Origin: Polytrichum commune
Taxonomy: Eukaryota > Streptophyta > Polytrichopsida > Polytrichales > Polytrichaceae
DNA: 64,000 bases
NCBI GenBank assembly: GCA_950295325.1
Contig: OX485806.1
Coordinates: 37,202,001-37,266,000, forward strand
Direction: 5' to 3'
Below, one piece after another: positions 1 to 64,000 of the stretch (position 1 is its first letter; every line of letters starts with the position of its first letter). The notes beneath the pieces are model-generated. The model saw only the letters and a list, made by a program, of their open reading frames with translations. It had not been told where the DNA came from and did no database searches. A program made the position numbers and the translations under genes.

Positions 1-1414
1 TTATTTTCTAATTGGCCATCGTGTACTTCTAGAACATTGCTTTTAGGTTCATTTTAATTTTAGTTGGACCTATTTACATTTTCTTACCTCCATGCCAAAA
101 CACTACCAAAATGTCTATATATATATATCCAAAAACCCAAAGGTCACTATGTTTTTGAAGGTCAAAATTACCATCAAGCAATTTTACTTTTGCCAAAAGG
201 TAGTTTTTGGAAAGTCCAACTCCCTAGTGCTCATTAACCATCATTCAAAAAATACAGCAAAGTTCGTGGAAATAATAAAATATAAAGATAAATAAACAGA
301 TGTAGTTGTATGGTCCTTGTCGGATTGAATGCTTGAGATGACCTTGACATGAGTAAATTTAGCACCATAGATAGCGCCTTAATTTCATCTTTAGTCATGC
401 CGGAATGTGTTTCCAAATGGGTCCAAGTGGGTATAATCCAATGTAGGAATGACACATGGCAAAAGTTATGGAGATTTAGTTATAATTATAGTAGGAAAGG
501 GGTGAACTCTAAGGTATAAAAGTCTCCTTCATAGATTCCAGACCTATGTTCGGGGAAAACCGACGGCTAGTTCATTATCAGCTGATGGATTTCCCCTCAT
601 GGCCGGTCCAAATTTCCAACCATCGGATGGTAATCCGACTGTAATTTCAATCCTCCGGTAATTAGCCGATGGACCAAAAAATGTCCCGGAAATGTAGCCG
701 ATTATTCTTGTGAGATACTGGATTTCAGCCGGAAGCATCCAGAGCGCTATTTGTTTGGGACATCTGATGATGCACTTGAGGAAGTACCCTAAACCTTACA
801 CTTTTTGAATTATGCAACCTTTCCATGACCAAATCCAATTGCTTCTATGAAGAATTGGGGGACCCCTGGCCTTCAAGCGGTGAAGGCATTGCTAGGTTCA
901 ATTCCTGCCAAGGATATTAACTCTTCAAATTTAAAGCTTTGAACATGCCTATCTTTTCACTTATTCAAGATTTTGTACTAAGAAATGATTTCTAATAACT
1001 TTTCATACATTTTTTAAACAATTAGTGCCGATATGAATTCCATTTAATCGGATATTGGCCAATGAAAATATGAAAATATAGGCAATTGGCCGATTGATTT
1101 TACAAAAGACCGGCTCTTGCCGATGTAAATTGGAAAAAATCCGATCCTTCGTAGCAACTACTGGCAATTAGCCACTAAGGCTTCAAAAACTTCCCGAACT
1201 CTGTTCCAGACACCTTCAACATCATGACAATGTTTACATGACAATGTTTACATGACAAACATCTTGATGATCAAGAAAGCTCTTCTCCAACCACAATGTC
1301 ATAACAAATGGAATCTCAAAATCAAGACATTTCACACTATTCCATTATACCGCTTGTTTCACTTCACTATAATTTATTCATAACGTAACGCCCTGATTGT
1401 GTCAATTGTGAAAC

Positions 1415-1549
1415 ACATGTTGTATAATTTATAAATTTAACACACATACAAAACATGTTGTATAATTTACAAATATAACACACATACAAAACATGTTGTC
1501 TAATTTATAAATATAACACACATATAAAACATGTTGTCTAATTTATAAA
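1415..1549. repeat. 38-bp tandem repeat, about 3.5 copies
   Basis: The word ACATGTTGT recurs at 1415, 1453, 1491 and 1529, exactly 38 bases apart. Each unit continues with TAATTTA(T/C)AAAT and an ACACACAT stretch. Copies differ at only a few positions. No function is visible. Confidence 0.85.
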
Positions 1550-1599
1550 TAACATCTCTATCTCCAAACAATGTATCTTTTGCCTCCCGAACACGAGCA

Positions 1600-2245
1600 A
1601 GTCGGTTAAGCATAAATTTTGGGATTGTATCCAAGCTAGATGGGCATGAAGATGGGCCACGTTCATTATGCACGAACTCTGAGCGGTAACTCCGACAGTT
1701 TCAACTGGAAACAAGCACTTTTCGGGGAAAGGCTCCCTCGCAAATATGGCAAGAAAATTAGAATTTGGCACCTCCTTCGGGGCATTACTCTTTGGATTAT
1801 TTGGATCGAACGCAATGACAAGGTGTTCAACAATGAACAATGGCATGAAACTAAGGTTAAACATCGCATTTGGGATGAACTTATTGTCTGCGCCAAAGCG
1901 GCTTGGAATCAGGTGATCAAACAAATCAAAATCAGTAGCTTTTCCGCGGTGGCCATGCTCCAAGGTTTCGACAAAACTTGGGGTGCTAGGAATGTCCTTT
2001 GTAGAAGATGCAATTTACATATTGAATGGAATTGGAAAAGGCAATGTAGATAGGTAGGTTTTCATTCTTGGGGGTCTTCTTGGTGGCTCGGGGGTTGTCC
2101 TTGGTGGGGATTGGTTGTCTTTACTCTTTACGTAGCGGTGTTTCGCGTTTGAGGGCCCCCGCCTCCCCTCTTTGTGGGCGCGTTTTCTCCTTGGTGTTAT
2201 TCATTTGGCGTTGGCTTTGTTGGTCTTTTGTCTCAAAAAAATAAA
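1600..2245 (+). mobile_element. 3' end of an L1-like plant LINE (5'-truncated)
   Basis: The plus strand encodes a 137-residue tail (1640-2053) with the sequence WIIWIERNDKVFNN followed by a Trp-rich end (WNQVI, WNWK). This is the typical C-terminal region after the RT and zf-RVT zinc knuckle in plant LINEs. The RT itself is absent, so the copy is 5'-truncated. After the stop comes a G/T-rich 3' untranslated stretch ending near 2235 in a short A-rich run, as expected of a LINE tail. This is a different lineage from the dual-endonuclease LINEs elsewhere in the window. Family assignment is from motif recognition only. Confidence 0.6.
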
Positions 2246-2274
2246 AATTAGCTATATATATATGTAACATGTTG

Positions 2275-2840
2275 TATGTGTGCAACCACTTATGGTATCT
2301 AGTGTTACGTACACTAGTTGCAAAGGGCCTAAACTAGATGTCTAGAGGTCTAAAAGTGTCAACTCTGCAAATTGCCAATATGATATTATTCATAAACAAA
2401 TGTAACTTTTTAGATGAAAGTTTACTTCTTTATGAAATTCAGCGTAGCACGTTGGGATACACTTGAGATGATAGTTTTTGCATTTTAGTATGCATGGGAA
2501 GATATTATTGAGCATATTAATGGCAAGTGTCATGCATTCACATTTTACTATGCAAGAGGAGGATATTATTGAGCATACTAATGTCAAGTCTCATTTGTGT
2601 ACACTTGACTTGACTTGTAGATCATTGTGTAACATAGGCATACACCTCACAACACTATTGAACGTCCTAATGCCAATATATCAATAAGCACACTTGAATG
2701 CCAAGTGTCATGAGATGATCCTAATGGTCTGGTTGTTGATCATTAGTGGAACCTAGCATATGCCTCAAAATAGGGTAAGTGACACCTATTACGCATGTGG
2801 CACCGAATACCATAAACAACGTAGTGGGAATGTAGCTTGT
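2275..2840. repeat. Dispersed repeat, copy 1 (partner at 12.2-12.7 kb)
   Basis: This stretch is similar along its length to 12186-12740 in the same orientation. Shared landmarks are ACGTACACTA, CTAGATGTCTAGAGGTCT, the AGTATG(C/T)ATGGG(A/G)AGATATT block and GCCAAGTGTCATG. Divergence is moderate with several indels. No reading frame is conserved between the copies, so it is probably a non-coding transposon or part of one. Ends are not resolved. Confidence 0.7.
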
Positions 2841-3089
2841 AATGTACGAAGAAAAGCATGAAGAAGTGACCATGTGTGCAAGATAACCTTTTTTGGGGAG
2901 TATTTTGAATATTGATTGGTTGGCTTTAGGCAATCACAAATTGGTGCATATGTGGCTATTACAAACATGTTTATTTAGTAGATATTGACAAAAATAACTT
3001 AATAGTTTCACATATTGGCTATACACATTGAAAGCAAGATTGAAATATATGGCGATATTTATACTAAAAATAGTAGTCAAAAGCATAAA

Positions 3090-5370
3090 TTGGTTTGTTG
3101 TAGGTGGTTTCTTCGTTTGTTGGTCGGTCTGCGGTTTTGTTGCCCGAGATTCCGGTGTATGCTCTAACTTTTTGTATTGTTATGTTGTGTTTGGTCCATA
3201 GAATTTGATGGATTATGGCTATGATATGTAGTTTGTCAGGGTGGTTGTGCTAGGATGAGGGGTGACGGATGTGATTGTCAATGAGATACATGGTGGTGAG
3301 GTTAAATATGTTGGTTTTTTGTGATTGGTCTTTTGTGGCGACGAGGGCAATGAATAGAGCTAAAATTCCACGCACAATAAGTTTGGTAGTCTAGGGAGTC
3401 TTTCAGCAATACAAAGGTCATTATTTGGACTATATACCCTTAAGAGAACAATGTTTCCTATGTGGTGTTTTATTGGCGGTATGAAAGAACCATATGTATA
3501 TATGCATTGTCATGGGTTGTATTTGGGGGTATTTATGTGGTGGAACATGTCAAGGAGGGGGGATTATATTGCTATGTAAGGTTGGTGGAATAGTTTTGTG
3601 AATTTGACTTTGTAAATTATGCGTGTGGGTTGTGTGGAGTTGGTTTTCACATGTGTGTTGTAAAGTTTCAAGATGTTGGTTGTGAGGTTTTGAATTGGTT
3701 GTCGGTTTTCTAGAAGGGTTCTTTGGTTGTGAATGCATATTATTGATGTATTGGTATTTGTGCCGGTGTAGGTAGTGGGGCCATTCAAGTACGGAGTTGT
3801 ATTCTAAGGTGTGTTTCTTTTTCTTTTTTTCTGGGAGAGAGAGAGAGAGAGAGAGGTGCATATCTTTGTCTGATTCTAAGATTTTTTTGGGCGTGGTGGT
3901 TGCATATGATTATGGTTGTGGTGGAGGGGTCCAGTGATCGGGGAGATTTTTGGGCATAATCGGTTGAGATCCTAGTGTTTGCAAGTCAAATCAGTTACAT
4001 GTTGACATCTTCCGGTTTTCCTTTGTTAAATTGGGGTATATTCTATAAATTCCTCTAAACTAATCGGTAATTTTCATGTAGTCTTGAACTTCAACCGGTT
4101 ATTTCTCAAACTCAACCGGTTCATATGTAACTAACTACTGGTTCTCCCCGATCATTGGAGGGGTCTTCTTTGGTGGTCATTATTGCCAAGTGGAGGGCTT
4201 CTATGGTGGATTTATGGTATGGTGGGTGCACTATTCCAACACCCATCCATTTCAAGGATTTTGCTAGTCCAGATGAGCTGAAGGTTATGTCACGATTGTG
4301 TGGCAAATTATATTGTCTGAGTTGTGTTCGGCATGTAAGTGGTGAGGAGTAGTACAATTGTGTGATTTGGTAGGCTCTAATAGTATATTTAATGTAGTTA
4401 GGTGGAGTGTTTGGTGGTTGTTGTTGGGGTTGGGGTTGGGGTTGGGGTTGCATTTTTTTGGTTTTTTCTTTGGTAGAACTATGATGTATCTTTGAGTAAG
4501 ACAAAGTATTTTGGTGGCAAAGTCTTGTGGGGTTGGTTTGAGGAAGATAGCCCTATGATGTGTTTTTATTTTGTGTGAATATCTCCCACAACCACTAGAA
4601 TCTTGTGAGTGGGATGGAGATGAAGTGTGCTCCTGTGTGGTCAAATATGTATGCGTCATGTCTTTGGATTTAGATAGCAGGGTTGACATACGTGGATGTC
4701 TTTATATGGGTTGTATTCTTTGATGTACAAGGTTAAGTGTGGGGCTTCTATAGGATGTTTGTTGAATCTATGATCTTTGGATTGGGAAAATTTGATATAT
4801 GAGTCATAGGTGGCTAGTGTGTTTTTATTATATGTGGCTTGTGTAATTTTATGAAGTAGGAATAGATTGTGGTCTAAGGCAGTGTTGTCTGTGTGGAGAA
4901 GTTGGGGCTCTCCTACCCATTTGGTGGTGATTGGGGTTGTGTTCCATTGGCATAGGTAGGATTTCTTGATGGGTTGGACTCCCGATTTATCTTTGCCGGA
5001 GGTGGTTTTTGTGTTGATGACGAGATGCATTTGTACTCTAACGTGTTGATTGTCGTTATTGGTTTTTAGAGCATAGTTGGTTCTTGTGGTGGGGGTGTGG
5101 CTATTGATTATGTTGGGGGTGGGAATAGGATTTTAGCTTGTTGTAAGGCTTCTTTGATTACTTTTGGGGAGGCTTTGAAATTGATTTGGAATCCTAGTGG
5201 AGATGAAATATATCGGGTGGTTGGGTTTTGGATTTGGGTGATGGTGGTGATTATGGAGTTTGTTGAGGTATGCAGTGGAATGTTTTTTCTTCCGTTGAAA
5301 TTCTTTTGCACACTAGAGACTTCTTTTTTTCTTCTTCTTCTTTGGTTGGGTTCAAAAAATCTCATAACTT
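3090..5370 (-). mobile_element. Decayed Dualen-like LINE fragment (region between RT and RNase H)
   Basis: The minus strand encodes broken pieces that match the better preserved copies in this window. Near 4.9-5.0 kb the SYLCQW and KEYNPYKD region parallels SYLCQW and NECNPKSD of the 47-kb copy. At 4.2-4.4 kb YYSSPLTCRTQLRQYNLPHNRD parallels YFSSPVTCSTQFTQFHSPFNRD of the 20-kb copy. At 3.1-3.4 kb a decayed RNase H end is recognisable (NHPDKLHIIAI, QKVRAYTGISGNKTAD). Reading right to left the order agrees with the other copies. The fragment lacks RT and AP endonuclease, has many stops and frameshifts, and is interrupted by the MITE at 3932-4157. It represents a more divergent subfamily. Confidence 0.65.
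3932..4157. mobile_element. hAT-like MITE, 226 bp, with 8-bp target duplication
   Basis: The left end reads CAGTGATCGGGGAGA and the right end, reverse-complemented, reads CAATGATCGGGGAGA: a 15-bp terminal inverted repeat with one mismatch. The element is flanked on both sides by GAGGGGTC (3924-3931 and 4158-4165). An 8-bp duplication with CA(G/A)TG-type ends is the hAT signature. It carries no protein-coding potential and sits inside the decayed LINE at 3.1-5.4 kb. A diverged, inverted copy lies at about 60.3-60.5 kb. Confidence 0.85.
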
Positions 5371-5440
5371 ATGGGTAGCCCTATCCACCTCCTTTGAAAA
5401 CTCATAGGGGGGAGGTTTAATGTTCCCCGTTTAACATTGC
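5345..5440. repeat. Short dispersed repeat, copy 1 (partner at 6.82 kb)
   Basis: GGTTCAAAAAATCTCA is followed by CCTATCCACCTCC, a short A-rich spacer and GGGGGGAGGTTTAA. The same order occurs at 6820-6905 in the same orientation, about 1.47 kb away. The CCACCTCC and GGAGG blocks can pair as a small hairpin. It could mark the two ends of a decayed element, but I see no protein in between. Confidence 0.5.
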
Positions 5441-5444
5441 AGTT

Positions 5445-8290
5445 TGAGAATATTTTATGCTCCTTGTTGTATTTACGTAAATTTCATTTTGCTATTAAAA
5501 CCCTACATGTCTTTAAATGGTTCAATTGTCCACAATAGGTGTTCTCACTTTTGGTGTCAAAATATGAACACTAATAAGAGTTCCCATAAAAGAATAATCT
5601 CCCCCCTCCCCCCCATCTTGACATTTTGCAATCTTTCTTCTAAGGGCTAAAAGGGGCCAAGTATCAGAAAAAAAATTGGAGACCACGAAAAGCATGTGTT
5701 AAATATCCAAATTCACACAGTTGTAGGGGCCATCCTTACTCTGGTTGCCACCTCTCTACAACCATAAAGCTTCATGAATGTCACCGTCCACTACATAGTC
5801 TTCTCTTGGCTACCATCCTTCTCTATATGGAGTTGGTGACACAACAGCTTTGCCAATGGATTGGAGTCCTATGACCACATGTGGGATATCCCTCGTCCAT
5901 TTTCCCTCTCCCTCAATCTTCATTGCCACTTCATTCATTGCCTCTAAGCTCTTCATCGCCATAGCAATCACAAACTGCCAATTCACCATTGCCTTTGGTA
6001 GCGCCCTTGTATTTGGTTTCATCGCCCATGATGAATGTGCATTGGTTGCTAGTGCTTAGTGGTGGTAATTGCAATGAATTGTAACCAATCTCTTTGTTGA
6101 TTCCTCCCTAATTCCAACTTGCGAAGCTTTTGTTTCATGATGGGGAGTTTTACCTTGCGCACTTCACACTACAATGGAGTTGGGGGAGTGGTGAGCAACT
6201 GTCATGCAATGGTTTTTGGAATTTGTACGATTGTGGGGGGATGGATTCAAGGGCCAATACCTCAATTGTACACAGCCGCCGCAACCAAACGGGAAAGCTC
6301 AAACCCTCCCTTGTTTATGTTTTATGTGAAGTATGTTTTGTTGTGATTTGTAGTTGTTCTTATGAATGTTATTGGTATAGTGTGGGATGTGGTTGAATGC
6401 GGTGTGATTACATTCAATCTTGCTTGATTAGGTTGAATGTGTATGAATACTTGTGAAAGTAGAAGGCATTACATAAAATATTAAAAAAAACATACTCAAA
6501 TCAACACACTAATTTAAGTTTCATTTTAGAATGACAAAGACCCTTTCAAATGGTAAGCCACAAAAATTACAACTTCAATGCTAATGAGGATTTTGTAATA
6601 TTTTGACTTCCAAGTTAGTTACATGCTTAATTGACAATTTCGCATTAGAAATGAAATCCCAGTCAATTGTTTATTTAGTGAGTGAAGTACATATAAATCG
6701 GATATTGAACCTTGAAGGTGAAATGCACTTAATATGGGATTTGTGGACAAGCGACCTTCAAGAATGCAAGGACAATATTTTCTCTAAAGTTGAACAGGGC
6801 AGAGAGCAATTCTCGGTCAGGTTCAAAAAATCTCAATTTTTTTGAGTAACTCCTATCCACCTCCCCTAAAAGCTTGTGGGGGGAGGTTTAACACCCCCCA
6901 TTGTCATATCATGTGGAATATCCAACTTCAAGACATTTCACACTATCCCATAGCACTTGTTTCATTTCACTATCATAGTGTGTTCAGAATGTATTGCGCT
7001 AGTTGTGTCACATGTGAAATACATGTTGTTTGTTCTCAAGTGCGAATGTAGACTTGTAATGCTTCCGGTTTTGTAGATTCAGAGAGAGTTCCCCCATTTT
7101 CAACCATGCTCCCATTGATCCTTTATAAATGTGAACATTTCAACATAGCCAAAATTCAAGGAGATTCATACATATTCCTCGTTGTGGAATCCCATGTCAA
7201 GGTAAATTTTTGTTTACAACTTTACTGCAGTATTTGCGCGATCCATAATGAAAGTATCTAGTGACAATTTGACTTTCGGTAACAATGAACTTTAACACTA
7301 TACATTACGTTTCTCAAATCAAGTTTTTTCCTTGGTTAAATCCTCTTCTTCCAGCTACATCAAAGGTTCAATACTAGAAGGGAAGAAAATACAGTTGTGA
7401 TTACTTCTGTTTTATTGAAAAATAAGCATGATATATTTGTCAAAATTAGCTAACCCCTAAATGTGTAGGCCATCTGAATCAAGTCAAATATGAGTTATAA
7501 AATGTGAGTTGGAGACTTTATTTGCAGTTAATATACAATGAGGGCCACTTCACACACGAGGCTGAGAACCCATGACGATTACACTTCAAACACTCTCATT
7601 GGTGGAAAAGGTGGAGCCGGTCCAAGTTCACTTCACACTATGCTTGAGGGACCAACGGAGTATATATGTGAATGCAAGATGGATGTAAAGTCTACATGGA
7701 TTCTTACATGGCATCAAATGGATCGTGTTTCATGGTCACTTGGACTATTTTCAAAAACCATCTCTTGGAGATAAGTCTAACACAAAATCGGGAGACCAAG
7801 GCACTCTCAATGCTAACAACTGTCGATTTATTCTATTTTATCACGTGTGAGGACCCGCATGAATAGAAATTCATTGAAATAGCATTTGATTGAGGGCCCG
7901 GTCACATATGACTTTACACTACACTTGAGGCTCTGTGAACCACACTACATGATTTTGGAGGTGTCTTGGGATGGCCTTTGGACACTTTCTTTTGAGCTCT
8001 CACCATTTCATGGACATGGCTCTTGGCTCGTGTGTGAAGTGGCCCTGAGACTTGTTGTTAAATGGTTGATTTTAAGTATATCTATGATCTCCACCAAGTC
8101 ATTTTAGAAGAAATTTCCCTCCAAGAACACAAACTTTCCAAGATCATGCAAAATCCTATAAACTTTGTTTTGGTTGGCAAAAATTATGACGAGATTTTTT
8201 TTTAAGTAACATCATCAGGCAACTCACCTTGTTACTTTTCTCAAATCTTAAACTAAAATAAAACTGAATGTTTGTTTGTTGTTGATAGGG
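5445..8290. other. No supported gene; AT-rich DNA with short dispersed repeats
   Basis: Open frames here are short and show no recognisable domain. The stretch at 6938-7028 resembles 1330-1425 (both carry a CACTAT-CCC/T-GCTTGTTTCA block followed by GTGAAA(C/T)ACATGTTG), another dispersed repeat. The copy of the CCACCTCC/GGAGG repeat lies at 6820-6905. Nothing else can be supported. Confidence 0.5.
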
Positions 8291-8295
8291 ATATA

Positions 8296-8712
8296 CTCCC
8301 TCCGTTTCAGGAAGAAAAAAAAGTTACGTTTTAGAAAATCCGTGGGCTTAAGGTCATTTTTCGTACTTTTAGCACGAAATTGTGTGCGTTGCATAGCTCT
8401 CACTAAGCGCTATTTGGCGAGCTAGGGGTGTCCATAGTAACACCCGTTCATTGCCATTGACAATTGACACCGATTGATCTCACACATAAAACCGCGTCGA
8501 TGTGCGTCGACGCCGTCGAGTCCAAATATCATTTTATTAAACATGTGTAAACTATTATTTGACTTGGTAGTTCATCAAAAACAACATTTGCATTGTTTCT
8601 GGCAACATTCTAGTTCGTTTGGCGAAGTTTGAGAGAATTTTCACCAAATGTAACTTTTATTTCGTAACGCAGTTTATGTCCAAACATAAATTCTATTTTG
8701 AAATAGAGGGAG
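8296..8712. mobile_element. Stowaway-like (Tc1/mariner) MITE, about 417 bp
   Basis: The left end CTCCCTCCGTTTC follows a TA dinucleotide and is the familiar Stowaway terminal sequence. The right end, reverse-complemented, reads CTCCCTCTATTTC: 11 of 13 positions agree. The right-hand TA is CA here, one mutation from the expected TA duplication. There is no coding capacity. A GC-rich partial palindrome around GCGTCGATGTGCGTCGACG lies inside near 8500. Confidence 0.65.
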
Positions 8713-8719
8713 CATCAAA

Positions 8720-9995
8720 TAACAAGTTGTTTGAGGTGATACCATTTATGGTAGTTTTCCACGTGACAATTATGCTACTTTGGATCGCAATAAGGCCTTT
8801 GACCCCCCAAGTCGAATTGCATTCATTAAGAATGTCCTGGTAAGCCACGTTCGGGGCCTTCTCCAAATGCTTAAGAGTCCATTTCCATTCAATCATACTA
8901 TAATCATGTGGCCCTGCTGTGTGTCACACTTTGGAGTGCATGGCTTCAATTGAGATTCAATAATAAATTTGAGGTGGTTGAAAGACTTCTGCACCCAATG
9001 TGGGCGGATTTGCACATGCATGGAGGTTCCATTTGCAAATTGGATAGTGGGGCTATATCACTAGCCAAATATACGCCAAACCCCTCAACTTTTTGCACAA
9101 ATTCCAACGAACTGGATATATTTTGCCAAGGATGAGCTAAATCACTTAGAAGCCAACAAATTCCATCCAACTTCGGCCAAATCCTTTCGTGAGTGGCAAT
9201 TCCAATTGTGAGCACAACGGATTGAATTTGGCTATAGAGAATGGAGGATTCAAATCCCGGTGACTATTTGTTTGCGAATTGGCTTGCTAATGGGGAGGGG
9301 TCCCAGGGGTGGACTCTTGATTGGAAACCTAAACGACATCCATGTTCACTTTGTGATGAGAAAGTCATTGAACAAAATTTCATCCATAGCATGTAACTCA
9401 ACAATTGCATCAAACAAACAAAGACAAGAGAAAATAAACTTAGCCACATTTTGGAGAGCAAAACTCAAGCAAGCCCATGAGCACTCCAATAGCCTCTAGC
9501 TTGTCTTATAACCCAAATGCGAACCCTTACAAGAATGGTCAAGGCAGTCATTGAGGACTAGTATCATATGACAATAATGAATGAAAATGCGAATTCGATG
9601 AAACTAACACATCAATTTCTCTAAACCTTAGGGCCCCTTTTGTACCTATACATTTACTTCAAAACAATAATAGTCTTTTTAAATAATGGGGTTGGACTCT
9701 TCATTGGAAACCTAAATGGCGTGCGTAGGTCATTATAAAATTAAACCCCATACATACAAGAAATTTACAAAGAAAAACAAGTGTATACATACTAACGGCA
9801 TGTTGGGAAATGGGCTCATGTATTTATACCAAGATTTTCAATATAATGTTAAATGAAAATTTATTACACATGAAATCCACTTTCACTTTCCTATGAAAGA
9901 GTTGTTTTCATCCATAGCATCTAACTCATAAATTATATCAAACAAACAAAGACAAGAGTGCAATTGTTGCATAGAGCAATTAATATGCAAGCGAG
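8720..9995. other. No supported gene
   Basis: Several frames of 65-90 codons exist on both strands but none shows a recognisable motif, codon structure or a partner elsewhere in the window. The sequence is ordinary AT-rich intergenic DNA. Confidence 0.4.
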
Positions 9996-10000
9996 GTCAT

Positions 10001-10987
10001 TTGGGTTTAGTAACAAAAAGGATTGTGGCAAGCATCGCAAGACTAGATAGGTGCCAATTAACACCCCTAGAGGTTGCCAAATTGAAGGCCTACATGGCTA
10101 TCAATTTACTCGTGGGCATAAAGCATAACCCTAGTGTGCACTTGTGTTGGGGGCAAAAAACAACCTTTCAAGTTTTGTGGTGCCCAATCAACTAATCTAT
10201 TATGAGTAGAAATAGGTTTGATGAGATCACTAGGTGTCTCCATGTGGAGATATGTTTAGTTGAGGAAGAGAAAGGTCATACACAATATGATAAGTTGCAT
10301 AAGATCAAATGGATTATGAAAGACATCAAAGAGAGGGCATCATAACATTATTCATATCCATAACCAGATTGTGTGGGATTGACAATATTCCACAAACTAT
10401 TCCTTGATATTTTCCACATACAGTCTGTCAGTCCCACAGAACATTGTTATGGATTGGAATAATGTTACGACAATAAATTTGGACTTTTTTAATGAGTGAG
10501 TTATAGCCAACATTACACTGTGCCATATGTCATTAAATGTCAACCAAGCCCGAGAAGTGGGGCATCAGAATTTTGGTGTTTGATGGACAAGGAAACAAAG
10601 TATGCATAGGGGTTGGATGTATACATGGGGAATGCTATCTTACCCGGTGACAAGAGATCATTCATAGGAGTCGCACAAGCATACCCTAATGTTGTCAAAG
10701 ACCTTGTGGTAAGATTACATAAAAGAAACCATATTGTGCTCATGGATAATTTCCTTTTTGTCCATCCCTTTATTTCAAGATTATTGGCAAAGGGGAATCA
10801 TGTCATGGGCACCATTAAGGCTCACTACATAGGGTTGCCTAAGGTTGTGAGAAACATCCTCAACGAAACGTTAGAATATAGGATGCACAAGTCTAGGAAA
10901 ATGGTTAGTGCAATATGGGGTAGGTTAAGTCTCCTTGCACTAGGTTGGGGCAACTCATGGTTATATTCTCAAGGCCCACGTGAATGA
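10001..10987 (+). pseudogene. piggyBac-like transposase relic (DDE_Tnp_1_7 type)
   Basis: Three successive plus-strand pieces follow piggyBac transposase order. First, 10001-10195 has ELTPLEV-like and KAYMAINLLVGIKHNPS, matching the helical region before the core. Second, near 10202-10320 MSRNRFDEITRCLHVE and KLHKIKWIMKDIKE match the conserved MSR-RF-LH and pdkl-Ki segment. Third, 10530-10987 has a stretch ending in TKYAYRGLDVYMGNA, then KRNHIVLMDNFLFVHPFISRLLAKGNHVMGTIKAHYIGLPK, the DDE core around the MDNF motif. The pieces are in different frames, and a 130-bp fold-back element interrupts the gene at 10341-10470. The C-terminal Cys-rich domain was not found. It is clearly inactive. Confidence 0.7.
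10341..10470. mobile_element. Fold-back MITE inside the piggyBac relic
   Basis: The two arms, about 43 bases each, are near-perfect reverse complements: (C/T)(A/G)TAACATTATTC at the left outside and GAATAATGTTACG at the right outside, then ATCCATAAC and GTTATGGAT, then GTGGGATTGACA and TGTCAGTCCCAC inside. The spacer is about 40 bases. It carries no gene. I could not define a clean target duplication. Confidence 0.75.
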
Positions 10988-10999
10988 ATGCATGTTGCT

Positions 11000-12180
11000 T
11001 AATAATGTTATGCCGTTGAATAAAATTTAAGTTAAATATTATGTCATATCCCTTAAATGTTCCTGCAACCCAAAATGGGTCGTCACCTAATATTTTAATT
11101 GGGTTTGAGACCCACTAGGTGGCAATCTATGTGGATGGAAGGTATCTATTGGTGTAGGGTGGTGTCCATAACCATGTGGCCCAAAATAACATGTAAAAAC
11201 CTCATACTCCAAGCATGTAGAAATTTTTGTTACATAGTTTGGAATTTCTTGTTTTGGGAGGTGGTCCCATGAGCTGCTTGAATGTAGGAGCCAATGCCTT
11301 TCACACATGATGCCCAATTTGGGTGGGGTTTTTCTTGCTTAGGGCAAGGTGATAGTTGTGCACAACTTGACCAGATGCATTTGGAATTTTTTTAGTGCAC
11401 ATGTTGTACACTCTCAGTCAAAGAATGAATATCCCAAAATGTGCTCATGTGACCCTTCAACTTTGAGGACGACAAACTTCATCTAAAATTCATCAAAAAC
11501 CCCATTTTTATGGGAGCAGCTCATTTTTTAACCACGAAATATATTATGGCAAAGTTTTCAACTAGCATAAATGGTCAAAAAATGTAAAATTTCATGATAT
11601 TCTCTAGTTGTCCCCCTGATGAAGGCCATGTTCACGTGTCAACCTGACCTAGCAAATGTGGTCCGATTGACTTCAAATTGTCACAACAAGAATATATGGT
11701 AGTCTAGTTTACATCCGTACGGTTAGGGTTCTAGAAAATAGAATCGTTTTGGCTACATGATTGAAGTTTGAAACATTGGTGCTACCTTTGCTCGAAAATT
11801 GAATGTGAAGGCTTGAGCATTAGGGGTTAAGCACCGAGAGATATTGATGTATTGAAACACTGGCTTAACATTAAACATTGGACACTTGCATTTTGAGATG
11901 GAGTTCTGGTTCACAGTAACAAAGTCACATGAAAGCTTTGCTGTACTTGTCATCATCATAGGCCTACTATTTGTGAGGGTAGGTTCAACATCAACTTGAT
12001 ATGGAGACAACGCTTTGGAAAGGTTTAGGGTTGAAGGGCTGTAGGGTTTAAGTGTTGATGACAACTATTTGGAAGCCAATTCTCATTGATGTAAGAAAAT
12101 GGCATCCAAGATTGTACTTACATGAGCGTCTTCTGCTAAGATCTCACAAATAATTTTTGAAGTTCTCCTGAATTGAAGAG
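11000..12180. other. No supported gene
   Basis: Only short frames without recognisable domains are present. I see no tandem repeat, TIR pair or LINE piece in this stretch. Confidence 0.4.
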
Positions 12181-12185
12181 AAATA

Positions 12186-12740
12186 CACCATTTATAGTAT
12201 TTGGTGTCACGTACACTATTTGCGGAGGACCTACACTAGATGTCTAGAGGTCTCAAAATGTCACATCCGTTAATTGTTAATATGATGCTATTCGTCAACA
12301 TAAGTAACTCGTTTAAGTGAAATTTGATTTACATAATGATATTTAGCATAACAACTTGGCATACTTGAGATAATAATTTTTCTTTTTAGTATGTATGGGG
12401 AAGATATTCTTGAGCATATTAACGGCAAGTATAAGGTGTTAACATTTTAGTATGAAAGAGGAGGATGTTTTGAGCATGTTAATGTCAAGTGTCATTTGTG
12501 TACACTTATAGTCAACTTGTAGAATATTTTGTAATGTAGGCATACACCTCATAACACTATTGAACAAACTGGTGCCAAGATATTAGTAATTGCACTTGAA
12601 CGCCAAGTGTCATGGGGTGACAATAATGGTGAAGTTGTTGATCATTTGTGTAACCTAGCATACTCCTCAAAACATGGTAAGTGAGACTATTGCTCACGTG
12701 ACACTAAATTTCATAAATGGTGTAGCATGAGATATTGGTT
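12186..12740. repeat. Dispersed repeat, copy 2 (partner at 2.3-2.8 kb)
   Basis: Direct-orientation copy of the 2275-2840 sequence with the same block order, including CTAGATGTCTAGAGGTCT near 12237. Shortly after its end, at 12766-12836, a further 70-bp segment recurs at 15264-15335 (TACTTTTCTTAT-GACACCTAT-TTTGA-TGGT). A run of G residues follows at about 12909-12922. Confidence 0.65.
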
Positions 12741-13380
12741 TTGAACTTATGTAGACAACCCTTATTTGGTTACTTTTCTTATTATGACACCTATATTTGA
12801 GTGGTATGGGCTTTGGTGTGGATCAAAGAATGTATACAAGGCATTTGTTTAGATTGGACCACATGCTCAAAATATGATTACTTTTCCAAGCGGAATAGCC
12901 AACATAGTTGGGGGGGGGGGGGGACCTATGTGACCATTTCATGAGCACAAGAATCTTCACTTTGATAATGAATAAGATATTCATATGAGTGGCTATATCC
13001 TCGATTTGGATTTGCTAACCATCTTGTGCTTATTGTGTGTTTCATCTCCTAAAGGAAGTGGGCTAGTCAATAAGAGTAACCATTTAAGACCCATTCTACC
13101 TTAGATGACCAACAAGTGGAGAGTGGATGACAAGCCATGGGAGTGGTGAGTCATCCACCTACTCAAGCTACACCCTAAACTTTGTAATATCAACCTCTAT
13201 AATGTTACACAATCTCTACTATCCCGAAACCCTAGGGAACAAATCTTCGTAGTTCAAATCTCACTCCTTATTGTTACATTTCTCTCTCTTATATCACAAA
13301 ATTTGTCAATTATGCAAACCACCAAAGAAGTCAACCCACACCCTCACATTGCGCCATGTGTCAACATGTGGAGTGTCACC

Positions 13381-13417
13381 TTCTTATTCTTCTTCTTCTT
13401 CTTCTTCTTCTTCTTAT
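13381..13417. repeat. (TTC)n microsatellite
   Basis: About ten uninterrupted TTC triplets. It encodes a phenylalanine run in one open frame, which is a simple-repeat artefact and not a gene. Confidence 0.85.
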
Positions 13418-13724
13418 GCCACTTGCTGAATGTTGGTGCATGCGTCCGCCACATAGCCCGGGAAGGCCATGGAGTGGACCACACTAGCATAGGTGACGGG
13501 AGAACAAATTCAAATTGTCCTCACATCTCCTTCATGCTATTCCATAATGTAACATGCTACACTAATTCTATAGCATCACACATCCATGTTAACACTACAA
13601 ACTCCATAATATCACGTGCACTTTGGTTGCCACAAGTGTGATACTTTGGAGTTTAGAGTGTGTTCATCTCATGGACAAAATGTGAGAATTATGGATGAAG
13701 TCGTGCCTCCATGGTTGAAACATT

Positions 13725-14572
13725 CAAACCTTGGACAACTAACCAACTAAATCAACTAGTAGTTTACTAGTTGCCCTTCGTAACCACAGTTGTTCACGAT
13801 TTGACCGGTCAAAAAATCTAGTTAACTATAGTTGTTTTGAATTCAAACTACCAAAAAATCTAGTTAACTATAGTTATATCTAGTTAACTAACATTAAGTG
13901 CAACATGAAATTATGGTAGGATGACGAGGAATGAGGGGCTAAAGGCTAATGGTTTTCAAAATAATTATTATATCTTGAAGCTTCTCCTCCTCTTGGCCTG
14001 AAGTTTCTCCTCCTTTTGGTCTGGAGCCTCTCGAGAGCACACTCGACAATCTGGAGCAAGCAAGGTATCTATGCTTCATTGTGTCAACTAACTCAAGTCA
14101 TCGATGTGGTGGTGGATTAGGCTTCAAACTCTTGTGTTTGCATAATGTGCACTGTTAGGATCTTTTGTTACTAGTTAAAGTGCAATAGATCTTTACTTGA
14201 ATGCTCAAGCTTGGAGGAACTCAACACAATGAGATCAATATCTTGACTTGTAGAAATTGCCTTAAGCTTGAGAAGGAGAGAACCCACATTCTAATTAACC
14301 CACATAGTTTTGATTGCATTCTAATTTCAGGAGCAAATGTTGTGCAACTACTAAAGTTTTTATTGAAGTTTTTTTTAGTTAACTATAGTTAGATACATAG
14401 TTATAGTTATTAAAAAAAATTCTAGTTAACTATAGTTGTTCTTGAATTTGGTCTTGATTTTTTCTAGTTAACTTTAGTTGTTTTTCAAATGGGTTTGAAA
14501 TTTTTTTAGTAAACTATAGTTGTTCCCTAAAATGCCTTGAATTTAGTTATTTTGGCAGTTGTCCAAGGTCTG
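13725..14572. mobile_element. Non-autonomous hAT-like element, 848 bp
   Basis: The left end is CAAACCTTGGACAACT and the right end, reverse-complemented, is CAGACCTTGGACAACT: a 16-bp terminal inverted repeat with one mismatch, and similarity continues further inward. Both sides are flanked by GAAACATT (13717-13724 and 14573-14580), a perfect 8-bp duplication. The interior repeats the motif TAGTTAACTATAGTT at least seven times near both ends (about 13815-13890 and 14378-14520), as subterminal transposase-binding repeats of hAT elements often do. No transposase is encoded. Confidence 0.85.
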
Positions 14573-14584
14573 GAAACATTACAA

Positions 14585-16835
14585 TGAGTTATGATAACCC
14601 TTGTGCTTTTGAACGAGTGATCGGTATGGATTGGGGTGACATGATGCCTCAAAAGTAGTTGTCAGGGACCAAGGCATCTTCTATAGCTCTTGAGTTGATT
14701 CCTCTCAAGAGGTGCTCAAGATGTGGGTTTAATGCAACACTATTGTGGGCACTTCCAACTCCACATATAATTTCAATCATTGGATTGGATTCGAAACTCC
14801 CTCATCCACTTTAGCTATTGGAAGACATCAAGATTGTCATTTCAAGTTCAATATAAAGGTTTCCCGAGATGTAAAAGTTATAAGAGGTTAAAGTGAAGAT
14901 TTGGATTCTCTCCAAAGGATCACATAGAACCTAGAGTAGTATCTATATTTTGAGCACATAGTCCAATCTTATCGTGACACATGTCTTTTTGGTGTCCATT
15001 CCCAAGTACAAGCCTTACCATATACCACAAAAATATAGGTTTTCCAATTAAGACGAGTGACAACATGAGGCCCACATTCCTTAAATCACAGTCATGAAAG
15101 ACTTGTTGAGAACTTGTACATTCTAGTTGCACCAATCCTGGGCATTGAAATAATTCTATGTTCCAATGAATAAATCTCATGTTGATGGGTTTAACTAGGA
15201 AACTTCCAAGAAAGCTAAGGACAGAGGGATTTGGTTCCCTCTATAACACTCTCAGGTATGTAGGTGTTATTCGGCTACTTTTCTTATAGGACACCTATGT
15301 TTGATTGGTGTGTGCTTAAGTGAGGATCAAAGAACAAACACCACAGAGAGACATTTTTAAAAGAGATTAGACTATACTATGTCTTTAAATTTTATTAACT
15401 ACTCCACACTCAATTGTGAACACAATTGGGAGGACGTATGTATGCGGCTAAGGAATCAATAAACATGCACTTCCGATAACCATAACTTAATCGGGAGAGA
15501 TCCAATTTTCGATCTGATTTTTGTTGATGTTTCATCATAGATTTGCTACTGCAACACGAATTTGAAGACGTAAATCTGTTCAATAGACGATGGTGAACAA
15601 GAACAATGAACCAAATAACACCTGCACACCTGACCCACACCTGACCCAATTGAGAGTCATAACCACTGCCACTATAAAAAAAACCCAAACATATGCATTT
15701 GATCCTGAAGATTCTGTGCAAGGGCCAACATACCTAAATCCACATAAGGCCAACATACCTTAATACAGCATGGATTTTCAGTTTTAAATTATACAAACCT
15801 CCCCACAACTTTCAACCTTGAGCTCCTTTATTGTTTATAGAGGTGTGCAAATGCATTGCAAATGATGAGCTTTGCAGAATGTGTGCTGGATACTGACTCT
15901 ATATTAAAGATTTATAATTACTGTTCGCCCTCTTTAGTATGACACGTCTGGGAAACACAAAAAAGTCGTAGTATCGAGGTGTTGTATTATCATTAATATG
16001 ACAAATGGCGTAAAGTTGTTGTATTATTGAGGGAATACGAAAACATAAGTAATATGAGCTTAAAAGTATATGCAACGAGTTTAAGCAATATAGATGGTAT
16101 AAAATAATAACTAATAACTCCAAGCAAATACAAATATTGTAAAGAACTCTTGAAATAGGAGTCTAAAGATCTCGGGTGTTGCCTACCCAAGTTAACAATT
16201 GTCATCTTATCTAAATTCCCTACTAACTTTTGAAAACTAATAATTTCATTAACACCGGAATATAAAGAGTTCTCTAACAAGAAACTAGACAACAGTGATG
16301 CATGACGTTTAGCATCAAGTTACTAGGGATACTATATCACCTATGTACAAGGCAACATACTAGGCAGGAGGCCACTCTAACCCTCACCATGTCCATTCTA
16401 CACTAGTAACCCTAATTCTCATTAAGTTCCCAATGATAAGTGAAGTTCCCAAGTAGTTCCTAAGTGAAAATGGATGTATTTTAGATGTACATAACATAGA
16501 TGAAAAGGAATTTTAGCACTACCTCTTTAATATGACGAAACAGAGATTCTAAATGTCGCATTATCGAGCGTCGTGATCGTATAAAAGAGGGAGTTTTGAA
16601 CCAAGAAGTTTGGTCTTGCAAAAATGTGTCGTAATATTAAGGGTGTCATATAAACAAGGTTAGACTGTAGATGGCTCTTCTATGACAACCATTTCCGTTG
16701 CCATTGATAACCCTGAAGGATTCGCGTCCATCCTGCTCACCTAGGTGAACTCGACCTACTTGCACTCGCTATTTATCCTCTATAACCCTCGAGATGGAAC
16801 AAAAATCAAATCAGCAGGGATGAGAATGCTCAAAA
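14585..16835. other. No supported gene; possible small MITE remnants
   Basis: No frame shows a recognisable domain. At 15920-16000 and 16520-16620 short segments share CCTCTTTA(A/G)TATGAC and a TATTATCGAG-like word. The second segment ends in a partly complementary block, ATAAAAGAGGGAG, so both may be remnants of a small TIR element. The assignment is weak. Confidence 0.35.
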
Positions 16836-16841
16836 TCTGAC

Positions 16842-17130
16842 CTGCTTTACATCAATTGGCTCACCATGTGGTCGACTTGTAAGATAGGCCATATCTCCAG
16901 CCATTGCGTCCACAACAATTACGTAAAACCCATTGTAATCACCAGCTCGCACAGCAATTTCCTCCAAATACTTGCGGGGAGGTTTTGAGCTCTGCAAGAA
17001 ATGAGTGAGCAATTTCCCCCTTCTTATGGCTCCCTTGTGATTCGGGTTGGGCTCACGGAAATTGGTCACGAACGCAAGACGCTTATATTCAGAAATTGCC
17101 AACCACATCTCGCCTTCCACACCATCCCAC
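16842..17130 (-). CDS. TANGO2-family (NRDE domain) exon
   Basis: A 289-bp minus-strand exon is bounded by an AG acceptor at its 5' side (17131-17132 on the plus strand) and a GT donor after 16842. It encodes RWDGVEGEMWLAISEYKR followed by LAFVTNFREPNP, a Gly/Arg/Lys linker, LLTHFLQSS, YLEEIA, DYNGFYVIVVDA and YLTSRPHGEP. This is the order of the TANGO2/NRDE family (WLG-LTN-FRE, RG-L---FL, Y-GFNL, ---SNRP-GEP). TANGO2 proteins are linked to haem handling, lipid metabolism and Golgi organisation in other organisms; their exact chemistry is unsettled. I found neither the N-terminal NRDE exon upstream nor later exons. It may be one exon of a gene with very long introns or a translocated fragment. 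Residues such as WLAISEYKR differ from the usual WLG. Confidence 0.65.
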
Positions 17131-17399
17131 CTGCCTATTATGTGGCTGTTGATTCACAACCCAATTCCATGTAAAGCAACAAAATGTACATTGTCATGGT
17201 ACTTACCTGGTTCTAAAATACCAGTGTGAAAGTTTCTATGTTTATGCCGGTTGAAGTTCTTGATGGTTGGCATGACTTTGAGGTGGACAAGATCCTCCTA
17301 GCAGAACCCAAAAACCCAAAACGCAAAGCCTTTTGTACCTGGCCCCATGTGGAGCTTTGCATACACAGAAATTGCAACTCGAACCACTAAACCTTAGAA

Positions 17400-18260
17400 T
17401 CTGATCAATTCTTGGGGCAGCTCTAAACTCTAAACCCTAGCAAGATTTGCCTGATCGTGGCCCCATCTCTTTCCCTGATTGCGTTTGCATACATCGCTAG
17501 GAGAATTGTGAAAGTTAAATGCAAGACGATGAGTCCACAGGAATTCTACAACATAGCCTTTTCCTTGCACTTTTTGCACTACAACCATAGAATTGGGTCA
17601 TACAGTTGCTTCAGCCCAATTTGGCAATAATTCTAAGGGCAACTCTTAGTCCTGGACCTTTAATTTTTCAGCAAGCATCCTGGCCCCATATGTTCCCCTG
17701 ATTGCGTATGCACATAGACAAAGTGAATGAAAGATGAAGAGTAACCAAGAATATTATAACCGAGCTAATTCCTTGCAGTTTTCCACAAATAGTGGTGCAG
17801 GTATGAGACTTGAGAACCCATGGTGACACCTACAAAATTGCAATCTGAACAACAGAAACCTTAGGATCTGATCACACAACTGCTTTAGTGAATTTGGAAA
17901 TCAATTCTTGGGGTAGCTCTAGACCCAAAACTCAAGTCTTAAACACCTCAGCAAGCTTCCCGGCCCCATCTCTTCCCCCGCTTGCATTCGCACACCTTGC
18001 TACTGCAAATTGTGAAAGTGAAATGCAAGATGCAGAGTGACCAGAAATTCTACAACTGAGCCAATTCCTTGCAATTTTGCACTGAAACTTGGAATTGGCC
18101 CAAATTCTTGAGGCAGCTCTAAACCCTAAACCCTTGAACATCTCAACAAGCACCCTGGGCCCACCTCTTCCCCTGATTGCATTGACATACCTCCCCATGC
18201 AAATTGATAAAATGAAATGCACCATGAAAAGTAACCAAAAACTGAACTCTTCAACCGAAC
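17400..18260. repeat. Imperfect tandem repeat, about 4 copies of 200-280 bp
   Basis: A block with (C/A)AGCAAG, CC(T/C)GGCCCCAT and CCCTGATTGC(A/G)T followed by AAATGCAAGA(T/C)G, GAG and GAATTCTACAAC recurs near 17440, 17672, 17949 and 18145. Spacing is irregular (about 232, 277 and 196). It lies just beyond the TANGO2 exon on its 5' side, so it could be intronic. No coding frame is shared between copies. Confidence 0.6.
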
Positions 18261-18756
18261 TAAATCATTGGAATTTTTCCGGTGATGGTAGCCTGGAGAA
18301 TTCAGAATGGGGAAGAAATAAAAGGTGGCATCCACATGGTCGACCCAGTGGTGGACATGTTGGGTGGGGCGGCGAAGAGTTCATCCCCGTTTAACTTAGT
18401 ACCAGCAACAGCTTATACTTCGGGCCGAACCTAGTGGCTCGTGAATGTCCTTGACAAGGTCATCTGGCAACAACAAGATCCATTCGTCTGAACCTTTTGA
18501 GATCCTCATAACCAATTAAAGCAATGTTTGTTAATATGTGTGACATGCAACTCGCAAACAATTGTCTTGGATATCGCATTCATAGCTATTGAAAATGGTG
18601 CATTACACCTTTGCGTGCCATAATATTGATATCAACATACGTATATGCCTGAATGACCAATCTTGTCTCCAATGCTACAGCCAATCGTGTACCGAAGCTA
18701 GCAAAAAACTCCACCAATCATATGCCCTTAAGTTTGTCATGAAGCTCCACAAACAT

Positions 18757-19260
18757 TTATAAAGATGGTTGGATACATTTTGGTTCCCATAGATTTTGTT
18801 TTACCTTCGTTACCAATTTTTCATAATGTTGAGACAATTCTTTCAACGATTTCCATGGAGGTATAGGATCTTTAGGATAATTTTCAAGTTGATCTAACAT
18901 AAAAGGTGTTACTACAGCCGACCTACTTCCTAGAAGAAGAAAATTTCCAATCGCAAATGATTTTCCAACCCAACCAAATATTGCCATTTTGTCCATTTTG
19001 CTTGCAACTATTCTGATCGAAAACATGTCTTTTCAATCCAACTATCATGATAAAATCCAATGTGATATAATGTTGTTGTCCCAATAAAATGTCATAAGTG
19101 ATTGCATTTGTCACCACACACCTTAAATAAATGTGGGTGTATGCATTGGTGTCAACATTAAACTGAAGTTGTAAATGTGCCTTGGTTGATATCATTGGGA
19201 GCTCTATACCCCTAATGATGGAGCAATAGTAAATGAACATGACTCTAGATCTTTGAAATT
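18757..19260 (-). pseudogene. Retroelement aspartic-protease region, decayed (tentative)
   Basis: Minus-strand translation gives CVVTNAITYDILLGQQHYITLDF, which resembles the C-terminal part of retroelement proteases (A-YD-LLG followed by a hydrophobic turn). It is preceded by HLQLQFNV and a threonine-rich strand. A second frame continues with PPWKSLKELSQHYEKLVTKVKQ. The catalytic DTG/DSG triad is not seen. It may be the remains of a gag-pol element, but the match is short and I would not assign a family. Confidence 0.35.
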
Positions 19261-19493
19261 AAGTCCCAAACTCATTGTCAATGATCATCATAGCATCACC
19301 GGGTGTGCCATTGTATTAAACAACACCCTTTGTGGACATACACTAGAAGATCTATCTTGAGCCATCAAAAATACTTTATTAATATTCAAAAACCTCATAA
19401 CATCATGTGTAATTTGCAATCGTTTTTGTGTTGTTCTAGTTGGAATGCTAGCCAAAAACATTGTTACAATATCCTTAACACTTAATGAACCAA

Positions 19494-19665
19494 GTTAAAG
19501 TTAAACCAGAGAAGAAACTTCGATCCCTAGGAGGGACCGACATGAATGAAGTGTCTGTTCGTTCCACCCGTAGACCTATGTCCACGGGACATAGGAATAG
19601 AGATAAGGAACTACTTCCCCCTTTCGAGAGTAGACACTATAGTCACAAATATCAAGTAACAAATA
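19494..19665 (-). mobile_element. SINE-like element copy S1
   Basis: Reading the minus strand, this copy shares with 22563-22715 and 50347-50455 the blocks GTGACTATAGTGTCTACTCTCG, (C/T)GTGG(G/A)CAT, GAACAGACACT(T/C)CATTCATG and a short stem-loop next to GAAGTTTCT. Here the second stem is perfect: ATGTCC ACG GGACAT. It encodes no protein. It ends on the plus-strand left side in AGAAGAAACTTCG, the probable tail side. No clear target duplication was found for this copy. Confidence 0.55.
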
Positions 19666-20223
19666 TAACCCCATAGAAGGGGGGGCGGTAATAGGTAGAA
19701 AGAAAGGTACGGGTTAATTAATATCGGGTTTGTTTTGTGCCGGGTCGGGATGTCAGGCCATGACTCATTAATGTGTGGGGAGGACGTGTTTGGAATATAA
19801 CGTTGGGTCAACTAGGATAATACCCAAAGAGATTTATTCCCTTATTGTGACGCATATACTAGTCGTCACAACACCGAACTATTTACCCAATATTATACGA
19901 AAAGACAACACAAACACTTCTCTAACATCATCAATGCATACTTCTCCATAGAACAACAACGAGACACTAGATACGTTATCCCTGCCACAATTACCCCATT
20001 AGCACATATCTCCATCAATGAATGCAACCCAGAGAGTGACATCGAAACAAATACCAACACTATCCAAACATAATTCGACGTCGCTCACATATATGAAGAC
20101 AACGGTCGGCACCTCATTACCATCCCAAAAACTAGATTACTGTGGCTATGGAAACAATACCATCAAGCTAAAGATACCCCACATAGTCTAGAACCACCTA
20201 CCCAATCATTTGAAACAGAAATC

Positions 20224-21411
20224 GTGTGGCTATATCAAAGGTATAAATACCGTATTCCAAAAAATGACCCACTTAAACGTGCCCAATATATAATACCAAC
20301 TCCAATACTAGATTTCCTAATAACATCATTCAAGATCAACCATTCATACTTCTCATCCCCAGTTACTTGTTCCACACAATTCACCCAATTCCACTCACCA
20401 TTCAACAGGGATAGAATCTTTGGATCCCTAGGAAAAGTGTTTGACCAAAAATGGAAGGGAATTGGTTACGCCCACCCCCATAATGCAACAGACTTACAAC
20501 AAGCCATCCATTGGGCCCGCATTGCGGCCAAAAACGATCCAAATACAATCACCATACTTATTTCAAAAGATGCGGATTGGTACCAAAATTTTAACCCATA
20601 CACTGGCCCATTCTTGGACACACACATCATTGCCCACTTCGCAGCAGACAACATCATATACGAAGAACCTACAATTCCCCCCGAACTCAATATCACGAGA
20701 AAAGAATTATCAACATTAAGAATATTCTGTATCCACCACCAAAACAATCACATCGGTACCCACGAACAAATGAATCAACTTACCAACATAGCAAATAACC
20801 TCCAAATATTACAAATTCTCACACAAATTGCACCACCCACCCCCGTAAATACCGCCGTTAACTCTAGCAAAAAATGGGCTAAATCTAACTACCCAAACAC
20901 ACCCGTAAATAATAACACACCTATTCCACAACTCCCAAATTACCAAACTAACTTACCACTAAAATTCCACCTTCAATTCAGCTACTACACAGACGGCTCC
21001 TTTATGAAACCCAAAGAAATTAACCCTGGAGTATGGAGAAGAGAAAGAGCCGGCTATGGAATCTATAGCCCCAAAGGCCTTAACATCTCCAAAAGACTAC
21101 ATGGACACCAAAACATACTACGAGCAGAAATGATAGCAATACATGAACCACTAACAACCATTAATACACTATATCCAAATGAACCCGCATACATATTTAC
21201 CGACAGTCTAAATGTATTATACTTACTCAACACACAAATTAAACACCCCACACTTCACAATAGCCACCCCGACCAAATTACCCTCGCCACCATGGTGCAA
21301 CTACTTCAAAACTGGACACAACCAACCACACTATACAAAGTTAGAGCACACGTCAACATTGACGGCAATGAACAAACAGACAAATTGGCAAAAGAAGGGC
21401 TAGAATTATAA
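20224..21411 (+). pseudogene. LINE RNase H region (copy A)
   Basis: Longest intact part of copy A, 395 residues from an internal methionine; the true ORF began upstream. The first 240 residues are a region conserved between all copies here but of unknown role (HSYFSSPVTCSTQF, HAIN-type helix, HFAADNIIYEE). The C-terminal 140 residues form a type I RNase H: YTDGS with Asp257, RAEM with Glu302, FTDSLNVLY with Asp327 and a VRAHVNIDGNEQTD end with His376 and Asp386. All acidic catalytic residues are present. RNase H degrades the RNA of the RNA-DNA hybrid during target-primed reverse transcription. A TAA ends the frame where copy C has a threonine, so the stop is a mutation and not the natural end. 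Confidence 0.75.
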
Positions 21412-21486
21412 CACAGAATTGCCACTCACCCATATGAGTATGCCCATGCCACCCCATACTACTACCAAAAGGACGTTTGGGCCTCT

Positions 21487-22443
21487 ATGACGGACGTTCC
21501 TGATAAAGGCCCCGTTAGATTCTTAGAAAAACAAATTATTAAATACAACAGGGAAAACAACTTGGAAAACATGGCCACACAAACCCCCAACACTTACAAA
21601 TGGACTGGCAATGCAGATATAGATAAAGAACTTTCTAACGAATTCTGGGACAACCCCGAAATCACGGATAAACAAAAATCATGCCTCATCAAATTCCGAA
21701 CAGGAACCTATATGGGCAATGCTCGAAAACAACTGTTTTTCGGTAGACAAACATATCCCTCTATTACATGCCCCATTTGCACCTCATACGAACCGGACAC
21801 GTGGTTACATGTACTACTTACGTGTAAATAACAACATATACATTCACTCCACGTCAAAAGACACAACAAAGCAGTATGGGAAATTAGGAAACTATTAATC
21901 TCATCTGAAAAATCTCGATGTTATATTCTCATGAACGCTGGCACCTTCAATAATACACCCCAGGAAAACACCGTTCCCAACTGGCTACTCCCTTGCACAT
22001 GCGGTACACAAAGATGCCATTGTAACTCCAGATTTAGACCTGACATCCTCTGTGTTAGAGGATTACCATACCAAAATGACCCCCCCACAAACCTGGACCC
22101 CAACCTCACCATACAATTCATCGAATTTACATACTGTAATGATAGATTCTCTCCTGAAACACTCGAAGCAAAAAATAACAAATACAAACCATTAATTGAT
22201 AGTATTGCTACTAGAGGATGGAAAATTGACCCCCTTATTATAATCACCGCTGGCGCTAGAGCCACTACACATATTCCCTCAATGAAATCACTCGAAAATA
22301 AATTTAAAATACCTATGCCTACCATTAAAAATACCTTTAAAAACATCAATACTATCGCTATAAAATATGCTATGGCTATCCTCCTACACAAAAGAAGAAT
22401 AGAAAACCACCAACCACTGCCCCAAACACTAGACCCCCCATAG
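21487..22443 (+). pseudogene. LINE CCHC knuckle and restriction-like endonuclease (copy A)
   Basis: Same frame as the RNase H part. The first segment ends in a zinc knuckle, CPICTSYEPDTWLHVLLTC (C-x2-C-x9-H-x4-C, about 21769-21825), as found just before the endonuclease in R2-type LINEs. Then come a second Cys-rich block (CTCGTQRCHC) and the pattern RPD, then FIEFTY about 30 residues later, then a Lys-rich helix with KYKPLI. This is the PD-(D/E)-K layout of restriction-like LINE endonucleases, which nick the target DNA. Copy B aligns throughout. A TAA at 21829 stands where copy B has glutamine. The stop TAG at 22441-22443 is shared with copy B and is the natural C-terminus. Confidence 0.65.
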
Positions 22444-22562
22444 ATAAAGCCATAAAACCTTAACAACTAAGCCACTCCACACCACCCACTAACAATGCAC
22501 TTGAGACCTGGCGACCCAAATCATAATAACAACCCCCCCCCTAATTACTAACCATTTTGGTT

Positions 22563-22715
22563 CTTGTTACTAGTGACTGGTGACTATAGTGTCTACTCTC
22601 GAAAGGGAGGAGTAGATCTTTACCTCCATACCTTTGTCCTGTGGGCATCGGATTGGAGGAGGATCGAACAGACACTCCATTCATGTCGGTCTCCTCCGGA
22701 GACCGAAGTTTTTCT
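22563..22715 (+). mobile_element. SINE-like element copy S2 (or LINE 3' UTR)
   Basis: It contains GTGACTATAGTGTCTACTCTCG, CCTTTGTCCTGTGGGCAT, GATCGAACAGACACTCC and a strong stem CGGTCTCC-GGA-GGAGACCG directly before GAAGTTTTTCTC. It lies between the tails of LINE copies A and B, immediately after the stop of B. This position would also fit a 3' untranslated region of B. I prefer a separate SINE-like element because copy A lacks it after the same stop codon and because copy S3 is flanked by a target duplication. Confidence 0.5.
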
Positions 22716-22723
22716 CTTGGGTC

Positions 22724-23517
22724 AACTAGGGGGGGTCTTGTATGTGGGGTAGGGGTTGGTGATTTTCTAGTCTTCTTTTGTGGAGGAGGATGGACATAGC
22801 GTATTGTATGGCAATAGTATTGATGTTTTTGAAGGTATTGCGGATGGTTGGCATAGGTAGTTTAAATTTGTCTTCAAGTATTTTCATTGATGGGATGTGT
22901 GTTGCGGCTCTGGCACCGGCTGTTATAACAATGATCGGATCGATTTTCCAGCCTAGGGTGGCAATGTTTTCTATCAGGGGTTTGTATTTGTTAGCTTTGG
23001 CTTCTAGTGTTTCTGGTGAGAATCTATCATTACAGTATGTAAATTCAATGAATTGTATGGTAAGTGTTTGGTCTATATTTATGGGGGGTTCATTTTGATA
23101 TGGTAGCCCTTTAACGCAAAGAATGTCAGGTCTAAATTGAGAGTTACAATGGCACCTTTGGGTTCCACATGTACAGGGTAAAAACCAGTTAGGGACCGTG
23201 TTTTCTTGGGGGTTGTCATTAAAGGTACCAGCGCTCATAAGTGTGTAGCATCGGAATTTTTCAGAGGAGATTAGTAGTTTCCTGATTTCCCATACTGCTT
23301 TGTTATGTCTTTTGACATGTAGAGAGTGTATGTGTTGTTGCCGACATGTGAGTAGTACATGTAGCCAAGTATCGGGTTCGTATGAATTACAAATAGGACA
23401 TGTGATGGTGGGGAATCTTTGTCTACCAAAAAATGTTTGTTTTCTAGCTTGGCCCATGTAAGTTCCGGTACGGAATTTGATGAGGCATGATTTTTGCTTG
23501 TCCGTAATAGTAGGGTT
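22724..23517 (-). pseudogene. LINE copy B, C-terminal segment: CCHC and restriction-like endonuclease
   Basis: Minus-strand coding runs from NPTITDKQKSC at 23.51 kb to the stop TAG near 22724. It has the CCHC knuckle (CPICNSYEPDTWLHVLLTC), CTCGTQRCHC, RPD, FIEFTYCND and KYKPLI, and it is uninterrupted over 243 codons from the first methionine. It aligns residue by residue with copy A. The upstream part of the same gene continues at 25001-25173 after the 1,483-bp insertion, and then at 45.7 kb after the 20.5-kb insertion. This is the best preserved example of the endonuclease domain in the window. Confidence 0.75.
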
Positions 23518-23902
23518 TGTGAGGCCAAACCACCCACCCTTAAGCGTCCTAGTCCAGGTGAGGGAATGGGTATCACATTCATGTTTCCATACTCCATTTT
23601 ACCAAATTCGTGAGACTCCATTACAATTCCCATCAATCATTGCACACCAATCCATTCCACGATAATATTACAAGCGTTAACAAACGCTCTTCTCTATCAT
23701 CACAATCATAACATTCTCCTAGCTTGCTAATGCACTAATTATCTAAACTAGTATTAAGTAATAACCTAATTAACTAACTATTCCCAAGCCTAAGGTAGCA
23801 CCACGGTCTCCCCCCTTTATATCACCTTGGCCCCCCTTTAATCCTCTACCTAAATCCCTCAAGGATTAGCATTAAGCCTTGAAGCCGCCATCCGAACTCA
23901 AC

Positions 23903-24447
23903 CTTGTAAGCCTTTGGACTGCAACTCAGTGTAGGCCTCGGACTTTAATTAGTGTAAGCCTCGGCTGCAATTCAGTATAAGCCTCTGGAACTGCGAATTA
24001 GTGTAGGCCTCGGACTGCAATTAGTGTAAGCCTCGACTGCAAATCAGTGTAGACCCCTGGAGCTACAAATGAGTGTAGGCCTCTGGACTGCAAATTAGTG
24101 TAGGCCTTGGCTGCAAATCAATGTAGGCCTCGGACTGCAAAGAGTGTAAGCCTCTGAAGCTGCGAATTAGTGTAGGCCTTGGTGCAAATCAGTGTAGGCC
24201 TCGGACTGCAAAGAGTGTAAGCCTCCGGAGCTGCGAATTAATGTAGGCCTCGGACTGCAAAGAGTGTAAGCCTCTGGAGCTGCGAATTAGTGTAGGCCTA
24301 GGCTGCAATTCAGTATAAGCCTCTGGAACTGCGAATTAGTGTAGGCCTCGGCTGCAAATCAGTGTAGGCCCCTGGAGCTGCAAATCAGTACAAGCCTCGG
24401 ACTGCAATTAGTGTAAGCCTCGGCTGCAACCCAGCATAAGCCTCTCC
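23903..24447. repeat. Minisatellite, about 22 units of 22-26 bp
   Basis: The consensus unit is GTGTAGGCCTCGGACTGCAA followed by ATTA or AGA. About 22 units follow without a gap, mixing 22-23-bp and 26-bp variants; the longer ones carry GAGCTGCGAATTA. Each unit centres on the palindrome-like word AGGCCT. It lies within the 1,483-bp insertion. Confidence 0.9.
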
Positions 24448-24565
24448 AACTATCTACCTAATCCTACCAAACCCCCTACCTAATTACTCTAACCAAGCCC
24501 ACTAATTCCACTAAGCCCCTACCTAATTCCCACATTCTTTTTAGCTCTAAGAGCTCCAAAATCCT

Positions 24566-24570
<5 letters not shown>

Positions 24571-24604
<34 letters not shown>
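24571..24604. repeat. (GA)n microsatellite
   Basis: About 17 GA dinucleotides, followed by a purine-rich stretch to about 24660. It gives rise to a spurious Leu/Ser/Pro-rich frame on the minus strand. Confidence 0.9.
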
Positions 24605-24609
<5 letters not shown>

Positions 24610-25000
24610 AGGAGAAGGGAGGAAGAAGAAGAAAGAAGAGAGGAAAGGAGGAGGAGGAGAGGGCACCCAAGACCACAAACCCCTTAACCTTCTCTTACTT
24701 AGTAGGACCTTATCCTATCCACTAAATCCTCACCCTCTAAACCAACAAGAACATGTTCTAATTCAAACATTTAAATCCAAGGCCCTTCCCCTTGCTTCAT
24801 CAAACACTACTCGCTTAACCAAAACACTCCTTAATGTCACTAAGCTTCTAATTAACCACACAAAATAGGCTTAAGGCCTAAAACATAAACCACACCAAGC
24901 CTCACTCTTTTTATACTTTTGATTGTTTCAATAACACTCCAAATGCAATTCTAAATAGATTCTAAACATAAAACAAATATGAGCACTCATTTTGGGCTCA

Positions 25001-25173
25001 TAGGGTTGTTCCAAAATTCATTGGAGAGTTCTTTGTCAATGTTGTCATTACCTGTCCATTTATAAATATTGGGGGTTTGTGTAGCCATAGTTTCTAAGTT
25101 GTTGATTCTGTCATATTTGTTGATTTGTTTATCTAGAAATCTAACGGGGCCTTTATCTGGCGTGTCTATCATG
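25001..25173 (-). pseudogene. LINE copy B, middle segment
   Basis: The minus strand encodes MIDTPDKGPVRFLDKQINKY, then NLETMATQTPNIYKWTG and ELSNEFWNNP, matching copy A from 21487 onward. It begins exactly where the 45.7-kb segment stops (PSMID), and ends exactly where the 23.5-kb segment begins (NPTITDK). The three segments are therefore one LINE split by two insertions. Confidence 0.85.
25164..25173. repeat. 10-bp target duplication, left copy (GTCTATCATG)
   Basis: GTCTATCATG here is repeated at 45711-45720. In the LINE it occurs once, as the codons for S-M-I-D on the minus strand. Its duplication brackets the 20.5-kb element. Eight to eleven bases, most often nine, is the range for Mutator-like elements. 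Confidence 0.9.
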
Positions 25174-25207
25174 CAACGACGCTACCGTGTGAGCGGTGAG
25201 CAGAAAA
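25174..25207 (+). repeat. Left terminal inverted repeat of the giant MULE
   Basis: It starts CAACGACGCTACCGTGTGAG and contains one GGTGAGC followed by AGAAAA. It pairs with the right end at about 45663-45710. The inner GTGAGCGGTGAGC core is identical in both ends. Confidence 0.85.
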
Positions 25208-25755
25208 AAGTCAACGCTTTCCAATTATAGTAATAAAATTTCCAAATTTAAAATCCATAAATAGAAAAATGTGGGACCTCTTTTTTTAGTAAAAATGATG
25301 GACCTATTTCCGTGGAAATTTTGAGGGATTTAAGGACAGAGACTTGGTTTTAGGGTACCTTTCAGAGAGACTAATTCACATGATTTACTTAAACCAGGGA
25401 ACTTTTGACTGTCCATATTATGGTGAGAGCCGCTTAATCATAGGCTATGGTCACAACGTAAGAGAAAATTCTAAGTCATAAAATTAAAGCATTCAAGCAT
25501 TCAAGCAAAGTAGCAAAACTCGTACCATTCAATAACATCTAAAACTACTGTTGGAAGGAGAGACCCATAAATATTTAGAAACCTTTATAGATATTTAAAA
25601 ACGATTACAATTCACATCATGTAGATAATAATAGGTCTGAAATATCAGCGATATTTTCGGAAAACGTGCACTCACACTATAGTATACTCAACGCAATAAT
25701 ACTTAGCGACAAATTATAAATAAGGGGGGCAGCCTAGCTCCTATAGGTATCCACG
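25208..25755. other. Non-coding left subterminal region of the MULE
   Basis: AT-rich sequence with no supported frame between the left TIR and the end of the transposase gene. It should contain the transposase polyadenylation region, but I see no decisive signal. Confidence 0.4.
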
Positions 25756-28700
25756 CTAAGGTCCCACATGCTTCATGATGCCACTTTCGAGGAGGTGCTT
25801 CACTTCATTGAAACTAAGACTCGGAGCATGGATGAAAGTGTCTTCGTATTGATCCAAGTTGCAGGTCACACGGAAGATGAAGTACAAGTGCTTGCAGTTC
25901 ACCCAAGTGCGCCGCTTTCCAAGTGCTCTTGCTGACATCTCCACGAAATCCGGGCAGGTGCACGACGGGAAGGTGCTGATAGTGATACGGTACTCTTCAA
26001 CCTTAGCCTTCTTTCGGGACTGGAAGAGAATGATGCAGCCGATCCCTGGGTGAGGTATCATTGTGACGGAGGTGATTTGTCCGTCGACGTTGAGGGCTGA
26101 CTCCCACTTGTTGCGTTGTTGGACGCATGGTCCGTTGATACTGCGTCGGATCTTCTTTCCAAACCTCAGCGTAGGGTATTGATCGGCTTGGGCCGGAGTA
26201 GGGAGTTCGGCCATGGATGAGGCAACATTGGAGGAGTCGCCGAAGAATCTTCTGGGTGACACATCTTGACGCTGCTGAAGTTGGAATCCCCCTTCTTCAA
26301 GGGCCAGAACCTCCTGGAGAATGAGGTTTGTCCCAGTGAGGACAGGCCAGACGTCCGGGACATCCGGACGGTGCTGCACTCACTTCCTCCTGGTGCCTTT
26401 GACACATCTTTCAATGTCGTCGTTGCAGAAGAAGAATTGTGTCAAGAATTCCTTGTTCTTCTTGTAGTCGCGCATGTAGCCGGTGTACGTAGGAGCTGGA
26501 GTACTTTTACCATGCCGAACGATCTTCTGGGTGCACTTGGTCTTTGTGCGAGCTTGCATGGCGAAGCAGGCCTTGGCGGAAGTCTTGGGCAGTCTAGAAA
26601 TGTGCCACTTGGAGACATCGCAGTGGGTCTCCTGAATGTTATTGACGTGGGTGACCCGTTGTGGAATCGATTTCTCGGGTGATTGTGCTAGGGGCAGGTC
26701 TGATGGTGTGGAGGAATCCGTACGTGCCTTGGTTGACCTAGTGCTCACTCGTGGATGAGAGAAGCTAACCTTGTCGGGTCTATGTGAATCATGATCAGAA
26801 CCAGGGGGCATATCAAGTTTGCGCTTGGTGGTGCCAAAGACCTCCTCTCCTTCGAGTTGGGGTTTGCGGGTGCACCAATGCTCTGCTCCAGGCATGTGCT
26901 CGAGTGCTGCAACAATTCTCTTGGCGTCACCGGATCGTTGTGCAGCACGAAGGCGGAGTTCTTCCTTTCCTGGGCCAGTACCAGAGCGATCACCCTTCAA
27001 GTAGGCGTAGTAGTTCGTACATTGCATGAACGCCCTCACAAAATCATCGACGGTCGCAACATACAGATCAGAGCCACGGTTTCCAGACTGCTGAAGCCAT
27101 TTGTTATGGACTGTCTCGGAGAGGTTGCAAGATGGCATCTCTGCCAACTCAGAATCTGTGAAATTCTGAGAGAAATCAAGAAAATGTAGTGAGAATGCTT
27201 TGTACAAAAACAGGCTAAAATCCTAAACTGACACCCACAAACAAAAAAACCCACAAAAACAAAACAAAATCCAAAAAAAAATTCGGACCAAAAAGCGAAA
27301 CACACACTGTGGGTGGGTACTCACTAGTTGCATGAAACCACCCCATTGACGGTAACGAAAGTGCCAGAATGCAAGCCATGTATCAAGGTCTTTGATTCCT
27401 TCCTCGGATGCAGCTCCAGAGGATAGCCACCAAGCCCGGATGGCAAGATAACAGGACTCGGACTGCTCGGGAGTCTTGGCATCCTTGTACTGCTTGCATA
27501 ACAACTTGTGTTGCTATTGGAGGTCGGGCTTGATATGGGTGGCGGTGTGGCGCTCCATAGACACTGTCCAATGCAATAGACATGTCCTCTCGCGAGACTC
27601 CATAGGAACCTTGGGATCACCGTTGCCATAGATAATCCTAACTGCATTCCAATTGGCTTGTGCACTGTCCGCCATGAACCCTTTGAAGTTAACTTTAGCA
27701 ATGCCATGTTTGAGCATAACTTCATTGAGCCCATGCCATAGAAGGCTCTGCGCCGCGACATCCTCAGACTGCATATCACAAACTGCAATAGTCATAACCC
27801 GGCAGTAGGCCGAGTCATAGACATGGCAAACCATGGTCGTCCACCCCTTGACACGCTTGACATGGTCAAACATGACCCAAGCATCCTGCAAATCACCGTG
27901 TGGTTGCATTCTCCTGACAAGGTCCACTCCAGACCCAGGGCCCACCTCGGACATCTTGAAGACGTAGACTTTCTCCAACAGCTTTCCTTGGCCTGGGAAT
28001 TTATTTTCTTGCACATAGGGCCAACTGCTATGACCTCTAAGTCCGGTGATGCTGTCAATGATCCCCCTCGGCCAATGCGCTTGAAGGAAGTGATAGTGTT
28101 TCGAATACTCGGGGTGCTGAGGTGTTGGTACCTGTCCATGACAAACTTCATGGACTCGAGGTCCATAACTTTATTGGGATCAGATCCCGTGCGTAGAAGA
28201 TACTTGGCCAGGAACTCTTTACTTGCAGCCAATGCAATGGCAGAGTTGGTGGCGGTGGGAGTCCGCTCAACCTCTCTACCAATGAGATCATGAATTTCGA
28301 CCTTAGATTCTCTACAGACACCTTGCGAAACGGGGTGATGGTGATGACCCATATGGATGCATGCACGAGTCATGTCACCTCTGCCAAGAACATAGTACAT
28401 CTTAGCCTGGCAAGTATCAAGACAATAGGGTGGTGTCTTACAGACCTTACAAACGAGAGATGACCCAGCTGGGGGATCAACATCTGCGGTGAAGGGTGAG
28501 GGGGTACAGCCTTCCCATTCGGTCTCGTTGACGTCAGTGGCTCGATTGGGGCGGTTGAGATAATCACATCCCTCGTTATGACAGCAGAGATGGCCAACAC
28601 AAGATGAAAACCGGAAGGTCAAGCCGAGATCATTAGTAATGTTAGAGGTTTTTGTCCTACACCAAGCATGACCGTCGAAACGCTTGTCCATTCCGAACAT

Positions 28701-29423
28701 GAGTCTAGCATGGGAATGGGGAGCATCAGCTCCGAGAGGAGGAAACTCAAAGATGACGTCGCCGTCAAAAACAGAGGGGAGGAAGTCAACCTTCTCATGC
28801 CTAACGGATTCATAATCAATACTCTTGAGGATGTTCTTGGACCCTGGTCGGGTTGCAAGCAACTTCAATTGCTGGACAACACTGGGACGATCTATGGAGA
28901 CACCTGGGTGAACTGGGGGTCTGGAAGTAGGTGGTTGACTCACAGTAGGCGAGTGTGGAATCCTGAGAGGATTGATGAAGGGCTGATCCTGCGATGGAGG
29001 TGGGGTAATGTCTGAGGCAGGTGGCACATCATCATCAGAGTCATCGCTGAGCAAGGTAACCTCTTGGATGCCGGGCTCCTTCTTGACCGTCGCCAGAAGA
29101 GGAGCCTGCGTGGTGGAGGTGAGGGACACGCCTGGTGTAAGCAACACAGTTGTGGTGGCCATCTCCGACTCGGTGACACCTATGGCCTTGTACTTTGCAG
29201 GGAGCAAAAACCAAACCCTACCATCGTCAATGCGAAAGGACATCTGAAGGACAGTGTGAATCAAGTCACCGTTGTCATCAAAGACCTCTTCCTCGACATG
29301 AATTGAGTCTGGGTGGAATCTAAACCTCAGACTAAGGAACGACTCCGCGACTTTGGCTAGACCATCATCTCCTAGAGGGATCATAAGGGGGATGGAATGG
29401 TGCAGTGCTCGGATGGTGGCCAT
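25756..29423 (-). pseudogene. MULE transposase gene (zinc cluster, DDE, SWIM), broken
   Basis: Transcribed leftward from ATG at 29423. The N-terminal 270 residues are unfamiliar. A Cys/His cluster follows at about 28.3-28.6 kb (CVGHLCCHNEGC; CKVCKTPPYC; ACIHMGHHHHPV), which resembles a zinc DNA-binding module. The DDE region lies at about 27.95-27.55 kb: VMFDHVKRVKGW, then GFMADSAQANW, then CLLHW, the D-D and C-x-x-H spacing of MULE cores. An intron at 27166-27324 has GT-AG ends and keeps phase. A SWIM finger (CTCPDF ... CKHLYFIF, about 25885-25965) lies near the C-terminus, as usual in MULE transposases. Lesions: a one-base frameshift near 28016-28020, TAG at 27514-27516 in place of a probable Gln, and TGA at 26380-26382. 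The family is divergent from well-known MuDR proteins, so DDE assignment is moderate; SWIM is clear. Confidence 0.7.
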
Positions 29424-29507
29424 TGTAGAAGGAATGTAAATGCGAGCACACAGAAGGGAGTGGCCAAATGGGCAATGGAATTAAGCTGAGCAGAAAGTGG
29501 GGCGGTG

Positions 29508-29513
29508 TATATA
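29508..29513 (-). promoter_or_regulatory. TATA-like box of the transposase gene
   Basis: TATATA (CACTATATACACC on the minus strand) lies about 85 bp upstream of the transposase start codon, a normal distance for a plant promoter with a short leader. Inference from sequence only. Confidence 0.45.
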
Positions 29514-29887
29514 GTGATGTGGTTAGAAGGGCATGGCAAGATGGAATCTATGAAAGACGGCGGAGACTTGGATTAGTAGTGGAATAATAAGCGGACTCAT
29601 GATAGCAACATGATTAAGAACTGAAAATGCAATGCAACAATTACTTAAGTTAGTCATGAACATATGCCAATCCAATGTAGATATAAAGAACAAACATGAG
29701 GTTGAATGCCGAGAGCCGTAATTATAAATACACCAGAGACCACGTGAACCATTTAGTGGATGTAAGCGACATTAAAATAGATATTGGCAAATAAGGTCAT
29801 AAGAATGACGGCCGCCACGAATAATGTGGAGAGCATGATAGTAGCTATGCAATAATAAATTCTAACAAATAGAATGCAACAATGTGA

Positions 29888-30313
29888 TTAACGACGAAGA
29901 CGCTTATGGGGACCTTTGCCATTTTTGTCACCGTCATGTTTATGACAATGGTCAATCCCTAAACTATGAACTGCAATGCATCCTGCGCAACCGAGTCCTT
30001 GATGTTTGGGACGTGGGGCACCCCTTGATAGAGATCTAGAGTAAGTTCCCGGTTTAATAACCCCTACTTTAGAATAGGCATGATTATGGAAAGTAGACTT
30101 GTCCTCTATCATCTTTGCATCATCCGCCTGCAAAGATGGAGACCGTGGATGTGGAGTGTGATCTGCGACCGCCGGAGTAACGGAGCAGTCAGGGGGGTTG
30201 GCAATCTTCATGTTGTTGTCGACTGTAGAACCATCGATGGACAACGTGGTGTGAATTTGAGATGAAATAGGAGCACCTAAAGGAGCAAGACTTGGGAGAC
30301 CATCAGTACCCAT
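29888..30313 (-). CDS. Small basic protein, second minus-strand ORF of the MULE
   Basis: I chose the start at 30313 (MGTDGLPSLAPLG), giving 141 residues; an upstream in-frame extension to 30463 is hydrophobic and unlikely. The N-terminal half is Pro/Ser/Thr-rich. The C-terminus has CAGCIAVHSLGIDHCHKH, a possible zinc-binding Cys/His group, and a basic tail KGPHKRLRR that could be a nuclear localisation signal. A TATATAA-like box lies about 55-60 bp upstream on the minus strand (near 30366-30373). It sits between the transposase gene and the divergent methyltransferase-like gene. I do not recognise the family. It is the only undamaged frame of the element, which may mean it is short rather than functional. 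Confidence 0.45.
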   Translation of the reverse strand: MGTDGLPSLAPLGAPISSQIHTTLSIDGSTVDNNMKIANPPDCSVTPAVADHTPHPRSPSLQADDAKMIEDKSTFHNHAYSKVGVIKPGTYSRSLSRGAPRPKHQGLGCAGCIAVHSLGIDHCHKHDGDKNGKGPHKRLRR

Positions 30314-30684
30314 TGGAGAAGGATATGATGATATGACATGAAGGAATGGGTACAAGTAATGGGGTATTATATACACCAAGGGTAGACACCAATACCCGAA
30401 TATTTGACAACCTGGTAGATCAATTAATAGACAATATATATTCATGTAAATAGTGGACAACATGTTTCATTTAGGATTAGATGTACTACCATAATAGTCA
30501 TTACTTTATCAAAACAATATAGCTGACACCGATTAGGTAGATTAGACACTAGCGGCGCCTTTTGTAGTGTTTTAATGCAGTGTGGATAAACCGAGGAATA
30601 AATAAAGAAATTGCAGGTTAATTATCTAAATCCAAGATAATAGGAACATAATCATGGCGCCTAGATGCTTGAGTATGGTAAGAG
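30314..30684. promoter_or_regulatory. Divergent intergenic region of the MULE
   Basis: About 370 bp separate the small minus-strand ORF from the first plus-strand exon. Both units must start transcription here or near here. A TATA-like box for the minus unit lies near 30366-30373; I see no clear counterpart for the plus unit. Confidence 0.4.
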
Positions 30685-30963
30685 ATGAACACTCGGTCGA
30701 GAGCGAGAGCAGAACGAGAAGTGAGGAGGAGTATTGAGAAACAGAGGCGGATTGAAAGAAATGAGAGGTTCGCTACTAGAGATAACGTAGTGACCCCATA
30801 CAAATTGAGGTCAACCATGGGAAGAAAAGGAGATAATTCAAAAAAAGCTACTCACAGTCGTTCAAAGCGATATGTTGAGTCATTTGAAAAGGCGGAGGTT
30901 GCTCCCATTAGGTTATTCTCTTTAGGAGAGGAAGACAACTCTGTGAAAAACGAAGAAATTCAG
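30685..30963 (+). CDS. Cargo gene exon 1 (basic N-terminus)
   Basis: ATG at 30685 opens 93 codons ending at a CAG|GTATGC donor. The product is rich in Arg and Lys (MNTRSRARAEREVRRSIEKQ at the start; KKATHSRSKRY later) and could bind nucleic acid or direct nuclear import. It ends in an acidic stretch (GEEDNSVKNEE). No domain was recognised. Confidence 0.5.
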
Positions 30964-31059
30964 GTATGCTCTGGTTACATTACATTCATGTTGAATTTAT
31001 TCAAAGTTTATGAGTCCCCGGCATAGTTGGCTTGAAAGGGAATCATTATGTCTTCAGAG

Positions 31060-31331
31060 GTAGCTTCCCTATACAATCAACATCAATTGTTGAAGATACT
31101 TTGTCGCATCATTGCAAGTTTGGAACCAAACCTAAACCTGGTTCCGGGCAGAGGCAACAGCAACTAGGAAGCGCAGCATCGAGTGAATCTACTTCGGAAA
31201 ACACTAGGCAACAGATCATTCGGAACAGTGAGGACGTTGAGTGCGAAGAGGAAAGATTGGGTCGAGAGGAAGCCAACATGGAGACCGATGGCGAGTACTC
31301 TACAGAAGAGGTCAACCAGTTAAACCAATGA
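31060..31331 (+). pseudogene. Cargo gene exon 2, frame-broken
   Basis: After an AG acceptor at 31058-31059 the in-phase frame reads VASLYNQHQLLKILCRIIASLEPN and then hits TAG near 31166. A second frame continues with a plausible acidic segment (SESTSENTRQQIIRNSEDVECEEERLGREE) to a stop near 31331. The two together look like one exon damaged by an indel. The donor to the next exon is uncertain. Confidence 0.4.
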
Positions 31332-31422
31332 AAATTATTTCAATTTGTCTTGTTGTTTGGAATGTAAATAATGAAGGGTAGGGTTTCATTCCCCGAACCC
31401 TGATTGTTTTCCTAAATCTAAA

Positions 31423-34400
31423 TCGTAGAAGGTGGGCTATAGGCTTAGATTTCAGGTTCTCCCATTATGTGGTTGTTGAATATATGGGGTTCGGGACCGA
31501 ACCCTTCATTTGGAGGTCCCTAAGTGGCCTCATTTCAGGTTAGAATCTTACACTTTGAAGCCTCGGCTCTACATTGAGATTTCGGGTGCTCACTTTATAT
31601 ATGTGTAGTTGGCCTCAATTCAGGTTAGAATCTAACACCTTGAAGGAAGGCTATAGGTTCATATTTCAGGTTCTCGCATTATGAGGCTATCCAATATATG
31701 GGGTTCAGGACCGAACCCTTCATTTGCAGGTGAATAAGTGGCCTCATTTCAGGTTGGAAGCTAACGAATGAAGCCTCAGTTCTAGGTTGAGATTTCGGGT
31801 GCTCACTTTATATAAGTCCAGATGGCCTCATTTCAGGTTAGAATCTAACACTTTGAAACCTCGGCTCTACATTGAGATTTCGGGTGCTAAGTTTATATAA
31901 GTCTAGTTGGCCTCATTTCAGGTTAGAATCTAACACTTTGAAGCCTCGGCTCTACTTTGAGAATTCGTGTGCTCACTTTATATATGTCTAGTTGGCCTCA
32001 TTTCAGGTTGGAATCTTACAATTAGAGGCCTCCTCTCTAGGTTCAGATTTTAGGTGATCAATCTATGTTGTCTTAGTTGGCCTCATTTCGGGTTAGAATC
32101 TAAGTTTTTGAAAGTGGCATATAGGCTTAGACATCAGGTTATCACTTTATGTGGAAGTCCAATATATGGGTTTCGGGACCGAAACCTTCCTTTGGAGGTC
32201 CCTGGGTGGCCTCATTTCAACTTAGAAACGAACACTTTGAAGCCTCGGCTCCACTTTGAGATTTCGGGTGCTCACTTTATGTATGTCTTGTTGGCCTCAT
32301 TTCAGGTTAGAATCTTGAATTTGAAGGTGGGCTATAGGCTAAGATTTCAGGTTCTCACTCTATGTTGATTTAGTTCGCCTCCTTTAAGGTTAGAATCTAA
32401 CTCTTTGAAAGTGGCCTATAGGCTTAGATCTCTGGTAGTCACTTTATGTGGGTGTCCAATATATGGGTTTCGGGACAGAAACCTTCCTTTTGAGGTCCCT
32501 AAATGGCCTCATTTCAAGATAGAATCTTACATTTTGAAGCCTCGGCTCTACTTTGAGAATTCGGGTACTAAGTTTATATAAGTTTAGTTGGCCTCATCTC
32601 AGGTTAGAATCTAACACTTTGAAGCCTCGGCTCTACATTGAGATTTCGGGTGCTCACTTTATATATGTCTAGTTGGCCTCATTTCGGGTTAAAATCTAAC
32701 ACTTTGAAGCCTCGGCTCTACATTCAGATTTCGGGTGCTCACTTTATATATGTCTAGTTGGCCTCAATTCAGGTTAGAATCTAACACTTTGAAGCCTCGG
32801 CTCTACATTGAGATTTCGGGTGCTCACTTTATATATGTCTAGTTGGCCTCATTTCAGGTTAGAATCTAACACTTTGAAGCCTCGGCTCTACTTTGAAAAT
32901 TCGTGTGCTCACTTTATATATGTCTAGTGGGCCTCATTTCAGGTTGGAATCTAACACTTTGAAGCCTCGTCTCTACATTGAGATTTCGGGTGCTCACTTT
33001 ATATATGTCTAGTTGGCCTCATTTCAGGTTAGAATCTAACACTTTGAAGCCTCGGCTCTACTTTGAGAATTCGTGTGCTCACTTTATATATGTCTAGTTG
33101 GCCTCATTTCAAGTTGGAATCTTACAATTAGAGGCCTCCTCTCTAGGTTCAGATTTTAGGTGATCAATCTATGTTGTCTTAGTTGGCCTCATTTCGGGTT
33201 AGAATCTAAGTTTTTGAAAGTGGCATATAGGCTTAGACATCATGTTATCACTTTATGTGGAAGTCCAATATATGGGTTTCGGGACCGAAACCTTCCTTTG
33301 GAGGTCCCTGGGTGGCCTCATTTCAACTTAGAAACGAACACTTTGAAGCCTCGGCTCCACTTTGAGATTTCGGGTGCTCACTTTATGTATGTCTTGTTGG
33401 CCTCATTTCAGGTTAGAATCTTGAATTTGAAGGTGGGCTATAGGCTAAGATTTCAGGTTCTCACTCTATGTTGATTTAGTTCGCCTCATTTAAGGTTAGA
33501 ATCTAACTCTTTGAAAGTGGCCTATAGGCTTAGATCTCTGGTAGTCACTTTATGTGGGTGTCCAATATATGGGTTTCGGGACCGAAACCTTCCTTTTGAG
33601 GTCTAGAGGGTCAGACCCTGAGATCTCGGCGTCAAGGTTCAAATTACAGGTACTCACTTTATATAAGTCTAGTTGGCCTCATTTCAGGTTAGAGTCTTAA
33701 GCTTTGAAGCTTTGAGGATGGGCTCTAAGCTTAGATTTCATGTTCTCAGATTATGTGGCTGTCCAATATATGGGGTTCGGGACCGAAACCTTCATTTGGA
33801 GGTCCCTAGGCTGTCCAATAGATGGGGTTCGGGACCTAAACCTTCCTTTGGCGGTCCCTAGGTTGTCCAATATATGGGGTTCAGGACCGAAACCTTCTTT
33901 TGGAGGTCCCTAGGTGGGCTCATTTGAATTTAGAGACTAACACTTTCAAGCCTCGGCTCTACTTTGAGATTTCAAGTGCTCACTTTATATGTGTGTAGTT
34001 GGCCATATTTCAAGTTAGAATGTAGAATTTGAGGATGGGCTCTAGGCTTAGATTTCAGGTTCTCACATTATGTGGTTGTCCAATATATGGGGTTCGGGAC
34101 CGAACCCTTTATTTGGAGGTGCCTAAGTGGCCTCATTTCAGGTTAGAAGCTAACGAATGAAGCCTCGGTTCTAGGTTCAGATTTCGGGTGCTCACTTTAT
34201 ATAAGTCTACATGGCCTCATTTCAGGTTAGAATCTCACACCTTGAAGGAGGGCTATAGGCTCAGATTTCAAGTTCTCATAATTATGTGGTTGTCCAATAT
34301 ATGGGGTTCGGGACCGAACCCTTCATTTGGAGGTGCCTAAGTGGCCTCATTTCAGGTTAGAAGCTAACGAATGAAGCCTCGGTTCTAGGTTTAGATTTCG

Positions 34401-36600
34401 GGTGCTCACTTTATATAAGTCTACATGGGCTCATTTCAGGTTAGAATCTCACACCTTGAAGCCTTGGCTCTACTTTGAGAATTCGGGTGCTCACTTTATA
34501 TATGTCTAGTTGGCCTCATTTCATGTTAGAATCTCACACCTTGAAGGAGGGCTATAGGCTCAGATTTCAAGTTCTCACATTATGTGGCTGTCCAATATAT
34601 GGGGTTCGGGACCGAACCCTTCATTTGGAGGTGCCTAAGTGGCCTCATTTCATGTTAGAAGCTAACGAATGAAGCCTCGGTTCTAGGTTCAGATTTCGGG
34701 TGCTCACTTTATATAAGTCTACATGGCCTCATTTCATGTTAGAATCTCACACCTTGAAGCCTCGGCTCTACTTTGAGAATTCGGGTGCTCACTTTATATA
34801 TGTCTAGTTGGCCTCATTTCATGTTAGAATCTCACACCTTGAATGAGGGCTATAGGCTCAGATTTCAAGTTCTCATAATTATGTGGCTGTCCAATATATG
34901 GGGTTCGGGACCGAACCCTTCATTTGGAGGTGCCTAAGTGGCCTCATTTCATGTTAGAAGCTAACGAATGAAGCCTCGGTTCTAGGTTCAGATTTCGGGT
35001 GCTCACTTTATATAAGTCTACATGGCCTCATTTCAGGTTAGAATCTCACACCTTGAAGCCTCGGCTCTACTTTGAAAATTCGGGTGCTCACTTTATATAT
35101 GTCTAGTTGGCCTCATTTCAGGTTAGAATCTCACACCTTGAAGGAGGGCTATATGCTCAGATTTCAAGTTCTCAGATTTATGTGGCTGTCCAATATATGG
35201 GGTTCGGGACCGAACCCTTCATTTGGAGGTGCCTAAGTGGCCTCATTTCATGTTAGAAGCTAACGAATGAAGCCTCGGTTCTAGGTTCAGATTTCGGGTG
35301 CTCACTTTATATAAGTCTACATGGGCTCATTTCAGGTTAGAATCTCACACCTTGAAGCCTTGGCTCTACTTTGAGAATTCGGGTGCTCACTTTATATATG
35401 TCTAATTCGCCTCATTTCATGTTAGAATCTCACACCTTGAAGGAGGGCTATAGGCTCAGATTTCAAGTTCTCACATTATGTGGCTGTCCAATATATGGGG
35501 TTCGGGACCGAACCCTTCATTTGGAGGTGCCTAAGTGGCCTCATTTCATGTTAGAAGCTAACGAATGAAGCCTCGGTTCTAGGTTCAGATTTCGGGTGCT
35601 CACTTTATATAAGTCTACATGGCCTCATTTCAGGTTAGAATCTCACACCTTGAAGCCTCGGCTCTACTTTGAAAATTCGGGTGCTCACTTTATATATGTC
35701 TAGTTGGCCTCATTTCATGTTAGAATCTCACACCTTGAAGGAGGGCTATAGGCTCAGATTTCAAGTTCTCACATTATGTGGCTGTCCAATATATGGGGTT
35801 CGGGACCGAACCCTTTATTTCGAGGTGCCTAAGTGGCCTCATTTCAGGTTAGAAGCTAACGAATGAAGCCTCGGTTCTAGGTTCAGATTTCGGGTGCTCA
35901 CTTTATATAAGTCTACATGGCCTCATTTCATGTTAGAATCTCACACCTTGAAGCCTCGGCTCTACTTTGAGAATTCGGGTGCTCACTTTATATATGTCTA
36001 GTTGGCCTCATTTCATGTTAGAATCTCACACCTTGAAGGAGGGCTATAGGCTCAGATTTCAAGTTCTCATAATTATGTGGCTGTCCAATATATGGGGTTC
36101 GGGACCGAACCCTTCATTTGGAGGTGCCTAAGTGGCCTCATTTCAGGTTAGAAGCTAACGAATGAAGCCTCGATTCTAGGTTCAGATTTCGGGTGCTCAC
36201 TTTATATAAGTCTACATGGCCTCATTTCAGGTTAGAATCTCACACCTTGAAGCCTCGGCTCTACTTTGAGAATTCGGGTGCTCACTTTATATATGTCTAG
36301 TTGGCCTCATTTCAAGTTAGAATGTAGTATTTGAAGCTGGGCTCTAGGCTTAGATTTCACGTTCTCAGATTATGTGGTTGTCCAATATATATGGGGTTCG
36401 GGACCGAAACCTTCCTTAGGAGGTCCCTAGGGGGGCTCATTTCAACTTAGAAACTAACACTTTCAAGCCTCGGTTATACTTTGAGATTTCAAATGCTCAC
36501 TTTATATGTGTATAGTTGGCCTCATTTTAGGTTAGAATGTAGTACTTGAAGATGGGCTATAGGCTAAGATTTCAGGTTCTCACATTATATGGCTCTAATG
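31423..36600 (+). repeat. Tandem-repeat array 1 in the cargo gene (plus orientation)
   Basis: A 5.2-kb array of one family. The basic unit is 85 bp, seen exactly at 32590, 32675, 32760 and 32845: GGCCTCATTTCAGGTTAGAA, then TCTAACACTTTGAAGCCTCG, then a GATTTCGGGTGCTCACTTTA segment and TATA(T/A)GTCTAGTT. A longer unit adds CCAATATATGGGGTTCGGGA and the hairpin arm CCGAACCC. From about 34.2 to 36.3 kb these are organised as a higher-order repeat of 298-299 bp (starts at 34512, 34810, 35109, 35408, 35706, 36004, 36303). An identical-looking block of about 0.5 kb recurs 1,106 bp apart (about 31.98-32.51 and 33.09-33.62 kb). Open frames across it are repeat artefacts. Confidence 0.9.
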
Positions 36601-36683
36601 GTTAGAGGTTAATTACAAAGCAACATTATCAATTTGGGTCAAATGATACTTACTTTGATCTACAATGTGTTGACTCTTTGGTA

Positions 36684-37623
36684 GGTGCATGCTATATCTT
36701 CGCCACCTTCGACACAAGTATCGGAGGGAAAGCTTCCAGATATGGATATACTAGAGGACGAGCATGAGGTAGAAGAAGAGTCTCTTGGAGATGATGCTCA
36801 CTTTCTAGGTAGTGAGGATGAGATTCGGACCAGGCAAAAAGTTAACTCTGTGGCCACGATTACAAGCTTGAGATTTCAACTAAACAGTTCTTCGCGATTT
36901 AATATTCCGTTGTGCAGATTGATGGCAATGCCAATGGTACGGCCAGCTCTGGCATCCGATCTTGCTAAGCTCGAGCAAGAATTTGTGCACGGATACAGAG
37001 AAGGCGCTTCGGTCTTTTATGTTACAATCACCAATGAAGACGGAAATACCCATGAAGTGACGGAAGCTGATAAAGCTTCTTGGGGTCCTATTTGGGACGC
37101 CAAAAACGCCATTTTCAACTCATTTCTCCTCTCGGATCCAGCATTGGCTCCATTCACAAATTTGATGTTCTTTGTGTGCGACGGCAACCAAGGCGTCAAA
37201 CTTGGTTAAATCACATTGACAGACTTCACGGAACTGATGAGGATTGGCATTATTTGGTGGATTCAATTCTCCTGGACACAAAGGGAAAAAATGGACTTGT
37301 TATGCAAGTCATGCACAACATAAACAAGTATGTTCATTCTCTTTTGATATATAATTTTTCATTGAAAATTCAATATTATTTCATTTTTTTTCTTACTACG
37401 ATAATCTAATATCTTCCATTTGATTTTTGTATTTAGACATACAGAGGACTCTCATGTGAAGACCAATATTGTCCATACCCTCTTCAGGGTTCAGAAGTAT
37501 GGTCTTATGTCAATTGAACAATTCAATGACATTTTGAGTCCAACCGACCTCAAAAAGGGCAAGAAGTCTTAGAAGATTTGGTATTCGTTACCATTACATG
37601 TATTTACAAATTTCATATTTCAG
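36684..37623 (+). pseudogene. Cargo gene exons 3-4: acidic segment and ParB-like domain
   Basis: Exon 3 (36684-37327) starts after TAG|GTGCATGC. It encodes an acidic stretch (DMDILEDEHEVEEESLGDD) and then LASDLAKLEQEFVHGY, SVFYVTI, WDAKNAIFNSFLLSDP and MFFVCDGN. The last motif, a hydrophobic strand ending in DGN, sits where ParB-type nuclease domains have DG-(H/N)HR. Just after it the frame shifts by one base, and the alternative frame continues RRQTWLNHIDRLHGTDEDWH, then VDSILLDTKGKNGLVMQVMHNINK. Exon 4 (37437-37623) continues HTEDSHVKTNIVHTLFRVQK and is crossed by a TAG at 37570-37572, though the phase after it still fits the next exon. ParB-like domains bind or cut DNA or use nucleotides; which applies here is unknown. 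Confidence 0.5.
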
Positions 37624-37667
37624 GTGCGTCACGGAATAGTCCTAATGATTTTGTAAAATATGTGAAC

Positions 37668-38855
37668 TTTGATGGTGGGCTATAGGTTAAGATTTCAGGT
37701 TCTCACATTTTGTGGATGTCCAATATATGGGGTTCGGGACCGAACCCCAATTAGAAGGTTCCTAAGTAGCCTCATTTCAGGTTAGAATCTAACACTTTGA
37801 AGCCTCGGCTCTAGTTTGATTTTTCACATGCTCACTTTATGTTGGTTTAGTTACCTTCATTTCATGTTAGAATGTAAATCTTTGAAAGTGGCCTATAGGC
37901 TTAGATTTCAGGGTCTCATTTTATGTGGGTGTCCAATATATGGGTTTCGGGACCGAAACCTTCCTTTGGAGGTCTAGAAGGTCACATTTTGAAGCCTCGG
38001 CTTCAAGTTTCACATTATAGGTGCTCACTTTATATTTATCTAGTTGGCCTCATTTCAGGTTAGAATCTAACAATAAGAGGCCTCGGCTCTAGGTTCAGAT
38101 TTAAGGTAAACACTGTATGTTGTTTTAGTTGGCCTCATTTCAGGTTAGACTCTAACTCTAAGTGGCCTCATTTGAACTTAGAAACTGACACTTTGAATCC
38201 TCCGCTCTAGTTTGAGATTTCAGGTGCTCACTTTATATAAGTCTAGTTGCCACATTTCAAGTTAGAATCTAACATTTTGAAGCCTAGGCTCTAGTATGAG
38301 AATTCGGGTGCTCACTTTATTTTGGTTTGGATGGCCTCATTTCAGGTTAGAATCTAACACTTTGAAGCCTCGGCTCTAGTTTGATTTTTCACATGCTCAC
38401 TTTATGTTGGTTTAGTTAGCTTCATTTCAGGTTAGAATCTAAGTCTTTGAAAGTGGCCTATAAGCTTAGATATGAGGTTCTCACATTATGTGGCTGTCCA
38501 ATATATGGGTTTCGGGACCGAAACCTTCATTTTGAGGTCAAGAGGGTCACATTTTGAAGCCTCGGCTTCAAGGTTCGAATTACAGGTGCTCACTTTATAT
38601 ATATGTAGTTGGCCTCATTTCAGGTTAGAATCTAACACTTTGAAGCCTCGGCTCTAGTTTGAGATTTCGGGTGCTCACTTTATATAAGTCTAGTTGGCCA
38701 CATTTCAGGTTAAAATCAAAGACATTGAAGCCCTGGATATAGGTTCAGATTTCAGGTCTCACTTAATGTTTTGGATTTGATGGCCTCATTTCAGGTTAGA
38801 TTCTAACAATGTGAAGCCTCGGCTCTAGGTTCAGATTTCGGGTGCTCTCATTTGT
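37668..38855 (+). repeat. Tandem-repeat array 2 in a cargo-gene intron (plus orientation)
   Basis: A 1.2-kb array of the same family as array 1, in the same orientation, inside the intron 37624-38959. It contains both the 85-bp type unit and units with CCAATATATGGG and the GGTTTCGG-GA-CCGAAACC hairpin. It is more diverged than array 1 and has variants such as TTTGATTTTTCACATGCTCA. Confidence 0.88.
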
Positions 38856-38959
38856 CTAGCTCTAGTTCAGTTCTTTTGTCCAAAACATCTTGTCCAACTT
38901 ATTAATTTTATTTTCATTTCAAAATTTGGTTTCCTCGTTCTTGTTCTCTCTTTGTGGAG

Positions 38960-40638
38960 CATGAGCTGGGTCTCGCTGCCGACGAGGGTGCACGTCAGCT
39001 TGTGGAGCAATCAGAAGGAGAAGTCTCCCCTGTTGACAAGGCGGCTGCGATGAAAGCCGCAGTTGAGAAGAGATCTCTGGCACTTCGCATGAAAATGGGA
39101 AAATTGGTTGCTGTGGCGAACCCGGAGCTTACCAACGGTTGGCTACGTGAGGTACGCACCCTGATCCTTTGTCCATATCAATCTTTTAAGCTTATCCGTT
39201 TGACTGAGGAACTCACAAGAGCTCTGTCTTTCAGATTGAGCGACATTACACGTTAAACTCACTTTCCCCGGACCTCAACTTAGAGAAGTTGCAGCTCATT
39301 GCAACTTCAAGGGCGTCTCCGGCAATGAAAATAAAATGGCTAGAGTACTTTAATTCATCTGCTTCCACTCGTGAGGCCCGAAAGCTACCTCCCAAGCCTA
39401 TCAACGAAGATAAATTGGCAAATTTCTTGGCAAAGGCTTGTTTCTGGGCAGGAGTAAGTCCACTGCTTCTATTCAATTTTCAGTTCATTGAATTCATCTT
39501 TGGCATGTAATTTACACAACTATCATTCTTTATTTCATCGACTTGATTTAGAAATTGTTCCAGCTGATGCTTATTTTCTTGCTTAACAGATCTCAGAACA
39601 GGCCAGTCTCGTTTTTTACGAGACCATGCGTCAAGACCAAGTTCCTATCAACATGAGTATTGCCAGTGAGCCCATGTTATTGCCAGCGTATATCGAAGAC
39701 TGTCGCATGAAGTTATGGGACCATACCTTCAGCACCTACTTCAGAGGACAAGATTCCTTCAAAAAAGGTGACGAGTTTGTTGGATTTAACGGAGCTGACC
39801 TAGTTGTCCGCCGAGTTCTTTTTCGGTGCGTCTCTAATCTTTAAGGACTTTTCATTAATTTCAGTAATTGGTTCAGTCCATATTCTTTGTTTTGCTAGTT
39901 CGGAAGTTGTTGATGTTAATGTTATGTGCTATTTCGTAACACAGGTACTTTAAGTACGAGCTTTTGGCGAAAGGAGCTATTTCCAAAGATGACCTTCCTG
40001 TATTCTTGAACACATGGCTTGATAGATCAAACTCAGCGTGCATGTTCTCGGCTCTTCAAGAACGCACGTGGACAAGTTCTCACCTTACCGGCGGTGCCTG
40101 GTATCTTGATTGCGCTTTAAGTTTCACTCCTTCTTTTGAGAATGAGCTCAGGAAATCAAGGGAGGTTGTAGGTGATTTTGGAATTGAAATGGTTGACTTA
40201 CAGGCCATAGAAGATGAAAATGAGAGGGCAAAGGCAATGAAACGACGCATTGAAGAGGACCGAAAGAAAGCGCTGAGGGTCAAGGAAGTTGAGGAGAGAA
40301 CTGACCAAAAAGAGCGGGAGAAGGTGCAAAATTCGTTGGATAAGTCCACTAGAAAGGGGAAAAATAAGATGAACCCCCCTCCGGAGCCACAAGGTAAGAG
40401 TCTGGTTGCTCCAAGTCCCACATATGAATCTGGTTCTCATGCTCCAACATTTTCTAGAGGCACAAAACGCGACTCGTCCTACGAGCAGTTGAGTCAAATA
40501 CCTATTATGACATATGGGGAGGAGCTCGACATCCATATTGAAGAGCTCATTCTCAACTCCTCATTGGACGACGTTCTTGGCGGTGACACGGATGAATTCA
40601 CCCCTTCCTACAACGACTTGAAAACATTCATGCTCAAG
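38960..40638 (+). CDS. Cargo gene exons 5-8: central helical region
   Basis: Exons 38960-39151, 39235-39453, 39590-39825 and 39945-40638 join in phase without any stop, encoding about 450 residues. Visible features: an Ala/Glu/Lys-rich helix (DKAAAMKAAVEKRSLALRMKM), LAKACFWAG, VFYETMRQD, FNGADLVVRRVLFRYFKYEL, WYLDCALSF, a charged coiled coil (ENERAKAMKRRIEEDRKKAL to KEREK), and a Ser/Pro-rich tail before the donor at 40639. I do not recognise the fold. In ParB-methyltransferase fusions the segment between the two domains often serves target recognition; that is only an analogy here. This part is undamaged, in contrast to the flanking domains. Confidence 0.55.
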
Positions 40639-40707
40639 GTACTGCTCTTCCTTTAAATTTATGCATTTCAATCTTGTCAATCCAATGGTGTGACCAGTAG
40701 AGTTAGA

Positions 40708-43050
40708 AAATTTGAGTATTTGCTCAACCTAGAACCGAGACTTCAAAATGTTTGATTCTAACCTGAAATGATGCCGACTAGACTTATATAAAGTGAGCAC
40801 CCGATATATGAACTTAGAGCAGAGGCTTCAAATTGTTAGATTATAACCAGAAATGAGGCAAACTAGATATATAAAGCGAGCACCCGAAACCTCAACATAG
40901 AACCGAGGCTTCAAATTGTTAGATTATAACCTGAAATGAGGCCAACTACATATATATAAAGTGAGCTCCTGTAATTTGAAGCTTGAAGCCGAGGCTTCAA
41001 AATGTGACCCTCTTGACCTCAAAATGAAGGTTTCGGTCCCGAAACCCATATATTGGACAGCCACATAATGTGAGAACCTCATATCTAAGCCTATAGGCCA
41101 CTTTCAAAGACTTAGATTCTAACCTGAAATGAGGCCAACTAAATCAACATAAAGTGAGCACCTTTAATCTGAACCTAGAGCCGAGGCCTCTAATTGTTAG
41201 ATTCTAACCTGAAATGTGGCCAACTAGACATATATAAAATGAGCACTTGAAATCTGAACCTAGAGCCGAGGCTTCAAATTGGTTGATTCTGACCTGAGAT
41301 GTGGCCAACTAGACTTATATAAAGTGAGCACATTAAATCTGAACCTAGAGCCGAGGCCTCTAATTGTTTGATTCTCACCTGAAATGTGGTCAACTAGACA
41401 TATATAAAATGAGCACTTGAAATCTGAACCTAGAGCCGAGGCTTCAAATTGGTTGATTCTGACCTGAAATGTGGCCAACTAGACTTATATAAAGTGAGCA
41501 CATTAAATCTGAACCTAGAGCCGAGGCCTCTAATTGTTTGATTCTAACCTGAAATGTGGCCAACTAGACATATATAAAATGAGCACTTGAAATCTGAACC
41601 TAGAGCCGAGGCTTCAAATTGGTTGATTCTGACCTGAAATGTGGCCAACTAGACTTATATAAAGTGAGCACCCGATATATGAGCTTAGAGCTGAGGCTTC
41701 CAATTGTTAGATTATAACCTGAAATGAGGCTAACTACATATATATAAAGTGAGCTTCTGTAATTTGAAGCTTGAAGCCGAGGCTTCAAAATGTGACCCTC
41801 TTGACCTCAAAATGAAGGTTTCGGTCCCGAAACCCATATATTGGACAACCACATAATGTGAGAACCTCATATCTAAGCCTATAGGCCACTTTCAAAGACT
41901 TAGATTCTAACCTGAAATGAGGCCAACTAAAACAACATAGAGTGAGAACCTGAAATCTTAGCCTATAGCCAACCTTCAAATTCTAGATTCTAACCTGAAA
42001 TAAGGCCAACTAAAACAACGTAAAGTGAGCACCCTAAATTTGAACCTAGAGCCGAGGCCTCTAATTGTTAGATTCTAACCTGAAATGAGGCCAACTCTAC
42101 ATGTATAAAGCGAGAACCTGAAATCTCAAAGTAGAGCCGAGGCTTCAAAGTGTTATATTCTAACCTGAAATGAGGCCAACTAGAACAACATAAAGTGAGA
42201 GCACTTGAAATCTGAACCTAGAGCCTCGGCTTCAAAGCTTTAGATTATAACCTGAAATGAGGCCAACTAGATATATATAAAGTAAGCACCTGTAATTTGA
42301 ACCTTGAAGCCGAGGCTTCAAGGTGTGACCCTCTAGACCTCAAAAGGAAGGTTTCGGTCCCGAAACCCATATATTGGACACCCACATAAAGTGAGAACCT
42401 GATATCTAAGCCTATAGGCCACTTTCAAAGACTTAGATTCTAACCTGAAATGAGGCCAACTAAAACAACATAAAGTGAGCACCTTTAATCTGAACCTAGA
42501 GCCGAGGCCTCTAATTGTTAGATTCTAACATGAAATGAGGTTAACTAGATATATATAAAGTGAGCACCTTTAATTTGAACCTTGAAGCCGAGGCTTCAGG
42601 GTGTGACCCTCTTGACCTGAAAATGAAGGATTCGGTCCCGAAACCCATATATTGGACAGCCACATAATGTGAGAACTTGAAATCTAAACCGAAAGCCACT
42701 TTCAAAGAGTTAGATTCTAACCTGAAATGAGGCCAGCTAAAATAACATAAAGTGAGCACCCGAAATATGAATTTAGAGTCGAGGCTTCATATTGTTAGAT
42801 TCTAACCTGAAATGAGGCCATGTAGACATATATAAAGTGAGCACTTCAAATATGAATTTAGAGCCGAGGCTTCATATTGTTAGATTCTAACCTGAAATGA
42901 GGCCACGTAGACATATATAAAGTGAGCACTTCAAATATGAATTAAGAGCCGAGGCTTCATATTGTTAGATTCTGACCTGAAATGAGGCCACGTAGACATA
43001 TATAAAGTGAGCACTTGAAATCTGAACTTAGAGCCGAGGCTTCAAAGTGT
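40708..43050 (-). repeat. Tandem-repeat array 3 in a cargo-gene intron (minus orientation)
   Basis: A 2.3-kb array of the same family but inverted: on the plus strand the units read CTAACCTGAAATGAGGCCAA and AAAGTGAGCACC, the reverse complement of arrays 1 and 2. It fills most of the intron 40639-43372. Hairpin blocks with GGTTTCGGTCCCGAAACC occur near 41030, 41818, 42352 and 42628. Because it is inverted, it can pair with arrays 1 and 2 across the central exons. Next to it, a 235-bp direct duplication (GATATGAATTTGAGCTTGAC at about 43052 and 43287) adjoins the next exon. Confidence 0.9.
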
Positions 43051-43372
43051 TGATATGAATTTGAGCTTGACTGTGGGTTGAGGGAATCTGGTTTGGGGGT
43101 TAGGAGTTGATATTTGACTGATTATGATTTGAGTCTAAGGGTGGGTGAGGGAAGAGGGGATTCTGGTAGGGGATAGATGTATAAAGTTTTGATTTTTCTA
43201 AGACTCTGAAATTGAAATGTAGGACTCGTAAGAGGTCTCTCGGCCCCGACACACTCTGTTTAGGGTCTAATATGTTAGTGATTTTGATATGAATTTGAGC
43301 TTGACTGTGGGTTGAGGGAATCTGGTTAGGGGTTAGGAGTTGATATGTGACTGAATTTGATTTGAGTCTAAG

Positions 43373-44883
43373 GGTGGTTGGGGGTTGAGCTGGGTGCAGC
43401 ACTCAAAAGACAAAATCCGGCACTACAAGGGTTCTCCGGAGGACCATCCCTGTTTGGACTTGATTCTTGCAGATATACCGGAAGGTCTTCCTGTTCCTGG
43501 CATATCAGACCCACCGTCGTCCATTCCCGCTTGGAATCAATAATCGAAAGAGTGGTTACAACCACTCTTTGACTTTGCCGACGAACATCTGCACGACGAC
43601 GGGGCAATTATTTTGTTTCACCCTTTTCGCATGAGTACGAAGTCCAATATTCTTGGATATTGCAAATCGTATGGTTTTGCAATTCGGAAAGAGTGGTGGG
43701 GAATGAACCGCCTTCATCTCACATCCCCATTAAATCCAGCATCAACTGTAAGATAAACCTTATGTCTTCTTGCTAATCACCGCATTCAGTTTCAATTTAA
43801 TCCTTGAGGTAGTTCTGAGTATAGACCCACCTAAGTATTATACTCATGCAGTTGTGTTGTTTACTTTGTAAACTAATGTTGTTCTTTATGTCTGGTACAT
43901 TGTAGACCATGAGGTTCGGTATTTCATTGGCGGTCAGGAGCGTGCCGGGGTCACCTGCATCGAAGTTTTCATTTCGCCTTGTCCTTGCATTGGATCCTTA
44001 TGGGGTGGATGTTGCACGGGATGATATTCTCCAGAACTTGGTCTCTCGTGAGGACCAGCTAACTAATGGATCCACACCATGGCGAGGGCCTCGTGAAAAA
44101 TCCGTGCTTCTAATGCAAATGCTAATTGAAGCATGTAGCTCCCCATGGGATATTATTCTAGACTGCACGGCAGCGACCGGTATGTCTTTGTAATCTTCCA
44201 TTTCAGTTGGTTAATCGTTAATATTGTTTTGGTCTACAAAATTCATAGTTATTTTTGTACTAAGTTTTTTCCAACTTCTTTATTTGCAGGATCTTCCATT
44301 CATGCATGCCGCAATTTGCACCGTCACATTGTGGCATTAGAGGCTGATGTTGATATTTTTGAGGCCTTACTTGCTCCATTGATTATCTCTAGAGCAGCCT
44401 CTGAAGTCACTCTTGAAGACCGTGTCACCAGTTTAGAGGATCCTGAGGGTGAAGATATCCCCGTAGAGAGGATTGTGAAAAGATCTCGGTTTACTAAGTG
44501 AGTAAGGTCCACAAATTCTCTTACATGTGTTATGTTTTTTGCTGTCATTTCTTATAAAGTTGAGTTATGAACATGGTACCATTGGCATTTGCAGATGCGA
44601 TAAATTGGGCTATCCTATTCACCGGCCTTTTTTTTGTGACCCTAAATTCTATCCCAGCCCTCCAAAGTCTTGGCAACTTCCTACATATGCAAATGATATT
44701 GCTAATCAACTAGCTGGAGGTTCTTATCAGACTTTTACATCTAAATATCGTCCGGGAAGAGTTTTAGAGTTTTTGGATATAGAAGCTTTAGAATCTGATG
44801 GTCAGGCCTCCTCTGATGCAGATATTACTGATTCTAGAATGTCTTCATCATCAGGTGATCACAGTGATTCGGATCTGATGTAA
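43373..44883 (+). pseudogene. Cargo gene exons 9-12: permuted N4/N6 methyltransferase-like domain
   Basis: Exon 9 encodes LDLILADIPEG (43460-43486), placed like motif IV (D/N/S-PP-Y/W) of amino-methyltransferases, then after a TAA at 43541 FADEHLHDDGAIILFHPFR and a GMNRLHLTSP strand. Exon 10 (43906-44179) carries PWRGPREKSVLLMQMLIEACSSPWDIILDCTAATG, split by an intron before SS. Exon 11 (44290-44497) continues IHACRNLHRHIVALEADVDIFEALLAP. The pattern EK---LL---I---S-----DIILD--A-TG-S----------HIVALE-D--- is the motif X/I/II block of the permuted (beta-type) N6-adenine/N4-cytosine family. Exon 12 (44595-44883) is an acidic, Ser-rich tail ending in DLM. The catalytic motif is altered (DIPE for DPPY) and the SAM loop reads DCTAATG for DPFxGxG, so activity is doubtful. 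Phases agree at all three introns. Confidence 0.6.
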
Positions 44884-45662
44884 TAGCTTCATGTGAATGT
44901 CTGTGTACTATCTAATATATCGTTTTTTCTTCCGTTGGTTTTTCAGTTTGTGCACTCATTCCGCATGGAATTCATTGTATGTGTATCACTTTCGGAGTTT
45001 TTGGGATTGCATATATGAAATTGCATATTTAAGTTAACTTTTGACTTCGTTTTTTTTTTATATTGTTCAAAATATTTTCTAACACCACTTGGTTACTTGT
45101 TAATGTTTGAGTGTTTGGATTTATAAAGTGTGGTGTGGTTTTTAATATTCCAATTGTCTTGTTGAATGCATCTTGTCGTTGTTCTCAAATAACACTACAC
45201 TTTTGTGGTCGTCAACTAGTAGACAATCTAAAGACAAGTAGCCAAACCAAATACACCTAACATTTTGATTTCTCAAGCATATCCTACCCACAAGAAAGAG
45301 GCCTCGGATCCGAGGCCTCTTTCCAAACCTCCTCCTCATGCTAGAACATACAAGAAATGGCCAAATGCAAAAACAAGTAGCCAACTCAAATATACATAAC
45401 ATTTTGATTTTCAAGCATAAGCTACCCACAACTAAGAGGCCTCGGATCCGAGGCCTCTTCCCATAGGTCCACCATCTTCTCAACCACACTGAATTTTCCC
45501 ACGGCCATAGGGACTTGTTGGTAATTTTAATAAACTTTTGGTCCTAAAAATTAGGCACTCCATAAATATCGGCCTCATAATTCCAAAATTAAGCTTCAAA
45601 TATGTCCTAAATCCATGGTCATAGGGGTCCTAACTTTAGTTAAATGGAGTTTTAAATTTTGA
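44884..45662. other. MULE right subterminal region with two 26-bp perfect palindromes
   Basis: No coding frame is supported. Two direct copies of a roughly 138-bp unit (about 45230-45322 and 45370-45460) share CAAGTAGCCAA, CATTTTGATTT, CAAGCATA and CTACCCACAA, and each ends in a perfect palindrome centred on GGATCC with arms AAGAGGCCTC (45296-45321 and 45434-45459). Such paired palindromes next to a transposon end could be transposase or regulator binding sites. Confidence 0.7.
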
Positions 45663-45710
45663 TTTTCTGCTCACCGCTCACCGCTCACCGCTCACATCGT
45701 AGCATTCCTG
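45663..45710 (-). repeat. Right terminal inverted repeat of the giant MULE
   Basis: Reverse-complemented it begins CAGGAATGCTACGATGTGAG and carries three GGTGAGC units where the left end has one, then AGAAAATC. The 7-bp unit expansion explains the 14-bp length difference between the ends. The target duplication GTCTATCATG follows at 45711-45720. Confidence 0.85.
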
Positions 45711-45719
45711 GTCTATCAT

Positions 45720-46220
45720 GGAGGGCCATTCGTCTTTTTGGTAGTAGTAAGGTGTGGCATGGGCGTGTTCGTATGAATGTGTGGCGCATCTATGGGTAAG
45801 GTCCAATCCTTCTTTTGCCAATTTATCTGCTTGTTCGTTTCCGTCTATGTTGACATGTGCCCTAACTTTGTATAATGTGATTGGCTGGGAGCGATTTTGG
45901 AGCAGTTGTACAATGGAGGCAAGTGTGATTTGGTCTGGGTGGTTATTGTGTAGTGTGGGATGTTTAATTTGTGTGTTTAGCATATATAGTACATTTAGGC
46001 TATCAGTAAATATGTATGCGGGTTCATTTGGATATTGGGTATTAATAATTCGTAATGTTTTGTGGATGGCAATCATTTATGCGAGTAATATATTCTGGTG
46101 GCCATGTAATCTTTTGGCTATACTAAGCCCTTTAGGGCTATAAATGCCATACCCGGCTTTTTCTCTTCTCCATACTCCAGGGGAGATTAGTTTAGGTTTT
46201 TTAAATGATCCATCAGTATA
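45720..46220 (-). pseudogene. LINE RNase H domain (copy C)
   Basis: YTDGS at about 46206-46220, GYGIYSPKGL, HGHQNIL, FTDSLNVLYML and VRAHVNIDGNEQADKLAKEG are present. The catalytic glutamate of the RAEM motif is replaced by TAA (LA-stop-MIAIH, near 46077), which destroys the gene at an active-site codon. The frame ends in DEWPSMID, where the MULE has inserted. Confidence 0.75.
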
Positions 46221-46229
46221 ATAACTAAA

Positions 46230-47445
46230 TTGTGGATGAAATTTTAATGGGAAGTTAGTTTGGTAATCAGGTAGCTGAGGTATAGATATATCATTGAGTG
46301 TGGGAGTATTGGGATAAGATAGTTTGGACCATTTTTTGTTGGGGTTGACCGGGGTATTCGGGGGGGGGGGTGAGTGGCAACTTGTATATGTGGTTGTGGT
46401 ATTGAGAGGTTATTTGCAATATGGGTGAGTTGATTTAGTTGTTCGTAGGTTCCAATGTGGTTGTTTTGGTGGTGTATACAAAGTATTTTTAGTGTAGAAA
46501 GTTCTTTCCTAGGTGTATTAAGTTCTGGTGGAATAGTGGGTTCTTCATATGTGATAGTATCTGCAGCAAAGTGGGCGATAATGTGTGTGTCTGGGAATGG
46601 GCCGGAGTGTGGGTTGGAGTTTTGGTACCAATTATGATCAGGTGAAATCAGTATTGTGATAGTATGTGGGTTTTTTTTGGCGGCAAGACGGGCCCAATGT
46701 ATAGCATGTTGTAGGTCTGTGGCATTATGGGGGTGGGCGTAGCCTATTCCTTGCCATTTGTAGTGAAAGGCCTGCCCTAAGGATCCAAATATTTTATCCC
46801 GTGAGAATGGGGAGTAGAATTGATTTAGTTGTGTAAGGCATGTGACTGGGGATGAAAAATATGAGTGGCTGATATTGAATGATGTGGTGAGAAAATTTAA
46901 TATTGGAGTTGGGATTGTATACTGGGCTAGTTTTAGAGGGTTATTTTTTGGGATACGATATTTGTATCTTTGGTATAACCATATTATTTCAGTTTCAAAT
47001 GGTTGTGTAGGTGGTTCTAATCCGTGCGGAGTGTTTTTGGCGAGTTGGTATTGTTTCCATAACCACTGTAGTCGATGGTGGTGAGGTGTCGGCCATTGTC
47101 TTCATATATGTGGGCAACATCAAAATGCGTTTGGATAGTATTAGTGGTGGTTTCCATATCGCTTTTGGGGTTGCATTCATTGATTGAGATATGTGCTAAT
47201 GGGATGATTGTTGCGGGGATAACATATATTGTATCTTGTTGTTGTTCTGTGGCAAAATGGGCGGATATTAGGTTTGAGAAGTGTTTGTGTTGTCTTTTGG
47301 TATAGTATTGAGTTAGGATTTCGGTATTATGTGTACAAGTGTTAGTGTCGTACCAAAGGAATAAGTCTCTATAGGTTCGCCATTTGTTATAGGTGTTATT
47401 ATTTCGTACTATCCATTGGCATAGATATGATGTGTCGTTTTTCAT
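46230..47445 (-). pseudogene. LINE region between RT and RNase H (copy C)
   Basis: Conserved among copies A, C and D but not recognised. It includes SYLCQWIVRNNN, TQYYTKRQHKH, IPATIIPLAHISINECNP, FDVAHIYEDNGRHLTT, and then a stretch with the HFAAD-like and YSSP-TC-TQ blocks of copy A. Its conservation across diverged copies suggests a real domain; in algal Dualen an additional protease is encoded, but I see no convincing Cys-His pair here. Several frame breaks. Confidence 0.5.
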
Positions 47446-47459
47446 TATTCCATTGGAGT

Positions 47460-48464
47460 TAGTGTATTGTCGTTTTTAATGGTCAAGAATTGTGTGGATA
47501 GGGAATTGTCTAGGGTCTCTAAGAACGTCTCTTGGTGGGGGTGGGTGATGGGGGTGAGGTGGGTTTGGGGGATGAAATGGGGGGTCGGGTTGTCTGAGAA
47601 GAATGTTGTGATTTATTATGATGTACTTATTTTTTAGAGTTCTTGGGGGGTGACGGTGCGGGCATGGTTGTTGGCATTGGCCGCATTGCGGGAGGCAGGG
47701 GGGTGATAGAATAGTTGTTGAGCAATATTTAGTGCACTTTTGATTAGTTTGGTAGGGTTAGAATGATAGTTTTAAAAATCATTTGGACTCATCATGTTAA
47801 GGCCGTTGGGTAAAGTGAGTTGGCCCAGTTCGATTATATTGTGAAGTAGTAGCTTTTGTAGTAATTTAAGCAATGTTTTATGATTTAGGCCATGCATGTT
47901 TTGCGCTTCTTGCATCCAAACGTTTGCAAGTGGGGAGGAACTGAGTATGAAGTTGTCCATTGTGCTTTTTAGGTGAACTCTAGCTTCCTGTTTAAGTAGG
48001 AATAGTGTTCTGGTTATAGGTGATCGGACACAGTGGTGGTATTTGAAACGAGGTATTTCTTTGGCGCCACCAAATGTGGCTAGTATAAATTGTAGTAATC
48101 CATTGTAAATTTTCCCAAGTCTACATGTGTCATTAAGCGCATGTTGTAGTTGCTCGCCTATGCATCGTAAGTAGGCGTTTTTGAATGAAAAGGCTTCTAT
48201 TCCAAATAGGTCGTGAGGGAGTTATGTGGCTATGTTGGACGTGCATTTTGGGAGTCCACATATTGTTTTGTGGAGGGCTATAATCTTTTTGTCAAGTTTT
48301 TTAATGGCAGGGAGGGAGTATGGTACGACGTAGAAGCTGTATGCGATTCCGGCACGTATGACTGTGTCTGCCATATTAATTTTTTGTTTCATAGTGGCTG
48401 GACATGCTACGAGGTCCTTGCATTGTTTTATAACTTTGGTGGTGGTGGTGTGTATTTGTGTTTT
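47460..48464 (-). pseudogene. LINE post-RT thumb/linker region (copy C)
   Basis: Fragmentary frames follow the RT, for example FKYHHCVRSPITRTLFLLKQEARVHLKSTMDNF and MHGLNHKTLLKLLQKLLLHNI, helical segments typical of the region after LINE RT domains. Several stops interrupt it. Confidence 0.45.
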
Positions 48465-49748
48465 CTATTTTAGTGAAGGGGCAAGGTTTATGCCCATATA
48501 TGTGTATGATTCGTTTTGACTCAAGACTGGTATAGGTTCGTTTCTGTAGTTTATATTGGTGGTTTGCATTTGAATTTTAAATGCTAGGGGGCTCATTTTA
48601 GATTTGTTCGGACAACCCTTAATTGCGCATTTGGGGATTCCAAGGTCCATGCCAGCCCAATCACAGAATTTATTTAGTTTGTTGATTTGTATTTGTAGTG
48701 ATTTTAATTTATAAGCAATTGTTGCTAAGTCATCGGCATATGCTGCTGAGGAGATTTTTACTTTAGATGTTCTAAATGTGTAGCCATTATTTCTTTGTTG
48801 TAGCCATCTAAGGAAGGGTTCTAGGAATATGATGAATAGGTATGGGCTTAAAGTGTCTCCTTGTATTGTTCCTCTTTGAATGAAAATGGGTTAGGTTTTA
48901 CCGAAGTATTCGCCAATGAATGTGGTGGTAGATTGTGAGTATATGTTTTCAATTAGGTTTACAACATCATTTGGGTATCCAAGATCTTGCATTATGGCTA
49001 GGAGTCTAGCATGGTCAATAGAGCCAAAAACATTTTTAAAGTCTATATATAGAATGTATATGTCTTGGTTTGTGAATCTTGCATCTTCTAGTGCAGCAAT
49101 AAGCACTTGAAGTTGTCTAGATGTTCCTCTTTCTGCTCTAAATCCTTCTTGACTATCGTGTAATATTTGATGTGTTTCTCCATAGGCCGAGAGGATGGAT
49201 GTCAAAGTGCTTGTGTAAAATTTATATATGGTATTAGCTAGAGTGATAGATCTATGGTTTGTAAGTTGTGATGAGTTTGTTTTCTTATAAAGTAGAATTG
49301 TGAAGTTTGTTTTCTATGATGTAGGGATTTGTTTTTGTTTATAGCAGTGTTTGAATAATAGGAATAATAGTCTGTAAAAACGTGGCGGCATGTTTTTCAG
49401 GATTGAATTGGGGATTTTGTCTGGGCCAGGGGCTTTGTTATTATCCAAGTTTTTAAGGCATAGGTGATATGTTTCTATATCAAAGTATGTATGTAGTGGG
49501 ATTTGGGGTTCTCCACGTCGGTCTATGGTGAAGCCGTCAAGGTCGTGCCATGGGTATTGTCGGATGCTACATGTACATTGTTGTGGATGTGTTGTTTGAT
49601 GTTCACAGGTAGGAACTGTGGGGCGGTTACTAATGGATTGTTGTATGTGTATTTCTGTTGTAATGTCATCAGGATTAGTTAAGATGTTATTTTGTCTATC
49701 GACAATAGAGTCTAAGGGTGACGTTTCAGAATTTTTGAAGACTTTCAT
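48465..49748 (-). pseudogene. LINE reverse transcriptase (copy C)
   Basis: RT blocks appear in order on the minus strand: NKAPGPDKIPNSILK, NHRSITLANTIYKFY, SQEGFRAERGTSRQL, YILYIDFKNVFGSIDHARL (block A with its first Asp), RGTIQGDTLSPYLFIIFLEP (block B), AAYADDLATIA (block C, the catalytic YADD) and FCDWAGMDLGIPKCAIKGCPNK (block D). The enzyme copies the element's RNA at the nicked target. Frame breaks occur near 49310 and 48890. Catalytic residues themselves are intact. Confidence 0.8.
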
Positions 49749-50346
49749 GTTTACGTTCTTAGAACTTCTTTCATATAGTTGTCTATATTTTGATATTGCT
49801 TTTAGTATGCATTCCTTAGTGTATTTTGTAGTTATGTCTCTAGGTTGTTTCTTGGAGGTTTTTGCGATGGTTGCTATTTCGTTTATTCATACGTTTAGTG
49901 AGGTGTTTGTTGTGGGTGGGTCGGGGATTTGTACATTTTGGTGGTTTTGTATTTCATTTAATATTGGATGCGTTTGCCAGTTTGGGTCATTTTTTGTAAT
50001 ATATATGGTTTTCCTAATTAGGTGATACGTGGCTAGGTGTTTTTTCCATGGTTTAGCTAGTTTGCGTGGTAAGAAGGCGCCTTGTTGGGCCACACGACTT
50101 GTAAGTTGTGGTATTGGAGTTGCACTACATGTTTCTTCTATGGTTTGTGAAATATTTCTTGTTATGATATCGAATGATTTGCATGCGTTTTTCCATTGGT
50201 TATTTGTGAGATGGTCGTGGCTTTCACGAAGGTTGGTTAAAGTGTTGATTTGTATAGAATTTTCTTCAAAAAAATTAATATTAAAATTTTCGAGGTTTTA
50301 AGGTGGTATAGGGTTTAGAATCCTAGTTTGTATAATGTTGTTGGGG

Positions 50347-50455
50347 TCCCAATGTCCCCTTGTCCAGTGGGCATCAGGTCATTGGCATTACGAACGGACA
50401 CTTTATTCACGCCGGCCCCTTAAAAGGGACCGGAGTTTCTATCTATCTATCTATC
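50347..50455 (+). mobile_element. SINE-like insertion S3, 109 bp, with 9-bp target duplication
   Basis: It starts TCCCAATGTCCCCTTGTCC and ends in a (TATC)n tail of four units. TTGTTGGGG flanks it exactly on both sides (50338-50346 and 50456-50464). It shares CAGTGGGCAT, CGAACGGACACTTTATTCA and the stem CGG(C/T)CCC...GGGACCG before GGAGTTTCT with copies S1 and S2, but lacks their first 55 bp. It interrupts the LINE between AP endonuclease and RT. It has no coding capacity. Confidence 0.75.
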
Positions 50456-50464
50456 TTGTTGGGG

Positions 50465-51300
50465 AGTATGGGTCTTGCTAGTAATGTGTTGTGCGGTATA
50501 TGTAAGGTAATTGGGTAGTGGTCTGAATTTAAGTCTATATAAGTGTTTGTTGTAGAAAAATATTTATTATTATCTGGCGAGTTGATGTAGAAACCGTCAA
50601 TCAGGCTGATGGATGTATAGTTATTACCACCTTGTCTTGAGAATGTGGTGTTTGTTGGGATGTATTCTAAATTGAGGGATGCAATGAAGGTCCACCATTG
50701 AATATCCTTTTCTTGTGGCGGTGTGTTGAGGTTGTCATTTTGTCGACCGATAAGTGCAATGTCACGGTTGAAATCTCCGCATAAAATGTATGTGTGGTCT
50801 GGATGTAAAGTGTTTTGACTGGTAATTGTGGTTTTTATATTAGGGATAAGTCGGGTATCTTCTAAGTGTGTGGGCATGTACATGTGAATAATTAGCCATG
50901 GTTGTAATGGTTGGTTGTTTATTCGTACTATTTGGAGGTACGGTGAAATATTTAACGGTGTGGGGATTTTGGTGATATTACCGGGGAAGGCATATATGTT
51001 GTGTATAAGTGTAAGCAATCCGCCCCTTCCGGGTGTATAGGACATTCGTTGATGAATACATCTTGTGAGTGCGTGTGTGTTATTAAATATGAGTTTGTAT
51101 TGTAGGAATAGGTTTAATTTTGAATATATTTCGTGGACTTTGTTGTTGTGAGCTTGGTTTCTTGGATGGTAATGATTGTTGTGTTAACTTGACTATGGGT
51201 AATGAGACTTTGTAAGTTAGGTAAGGTTGTATTAAGGGATGAAGCATTCCAAGTTATTATGTTTGTTTTAAGGTTGGTATTGTTGTTTATTCTAGTTGTT
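50465..51300 (-). pseudogene. LINE AP endonuclease domain (copy C)
   Basis: Motifs of the exonuclease-endonuclease-phosphatase fold occur in order: IITWNASSLN, IITIQETKL (catalytic Glu), GRGGLLTLIHN, WLIIHMYMPTH, ILCGDFNRDIALIG (GDFN), SLIDGFYINS and DLNSDHYPITLHI (SDH). This is the apurinic endonuclease of later-branching LINEs, which nicks the target to prime reverse transcription. A frameshift near 51.1 kb separates the first two motifs from the rest. Confidence 0.75.
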
Positions 51301-51911
51301 TGGGAGGGTATATTTAGGAGTGGAGGTGGATGGGTATATTCACTTAATATTTCAAAGCATCTAAGGGATTCGGATATTAGTTTATTTGGTAGGAATGGGA
51401 ATGCTCTTTGGATTATAGTTATAGTTGGGGGTGCTTCATGACTATGTATGAAGGTGTATAACTCTTTATGTATTGAATTCGGAGGTTCTATTATGTGTTG
51501 GTGGGATTCAATAAATTTAGTGTATGGGTGTTGTGTATGGATATGCCTTTCAGGGGGGTTGGTGAGGTTAGCCAACTTGTTGATTAGTGTATTAGTCCAT
51601 TCTATATTAAAGTGGTAGATATTAGGTTGAGCTAGGATATTATTACATGTGTTTATTGAGGAATTTACGGTAACAATGATAGCATATAGTATATGGGGTA
51701 GGGGTGATTGGTATTGCGTTTGGATGTATTGGTATAAGTATGAAAATATTAGGATTGATTGTTGGTGCAAAGGATGAGCTTATTTTAGTATAGGGGAGAA
51801 ATAATTTGCAAGATGTTGGTATTCTGGGTGGAGTTTTATAGTGTTAGGGATGAAGTAGGTGTTGGCTATCCTTTTGTGTGTTGTTGGGTGTCTGTGCAGT
51901 ACATTTGGCAT

Positions 51912-51938
51912 TGGGCCAGGATTAGGTTCAATATCTCC
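51912..51938 (-). other. 2A-like ribosome-skipping peptide in the LINE
   Basis: The minus strand encodes LALLRCGDIEPNPGP followed by M-P. This has the full D-x-E-x-N-P-G-P consensus with the usual Leu-rich lead. 2A peptides make the ribosome skip a bond before the final Pro, releasing upstream and downstream products separately. Such peptides are known in several LINE lineages. Here it lies between an N-terminal region and the AP endonuclease, so it would release an ORF1-like product. A TAA lies ten codons upstream in this decayed copy. Confidence 0.8.
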
Positions 51939-51939
51939 G

Positions 51940-53040
51940 CAACGCAATAATGCTAATTGATTAATGACGTTTTATCCTTGGTATTGTTTTGCTTTTGGAG
52001 TTCTTTTGTTTGTTTTGTAATATTTTATTAGAGTATATTTACATGTATTGAATAGATTAGGTAGGGCATGTATTAGTTTTTTAGTGTGTTTGGGAAGGTA
52101 GTGTGTAAGTTTGGTTTGTTTGTATATGGGCCATGTGATTGTGTTGAAGGTGTGGTAGCGTAAGTATCTTATTGGGTTGGCTTTGTGGCGAGGCCGGTAG
52201 GCCGAGCCCATTTGGTGCTTTGTGTGTCGTATTATAGGGGATTGTGTAAGGTGTAGGTTAAGGTGTGTGATTTGGTGTAGTGTGTGGTTTGATGTGTAAT
52301 GTTCTCTCTCCCATAAGTTAGGGGAGTGGTTTAGTGTTTGGTGTTTGGTTTTGATTGTTATTTTAACGATGAATTTGTGTATGTTACATAACGTTTTGAT
52401 TATGTTTTGTCTTTTTATTTTAGTGTAGATTTGTTTGTAGGCTAAGGTGAAATCTTTGGTTTGTTTGTGTAGGGGTATTTTTCTTGTTTGTTTATTAGTT
52501 TTGATGTTTTTAGAAAAAAATATTGCTTTGGTTTTAATTTGTATGTTATTTATTTATTGTTTTGTTGGGGTATTGATAAATACTATTTTTATTTTATTTT
52601 TGTAAATGTGATGTTTATATATTTTGTGTATAGTACTTAATAATACTTTGTAATATTTGTTTTGTTGTTTGTTAATTTGTGTATATAAGTATACTTTTGT
52701 TGTAATATGTGCTTGGTTTTGATATTGGTATTGGTATTGGTATTGGTATAAGTGTTGGTATATGTGTTGGTATTTGTATTTGTATAGGTATTGGTATATG
52801 GCTTGGTGTAGGTGTTGGCTATTAATTCGTTGTTTGTGTATTTTAGTTTTAACATGTGTGTTTTGTATGTATTGTTGGGTTATGAATGTATTTGTTTTTA
52901 TATTTGTTTTTTTTTGTTTTTTTGTACGACGGTGTTGGTAGTTTCTATTGAGGTGGGGGTATTTAGAAATACCATTTTATTTTGTTTTTGTAATTCTGGG
53001 GCATGTGTCGGTGTAATTTTGTGAAGTATTGAGGTGCTTG
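51940..53040 (-). pseudogene. LINE N-terminal region, low complexity
   Basis: Upstream of the 2A motif the frame continues to 52211 with a basic Thr/Lys/Tyr-rich product (LTHYLPKHTKKLIHALPNLF). Further upstream the sequence becomes G/T-rich on the plus strand with an irregular TATTGG(T/TA) repeat at about 52715-52800, coding Asn/Thr/Tyr runs on the minus strand. No nucleic-acid-binding domain was recognised. The 5' end of the element was not located. Confidence 0.45.
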
Positions 53041-53046
53041 TCGAAT

Positions 53047-54486
53047 TTAGTTTATCGCCATGAGGTCATCTTTGTCGCTTGATGATCCTTCTTTATCAAA
53101 CATCTCTGAGGATTCAAGGGTGGCCATGGTTTTGCTAAGCGCTTGCCTTAGTGTGGCCATTTCGTTTTTGAGAGCTTTGGCCGCTTTATCCGCCGCGTAT
53201 GTGGCAAAATTCCTTGCTTGTGTAGTGAGGCGGGTTTCCATGGTATGCATTTCGGTGCGGACTATGACAGTACCTTTTGCTACTGCCTTATCCATTATTT
53301 TATTTCTATCATTTTTCCCGAGGCTTTGGAGGAGACATTCTCCATTGTCTCTACTGTGTTTGCTAGAGCCGTGGTAACATCGTTAAATGCCAACCTTGTA
53401 AGTTCTTTGTTTGAAGGTTTGGATATGCCATCCAAACTCTTAGGGTGAGGAGAATACTCGACGTATTTATTACATATTTTATGGCTTTTTTTTACGAATC
53501 TCTTGTACACCGCGGCATTCAAGCATTGGATATTACACACCTCGGTGAGTTTGCATTGGGCGTCATTTTTAAAGTAAATATTAAGTATATTCTTTTCTCC
53601 CATGCATGCTCTAATTTTTTACTCTAATATCTCTTTGGGTTTTAGCCTATTTAGGTTCTTCGCAATAAGTATAAGTGCATTTTTTTTCCTAAATCATCAC
53701 CGGTAGGGTTTCCCATTGAAACATCTATACATTCATGATCAAAAGTGACTTTGTTTTTAAGAACATAGGTGGTTTGTTCGAGGTTAGTGGCGATTATCCA
53801 AGCATAATTGTGACTCTCTATTTTCCTTACATGCGTAAAGTCAAAGTTGAACCCTCTTTTGAATCCCTCTATTATCACATCTTCATATACCACATACCAA
53901 CTCTCATCCTTAATGCTATCACTTGTGATTTTGATTGAAAACATTTCACTAGAAGTATTAGTATCATATGATTTACATACTTTTTGTTGGTGCATTTTGT
54001 TGTCCGGTAGGCGGATGATAAATGGGCGGAGGCCTTGGAATAGTTTCCCTCCATCCTCTTGCACATTTCAAAGATGAATCTTTGCATGACTCGACCATTG
54101 TTTGCCACCGTGTCTACACATTATTGCTATGGGTCACTTATGTTATCCTCCAACAACATTTTCATATCATCTAAGCTTTTTGTAATTTTATCTAAGGCTT
54201 CTTCTTTGGGAATGAACATATCATCAATTTGAAAGAACAAAGCAATATGATAATTCATAGCAAATTCTTCACACACATCTATATCGGATGAAACTTGGGT
54301 GTGAAGATAATTTTGTGCCCAAGATCATTCATACTTGGCCACATTTCTTGTGGTACGTATGAGTGTGATGATACATAACCGTGACATACTAGGATTTTTT
54401 TGTTACTCATTCTACTTTTTACAAGCTCACTCACACTTTTATGAGCTACCTCCTCTTCTCTTTTGCTTGCATTCAAGGCTTTCATA
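53047..54486 (-). pseudogene. Unrecognised broken gene next to the LINE 5' end
   Basis: Minus-strand segments in changing frames look like one damaged protein: KREEEVAHKSVSELVKSRM, VPQEMWPSMND, DIDVCEEFAMNYHIALFFQIDDMFIPKEEALDKI, DESWYVVYEDVIIEGF, FDHECIDVSMGNPTGDDLGKK, AAVYKRFVKKSHKICNKYVEYSPHPKSLDG and a C-terminal helix rich in Ala/Lys (NFATYAADKAAKALKNEMATLRQAL). At least two frameshifts and several stops. It could be the ORF1 of the adjacent LINE or an independent repeated plant gene. I do not recognise the family. Confidence 0.45.
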
Positions 54487-54489
54487 GCT

Positions 54490-55980
54490 TAGAATCTAAG
54501 CCATGGACGTAGATCTTTCTTTGGTGTGTTGCTTTTATTTTGATTCTTTTTTACAATGGATAGGGATGCATTGCTAGATGTTCGTATTTTGTTGTAAGAA
54601 ATTTCCATGTCCTTAATTAATCCAAGCTCCGTTAGTAGGCCATTCTGCAAAGAAATGGTATTTGTGTGTCATTTTATGTTGCTATGGGAATTCTTCTTTT
54701 TGCCCTCTACAAATTTCCATTCTACTTATGAACAAGTGAGGCTTGAAGGGGATATCTGGCTAAGAATAAGTTATAATTCAATGGTTGTAATTCAATGGTT
54801 TTATATTTGTGTATAAATCCAATACAAGATAAACATCCATATGACCTCTGTGAACTTGTATATTGAGAGTTTATCCAATATGAAGAGGATGTGAGCAACA
54901 GAACAAGGATAAAGGAGGTTGCATAAGCAACCTTCAAGACAACCTAGCTAAACTACTTCTACTTCTAAAAATCTTAAACCACCATAGAATTGTAGAGAGT
55001 AAAGGGTAATTTCTCCCAATCATTTCACTGATGTAAAATATCAATTGCATCTCTAGTAATTCCTTGTTTAATATTTTCATCATCATCAATAATGGATAAT
55101 TTCTCAATCTCCCTCATAACAACATTAGTAGGTATTTGCATTGTTTTTGGATCATTTTCATGCCATATGATAAACCTAAGCTGCATAAGAATTAGGCCGT
55201 TGCAGTTGGACCTTAAAGAACAATGGAATTTGTAATATCTTATGGTTAGGTCCTATACTTTGCATGAAACTCATTACCCTTAGAAAATTTTCCTTGCAGA
55301 AAAATAAAGATGTCAAATTTGCTACACCAAATGATAAAAGCTACATCGTTGCCTAAAATTATTTGCAGATCTTTTATAATATATATTAGCCTCATTGTAA
55401 GCCATTTGATTCTTGCTATATTAAATGTCTTCGATGGAATTTTTAATTGTCATCTTGTTGAATGTATGTAGCTTAAATATAAATATTTTATTAACTTAAT
55501 ATTATATATAATTAATAAATTATATATCAATACTAAAAATATTTTTATTCCTTTAATTTTTTATCTGATTTTTTATAATACAATTATTTCTTTTCAATTA
55601 TAATTTTATAAAAATATTAATATTGGAAATTTGACCATATCATTATTATTTGTATAAGATTTGGTTTTAATACACTATAAGATGTTTTAATATTTGTATT
55701 TCATTAATTTTTTTAAATATTAAAATATGATAATATTATAAATAAATTTAAAAATATTTCCAAAATTAATAATATACCTTTATTCTTTTGTTATATTTTT
55801 ATATAAATATATTATATTGTTATTAAAAAATATTGCATAATCGCCTTTACATATAATCCATTTAATCAGATCACCAATTAAAGACATTTATTCTTTAGTT
55901 GTTTTCGTAGCAATGTTTTATTCTTTAAACATTGTTACAAACAAAAGAAAATTCTATAATATTGGAAGCATAATAAAACC
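54490..55980. other. No supported gene; extremely AT-rich core at 55.48-55.86 kb
   Basis: Short frames only. The part from about 55480 to 55860 is almost entirely A and T with many ATAT and TAAT words. Nothing coding, no TIR pair and no tandem unit could be defined. Confidence 0.45.
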
Positions 55981-55984
55981 ATTC

Positions 55985-57060
55985 TTTTCCATAAACAATA
56001 TGACCCGATACACTTGACCAATTATAGATCAATCGCACTAATTAACACAATATACAAATTATATACTAGCACCCTAACAACAATATTCACAAGTTATGAG
56101 GAATAACATCGAATACCACACTTTAGCCAAGAAGGCTTTCGTTCACAACGTAAGATATCCCGACAAATACAAACAATTATAGCAACCTTAGAAGATGCAA
56201 TACTTACCTCAAAAGAAATATATTTAACGTACGTAGTTTTTTAAAAATACCTTTGGCTCTATAGATCATGCAAGACTCATCGTCATCATGGAGGATCTTC
56301 GATACCCCCAGGACACGGTAAAAATCGTTGGTATCATATATGAGAAGACAACCACATCCTTTAACGAGAGCCATTTTGGAATCACACCTCCAATAGAAAG
56401 AAGCCGAGGAACAATCTAAGGCGATACCCTTAGCTTGTACTTCTTTATTGTTTTTCTAGAATCCTTACTAAAATGGCTCGAAAATAACAACCTATGATAC
56501 CACTTTACTAGATCATCTTCTACATGTACCACAACCGCATACGCCGACAACCTAGCAATCATTACGGATAACATACAAAACATCCAACCACAAATAGCCA
56601 AACTTCATAAATTCGCGGAATGGTAAAAAATAGACCTCAATCTCTCAAAGTGTTCCATCATGGGTTGTCCCAACAAATCCAAACTTAAATTCGCCACATT
56701 CAAAGCATATATTCATTCACAAAATATCACATACAACTACCAAAATTTTCCTATCCTCACCCAAAACGAATCATATATATATCTAGGCATACACTTAACC
56801 CCGTCACTTAAATAGAACGTACAAAAAGATATCACACTCAAAAAAGTCAAACAACAAAGCCAACTTCTTATAAATTCATCCGCTAGCCCCACACAAAAAA
56901 TTAAAATCCTCAACATAGTCATTAAACCCGAAACGCATACGCATACTATGTCGTTCCATTCTCAAAACCCGATTTTAAAAATCTAGATAAAATCGTAAGG
57001 AAACTAACAAAAGAAATTTGTCACATCCTCAAAAGCACAGCAAACATTCTTACACACGTA
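55985..57060 (+). pseudogene. Dualen-like LINE RT fragment (copy E)
   Basis: The plus strand carries RT blocks in several frames: NYRSIALINTIYKLYTSTLT, SQEGFRSQRKISRQIQTIIATLEDAI, FGSIDHARLIVIMEDL-like text in the next frame, TTTAYADNLAIITDNIQ (block C, with YADN for YADD) and NESYIYLGIHLTPSLK. The last piece matches NESYTYMGINLAPSLK of copy C at 48.47 kb. Frameshifts, many stops and the lost catalytic Asp show it is dead. It belongs to the same family as the 45-52-kb element but in opposite orientation. Confidence 0.65.
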
Positions 57061-57084
57061 AAATACATTCTAGACAACGGTTAA

Positions 57085-57705
57085 CCTTCGCAGTCGTCAA
57101 AGAGACGGTCGCAAAGTGAATCGCGCAGGAATGTCGTGGCTATTCGACCACGGGAATCGAAGTGAAAGGCATGGACTACATGGACGATGAGGTACGTATC
57201 GCCGACACGGAAGAAGACATCCGCATAATAGCTACGATTCAGAGCGAGTTTCCGAAATGGGCAGGAATGCGATTCGGCATCCACAAATGTGCCTACCGAG
57301 GCCGAGAATTTACGAGAGGTAAAGGCGAAGATGTCGAACTCGCGGACTTCAACCTATGCGGAGAGACCATTCTGCAACTGGAAGGCTATGAAGCCTTCAA
57401 ATACTTAGGGGAACACAAGGCCCCGCCTCGGCAAAGACAAATCAGAACCCAGCACTACCTCGCGCCCGAACGAAGAGAGGCAGGAAGCACACGAAGGTAA
57501 GCGCGCCCTCGTTAAGTTCAAGGTGAGGGTGGCGCAATTAGACACCCCGAGAATACAAAAGTTATACTACTCGGGAAAGTTGGACTTTCTATCACAGGCG
57601 GCGCAGCCATTGATAGAAACTTTGTGTCCGCGAATGTTAACAATGAAGCATGACAAAAATACGGTTAGGAAAAACCAATTTTTTTACGAGCGGGGCTTTC
57701 AATGA
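57085..57705 (+). pseudogene. RT fragment of an unrelated, GC-richer LINE
   Basis: The frame VKGMDYMDDEVRIADTEEDI, then QSEFPKWAGMRFGIHKCAYRG is RT block C (YMDD) and block D of a LINE. A later frame at 57523-57705 (VAQLDTPRIQKLYYSGKLDFLS) looks like the thumb. The codon use and GC content differ visibly from the AT-rich neighbours on both sides. Sequence relation to the Dualen-like copies is low, so it is another lineage. Both ends are abrupt. Confidence 0.55.
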
Positions 57706-58560
57706 CAACGGCTTGGCATCCTTAAGGAGATGGCCAAACCGAAAGAATCAACTCGATCTTAAATATGTACATGAGGGCATTTTGCGAAGAAAATCAACCA
57801 GAATGATACACGTTAATACCTCTTGCCGAATTATCTTAAAACATGACGGTGTCTCAAACAACGACGAAAATACCATTTTATTTGTATTATAGGCATGAGG
57901 TCGTATTGGCTAGCGACTTATCCGTTTGTCAAAGCAAATTTACGCATAACCACGAAAAACTCTCGAGATATTATTCACTCGACGCGGTACAATGCGTGGC
58001 GCGGAGGCAAATCATCCCCCACAATGCTAAGGCAATAATAATAAAAATTCAAGACCGTTACACAATTAACAAGAAGCGGTTTGAAGTGACATTCCAAGTT
58101 GGAGAAAAGATATGGTTTAATTGAAGAAACCTAAGGATACCAACGGAGTATTCCATCAAATGTTCCGCACGGTGGATTGGAGCATTCCCGGTGAAGAAAA
58201 TTCTTCATCCGGATGTGTACATACTTGATCTTAGAAAGAGAATCGGAAAGAATTGGCATCCGGTAATCTATGTATCACTCCTTAAAAAGTATCATCGCGC
58301 CGAGAAGGATTTGCATTTGTGACAAGAAGACTCGAGGCCGCCACATGAATATGAATTATGGGACACACAGAGGCCAACAAGGCGTACCACGACTAGCAAA
58401 ATTTACTACAACTTATTGATGACAATGATATAGAGATGGACGACGGACTAGTAACGCGAAGAGATGACGAACCAACCAACCCATTGGACACGCCGAGATA
58501 TTCTAAACCGACAAAAGATAACCGTAAGATGACGGGCCTTATTCACGTGAGGCATTAAAA
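57690..58560 (+). pseudogene. Ty3/gypsy integrase C-terminal region, decayed
   Basis: Reading across stops, the plus strand gives MTTAWHP-stop-GDGQTERINSILNMYMRAF, PLAEL, KIPFYLYYRHEV, VGEKIWFN, GAFPVKKILHPDVYILDL and HPVIYVSLLKKYH. This is the order of the gypsy integrase (HPQ-DGQTER, PLAEF-YN, G--PF---YG, GD-VWL, G-F-V---I---AY-L-LP, HPVFHVS-LK-Y). A TAA replaces the conserved Gln of HPQ. It lies directly upstream of the polypurine tract at 58585. It is part of an old 3' half of an LTR element; pol upstream is missing. Confidence 0.7.
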
Positions 58561-58584
58561 AGTTGGCGTGGTCGCCAACTTTTC

Positions 58585-58605
58585 TAAGTGGGGGAGTGTC
58601 GCAAC
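58585..58605 (+). other. Polypurine tract and probable 3' LTR start
   Basis: AAGTGGGGGAG is followed at once by TGTCGCAACCC. A purine tract abutting a TG that opens an LTR is the expected end of a gypsy internal region. The LTR would run rightward from about 58596; its CA end was not identified. Confidence 0.55.
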
Positions 58606-58619
58606 CCTTACTAGTTTTT

Positions 58620-60290
58620 CTTAACTTAGTAACCCCAAATGTTATGTAGGTAAACTTAAATGTCGAATCGGTAGTGCATTGATCGTCGTAGGTTTTTGTA
58701 GTTAGCTTTTTGGTTACAAACAAAACCCAGGGGAACAATCAGGGAAGATTTAAAAGGTGATTTGTACAACGTCTAGGTGTCTTAGATCAGATCGGTTAGG
58801 GAAAACACAAGGGTATATCACTTCACTTTGGATTATGACTGACAATTGGTTTACGGGTAAGGGATAAAAACTCTAAAAACCACTCCATGTCAGTACGTAC
58901 AAATGTGACAATCTCACACCTCACTCTACTTTCCCAGGCAATATACTGGCAATGAGTTCATTTTAATTAGACCAAGTGCGGTGCACAAACATAGGCACAA
59001 CCATAGTCAATGGTCTTGCAATAATATCCCATTTTTTGTCTCTTTACCGAAGCCAAGGGCACTTCGGAGTAGTCCATAATCTTTCATTTATTAATCCCAT
59101 TTAATATAACTTGAAAAGGTCAGTGTTGTAATCCTTTCAGGATAGACAGTCACTTTTGATTAAATTCACTTTTTAGTTATGCAGTCCGACAATGGTCTTT
59201 TACCTTATATCAGCCAAAGCAATCAACATCTCGTTCCTCAAGACAATAAGTCCAAACCACATATGCGGGTCAACAGAAGCTCACAACATTCATGAATTCA
59301 TTAGATTCACTTAAGGTTCACATTCCGTATTCTTAAATTTCAATACATTCCATTTACCAAGTCATATCATTATTACGACTAAGGCTAGAGTCATACACTT
59401 ATTAAAACCAACAAGAGAATCAATTAACATTAGTTCCTTAATAAACAATACCAACTTACCTAGAACCTGGATTGCATGTCCTCGCGACTCCCTTGGTATT
59501 GGGTTAATCCTTCGCACTCAATGGACTCATCTAGTTGACTCTTCATTTTTCATGAATGGTTAGTACGAAACAGTTTCTCCACTTCAACTACAACGACAAT
59601 CGTCTAACTCTTAGTTCCTTAAAACATTTATGTGCAACAACAACCTGAGTATTTATGCGTCACATTTATAACTCCTAAAGATTCAATTGAGTGCACATAA
59701 TTTGATTCGTTGTAGTGATAATGGATAGGATTATAAACAATGGAAAACAAGATGTAATTGACATTGATAGATTATTCCAATTATACACATAGAATTTCCT
59801 AATATAATCCAAGCACAGTTTGTTAGAACAGTCAAGGTTTTGGAATATTCATACCTTCAACAGCAGTCTATTCCCATTCTCGGATTTCTCTCAGATCCAT
59901 TACAAAGTCAAGTTATCTAGCACAGCCTAGTAATTACCTCCAATCGACCTCCGACCATAGACTCAATTGTTTAGATTTCGGCTTTCAATTTCTGTAATTA
60001 TCAGCCGAGTCTAAGAATTACTTATACGGCTCTAGCTCCTCACAGACTATAGCCTAAGGCCCTCTTCACCCCTATCAGTACATTCTCTATGATTATGGAC
60101 TGAATTTGTGCCTACTTTATATGGTTGATTCTATCGAAGACGTTGGCCTTACATTCTCTCCAATTTCTGCAACCTGCCATGTTATTAATGCGGCTAAACA
60201 CACGTAGCAACACATGGTAATTGTCGTAACTTCCAGAGTCTATTAACACTGCCTCCTCAGGTGAACAATTCCAGAATAAACTTGGAGACT
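58620..60290. other. No supported gene; probable LTR and flanking DNA
   Basis: No recognisable coding frame. Part of this stretch is presumably the 3' LTR that starts near 58596, but without a second LTR in the window its end cannot be placed. Confidence 0.4.
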
Positions 60291-60294
60291 CACA

Positions 60295-60510
60295 ATTATG
60301 ATCGGGGAGAAACGGCAGTTAGTTACAAATGAACCGGTTGAATTTGAGAAATAACCGGTTGAAGTTCAAGATTGCAGGAAAATTACCGATCATTTTAGAG
60401 GAATTCATAGCATATACTCCAATTTAATGAAGGAAAACCAGAGGATGTCAACATGTAACTGGTTCGATTTGCCAACACTAGGATCTCAACCGAGTATGCC
60501 CAAAAATATA
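60295..60510. mobile_element. Diverged second copy of the hAT-like MITE
   Basis: Inverted relative to the 3932-4157 copy. It starts with (T)ATGATCGGGGAGA and shares AACCGGTTGAA, GAAATAACCGGTTGAAGTTC, GTCAACATGTAACTGGTTCG and AGGATCTCAACCGAGTATGC. The far end is mutated or lost (AAAAATATAATGG in place of the TIR), and no target duplication is evident. Confidence 0.75.
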
Positions 60511-60811
60511 ATGGTAGAGTTCTTCTCTAGCTGCGGGCTCTTCCAGCCTCTTCTTCAACTGTCATCTCTCTCAGACTATATCCTTTCCTAGAACTGCCGC
60601 AAGCCTATAACTGCCACGGCTGCCAGCAGATAATAGCCTCTTCCTTTGCCTTCCGGTTCCCACTAGCCTATTGTCCTGCTTTATCCTGCCTGCTAGGAAA
60701 TAACTGAATAAATAAAGGCCATGTTTCTACTATTCCAGATTTGAGCTAAAAAGATTCAAAATGTACTACCACATAGCCCCCTGCTAACTCTGTTGCTGGC
60801 CCTCCAACAAC

Positions 60812-63498
60812 TTACTTTCGTAACAGCTTCGGCGGAGGCCCTCCTCGGTAAGCCGCTTCATCGGCTCCTCTTTTCAATTCGCGGGATTCGACTTTCTCAA
60901 TTGCCTTCTGTAAATCCTCGTCCTTCGCCACAAGCTCCGGCACGTTCAGCCGTTGCCACCTTAGGAATCTCTCGAAAGGGCCCGCCCTCGTGTTAGGGAA
61001 TTCATTGATCAAACACTTATGCGCTCCCGTGATGAAATGCGTAATTGACATCGCCTCAACTAATCTCACCCAACGCGTTGGACGGTACTGCAATTTTAAT
61101 AGTAGTAAAAACTCGTGGTGACTTTATGAGAATTTATTCACATCAATGGTAATACTCCACAACTGACACCAAGTTGCGAGCATATTGGAGAACACAGCCG
61201 CCCGGTAGCACACAGGGTCTAGATGTTGGATCTGCTCCTCGAAAAACTGCTTATAGGTCGCGTGACACTCCTGAGGTGTCGTCTTAGGCCCCTGAATGAT
61301 AGGCCAGTTGTACTCTACACTTGAGAGGGTCGCGGCCGGATTCCACTTACCTCGCCTCGGGCACGGACAAAAATTCGAATGATTCGCTACCGCGGGTGGG
61401 GGCTGCAACGACCATTGTCTCGAAATCCTCCTGTATTGTATGTCCGCCGGTACCATCTCTATGCGAGAGAGTCCATAGTCTTCAAGCAGCCAAGAGATGG
61501 CACCCCACGTGACCACAGGCTCCTCCTCCAAATTATCAAACATATTTGGGTACTTATCCAAATATTTTAATGTGAGTGGGTTGCCCATCACCGGTAAGTC
61601 ACCAGCCCTATAATTAGAGGTAAATTGGGGTGGGGGTAAGTCCAACTGTACTTGCCCATTTAGATTCAGCAAGGGTCGTTACTGGGCCGAAACTTCTTCA
61701 AGATACCTACCCAGACGCTTGACTGCCTTGTCATGGTAGAATAGGTAATGCGAACCTGATATTTCCGAGTTAGGAAATATTGAAAGCCTCTGCATATTCA
61801 CGGCCATCACTTGGGCTAACAAATCGGGTTCCTGTAATTGAGTAAGCAGATCTTGTAACACCTCCTTCCAACATGTTAGCCTCTCCCACGACTGGCCGTA
61901 AAACTGTGAAGTAATTAGAGCTCCGTAATCCTGCCAATTGACTACCCTTGGCTCTACTTGAGATGGTAACTGGTAACGTAAAAGCCACTGTTGCTCTAAT
62001 CCAACATAATATTGAAAAATTCTAGCCCCAAGGTCTCCCACCAACCCAAAAGCCGAATAGGGATCGGATAAATTAATATGCTTGCGGGTCAGAATTTCGG
62101 TGAGAAGATTTTCCATTCCCCATTCACCTGCTTGCTACCATAATTGCAAAAATGACTATGGTCTACCCAAGCTCCGTGTTTCAGGCTTACCACAAGCAAA
62201 AATAGATCTCTCTGGCACTCGTACATTTGGAACAGCTCCTTAGTCGCAAGTCCCTTACTCTCCCACGTCCATAGTTCAGCTGCCACCTCGGCAGGTACCG
62301 AGTTAATTTCCGGATTCAGGACTGGGACTGTAGAGGACTGCTCCCTACTACCTAGCTGGTCCATCTTTAACCTTTGTTGATGTAATTCCAGGCCCTGCAA
62401 CCGAAGTTGCTCCTTCTGTCGTTGGTTCTCCTCAGTCAATTGCCTTAGCTGCTCCTTACTAGCCTGAAATTTTTCCTGCAGCCTATTGTCTGCCTTTATT
62501 TGCTGATGTAGTTTCTGAATCTCTAAGTCCTTTTCACCTAGCTGAGCTCTGCAATCTTGTAACTCTCTTTGACAAGTCCCTATGGTAACCATACCCTCCA
62601 TTTGCTCTTTCCTAGCCTGCGCTAGCTGATAGAGATTTCGCACATTATCTGTCTGGCAAGCAATAAAGGCCTCACTCTTCTCCAACAGTTTTTCACGTGC
62701 CTCCGCGACTTGACTTTGAGTGGCCTCTAATTGCAGCTTCAACCGCTTATTCTCGGCTACCAAACTCCCTGATTTTTCTCCACTCTCCGAGCTAGTCAAT
62801 GGACTAGGAGTAGGTGATGAAGTCGTAGGGGCACCTCTGGCTGCTGGTTGTGGTAGCTCCTGACAACATACTCAAATGTAAAACGCAAAATACATTTCCA
62901 CAGGTCGGGGCACCCCTCTTCTGGTCCGGACAAGTTCTGCTCGCATTTCCCGTTGTATAATTTGTGACCAATTAATTTTCTTCCCCTCCCATGTTTGTAT
63001 TGCTGCCATCACCTGCTTTTGATTCATAACCTCAGCATGTGGTCGGAAAAATAAATATGTATTTACAAATTTAAACCAGGGCCTCCAATGTTGCCTAGCT
63101 TTCTCCACCTGCCACAACTTAGTATCCCTAGGATACTCACTTTCAAAAATGATATCATGCTGCTTCTTCGAGAGCTTGGGCAATTGTCCTTCATTGACCC
63201 CATCACTCGGAAGTTTTAGATATCTGCCAATGGTCTGAGAGGATAATTCAATCACCCGACCATTGATTTGAGCTGTGGCTGCTTCGTCCGAGTAAGTCTC
63301 AATCACTTGGGCAACCTAGTCCGCGAAGGCTACTTGGGTTACCATCTGGACCCAACACAGGTAATTGAAGACACCTGCAGACTCCAGCTTCACCTGGTTC
63401 GCTTTCCAAGCCTTTTTCAACACAAAAGCAATAACTGGTAGAACAAGTGGCTTTACTACCCATTTTCTGGCCACTTTCTCTTCTGAGTCTTCCCCCAT
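60812..63498 (-). pseudogene. Broken coiled-coil protein gene, transposon-associated type (unidentified)
   Basis: Minus strand, one long protein in pieces: MGEDSEEKVARKWVVKPLVL with FNYLCWVQMVTQVAFAD, then after TAG VAQVIETYSDEAATAQINGRVIELSSQTIGRYLKLP and WFKFVNTYLFFRPHAEVMNQ. After a TGA comes a long Gln/Glu/Lys coiled coil (about 62.35-62.75 kb), then a frameshift near 62.1 kb, an FGLVGDLGARIFQYYVG region, a TAA near 61676, and a final helical domain to 60812. The NGRVIELS--TIGRYLKLP segment resembles the putative plant transposon protein (Transposase_32-like) or plant mobile domain proteins. I cannot assign a function. Three stops and one frameshift indicate a pseudogene. Confidence 0.5.
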
Positions 63499-63519
63499 AA
63501 CTTAACACTAAGCCACTCA

Positions 63520-64000
63520 GACAATTGACCTAGGATTAGAAGAGAAGAAATAGAGGTCTAAAGAATCCAGAGCCTGTGGATGAAAAGACTATTTGCCTTC
63601 AGTCTGTAGAGGTCTGCTAATAGAGGAACCAGTCTTCTACAAAGAACATAGGCTGTAGCACACAGTCCTGCAGCCACTCCAATTAGCAGATAGTAAGTAA
63701 AGAAGGAGAAAAATTGAATTTGGACCAAATCAACTCATTTTTCTAATCTCTTCACTATTCTCTACACAGATTTTCAATTTTCCTCTCTGCCCTCTTAATT
63801 CACTGTAATTTGGTAATTGCTTCAGTTTTTTAGACCCTCTCATTGCTAATTTAAGACCAGATTTCACACTTCGCTCAAAAATTTGGCAGCTACTTGATTT
63901 AACTTGCAAGTAATTTCTAAAGAGGTGTTATTTTTCTTTTTCTCTCAGTAACCTGAACTTTGACTCTTGCTTGACCCAAGTTGACACAACAAAATTGAGT
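63520..64000. other. No supported gene
   Basis: AT-rich upstream flank of the broken coiled-coil gene, possibly containing its promoter. I see no decisive TATA box or repeat. Confidence 0.4.

Follow-up and report, generated by a model that had tools for sequence, protein, structure and literature searches.

A many-copy MULE-type transposon family of the moss Polytrichum commune with a ParB/methyltransferase-like gene and arrays of a candidate target palindrome

Introduction

To our knowledge, anti-silencing proteins encoded by transposons are few, VANC being an example. VANDAL21 and VANDAL6 (Hiun) of Arabidopsis are MULEs with extra genes and with tandem repeats of short motifs in their non-coding parts; VANC21 is reported to target tandem arrays of a motif located in introns and upstream sequence (PMC5735166), and the motifs are described as differing among related VANDAL elements (PMC5735166, PMC10398659). 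Effects related to anti-silencing are also mentioned for TnpA of Spm and for MURA. A second gene beside the transposase occurs in MuDR (mudrA/mudrB) and two-ORF MULEs, and mudrB is described as having a role in transposition (PMC6446971). Fusions of ParB to an N6_N4 methyltransferase are described in phages and prokaryotes (PMC12704722). The bdelloid N4CMT is a eukaryotic PF01555 methyltransferase reported as relevant to transposon chromatin (PMC8885841), and virus-integrated Mariner elements are reported to encode a methyltransferase-type protein (PMC3627910). PCIF1 in retrotransposons is a related theme in the literature.

The titles and abstract openings that we covered, outside subscription journals and preprints, report no plant transposon with a ParB/N6_N4-methyltransferase-like gene. 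Here we describe a large, many-copy, two-gene MULE-type transposon family in a plant genome. Tandem motif arrays in non-coding parts, a VANC-type feature, are present in this element; unlike in VANDAL elements the motif is palindromic, the protein has an N6_N4-methyltransferase-like domain and its anti-silencing role is putative, and the likeness is one of element organisation. With MuDR the element shares a transposase plus a second gene, TSDs of 9-10 bp and a near-threshold SWIM-like finger, but here the second gene is ParB/methyltransferase-like and the transposase has no PF10551 match. The Mariner elements belong to another transposon superfamily with other methyltransferase families, and the available part of that report mentions no palindrome arrays.

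Results

The window, the whole stretch of DNA analysed, comprises 64,000 nt of the forward strand of Polytrichum commune (GCA_950295325.1, OX485806.1:37,202,001-37,266,000). A complete MULE-type element of 20,537 bp occupies 25174-45710, with TIRs and a perfect 10-bp TSD, GTCTATCATG. Its borders are as follows.

25164..25173, unstranded: left TSD GTCTATCATG
25174..25201, plus strand: left TIR CAACGACGCTACCGTGTGAGCGGTGAGC, where the alignments with copies B and C also begin
45683..45710, minus strand: right TIR (reverse complement CAGGAATGCTACGATGTGAGCGGTGAGC)
45711..45720, unstranded: right TSD GTCTATCATG

The empty site is represented by a LINE copy that has no interruption: the flanks plus a single TSD match it at 79% in a gap-free alignment of 471 bp. 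TSDs are readable also in copies A, I and G. They measure 10 bp in the window element and 9 bp in both A and I, within the 8-11 bp beside TIRs by which MULEs are defined (PMC6446971); element G shares at most 12 bases at this position, and its border is uncertain. The element extends well beyond 36684-44883, the interval noted at first.

Two divergent genes lie within the element, a transposase gene on the minus strand and a ParB/methyltransferase-like gene on the plus strand, for which ten exons were found.

25756..29480, minus strand: MULE-type transposase gene with a SWIM-like finger and a DDE-like region; not intact in the window copy
36685..37327, plus strand: first of the exons found, coding for an acidic N-terminus and for the ParB-like region with its DGN(H)R box; the window copy has a frameshift at ~37190
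37437..37623, plus strand: exon 2; TAG at 37570 in the window copy
38960..39151, plus strand: exon 3, middle part
39235..39453, plus strand: exon 4
39590..39825, plus strand: exon 5
39945..40638, plus strand: exon 6, lysine/arginine-rich stretch
43400..43747, plus strand: exon 7, methyltransferase-like; its motif IV is degenerate (DIPEG); TAA at 43541 in the window copy
43906..44179, plus strand: exon 8, methyltransferase-like, motif I DCTAATG
44290..44497, plus strand: exon 9, remainder of the AdoMet-binding half
44595..44883, plus strand: exon 10, C-terminus and stop

The window transposase has a frame break near 28.1-28.2 kb and a TGA at 26380-26382. Two of three transposase fragments match the SWIM finger profile PF04434 at 17.5 and 16.8 bits (cut-off 19.6) and the third does not. 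The profile search of the transposase gave no match to PF10551, the MULE-type DDE domain, and hhalign against genomic PF10551 loci (eight of ten fetched, two with more than two stops being dropped) aligned 16 columns with an E of 0.067. The MULE-type assignment is based on the 9-10-bp TSDs, the TIRs and the near-threshold SWIM finger. The initial annotation had placed the gene on a plant MULE, and the TIRs, TSD, empty site and divergent transposase bear out a transposon-borne gene. The plant origin of the genome is supported by the LEAFY domain (PF01698), for which four matches exceed the cut-off.

The exon blocks recur in the same order and phase in independent copies. The exons at 36684-44883 are therefore real, and the initial observation is confirmed more strongly than it was first put. 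Chance ORFs are ruled out by this ordered recurrence. Counted from the first exon found (36685), the predicted protein has ~1,080-1,100 residues. The window copy is broken by a 1-base frameshift directly after the DGN motif (~37190), where copies A, C, D and E are open and copy B is broken too. The TAG at 37570 is a sense codon in copies A, D and E, and the TAA at 43541 is GAA in copies A-E. Ten copies were read (window and A-I, F partially); all are interrupted somewhere between their two ends, and a working gene was therefore not seen among them.

Such decay, together with the host-gene capture described as frequent in MULEs (PMC6446971), is what a passenger gene with no function for the element (Pack-MULE-like cargo) would show; linkage and conservation speak against this explanation. 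At least 150 matches were scored genome-wide for the ParB-like exon (931 candidates) and for the methyltransferase-like exon (890 candidates). Among the 150 listed ParB-exon matches, at least 94 are followed on their own strand, within 40 kb, by a methyltransferase-exon match (6 and 6 for the two control orientations), and at least 72 have a divergent upstream transposase match (controls 1, 7 and 7). The gene pair is retained in the diverged element G and in a third family (C1:2.25 Mb), with the ParB-like region at most 45% identical between families. Of fifty-one exon comparisons, 27 had saturated dS; among the others, those between subfamilies gave dN/dS values of 0.06-0.23 (exon 1), 0.13-0.22 (exon 5), 0.10-0.12 (exon 7) and 0.07-0.13 (exon 8), which are rough because many dS values exceed 1; close pairs gave higher values than pairs between subfamilies. 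This rough dN/dS suggests that the gene is under purifying selection. A pure passenger is disfavoured by the transposase linkage and the dN/dS, and we regard it as extremely unlikely.

The C-terminal part is a permuted N6_N4-type methyltransferase fold, as the initial annotation had it. With exons joined, it matches PF01555 (N6_N4 methyltransferase) at 33.0 bits in copy E and 31.0 bits in copy I (cut-off 26.7), and a composite of F and G scores 23.7 bits, under the cut-off. The aspartate and glycine of motif I are retained, and motif IV reads D[ILQ]PEG in 17 of 24 readable copies (three of 18 fetched fragments did not contain the exon). These features would fit an active DNA methyltransferase with an unusual catalytic motif that marks its own element. 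Against this, the canonical [DNS]PP[FYW] occurs in 0 of the 24, element G and its relatives read QFPDG at this position, so that the aspartate is gone too, and bdelloid N4CMT is reported to be inactive once the Ser and Tyr of SPPY are changed (PMC8885841). N4CMT itself, unlike the moss gene, is a host gene with SPPY that is active and silences transposons. Because motif IV is non-canonical in every readable copy, the protein is probably not a methyltransferase; we rejected an active modification enzyme on this motif, as something very unlikely, and with it the DNA-modification role first proposed.

For the N-terminal part, the evidence is a short motif and its place. The GxxR box (Box II) reads DGNHR in 5/5 sequences of one alignment and in 13 of 17 further copies (20 fetched, three without a readable frame); it is altered in the other four, and the third-family copy reads EGNHC. 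This box precedes the methyltransferase part, the order found in ParB-methyltransferase fusions. Searches of Pfam, PHROG, NCBIfam and PDB gave no ParB-family match for this part, the few weak matches being to unrelated families. Profile-profile comparison with ParB (hhalign) scored 17.3 against 16.3 for the best of 30 column shuffles and aligned 12 columns, the GxHR box only. A single-sequence AlphaFold model of window exon 1, limited to the first 174 residues by the frameshift, had a pLDDT of 40 and was uninformative. The proposed ParB domain thus keeps its box in the right order but lacks a profile match, and of the two families whose joint absence was to count against the original reading, N6_N4_Mtase was found and ParB was not. 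The ParB assignment is undecided: it rests on the DGNHR box in the right order, and the profile tests are marginal and do not establish it statistically.

We retrieved five phage proteins that are annotated as methyltransferases and whose N-terminus is of ParB type. The moss protein shares with such phage and prokaryotic fusions the ParB-like region followed by a methyltransferase and the GxxR box, but differs in its length, its long middle, its ten exons, the loss of motif IV and the non-significant ParB match. Three phage methyltransferase matches that we opened are single CDS, 684-741 bases long, and none has a neighbour annotated as ParB. Scans for relatives in viral and genome contigs gave 347 and 51 pattern stretches, none of which was confirmed; capture from a prokaryote, as suggested initially, is plausible, but these scans yielded no donor.

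The element contains 24 occurrences of the palindrome TCGGNNCCGA, against 0 in the remainder of the window and a mean of 0.14 in shuffles. All 24 sites are non-coding, with no exon overlap, and this TCGGNNCCGA array is new here.

31491..36407, unstranded: tandem repeats between the genes, with units of 85, 214, 299 bp and other lengths; 14 TCGGNNCCGA
37734..38521, unstranded: intron 2, three TCGGNNCCGA palindromes
41033..43249, unstranded: intron 6, whose tandem repeats hold five TCGGNNCCGA palindromes; mosaic breakpoint between subfamilies
45304..45451, unstranded: the palindrome GCCTCGGATCCGAGGC, twice, close to the right end

This distribution bears on the idea that the second protein is an accessory transposition factor without a silencing role, which like mudrB would bind the palindromes to bring the ends together or aid insertion. 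Two-ORF MULEs are described (PMC6446971), and conservation of the gene is as expected for an element function; the palindromes, however, are interior, with 22 of 24 between the genes or in introns, two near the right end and none near the left TIR. We consider an accessory factor unlikely.

Genome-wide, extended sites GNNTCGGNNCCGANNC number 4,879 against 153 for the reversed control, the GTCT type 1,383 against 0 and the GTTT type 405 against 3. Among the sites listed, the first on contig C1 only, those lying less than 20 kb from a listed gene or transposase match were 50/50 for the GTCT type, 40/50 for the GTTT type and 37/72 for GNNTCGGNNCCGANNC; for random C1 positions the figure is 2.8%. 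The 35 unexplained GNNTCGGNNCCGANNC sites are one cluster, whose flanks hold a divergent transposase and ParB/methyltransferase-like exons, those of the third diverged family. Here the palindrome cluster predicted the gene pair before the genes were seen, and it lies between the two genes.

The flanks of the palindrome covary symmetrically. In 40 distinct 26-mers (88 sites, eight loci), flank position 1 is symmetric in 38 (shuffled mean 21.8, maximum 33), position 2 in 33 (16.8, 25) and position 4 in 30 (15.7, 26); positions 3 and 5-7 show no symmetry beyond shuffles (position 3, 26/40 against 25.4). Between subfamilies, the 3' half of the gene has been naturally swapped, unlike the 5' half, which differs and is the predicted seat of specificity.

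Element G has no TCGGNNCCGA and carries other palindromic arrays instead. One of its palindromes, GTTTGGGTCGNNCGACCCAAAC, is common to a different gene family, which means that a single motif may serve more than one protein. Two clusters of this other palindrome, without ParB, methyltransferase or transposase matches by tblastn, hold that second gene family with a DGQH box, which has weak similarity to a ParB PHROG (E 0.014), no Pfam match, and is possibly ParB-like. The sharing of GTTTGGGTCGNNCGACCCAAAC would fit a host factor that reads the palindromes, either to silence the elements or because they exploit it, with the ParB/methyltransferase-like protein doing something unrelated. That TCGGNNCCGA arrays go with the gene pair, once ahead of its discovery, and that the other motif too accompanies a DGQH-box, possibly ParB-like gene, makes such a host reader decidedly unlikely in our judgement. 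The link between protein and palindrome is inferred from co-occurrence, in repeats that are not independent, and on this basis TCGGNNCCGA is a good candidate address label for the ParB/methyltransferase-like protein.

Discussion

The reading that we favour, and hold as evenly balanced between right and wrong, is a self-recognition protein that binds the palindromes of its own element as a dimer and keeps the DNA accessible, as VANC does for VANDAL21. One gene would encode the transposase, and the divergent gene a protein with a ParB-like region, a long middle and a catalytically degenerate methyltransferase fold. A dimer of this protein would bind TCGGNNCCGA with its symmetric flanks (candidate targets GTTTCGGNNCCGAAAC, GTCTCGGNNCCGAGAC and GCCTCGGNNCCGAGGC), repeated through the intergenic region and introns, and bound protein would keep the element accessible, i.e., anti-silencing. 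Should the ParB-like part work as a nucleotide-switch clamp, the protein may also spread from the palindromes. Whereas the element, its gene pair, the C-terminal fold class and the palindromes are observed, the binding of DNA, dimerisation, spreading and anti-silencing are inferred.

A bolder and rather doubtful version is a plant parS/ParB-like system, in which the protein would load on element-specific palindromes, spread by a nucleotide switch and exclude the silencing machinery, and in which protein and palindrome would have diversified in step. That this genome also has the DGQH-type family, with a palindrome of its own kind, suggests that such a system may have arisen more than once.

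If the anti-silencing reading is true, this family would be a second, apparently different architecture with palindromic arrays, and would suggest that DNA transposons repeatedly evade silencing via private DNA addresses. The predicted binding site, being short and symmetrical and differing from one subfamily to another, would make this rule open to test. A eukaryotic transposon would, moreover, have put a dead methyltransferase fold to use.

A MULE-type transposon encloses the gene

Contig C4, which contains the window, belongs to a genome of 407.8 Mb, nearly all of it in the seven largest contigs (42-78 Mb). LEAFY is a plant gene, and its domain PF01698 matched this genome four times above cut-off but none of 14 control genomes, which makes the source a plant in the broad sense, perhaps a moss. 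Four features of the window were noted, one of them enclosing the (+) gene at 36684-44883:

25174-45710: transposon enclosing the gene, with terminal inverted repeats (TIRs) and a target duplication
20074-21411, + strand: LINE-like ORF with an RNase H match (E 1.1e-12)
46244-47101, - strand: related LINE copy; the domain matches come from the 20074-21411 copy alone
61124-62871, - strand: three open frames (151-260 aa), of which one resembles a coiled coil

The transposon ends in CAACGACGCTACCGTGTGAGCGGTGAGC and CAGGAATGCTACGATGTGAGCGGTGAGC, and a perfect 10-bp target duplication, GTCTATCATG, stands on both sides. Its flanks plus one copy of the duplication align without gaps to an uninterrupted LINE copy within the window (471 bp, 79%). 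Among the other genomic copies (A-I), 9-bp duplications were read from the element ends in A and I (CAGTCGATG and AAACCATGA); read the same way, the diverged element G has up to 12 bases common to both flanks, its border being uncertain. Wherever element ends were fetched (window element; copies A, B, C, F, G, H and I), they bear short tandem words of the GAGCGGTGAGC type, G included, whose exon 1 is 47% identical.

The LINE-like ORF at 20074-21411 also carries, upstream of RNase H and in the same frame, a PCIF1_WW match (PF12237; E 1.6e-10, 41.3 bits, cut-off 31.1), and may represent a retrotransposon with a PCIF1-like piece. The literature search on PCIF1 in retrotransposons yielded a paper on human LINE-1 RNA. 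Two of the three frames at 61124-62871 were scanned against Pfam and gave no match at E 0.01.

The gene is multi-copy and linked to a divergent transposase

In relatives, the ten exons are bordered by GT..AG and keep a single phase when spliced together; they encode about 1,080-1,100 residues, a length that runs from the most upstream exon recognized rather than from a start codon. The window copy is dead (frameshift after DGN, TAG at 37570, TAA at 43541), and the element's divergent (-) transposase gene is likewise broken. No copy among the ten read (the window's and A-I, F being covered in part) is open end to end: every one is interrupted by a stop or frame break or lacks an exon. Exons 1 and 8 each have at least 150 scored genome matches, many open across that exon. 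Within one exon-1 subfamily, the identical score (160.1 bits) of eight copies suggests recent spread.

Among the 150 exon-1 matches listed, 94 have exon 8 downstream within 40 kb, 72 have a divergent transposase upstream within 40 kb and 60 have both partners; control orientations gave 1-7 of 150. The 22 most distant exon-1 matches have no partner (0/22) among the exon-8 and transposase matches listed; one of them, element G, held both genes inside its TIRs once fetched.

By hand count, in-frame stops in the exon-1 matches listed comprise 19 TAG, 4 TGA and 4 TAA, and in aligned copies six of seven TAG fall at Q or W codons. This pattern would be consistent with C-to-T decay, possibly at sites of CHG methylation.

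A methyltransferase-like half and a ParB-like half

The initial annotation had proposed a permuted methyltransferase-like C-terminus. Single exons matched PF01555 weakly (E 0.064). With exons joined, copy E reached 33.0 bits (E 7.8e-8) and copy I 31.0 bits against a cut-off of 26.7, and an F/G composite fell under it at 23.7 bits. The PDB search gave DpnA (E 7.9e-7) and CcrM (E 0.041) as relatives, phage DNA methyltransferase PHROGs were also matched, and the order is permuted, with the motif IV position preceding motif I. Motif IV could be read in 24 copies (9 main copies and 15 of 18 fetched fragments, the other three being without the exon): 17 have D[ILQ]PEG, four QFPDG (in one of them a stop takes the place of Q), and single copies have DILEG, DQPKG and DIPES. 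The canonical [DNS]PP[FYW] was found in 0/24. Motif I, D...T..TG, is retained in most copies. Between subfamilies dN/dS is low where dS is unsaturated (27 of 51 comparisons are saturated). Close pairs gave higher and noisy values (exon 1, window/C 0.52; exon 7, A/D 0.27 and I/L077, a fetched locus, 0.51; exon 8, I/L077 0.30 and A/D 1.92), to which we gave no weight either way. Selection thus maintains the methyltransferase fold, whereas catalysis has probably been lost.

The N-terminal half has the conserved core IPLC..-P..RP-..D...LE..F..GYR.G..V.Y(V/I)-..-MFF..DGNHR..AW.N.I. Of 17 additional copies that were read, 13 retain DGNHR, and a third-family copy has EGNHC in its place. The box order fits PMC12704722, which assigns a helix and a loop to Box I and GxxR to Box II. 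The libraries searched with this half gave no ParB family match, and its hhalign score was 17.3 against a maximum of 16.3 among 30 shuffles; since these statistics do not carry the name ParB, we use the label "ParB-like".

Palindromic arrays accompany the gene

Tandem repeats (85-, 214- and 299-bp, and others) fill the non-coding parts of the window element. These parts hold 24 copies of TCGGNNCCGA (14 intergenic, three in intron 2, five in intron 6, two near the right end), with 0 in the rest of the window. Subfamilies have the palindromes GGTTCGG..CCGAACC, GTTTCGG..CCGAAAC, GCCTCGG..CCGAGGC and GTCTCGG..CCGAGAC, in repeat units that differ between subfamilies in period and sequence. Outside the core, the two arms vary in concert at positions 1, 2 and 4, and position 3 stays at its shuffled level; a site recognized by a symmetrical dimer would be expected to show such pairing. 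Across the genome, palindrome counts are about 32-fold or more above the reversed-pattern control, and the listed sites (first on contig C1) lie near the genes far oftener than random positions do. The one cluster with no listed match nearby, of 35 palindromes, proved once its flanks were fetched to lie between a (-) transposase and (+) ParB-like plus methyltransferase-like exons, a third family (C1:2.25 Mb) with a ParB-like part about 40% identical.

Element G lacks TCGGNNCCGA and has other palindromic arrays, AGTTTGGGTCGATCGACCCAAACT and AACGCACAGGG..CCCTGTGCGTT. The core of the AGTTTGGGTCGATCGACCCAAACT array has 9,231 exact genome sites against 0 for the control, and for 77 of 100 listed sites another multi-copy gene stands no more than 10 kb away (random, 0.6%). 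This gene has at least 150 scored matches, and its GDFWLIDGQHSVEA may be a ParB-like box (PHROG match, E 0.014). Examples of this second family, with a DGQHS box adjoining GTTTGGGTCGNNCGACCCAAAC arrays, are at C1:2118822 and C1:1187057 (L088 and L087), with at least 148 more; its C-terminus is possibly methyltransferase-like, that part giving no library match. A DGxH-box gene beside palindromic arrays thus occurs twice in the genome. Element G nevertheless has its palindrome in common with the second gene family, which would fit a host reader of the palindromes, a less likely reading.

The gene has a mosaic structure. Copy H is 66-83% identical to the window element or A in matching gene parts through exon 6; over the ~1.7 kb that starts at exon 7 and reaches the 3' end, identity is 95.6% and 95.0%, respectively. 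Between A and D, dS falls from 1.9 (exon 1) and 1.8 (exon 5) to 0.08 (exon 7) and 0.015 (exon 8). Judged from this identity jump and dS drop, the 3' methyltransferase-like half is swapped between subfamilies with differing 5' halves. The GTCT palindrome belongs to D and H, and GTTT/GGTT and GCCT types predominate in the window element and A. Because the 3' half is shared while palindrome types differ, the palindrome would appear to be read by the 5' half of the protein.

Comparison with VANC

According to PMC5735166 and PMC10398659, the Arabidopsis anti-silencing protein VANC21 binds the motif YAGTATTAY, which recurs across the introns and upstream regions of its MULE, VANDAL21, and causes that element to lose DNA methylation; related VANDALs have other motifs. 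The window element is alike in anatomy but differs in protein architecture; it looks VANDAL/VANC-like in anatomy, and we do not file it as VANC. Given the element, the linkage, the fold and the palindrome enrichment observed here, the protein would bind the palindromes and act against silencing, and we consider the whole chain, from element, linkage, fold and palindromes to binding and anti-silencing, evenly poised between holding and failing.
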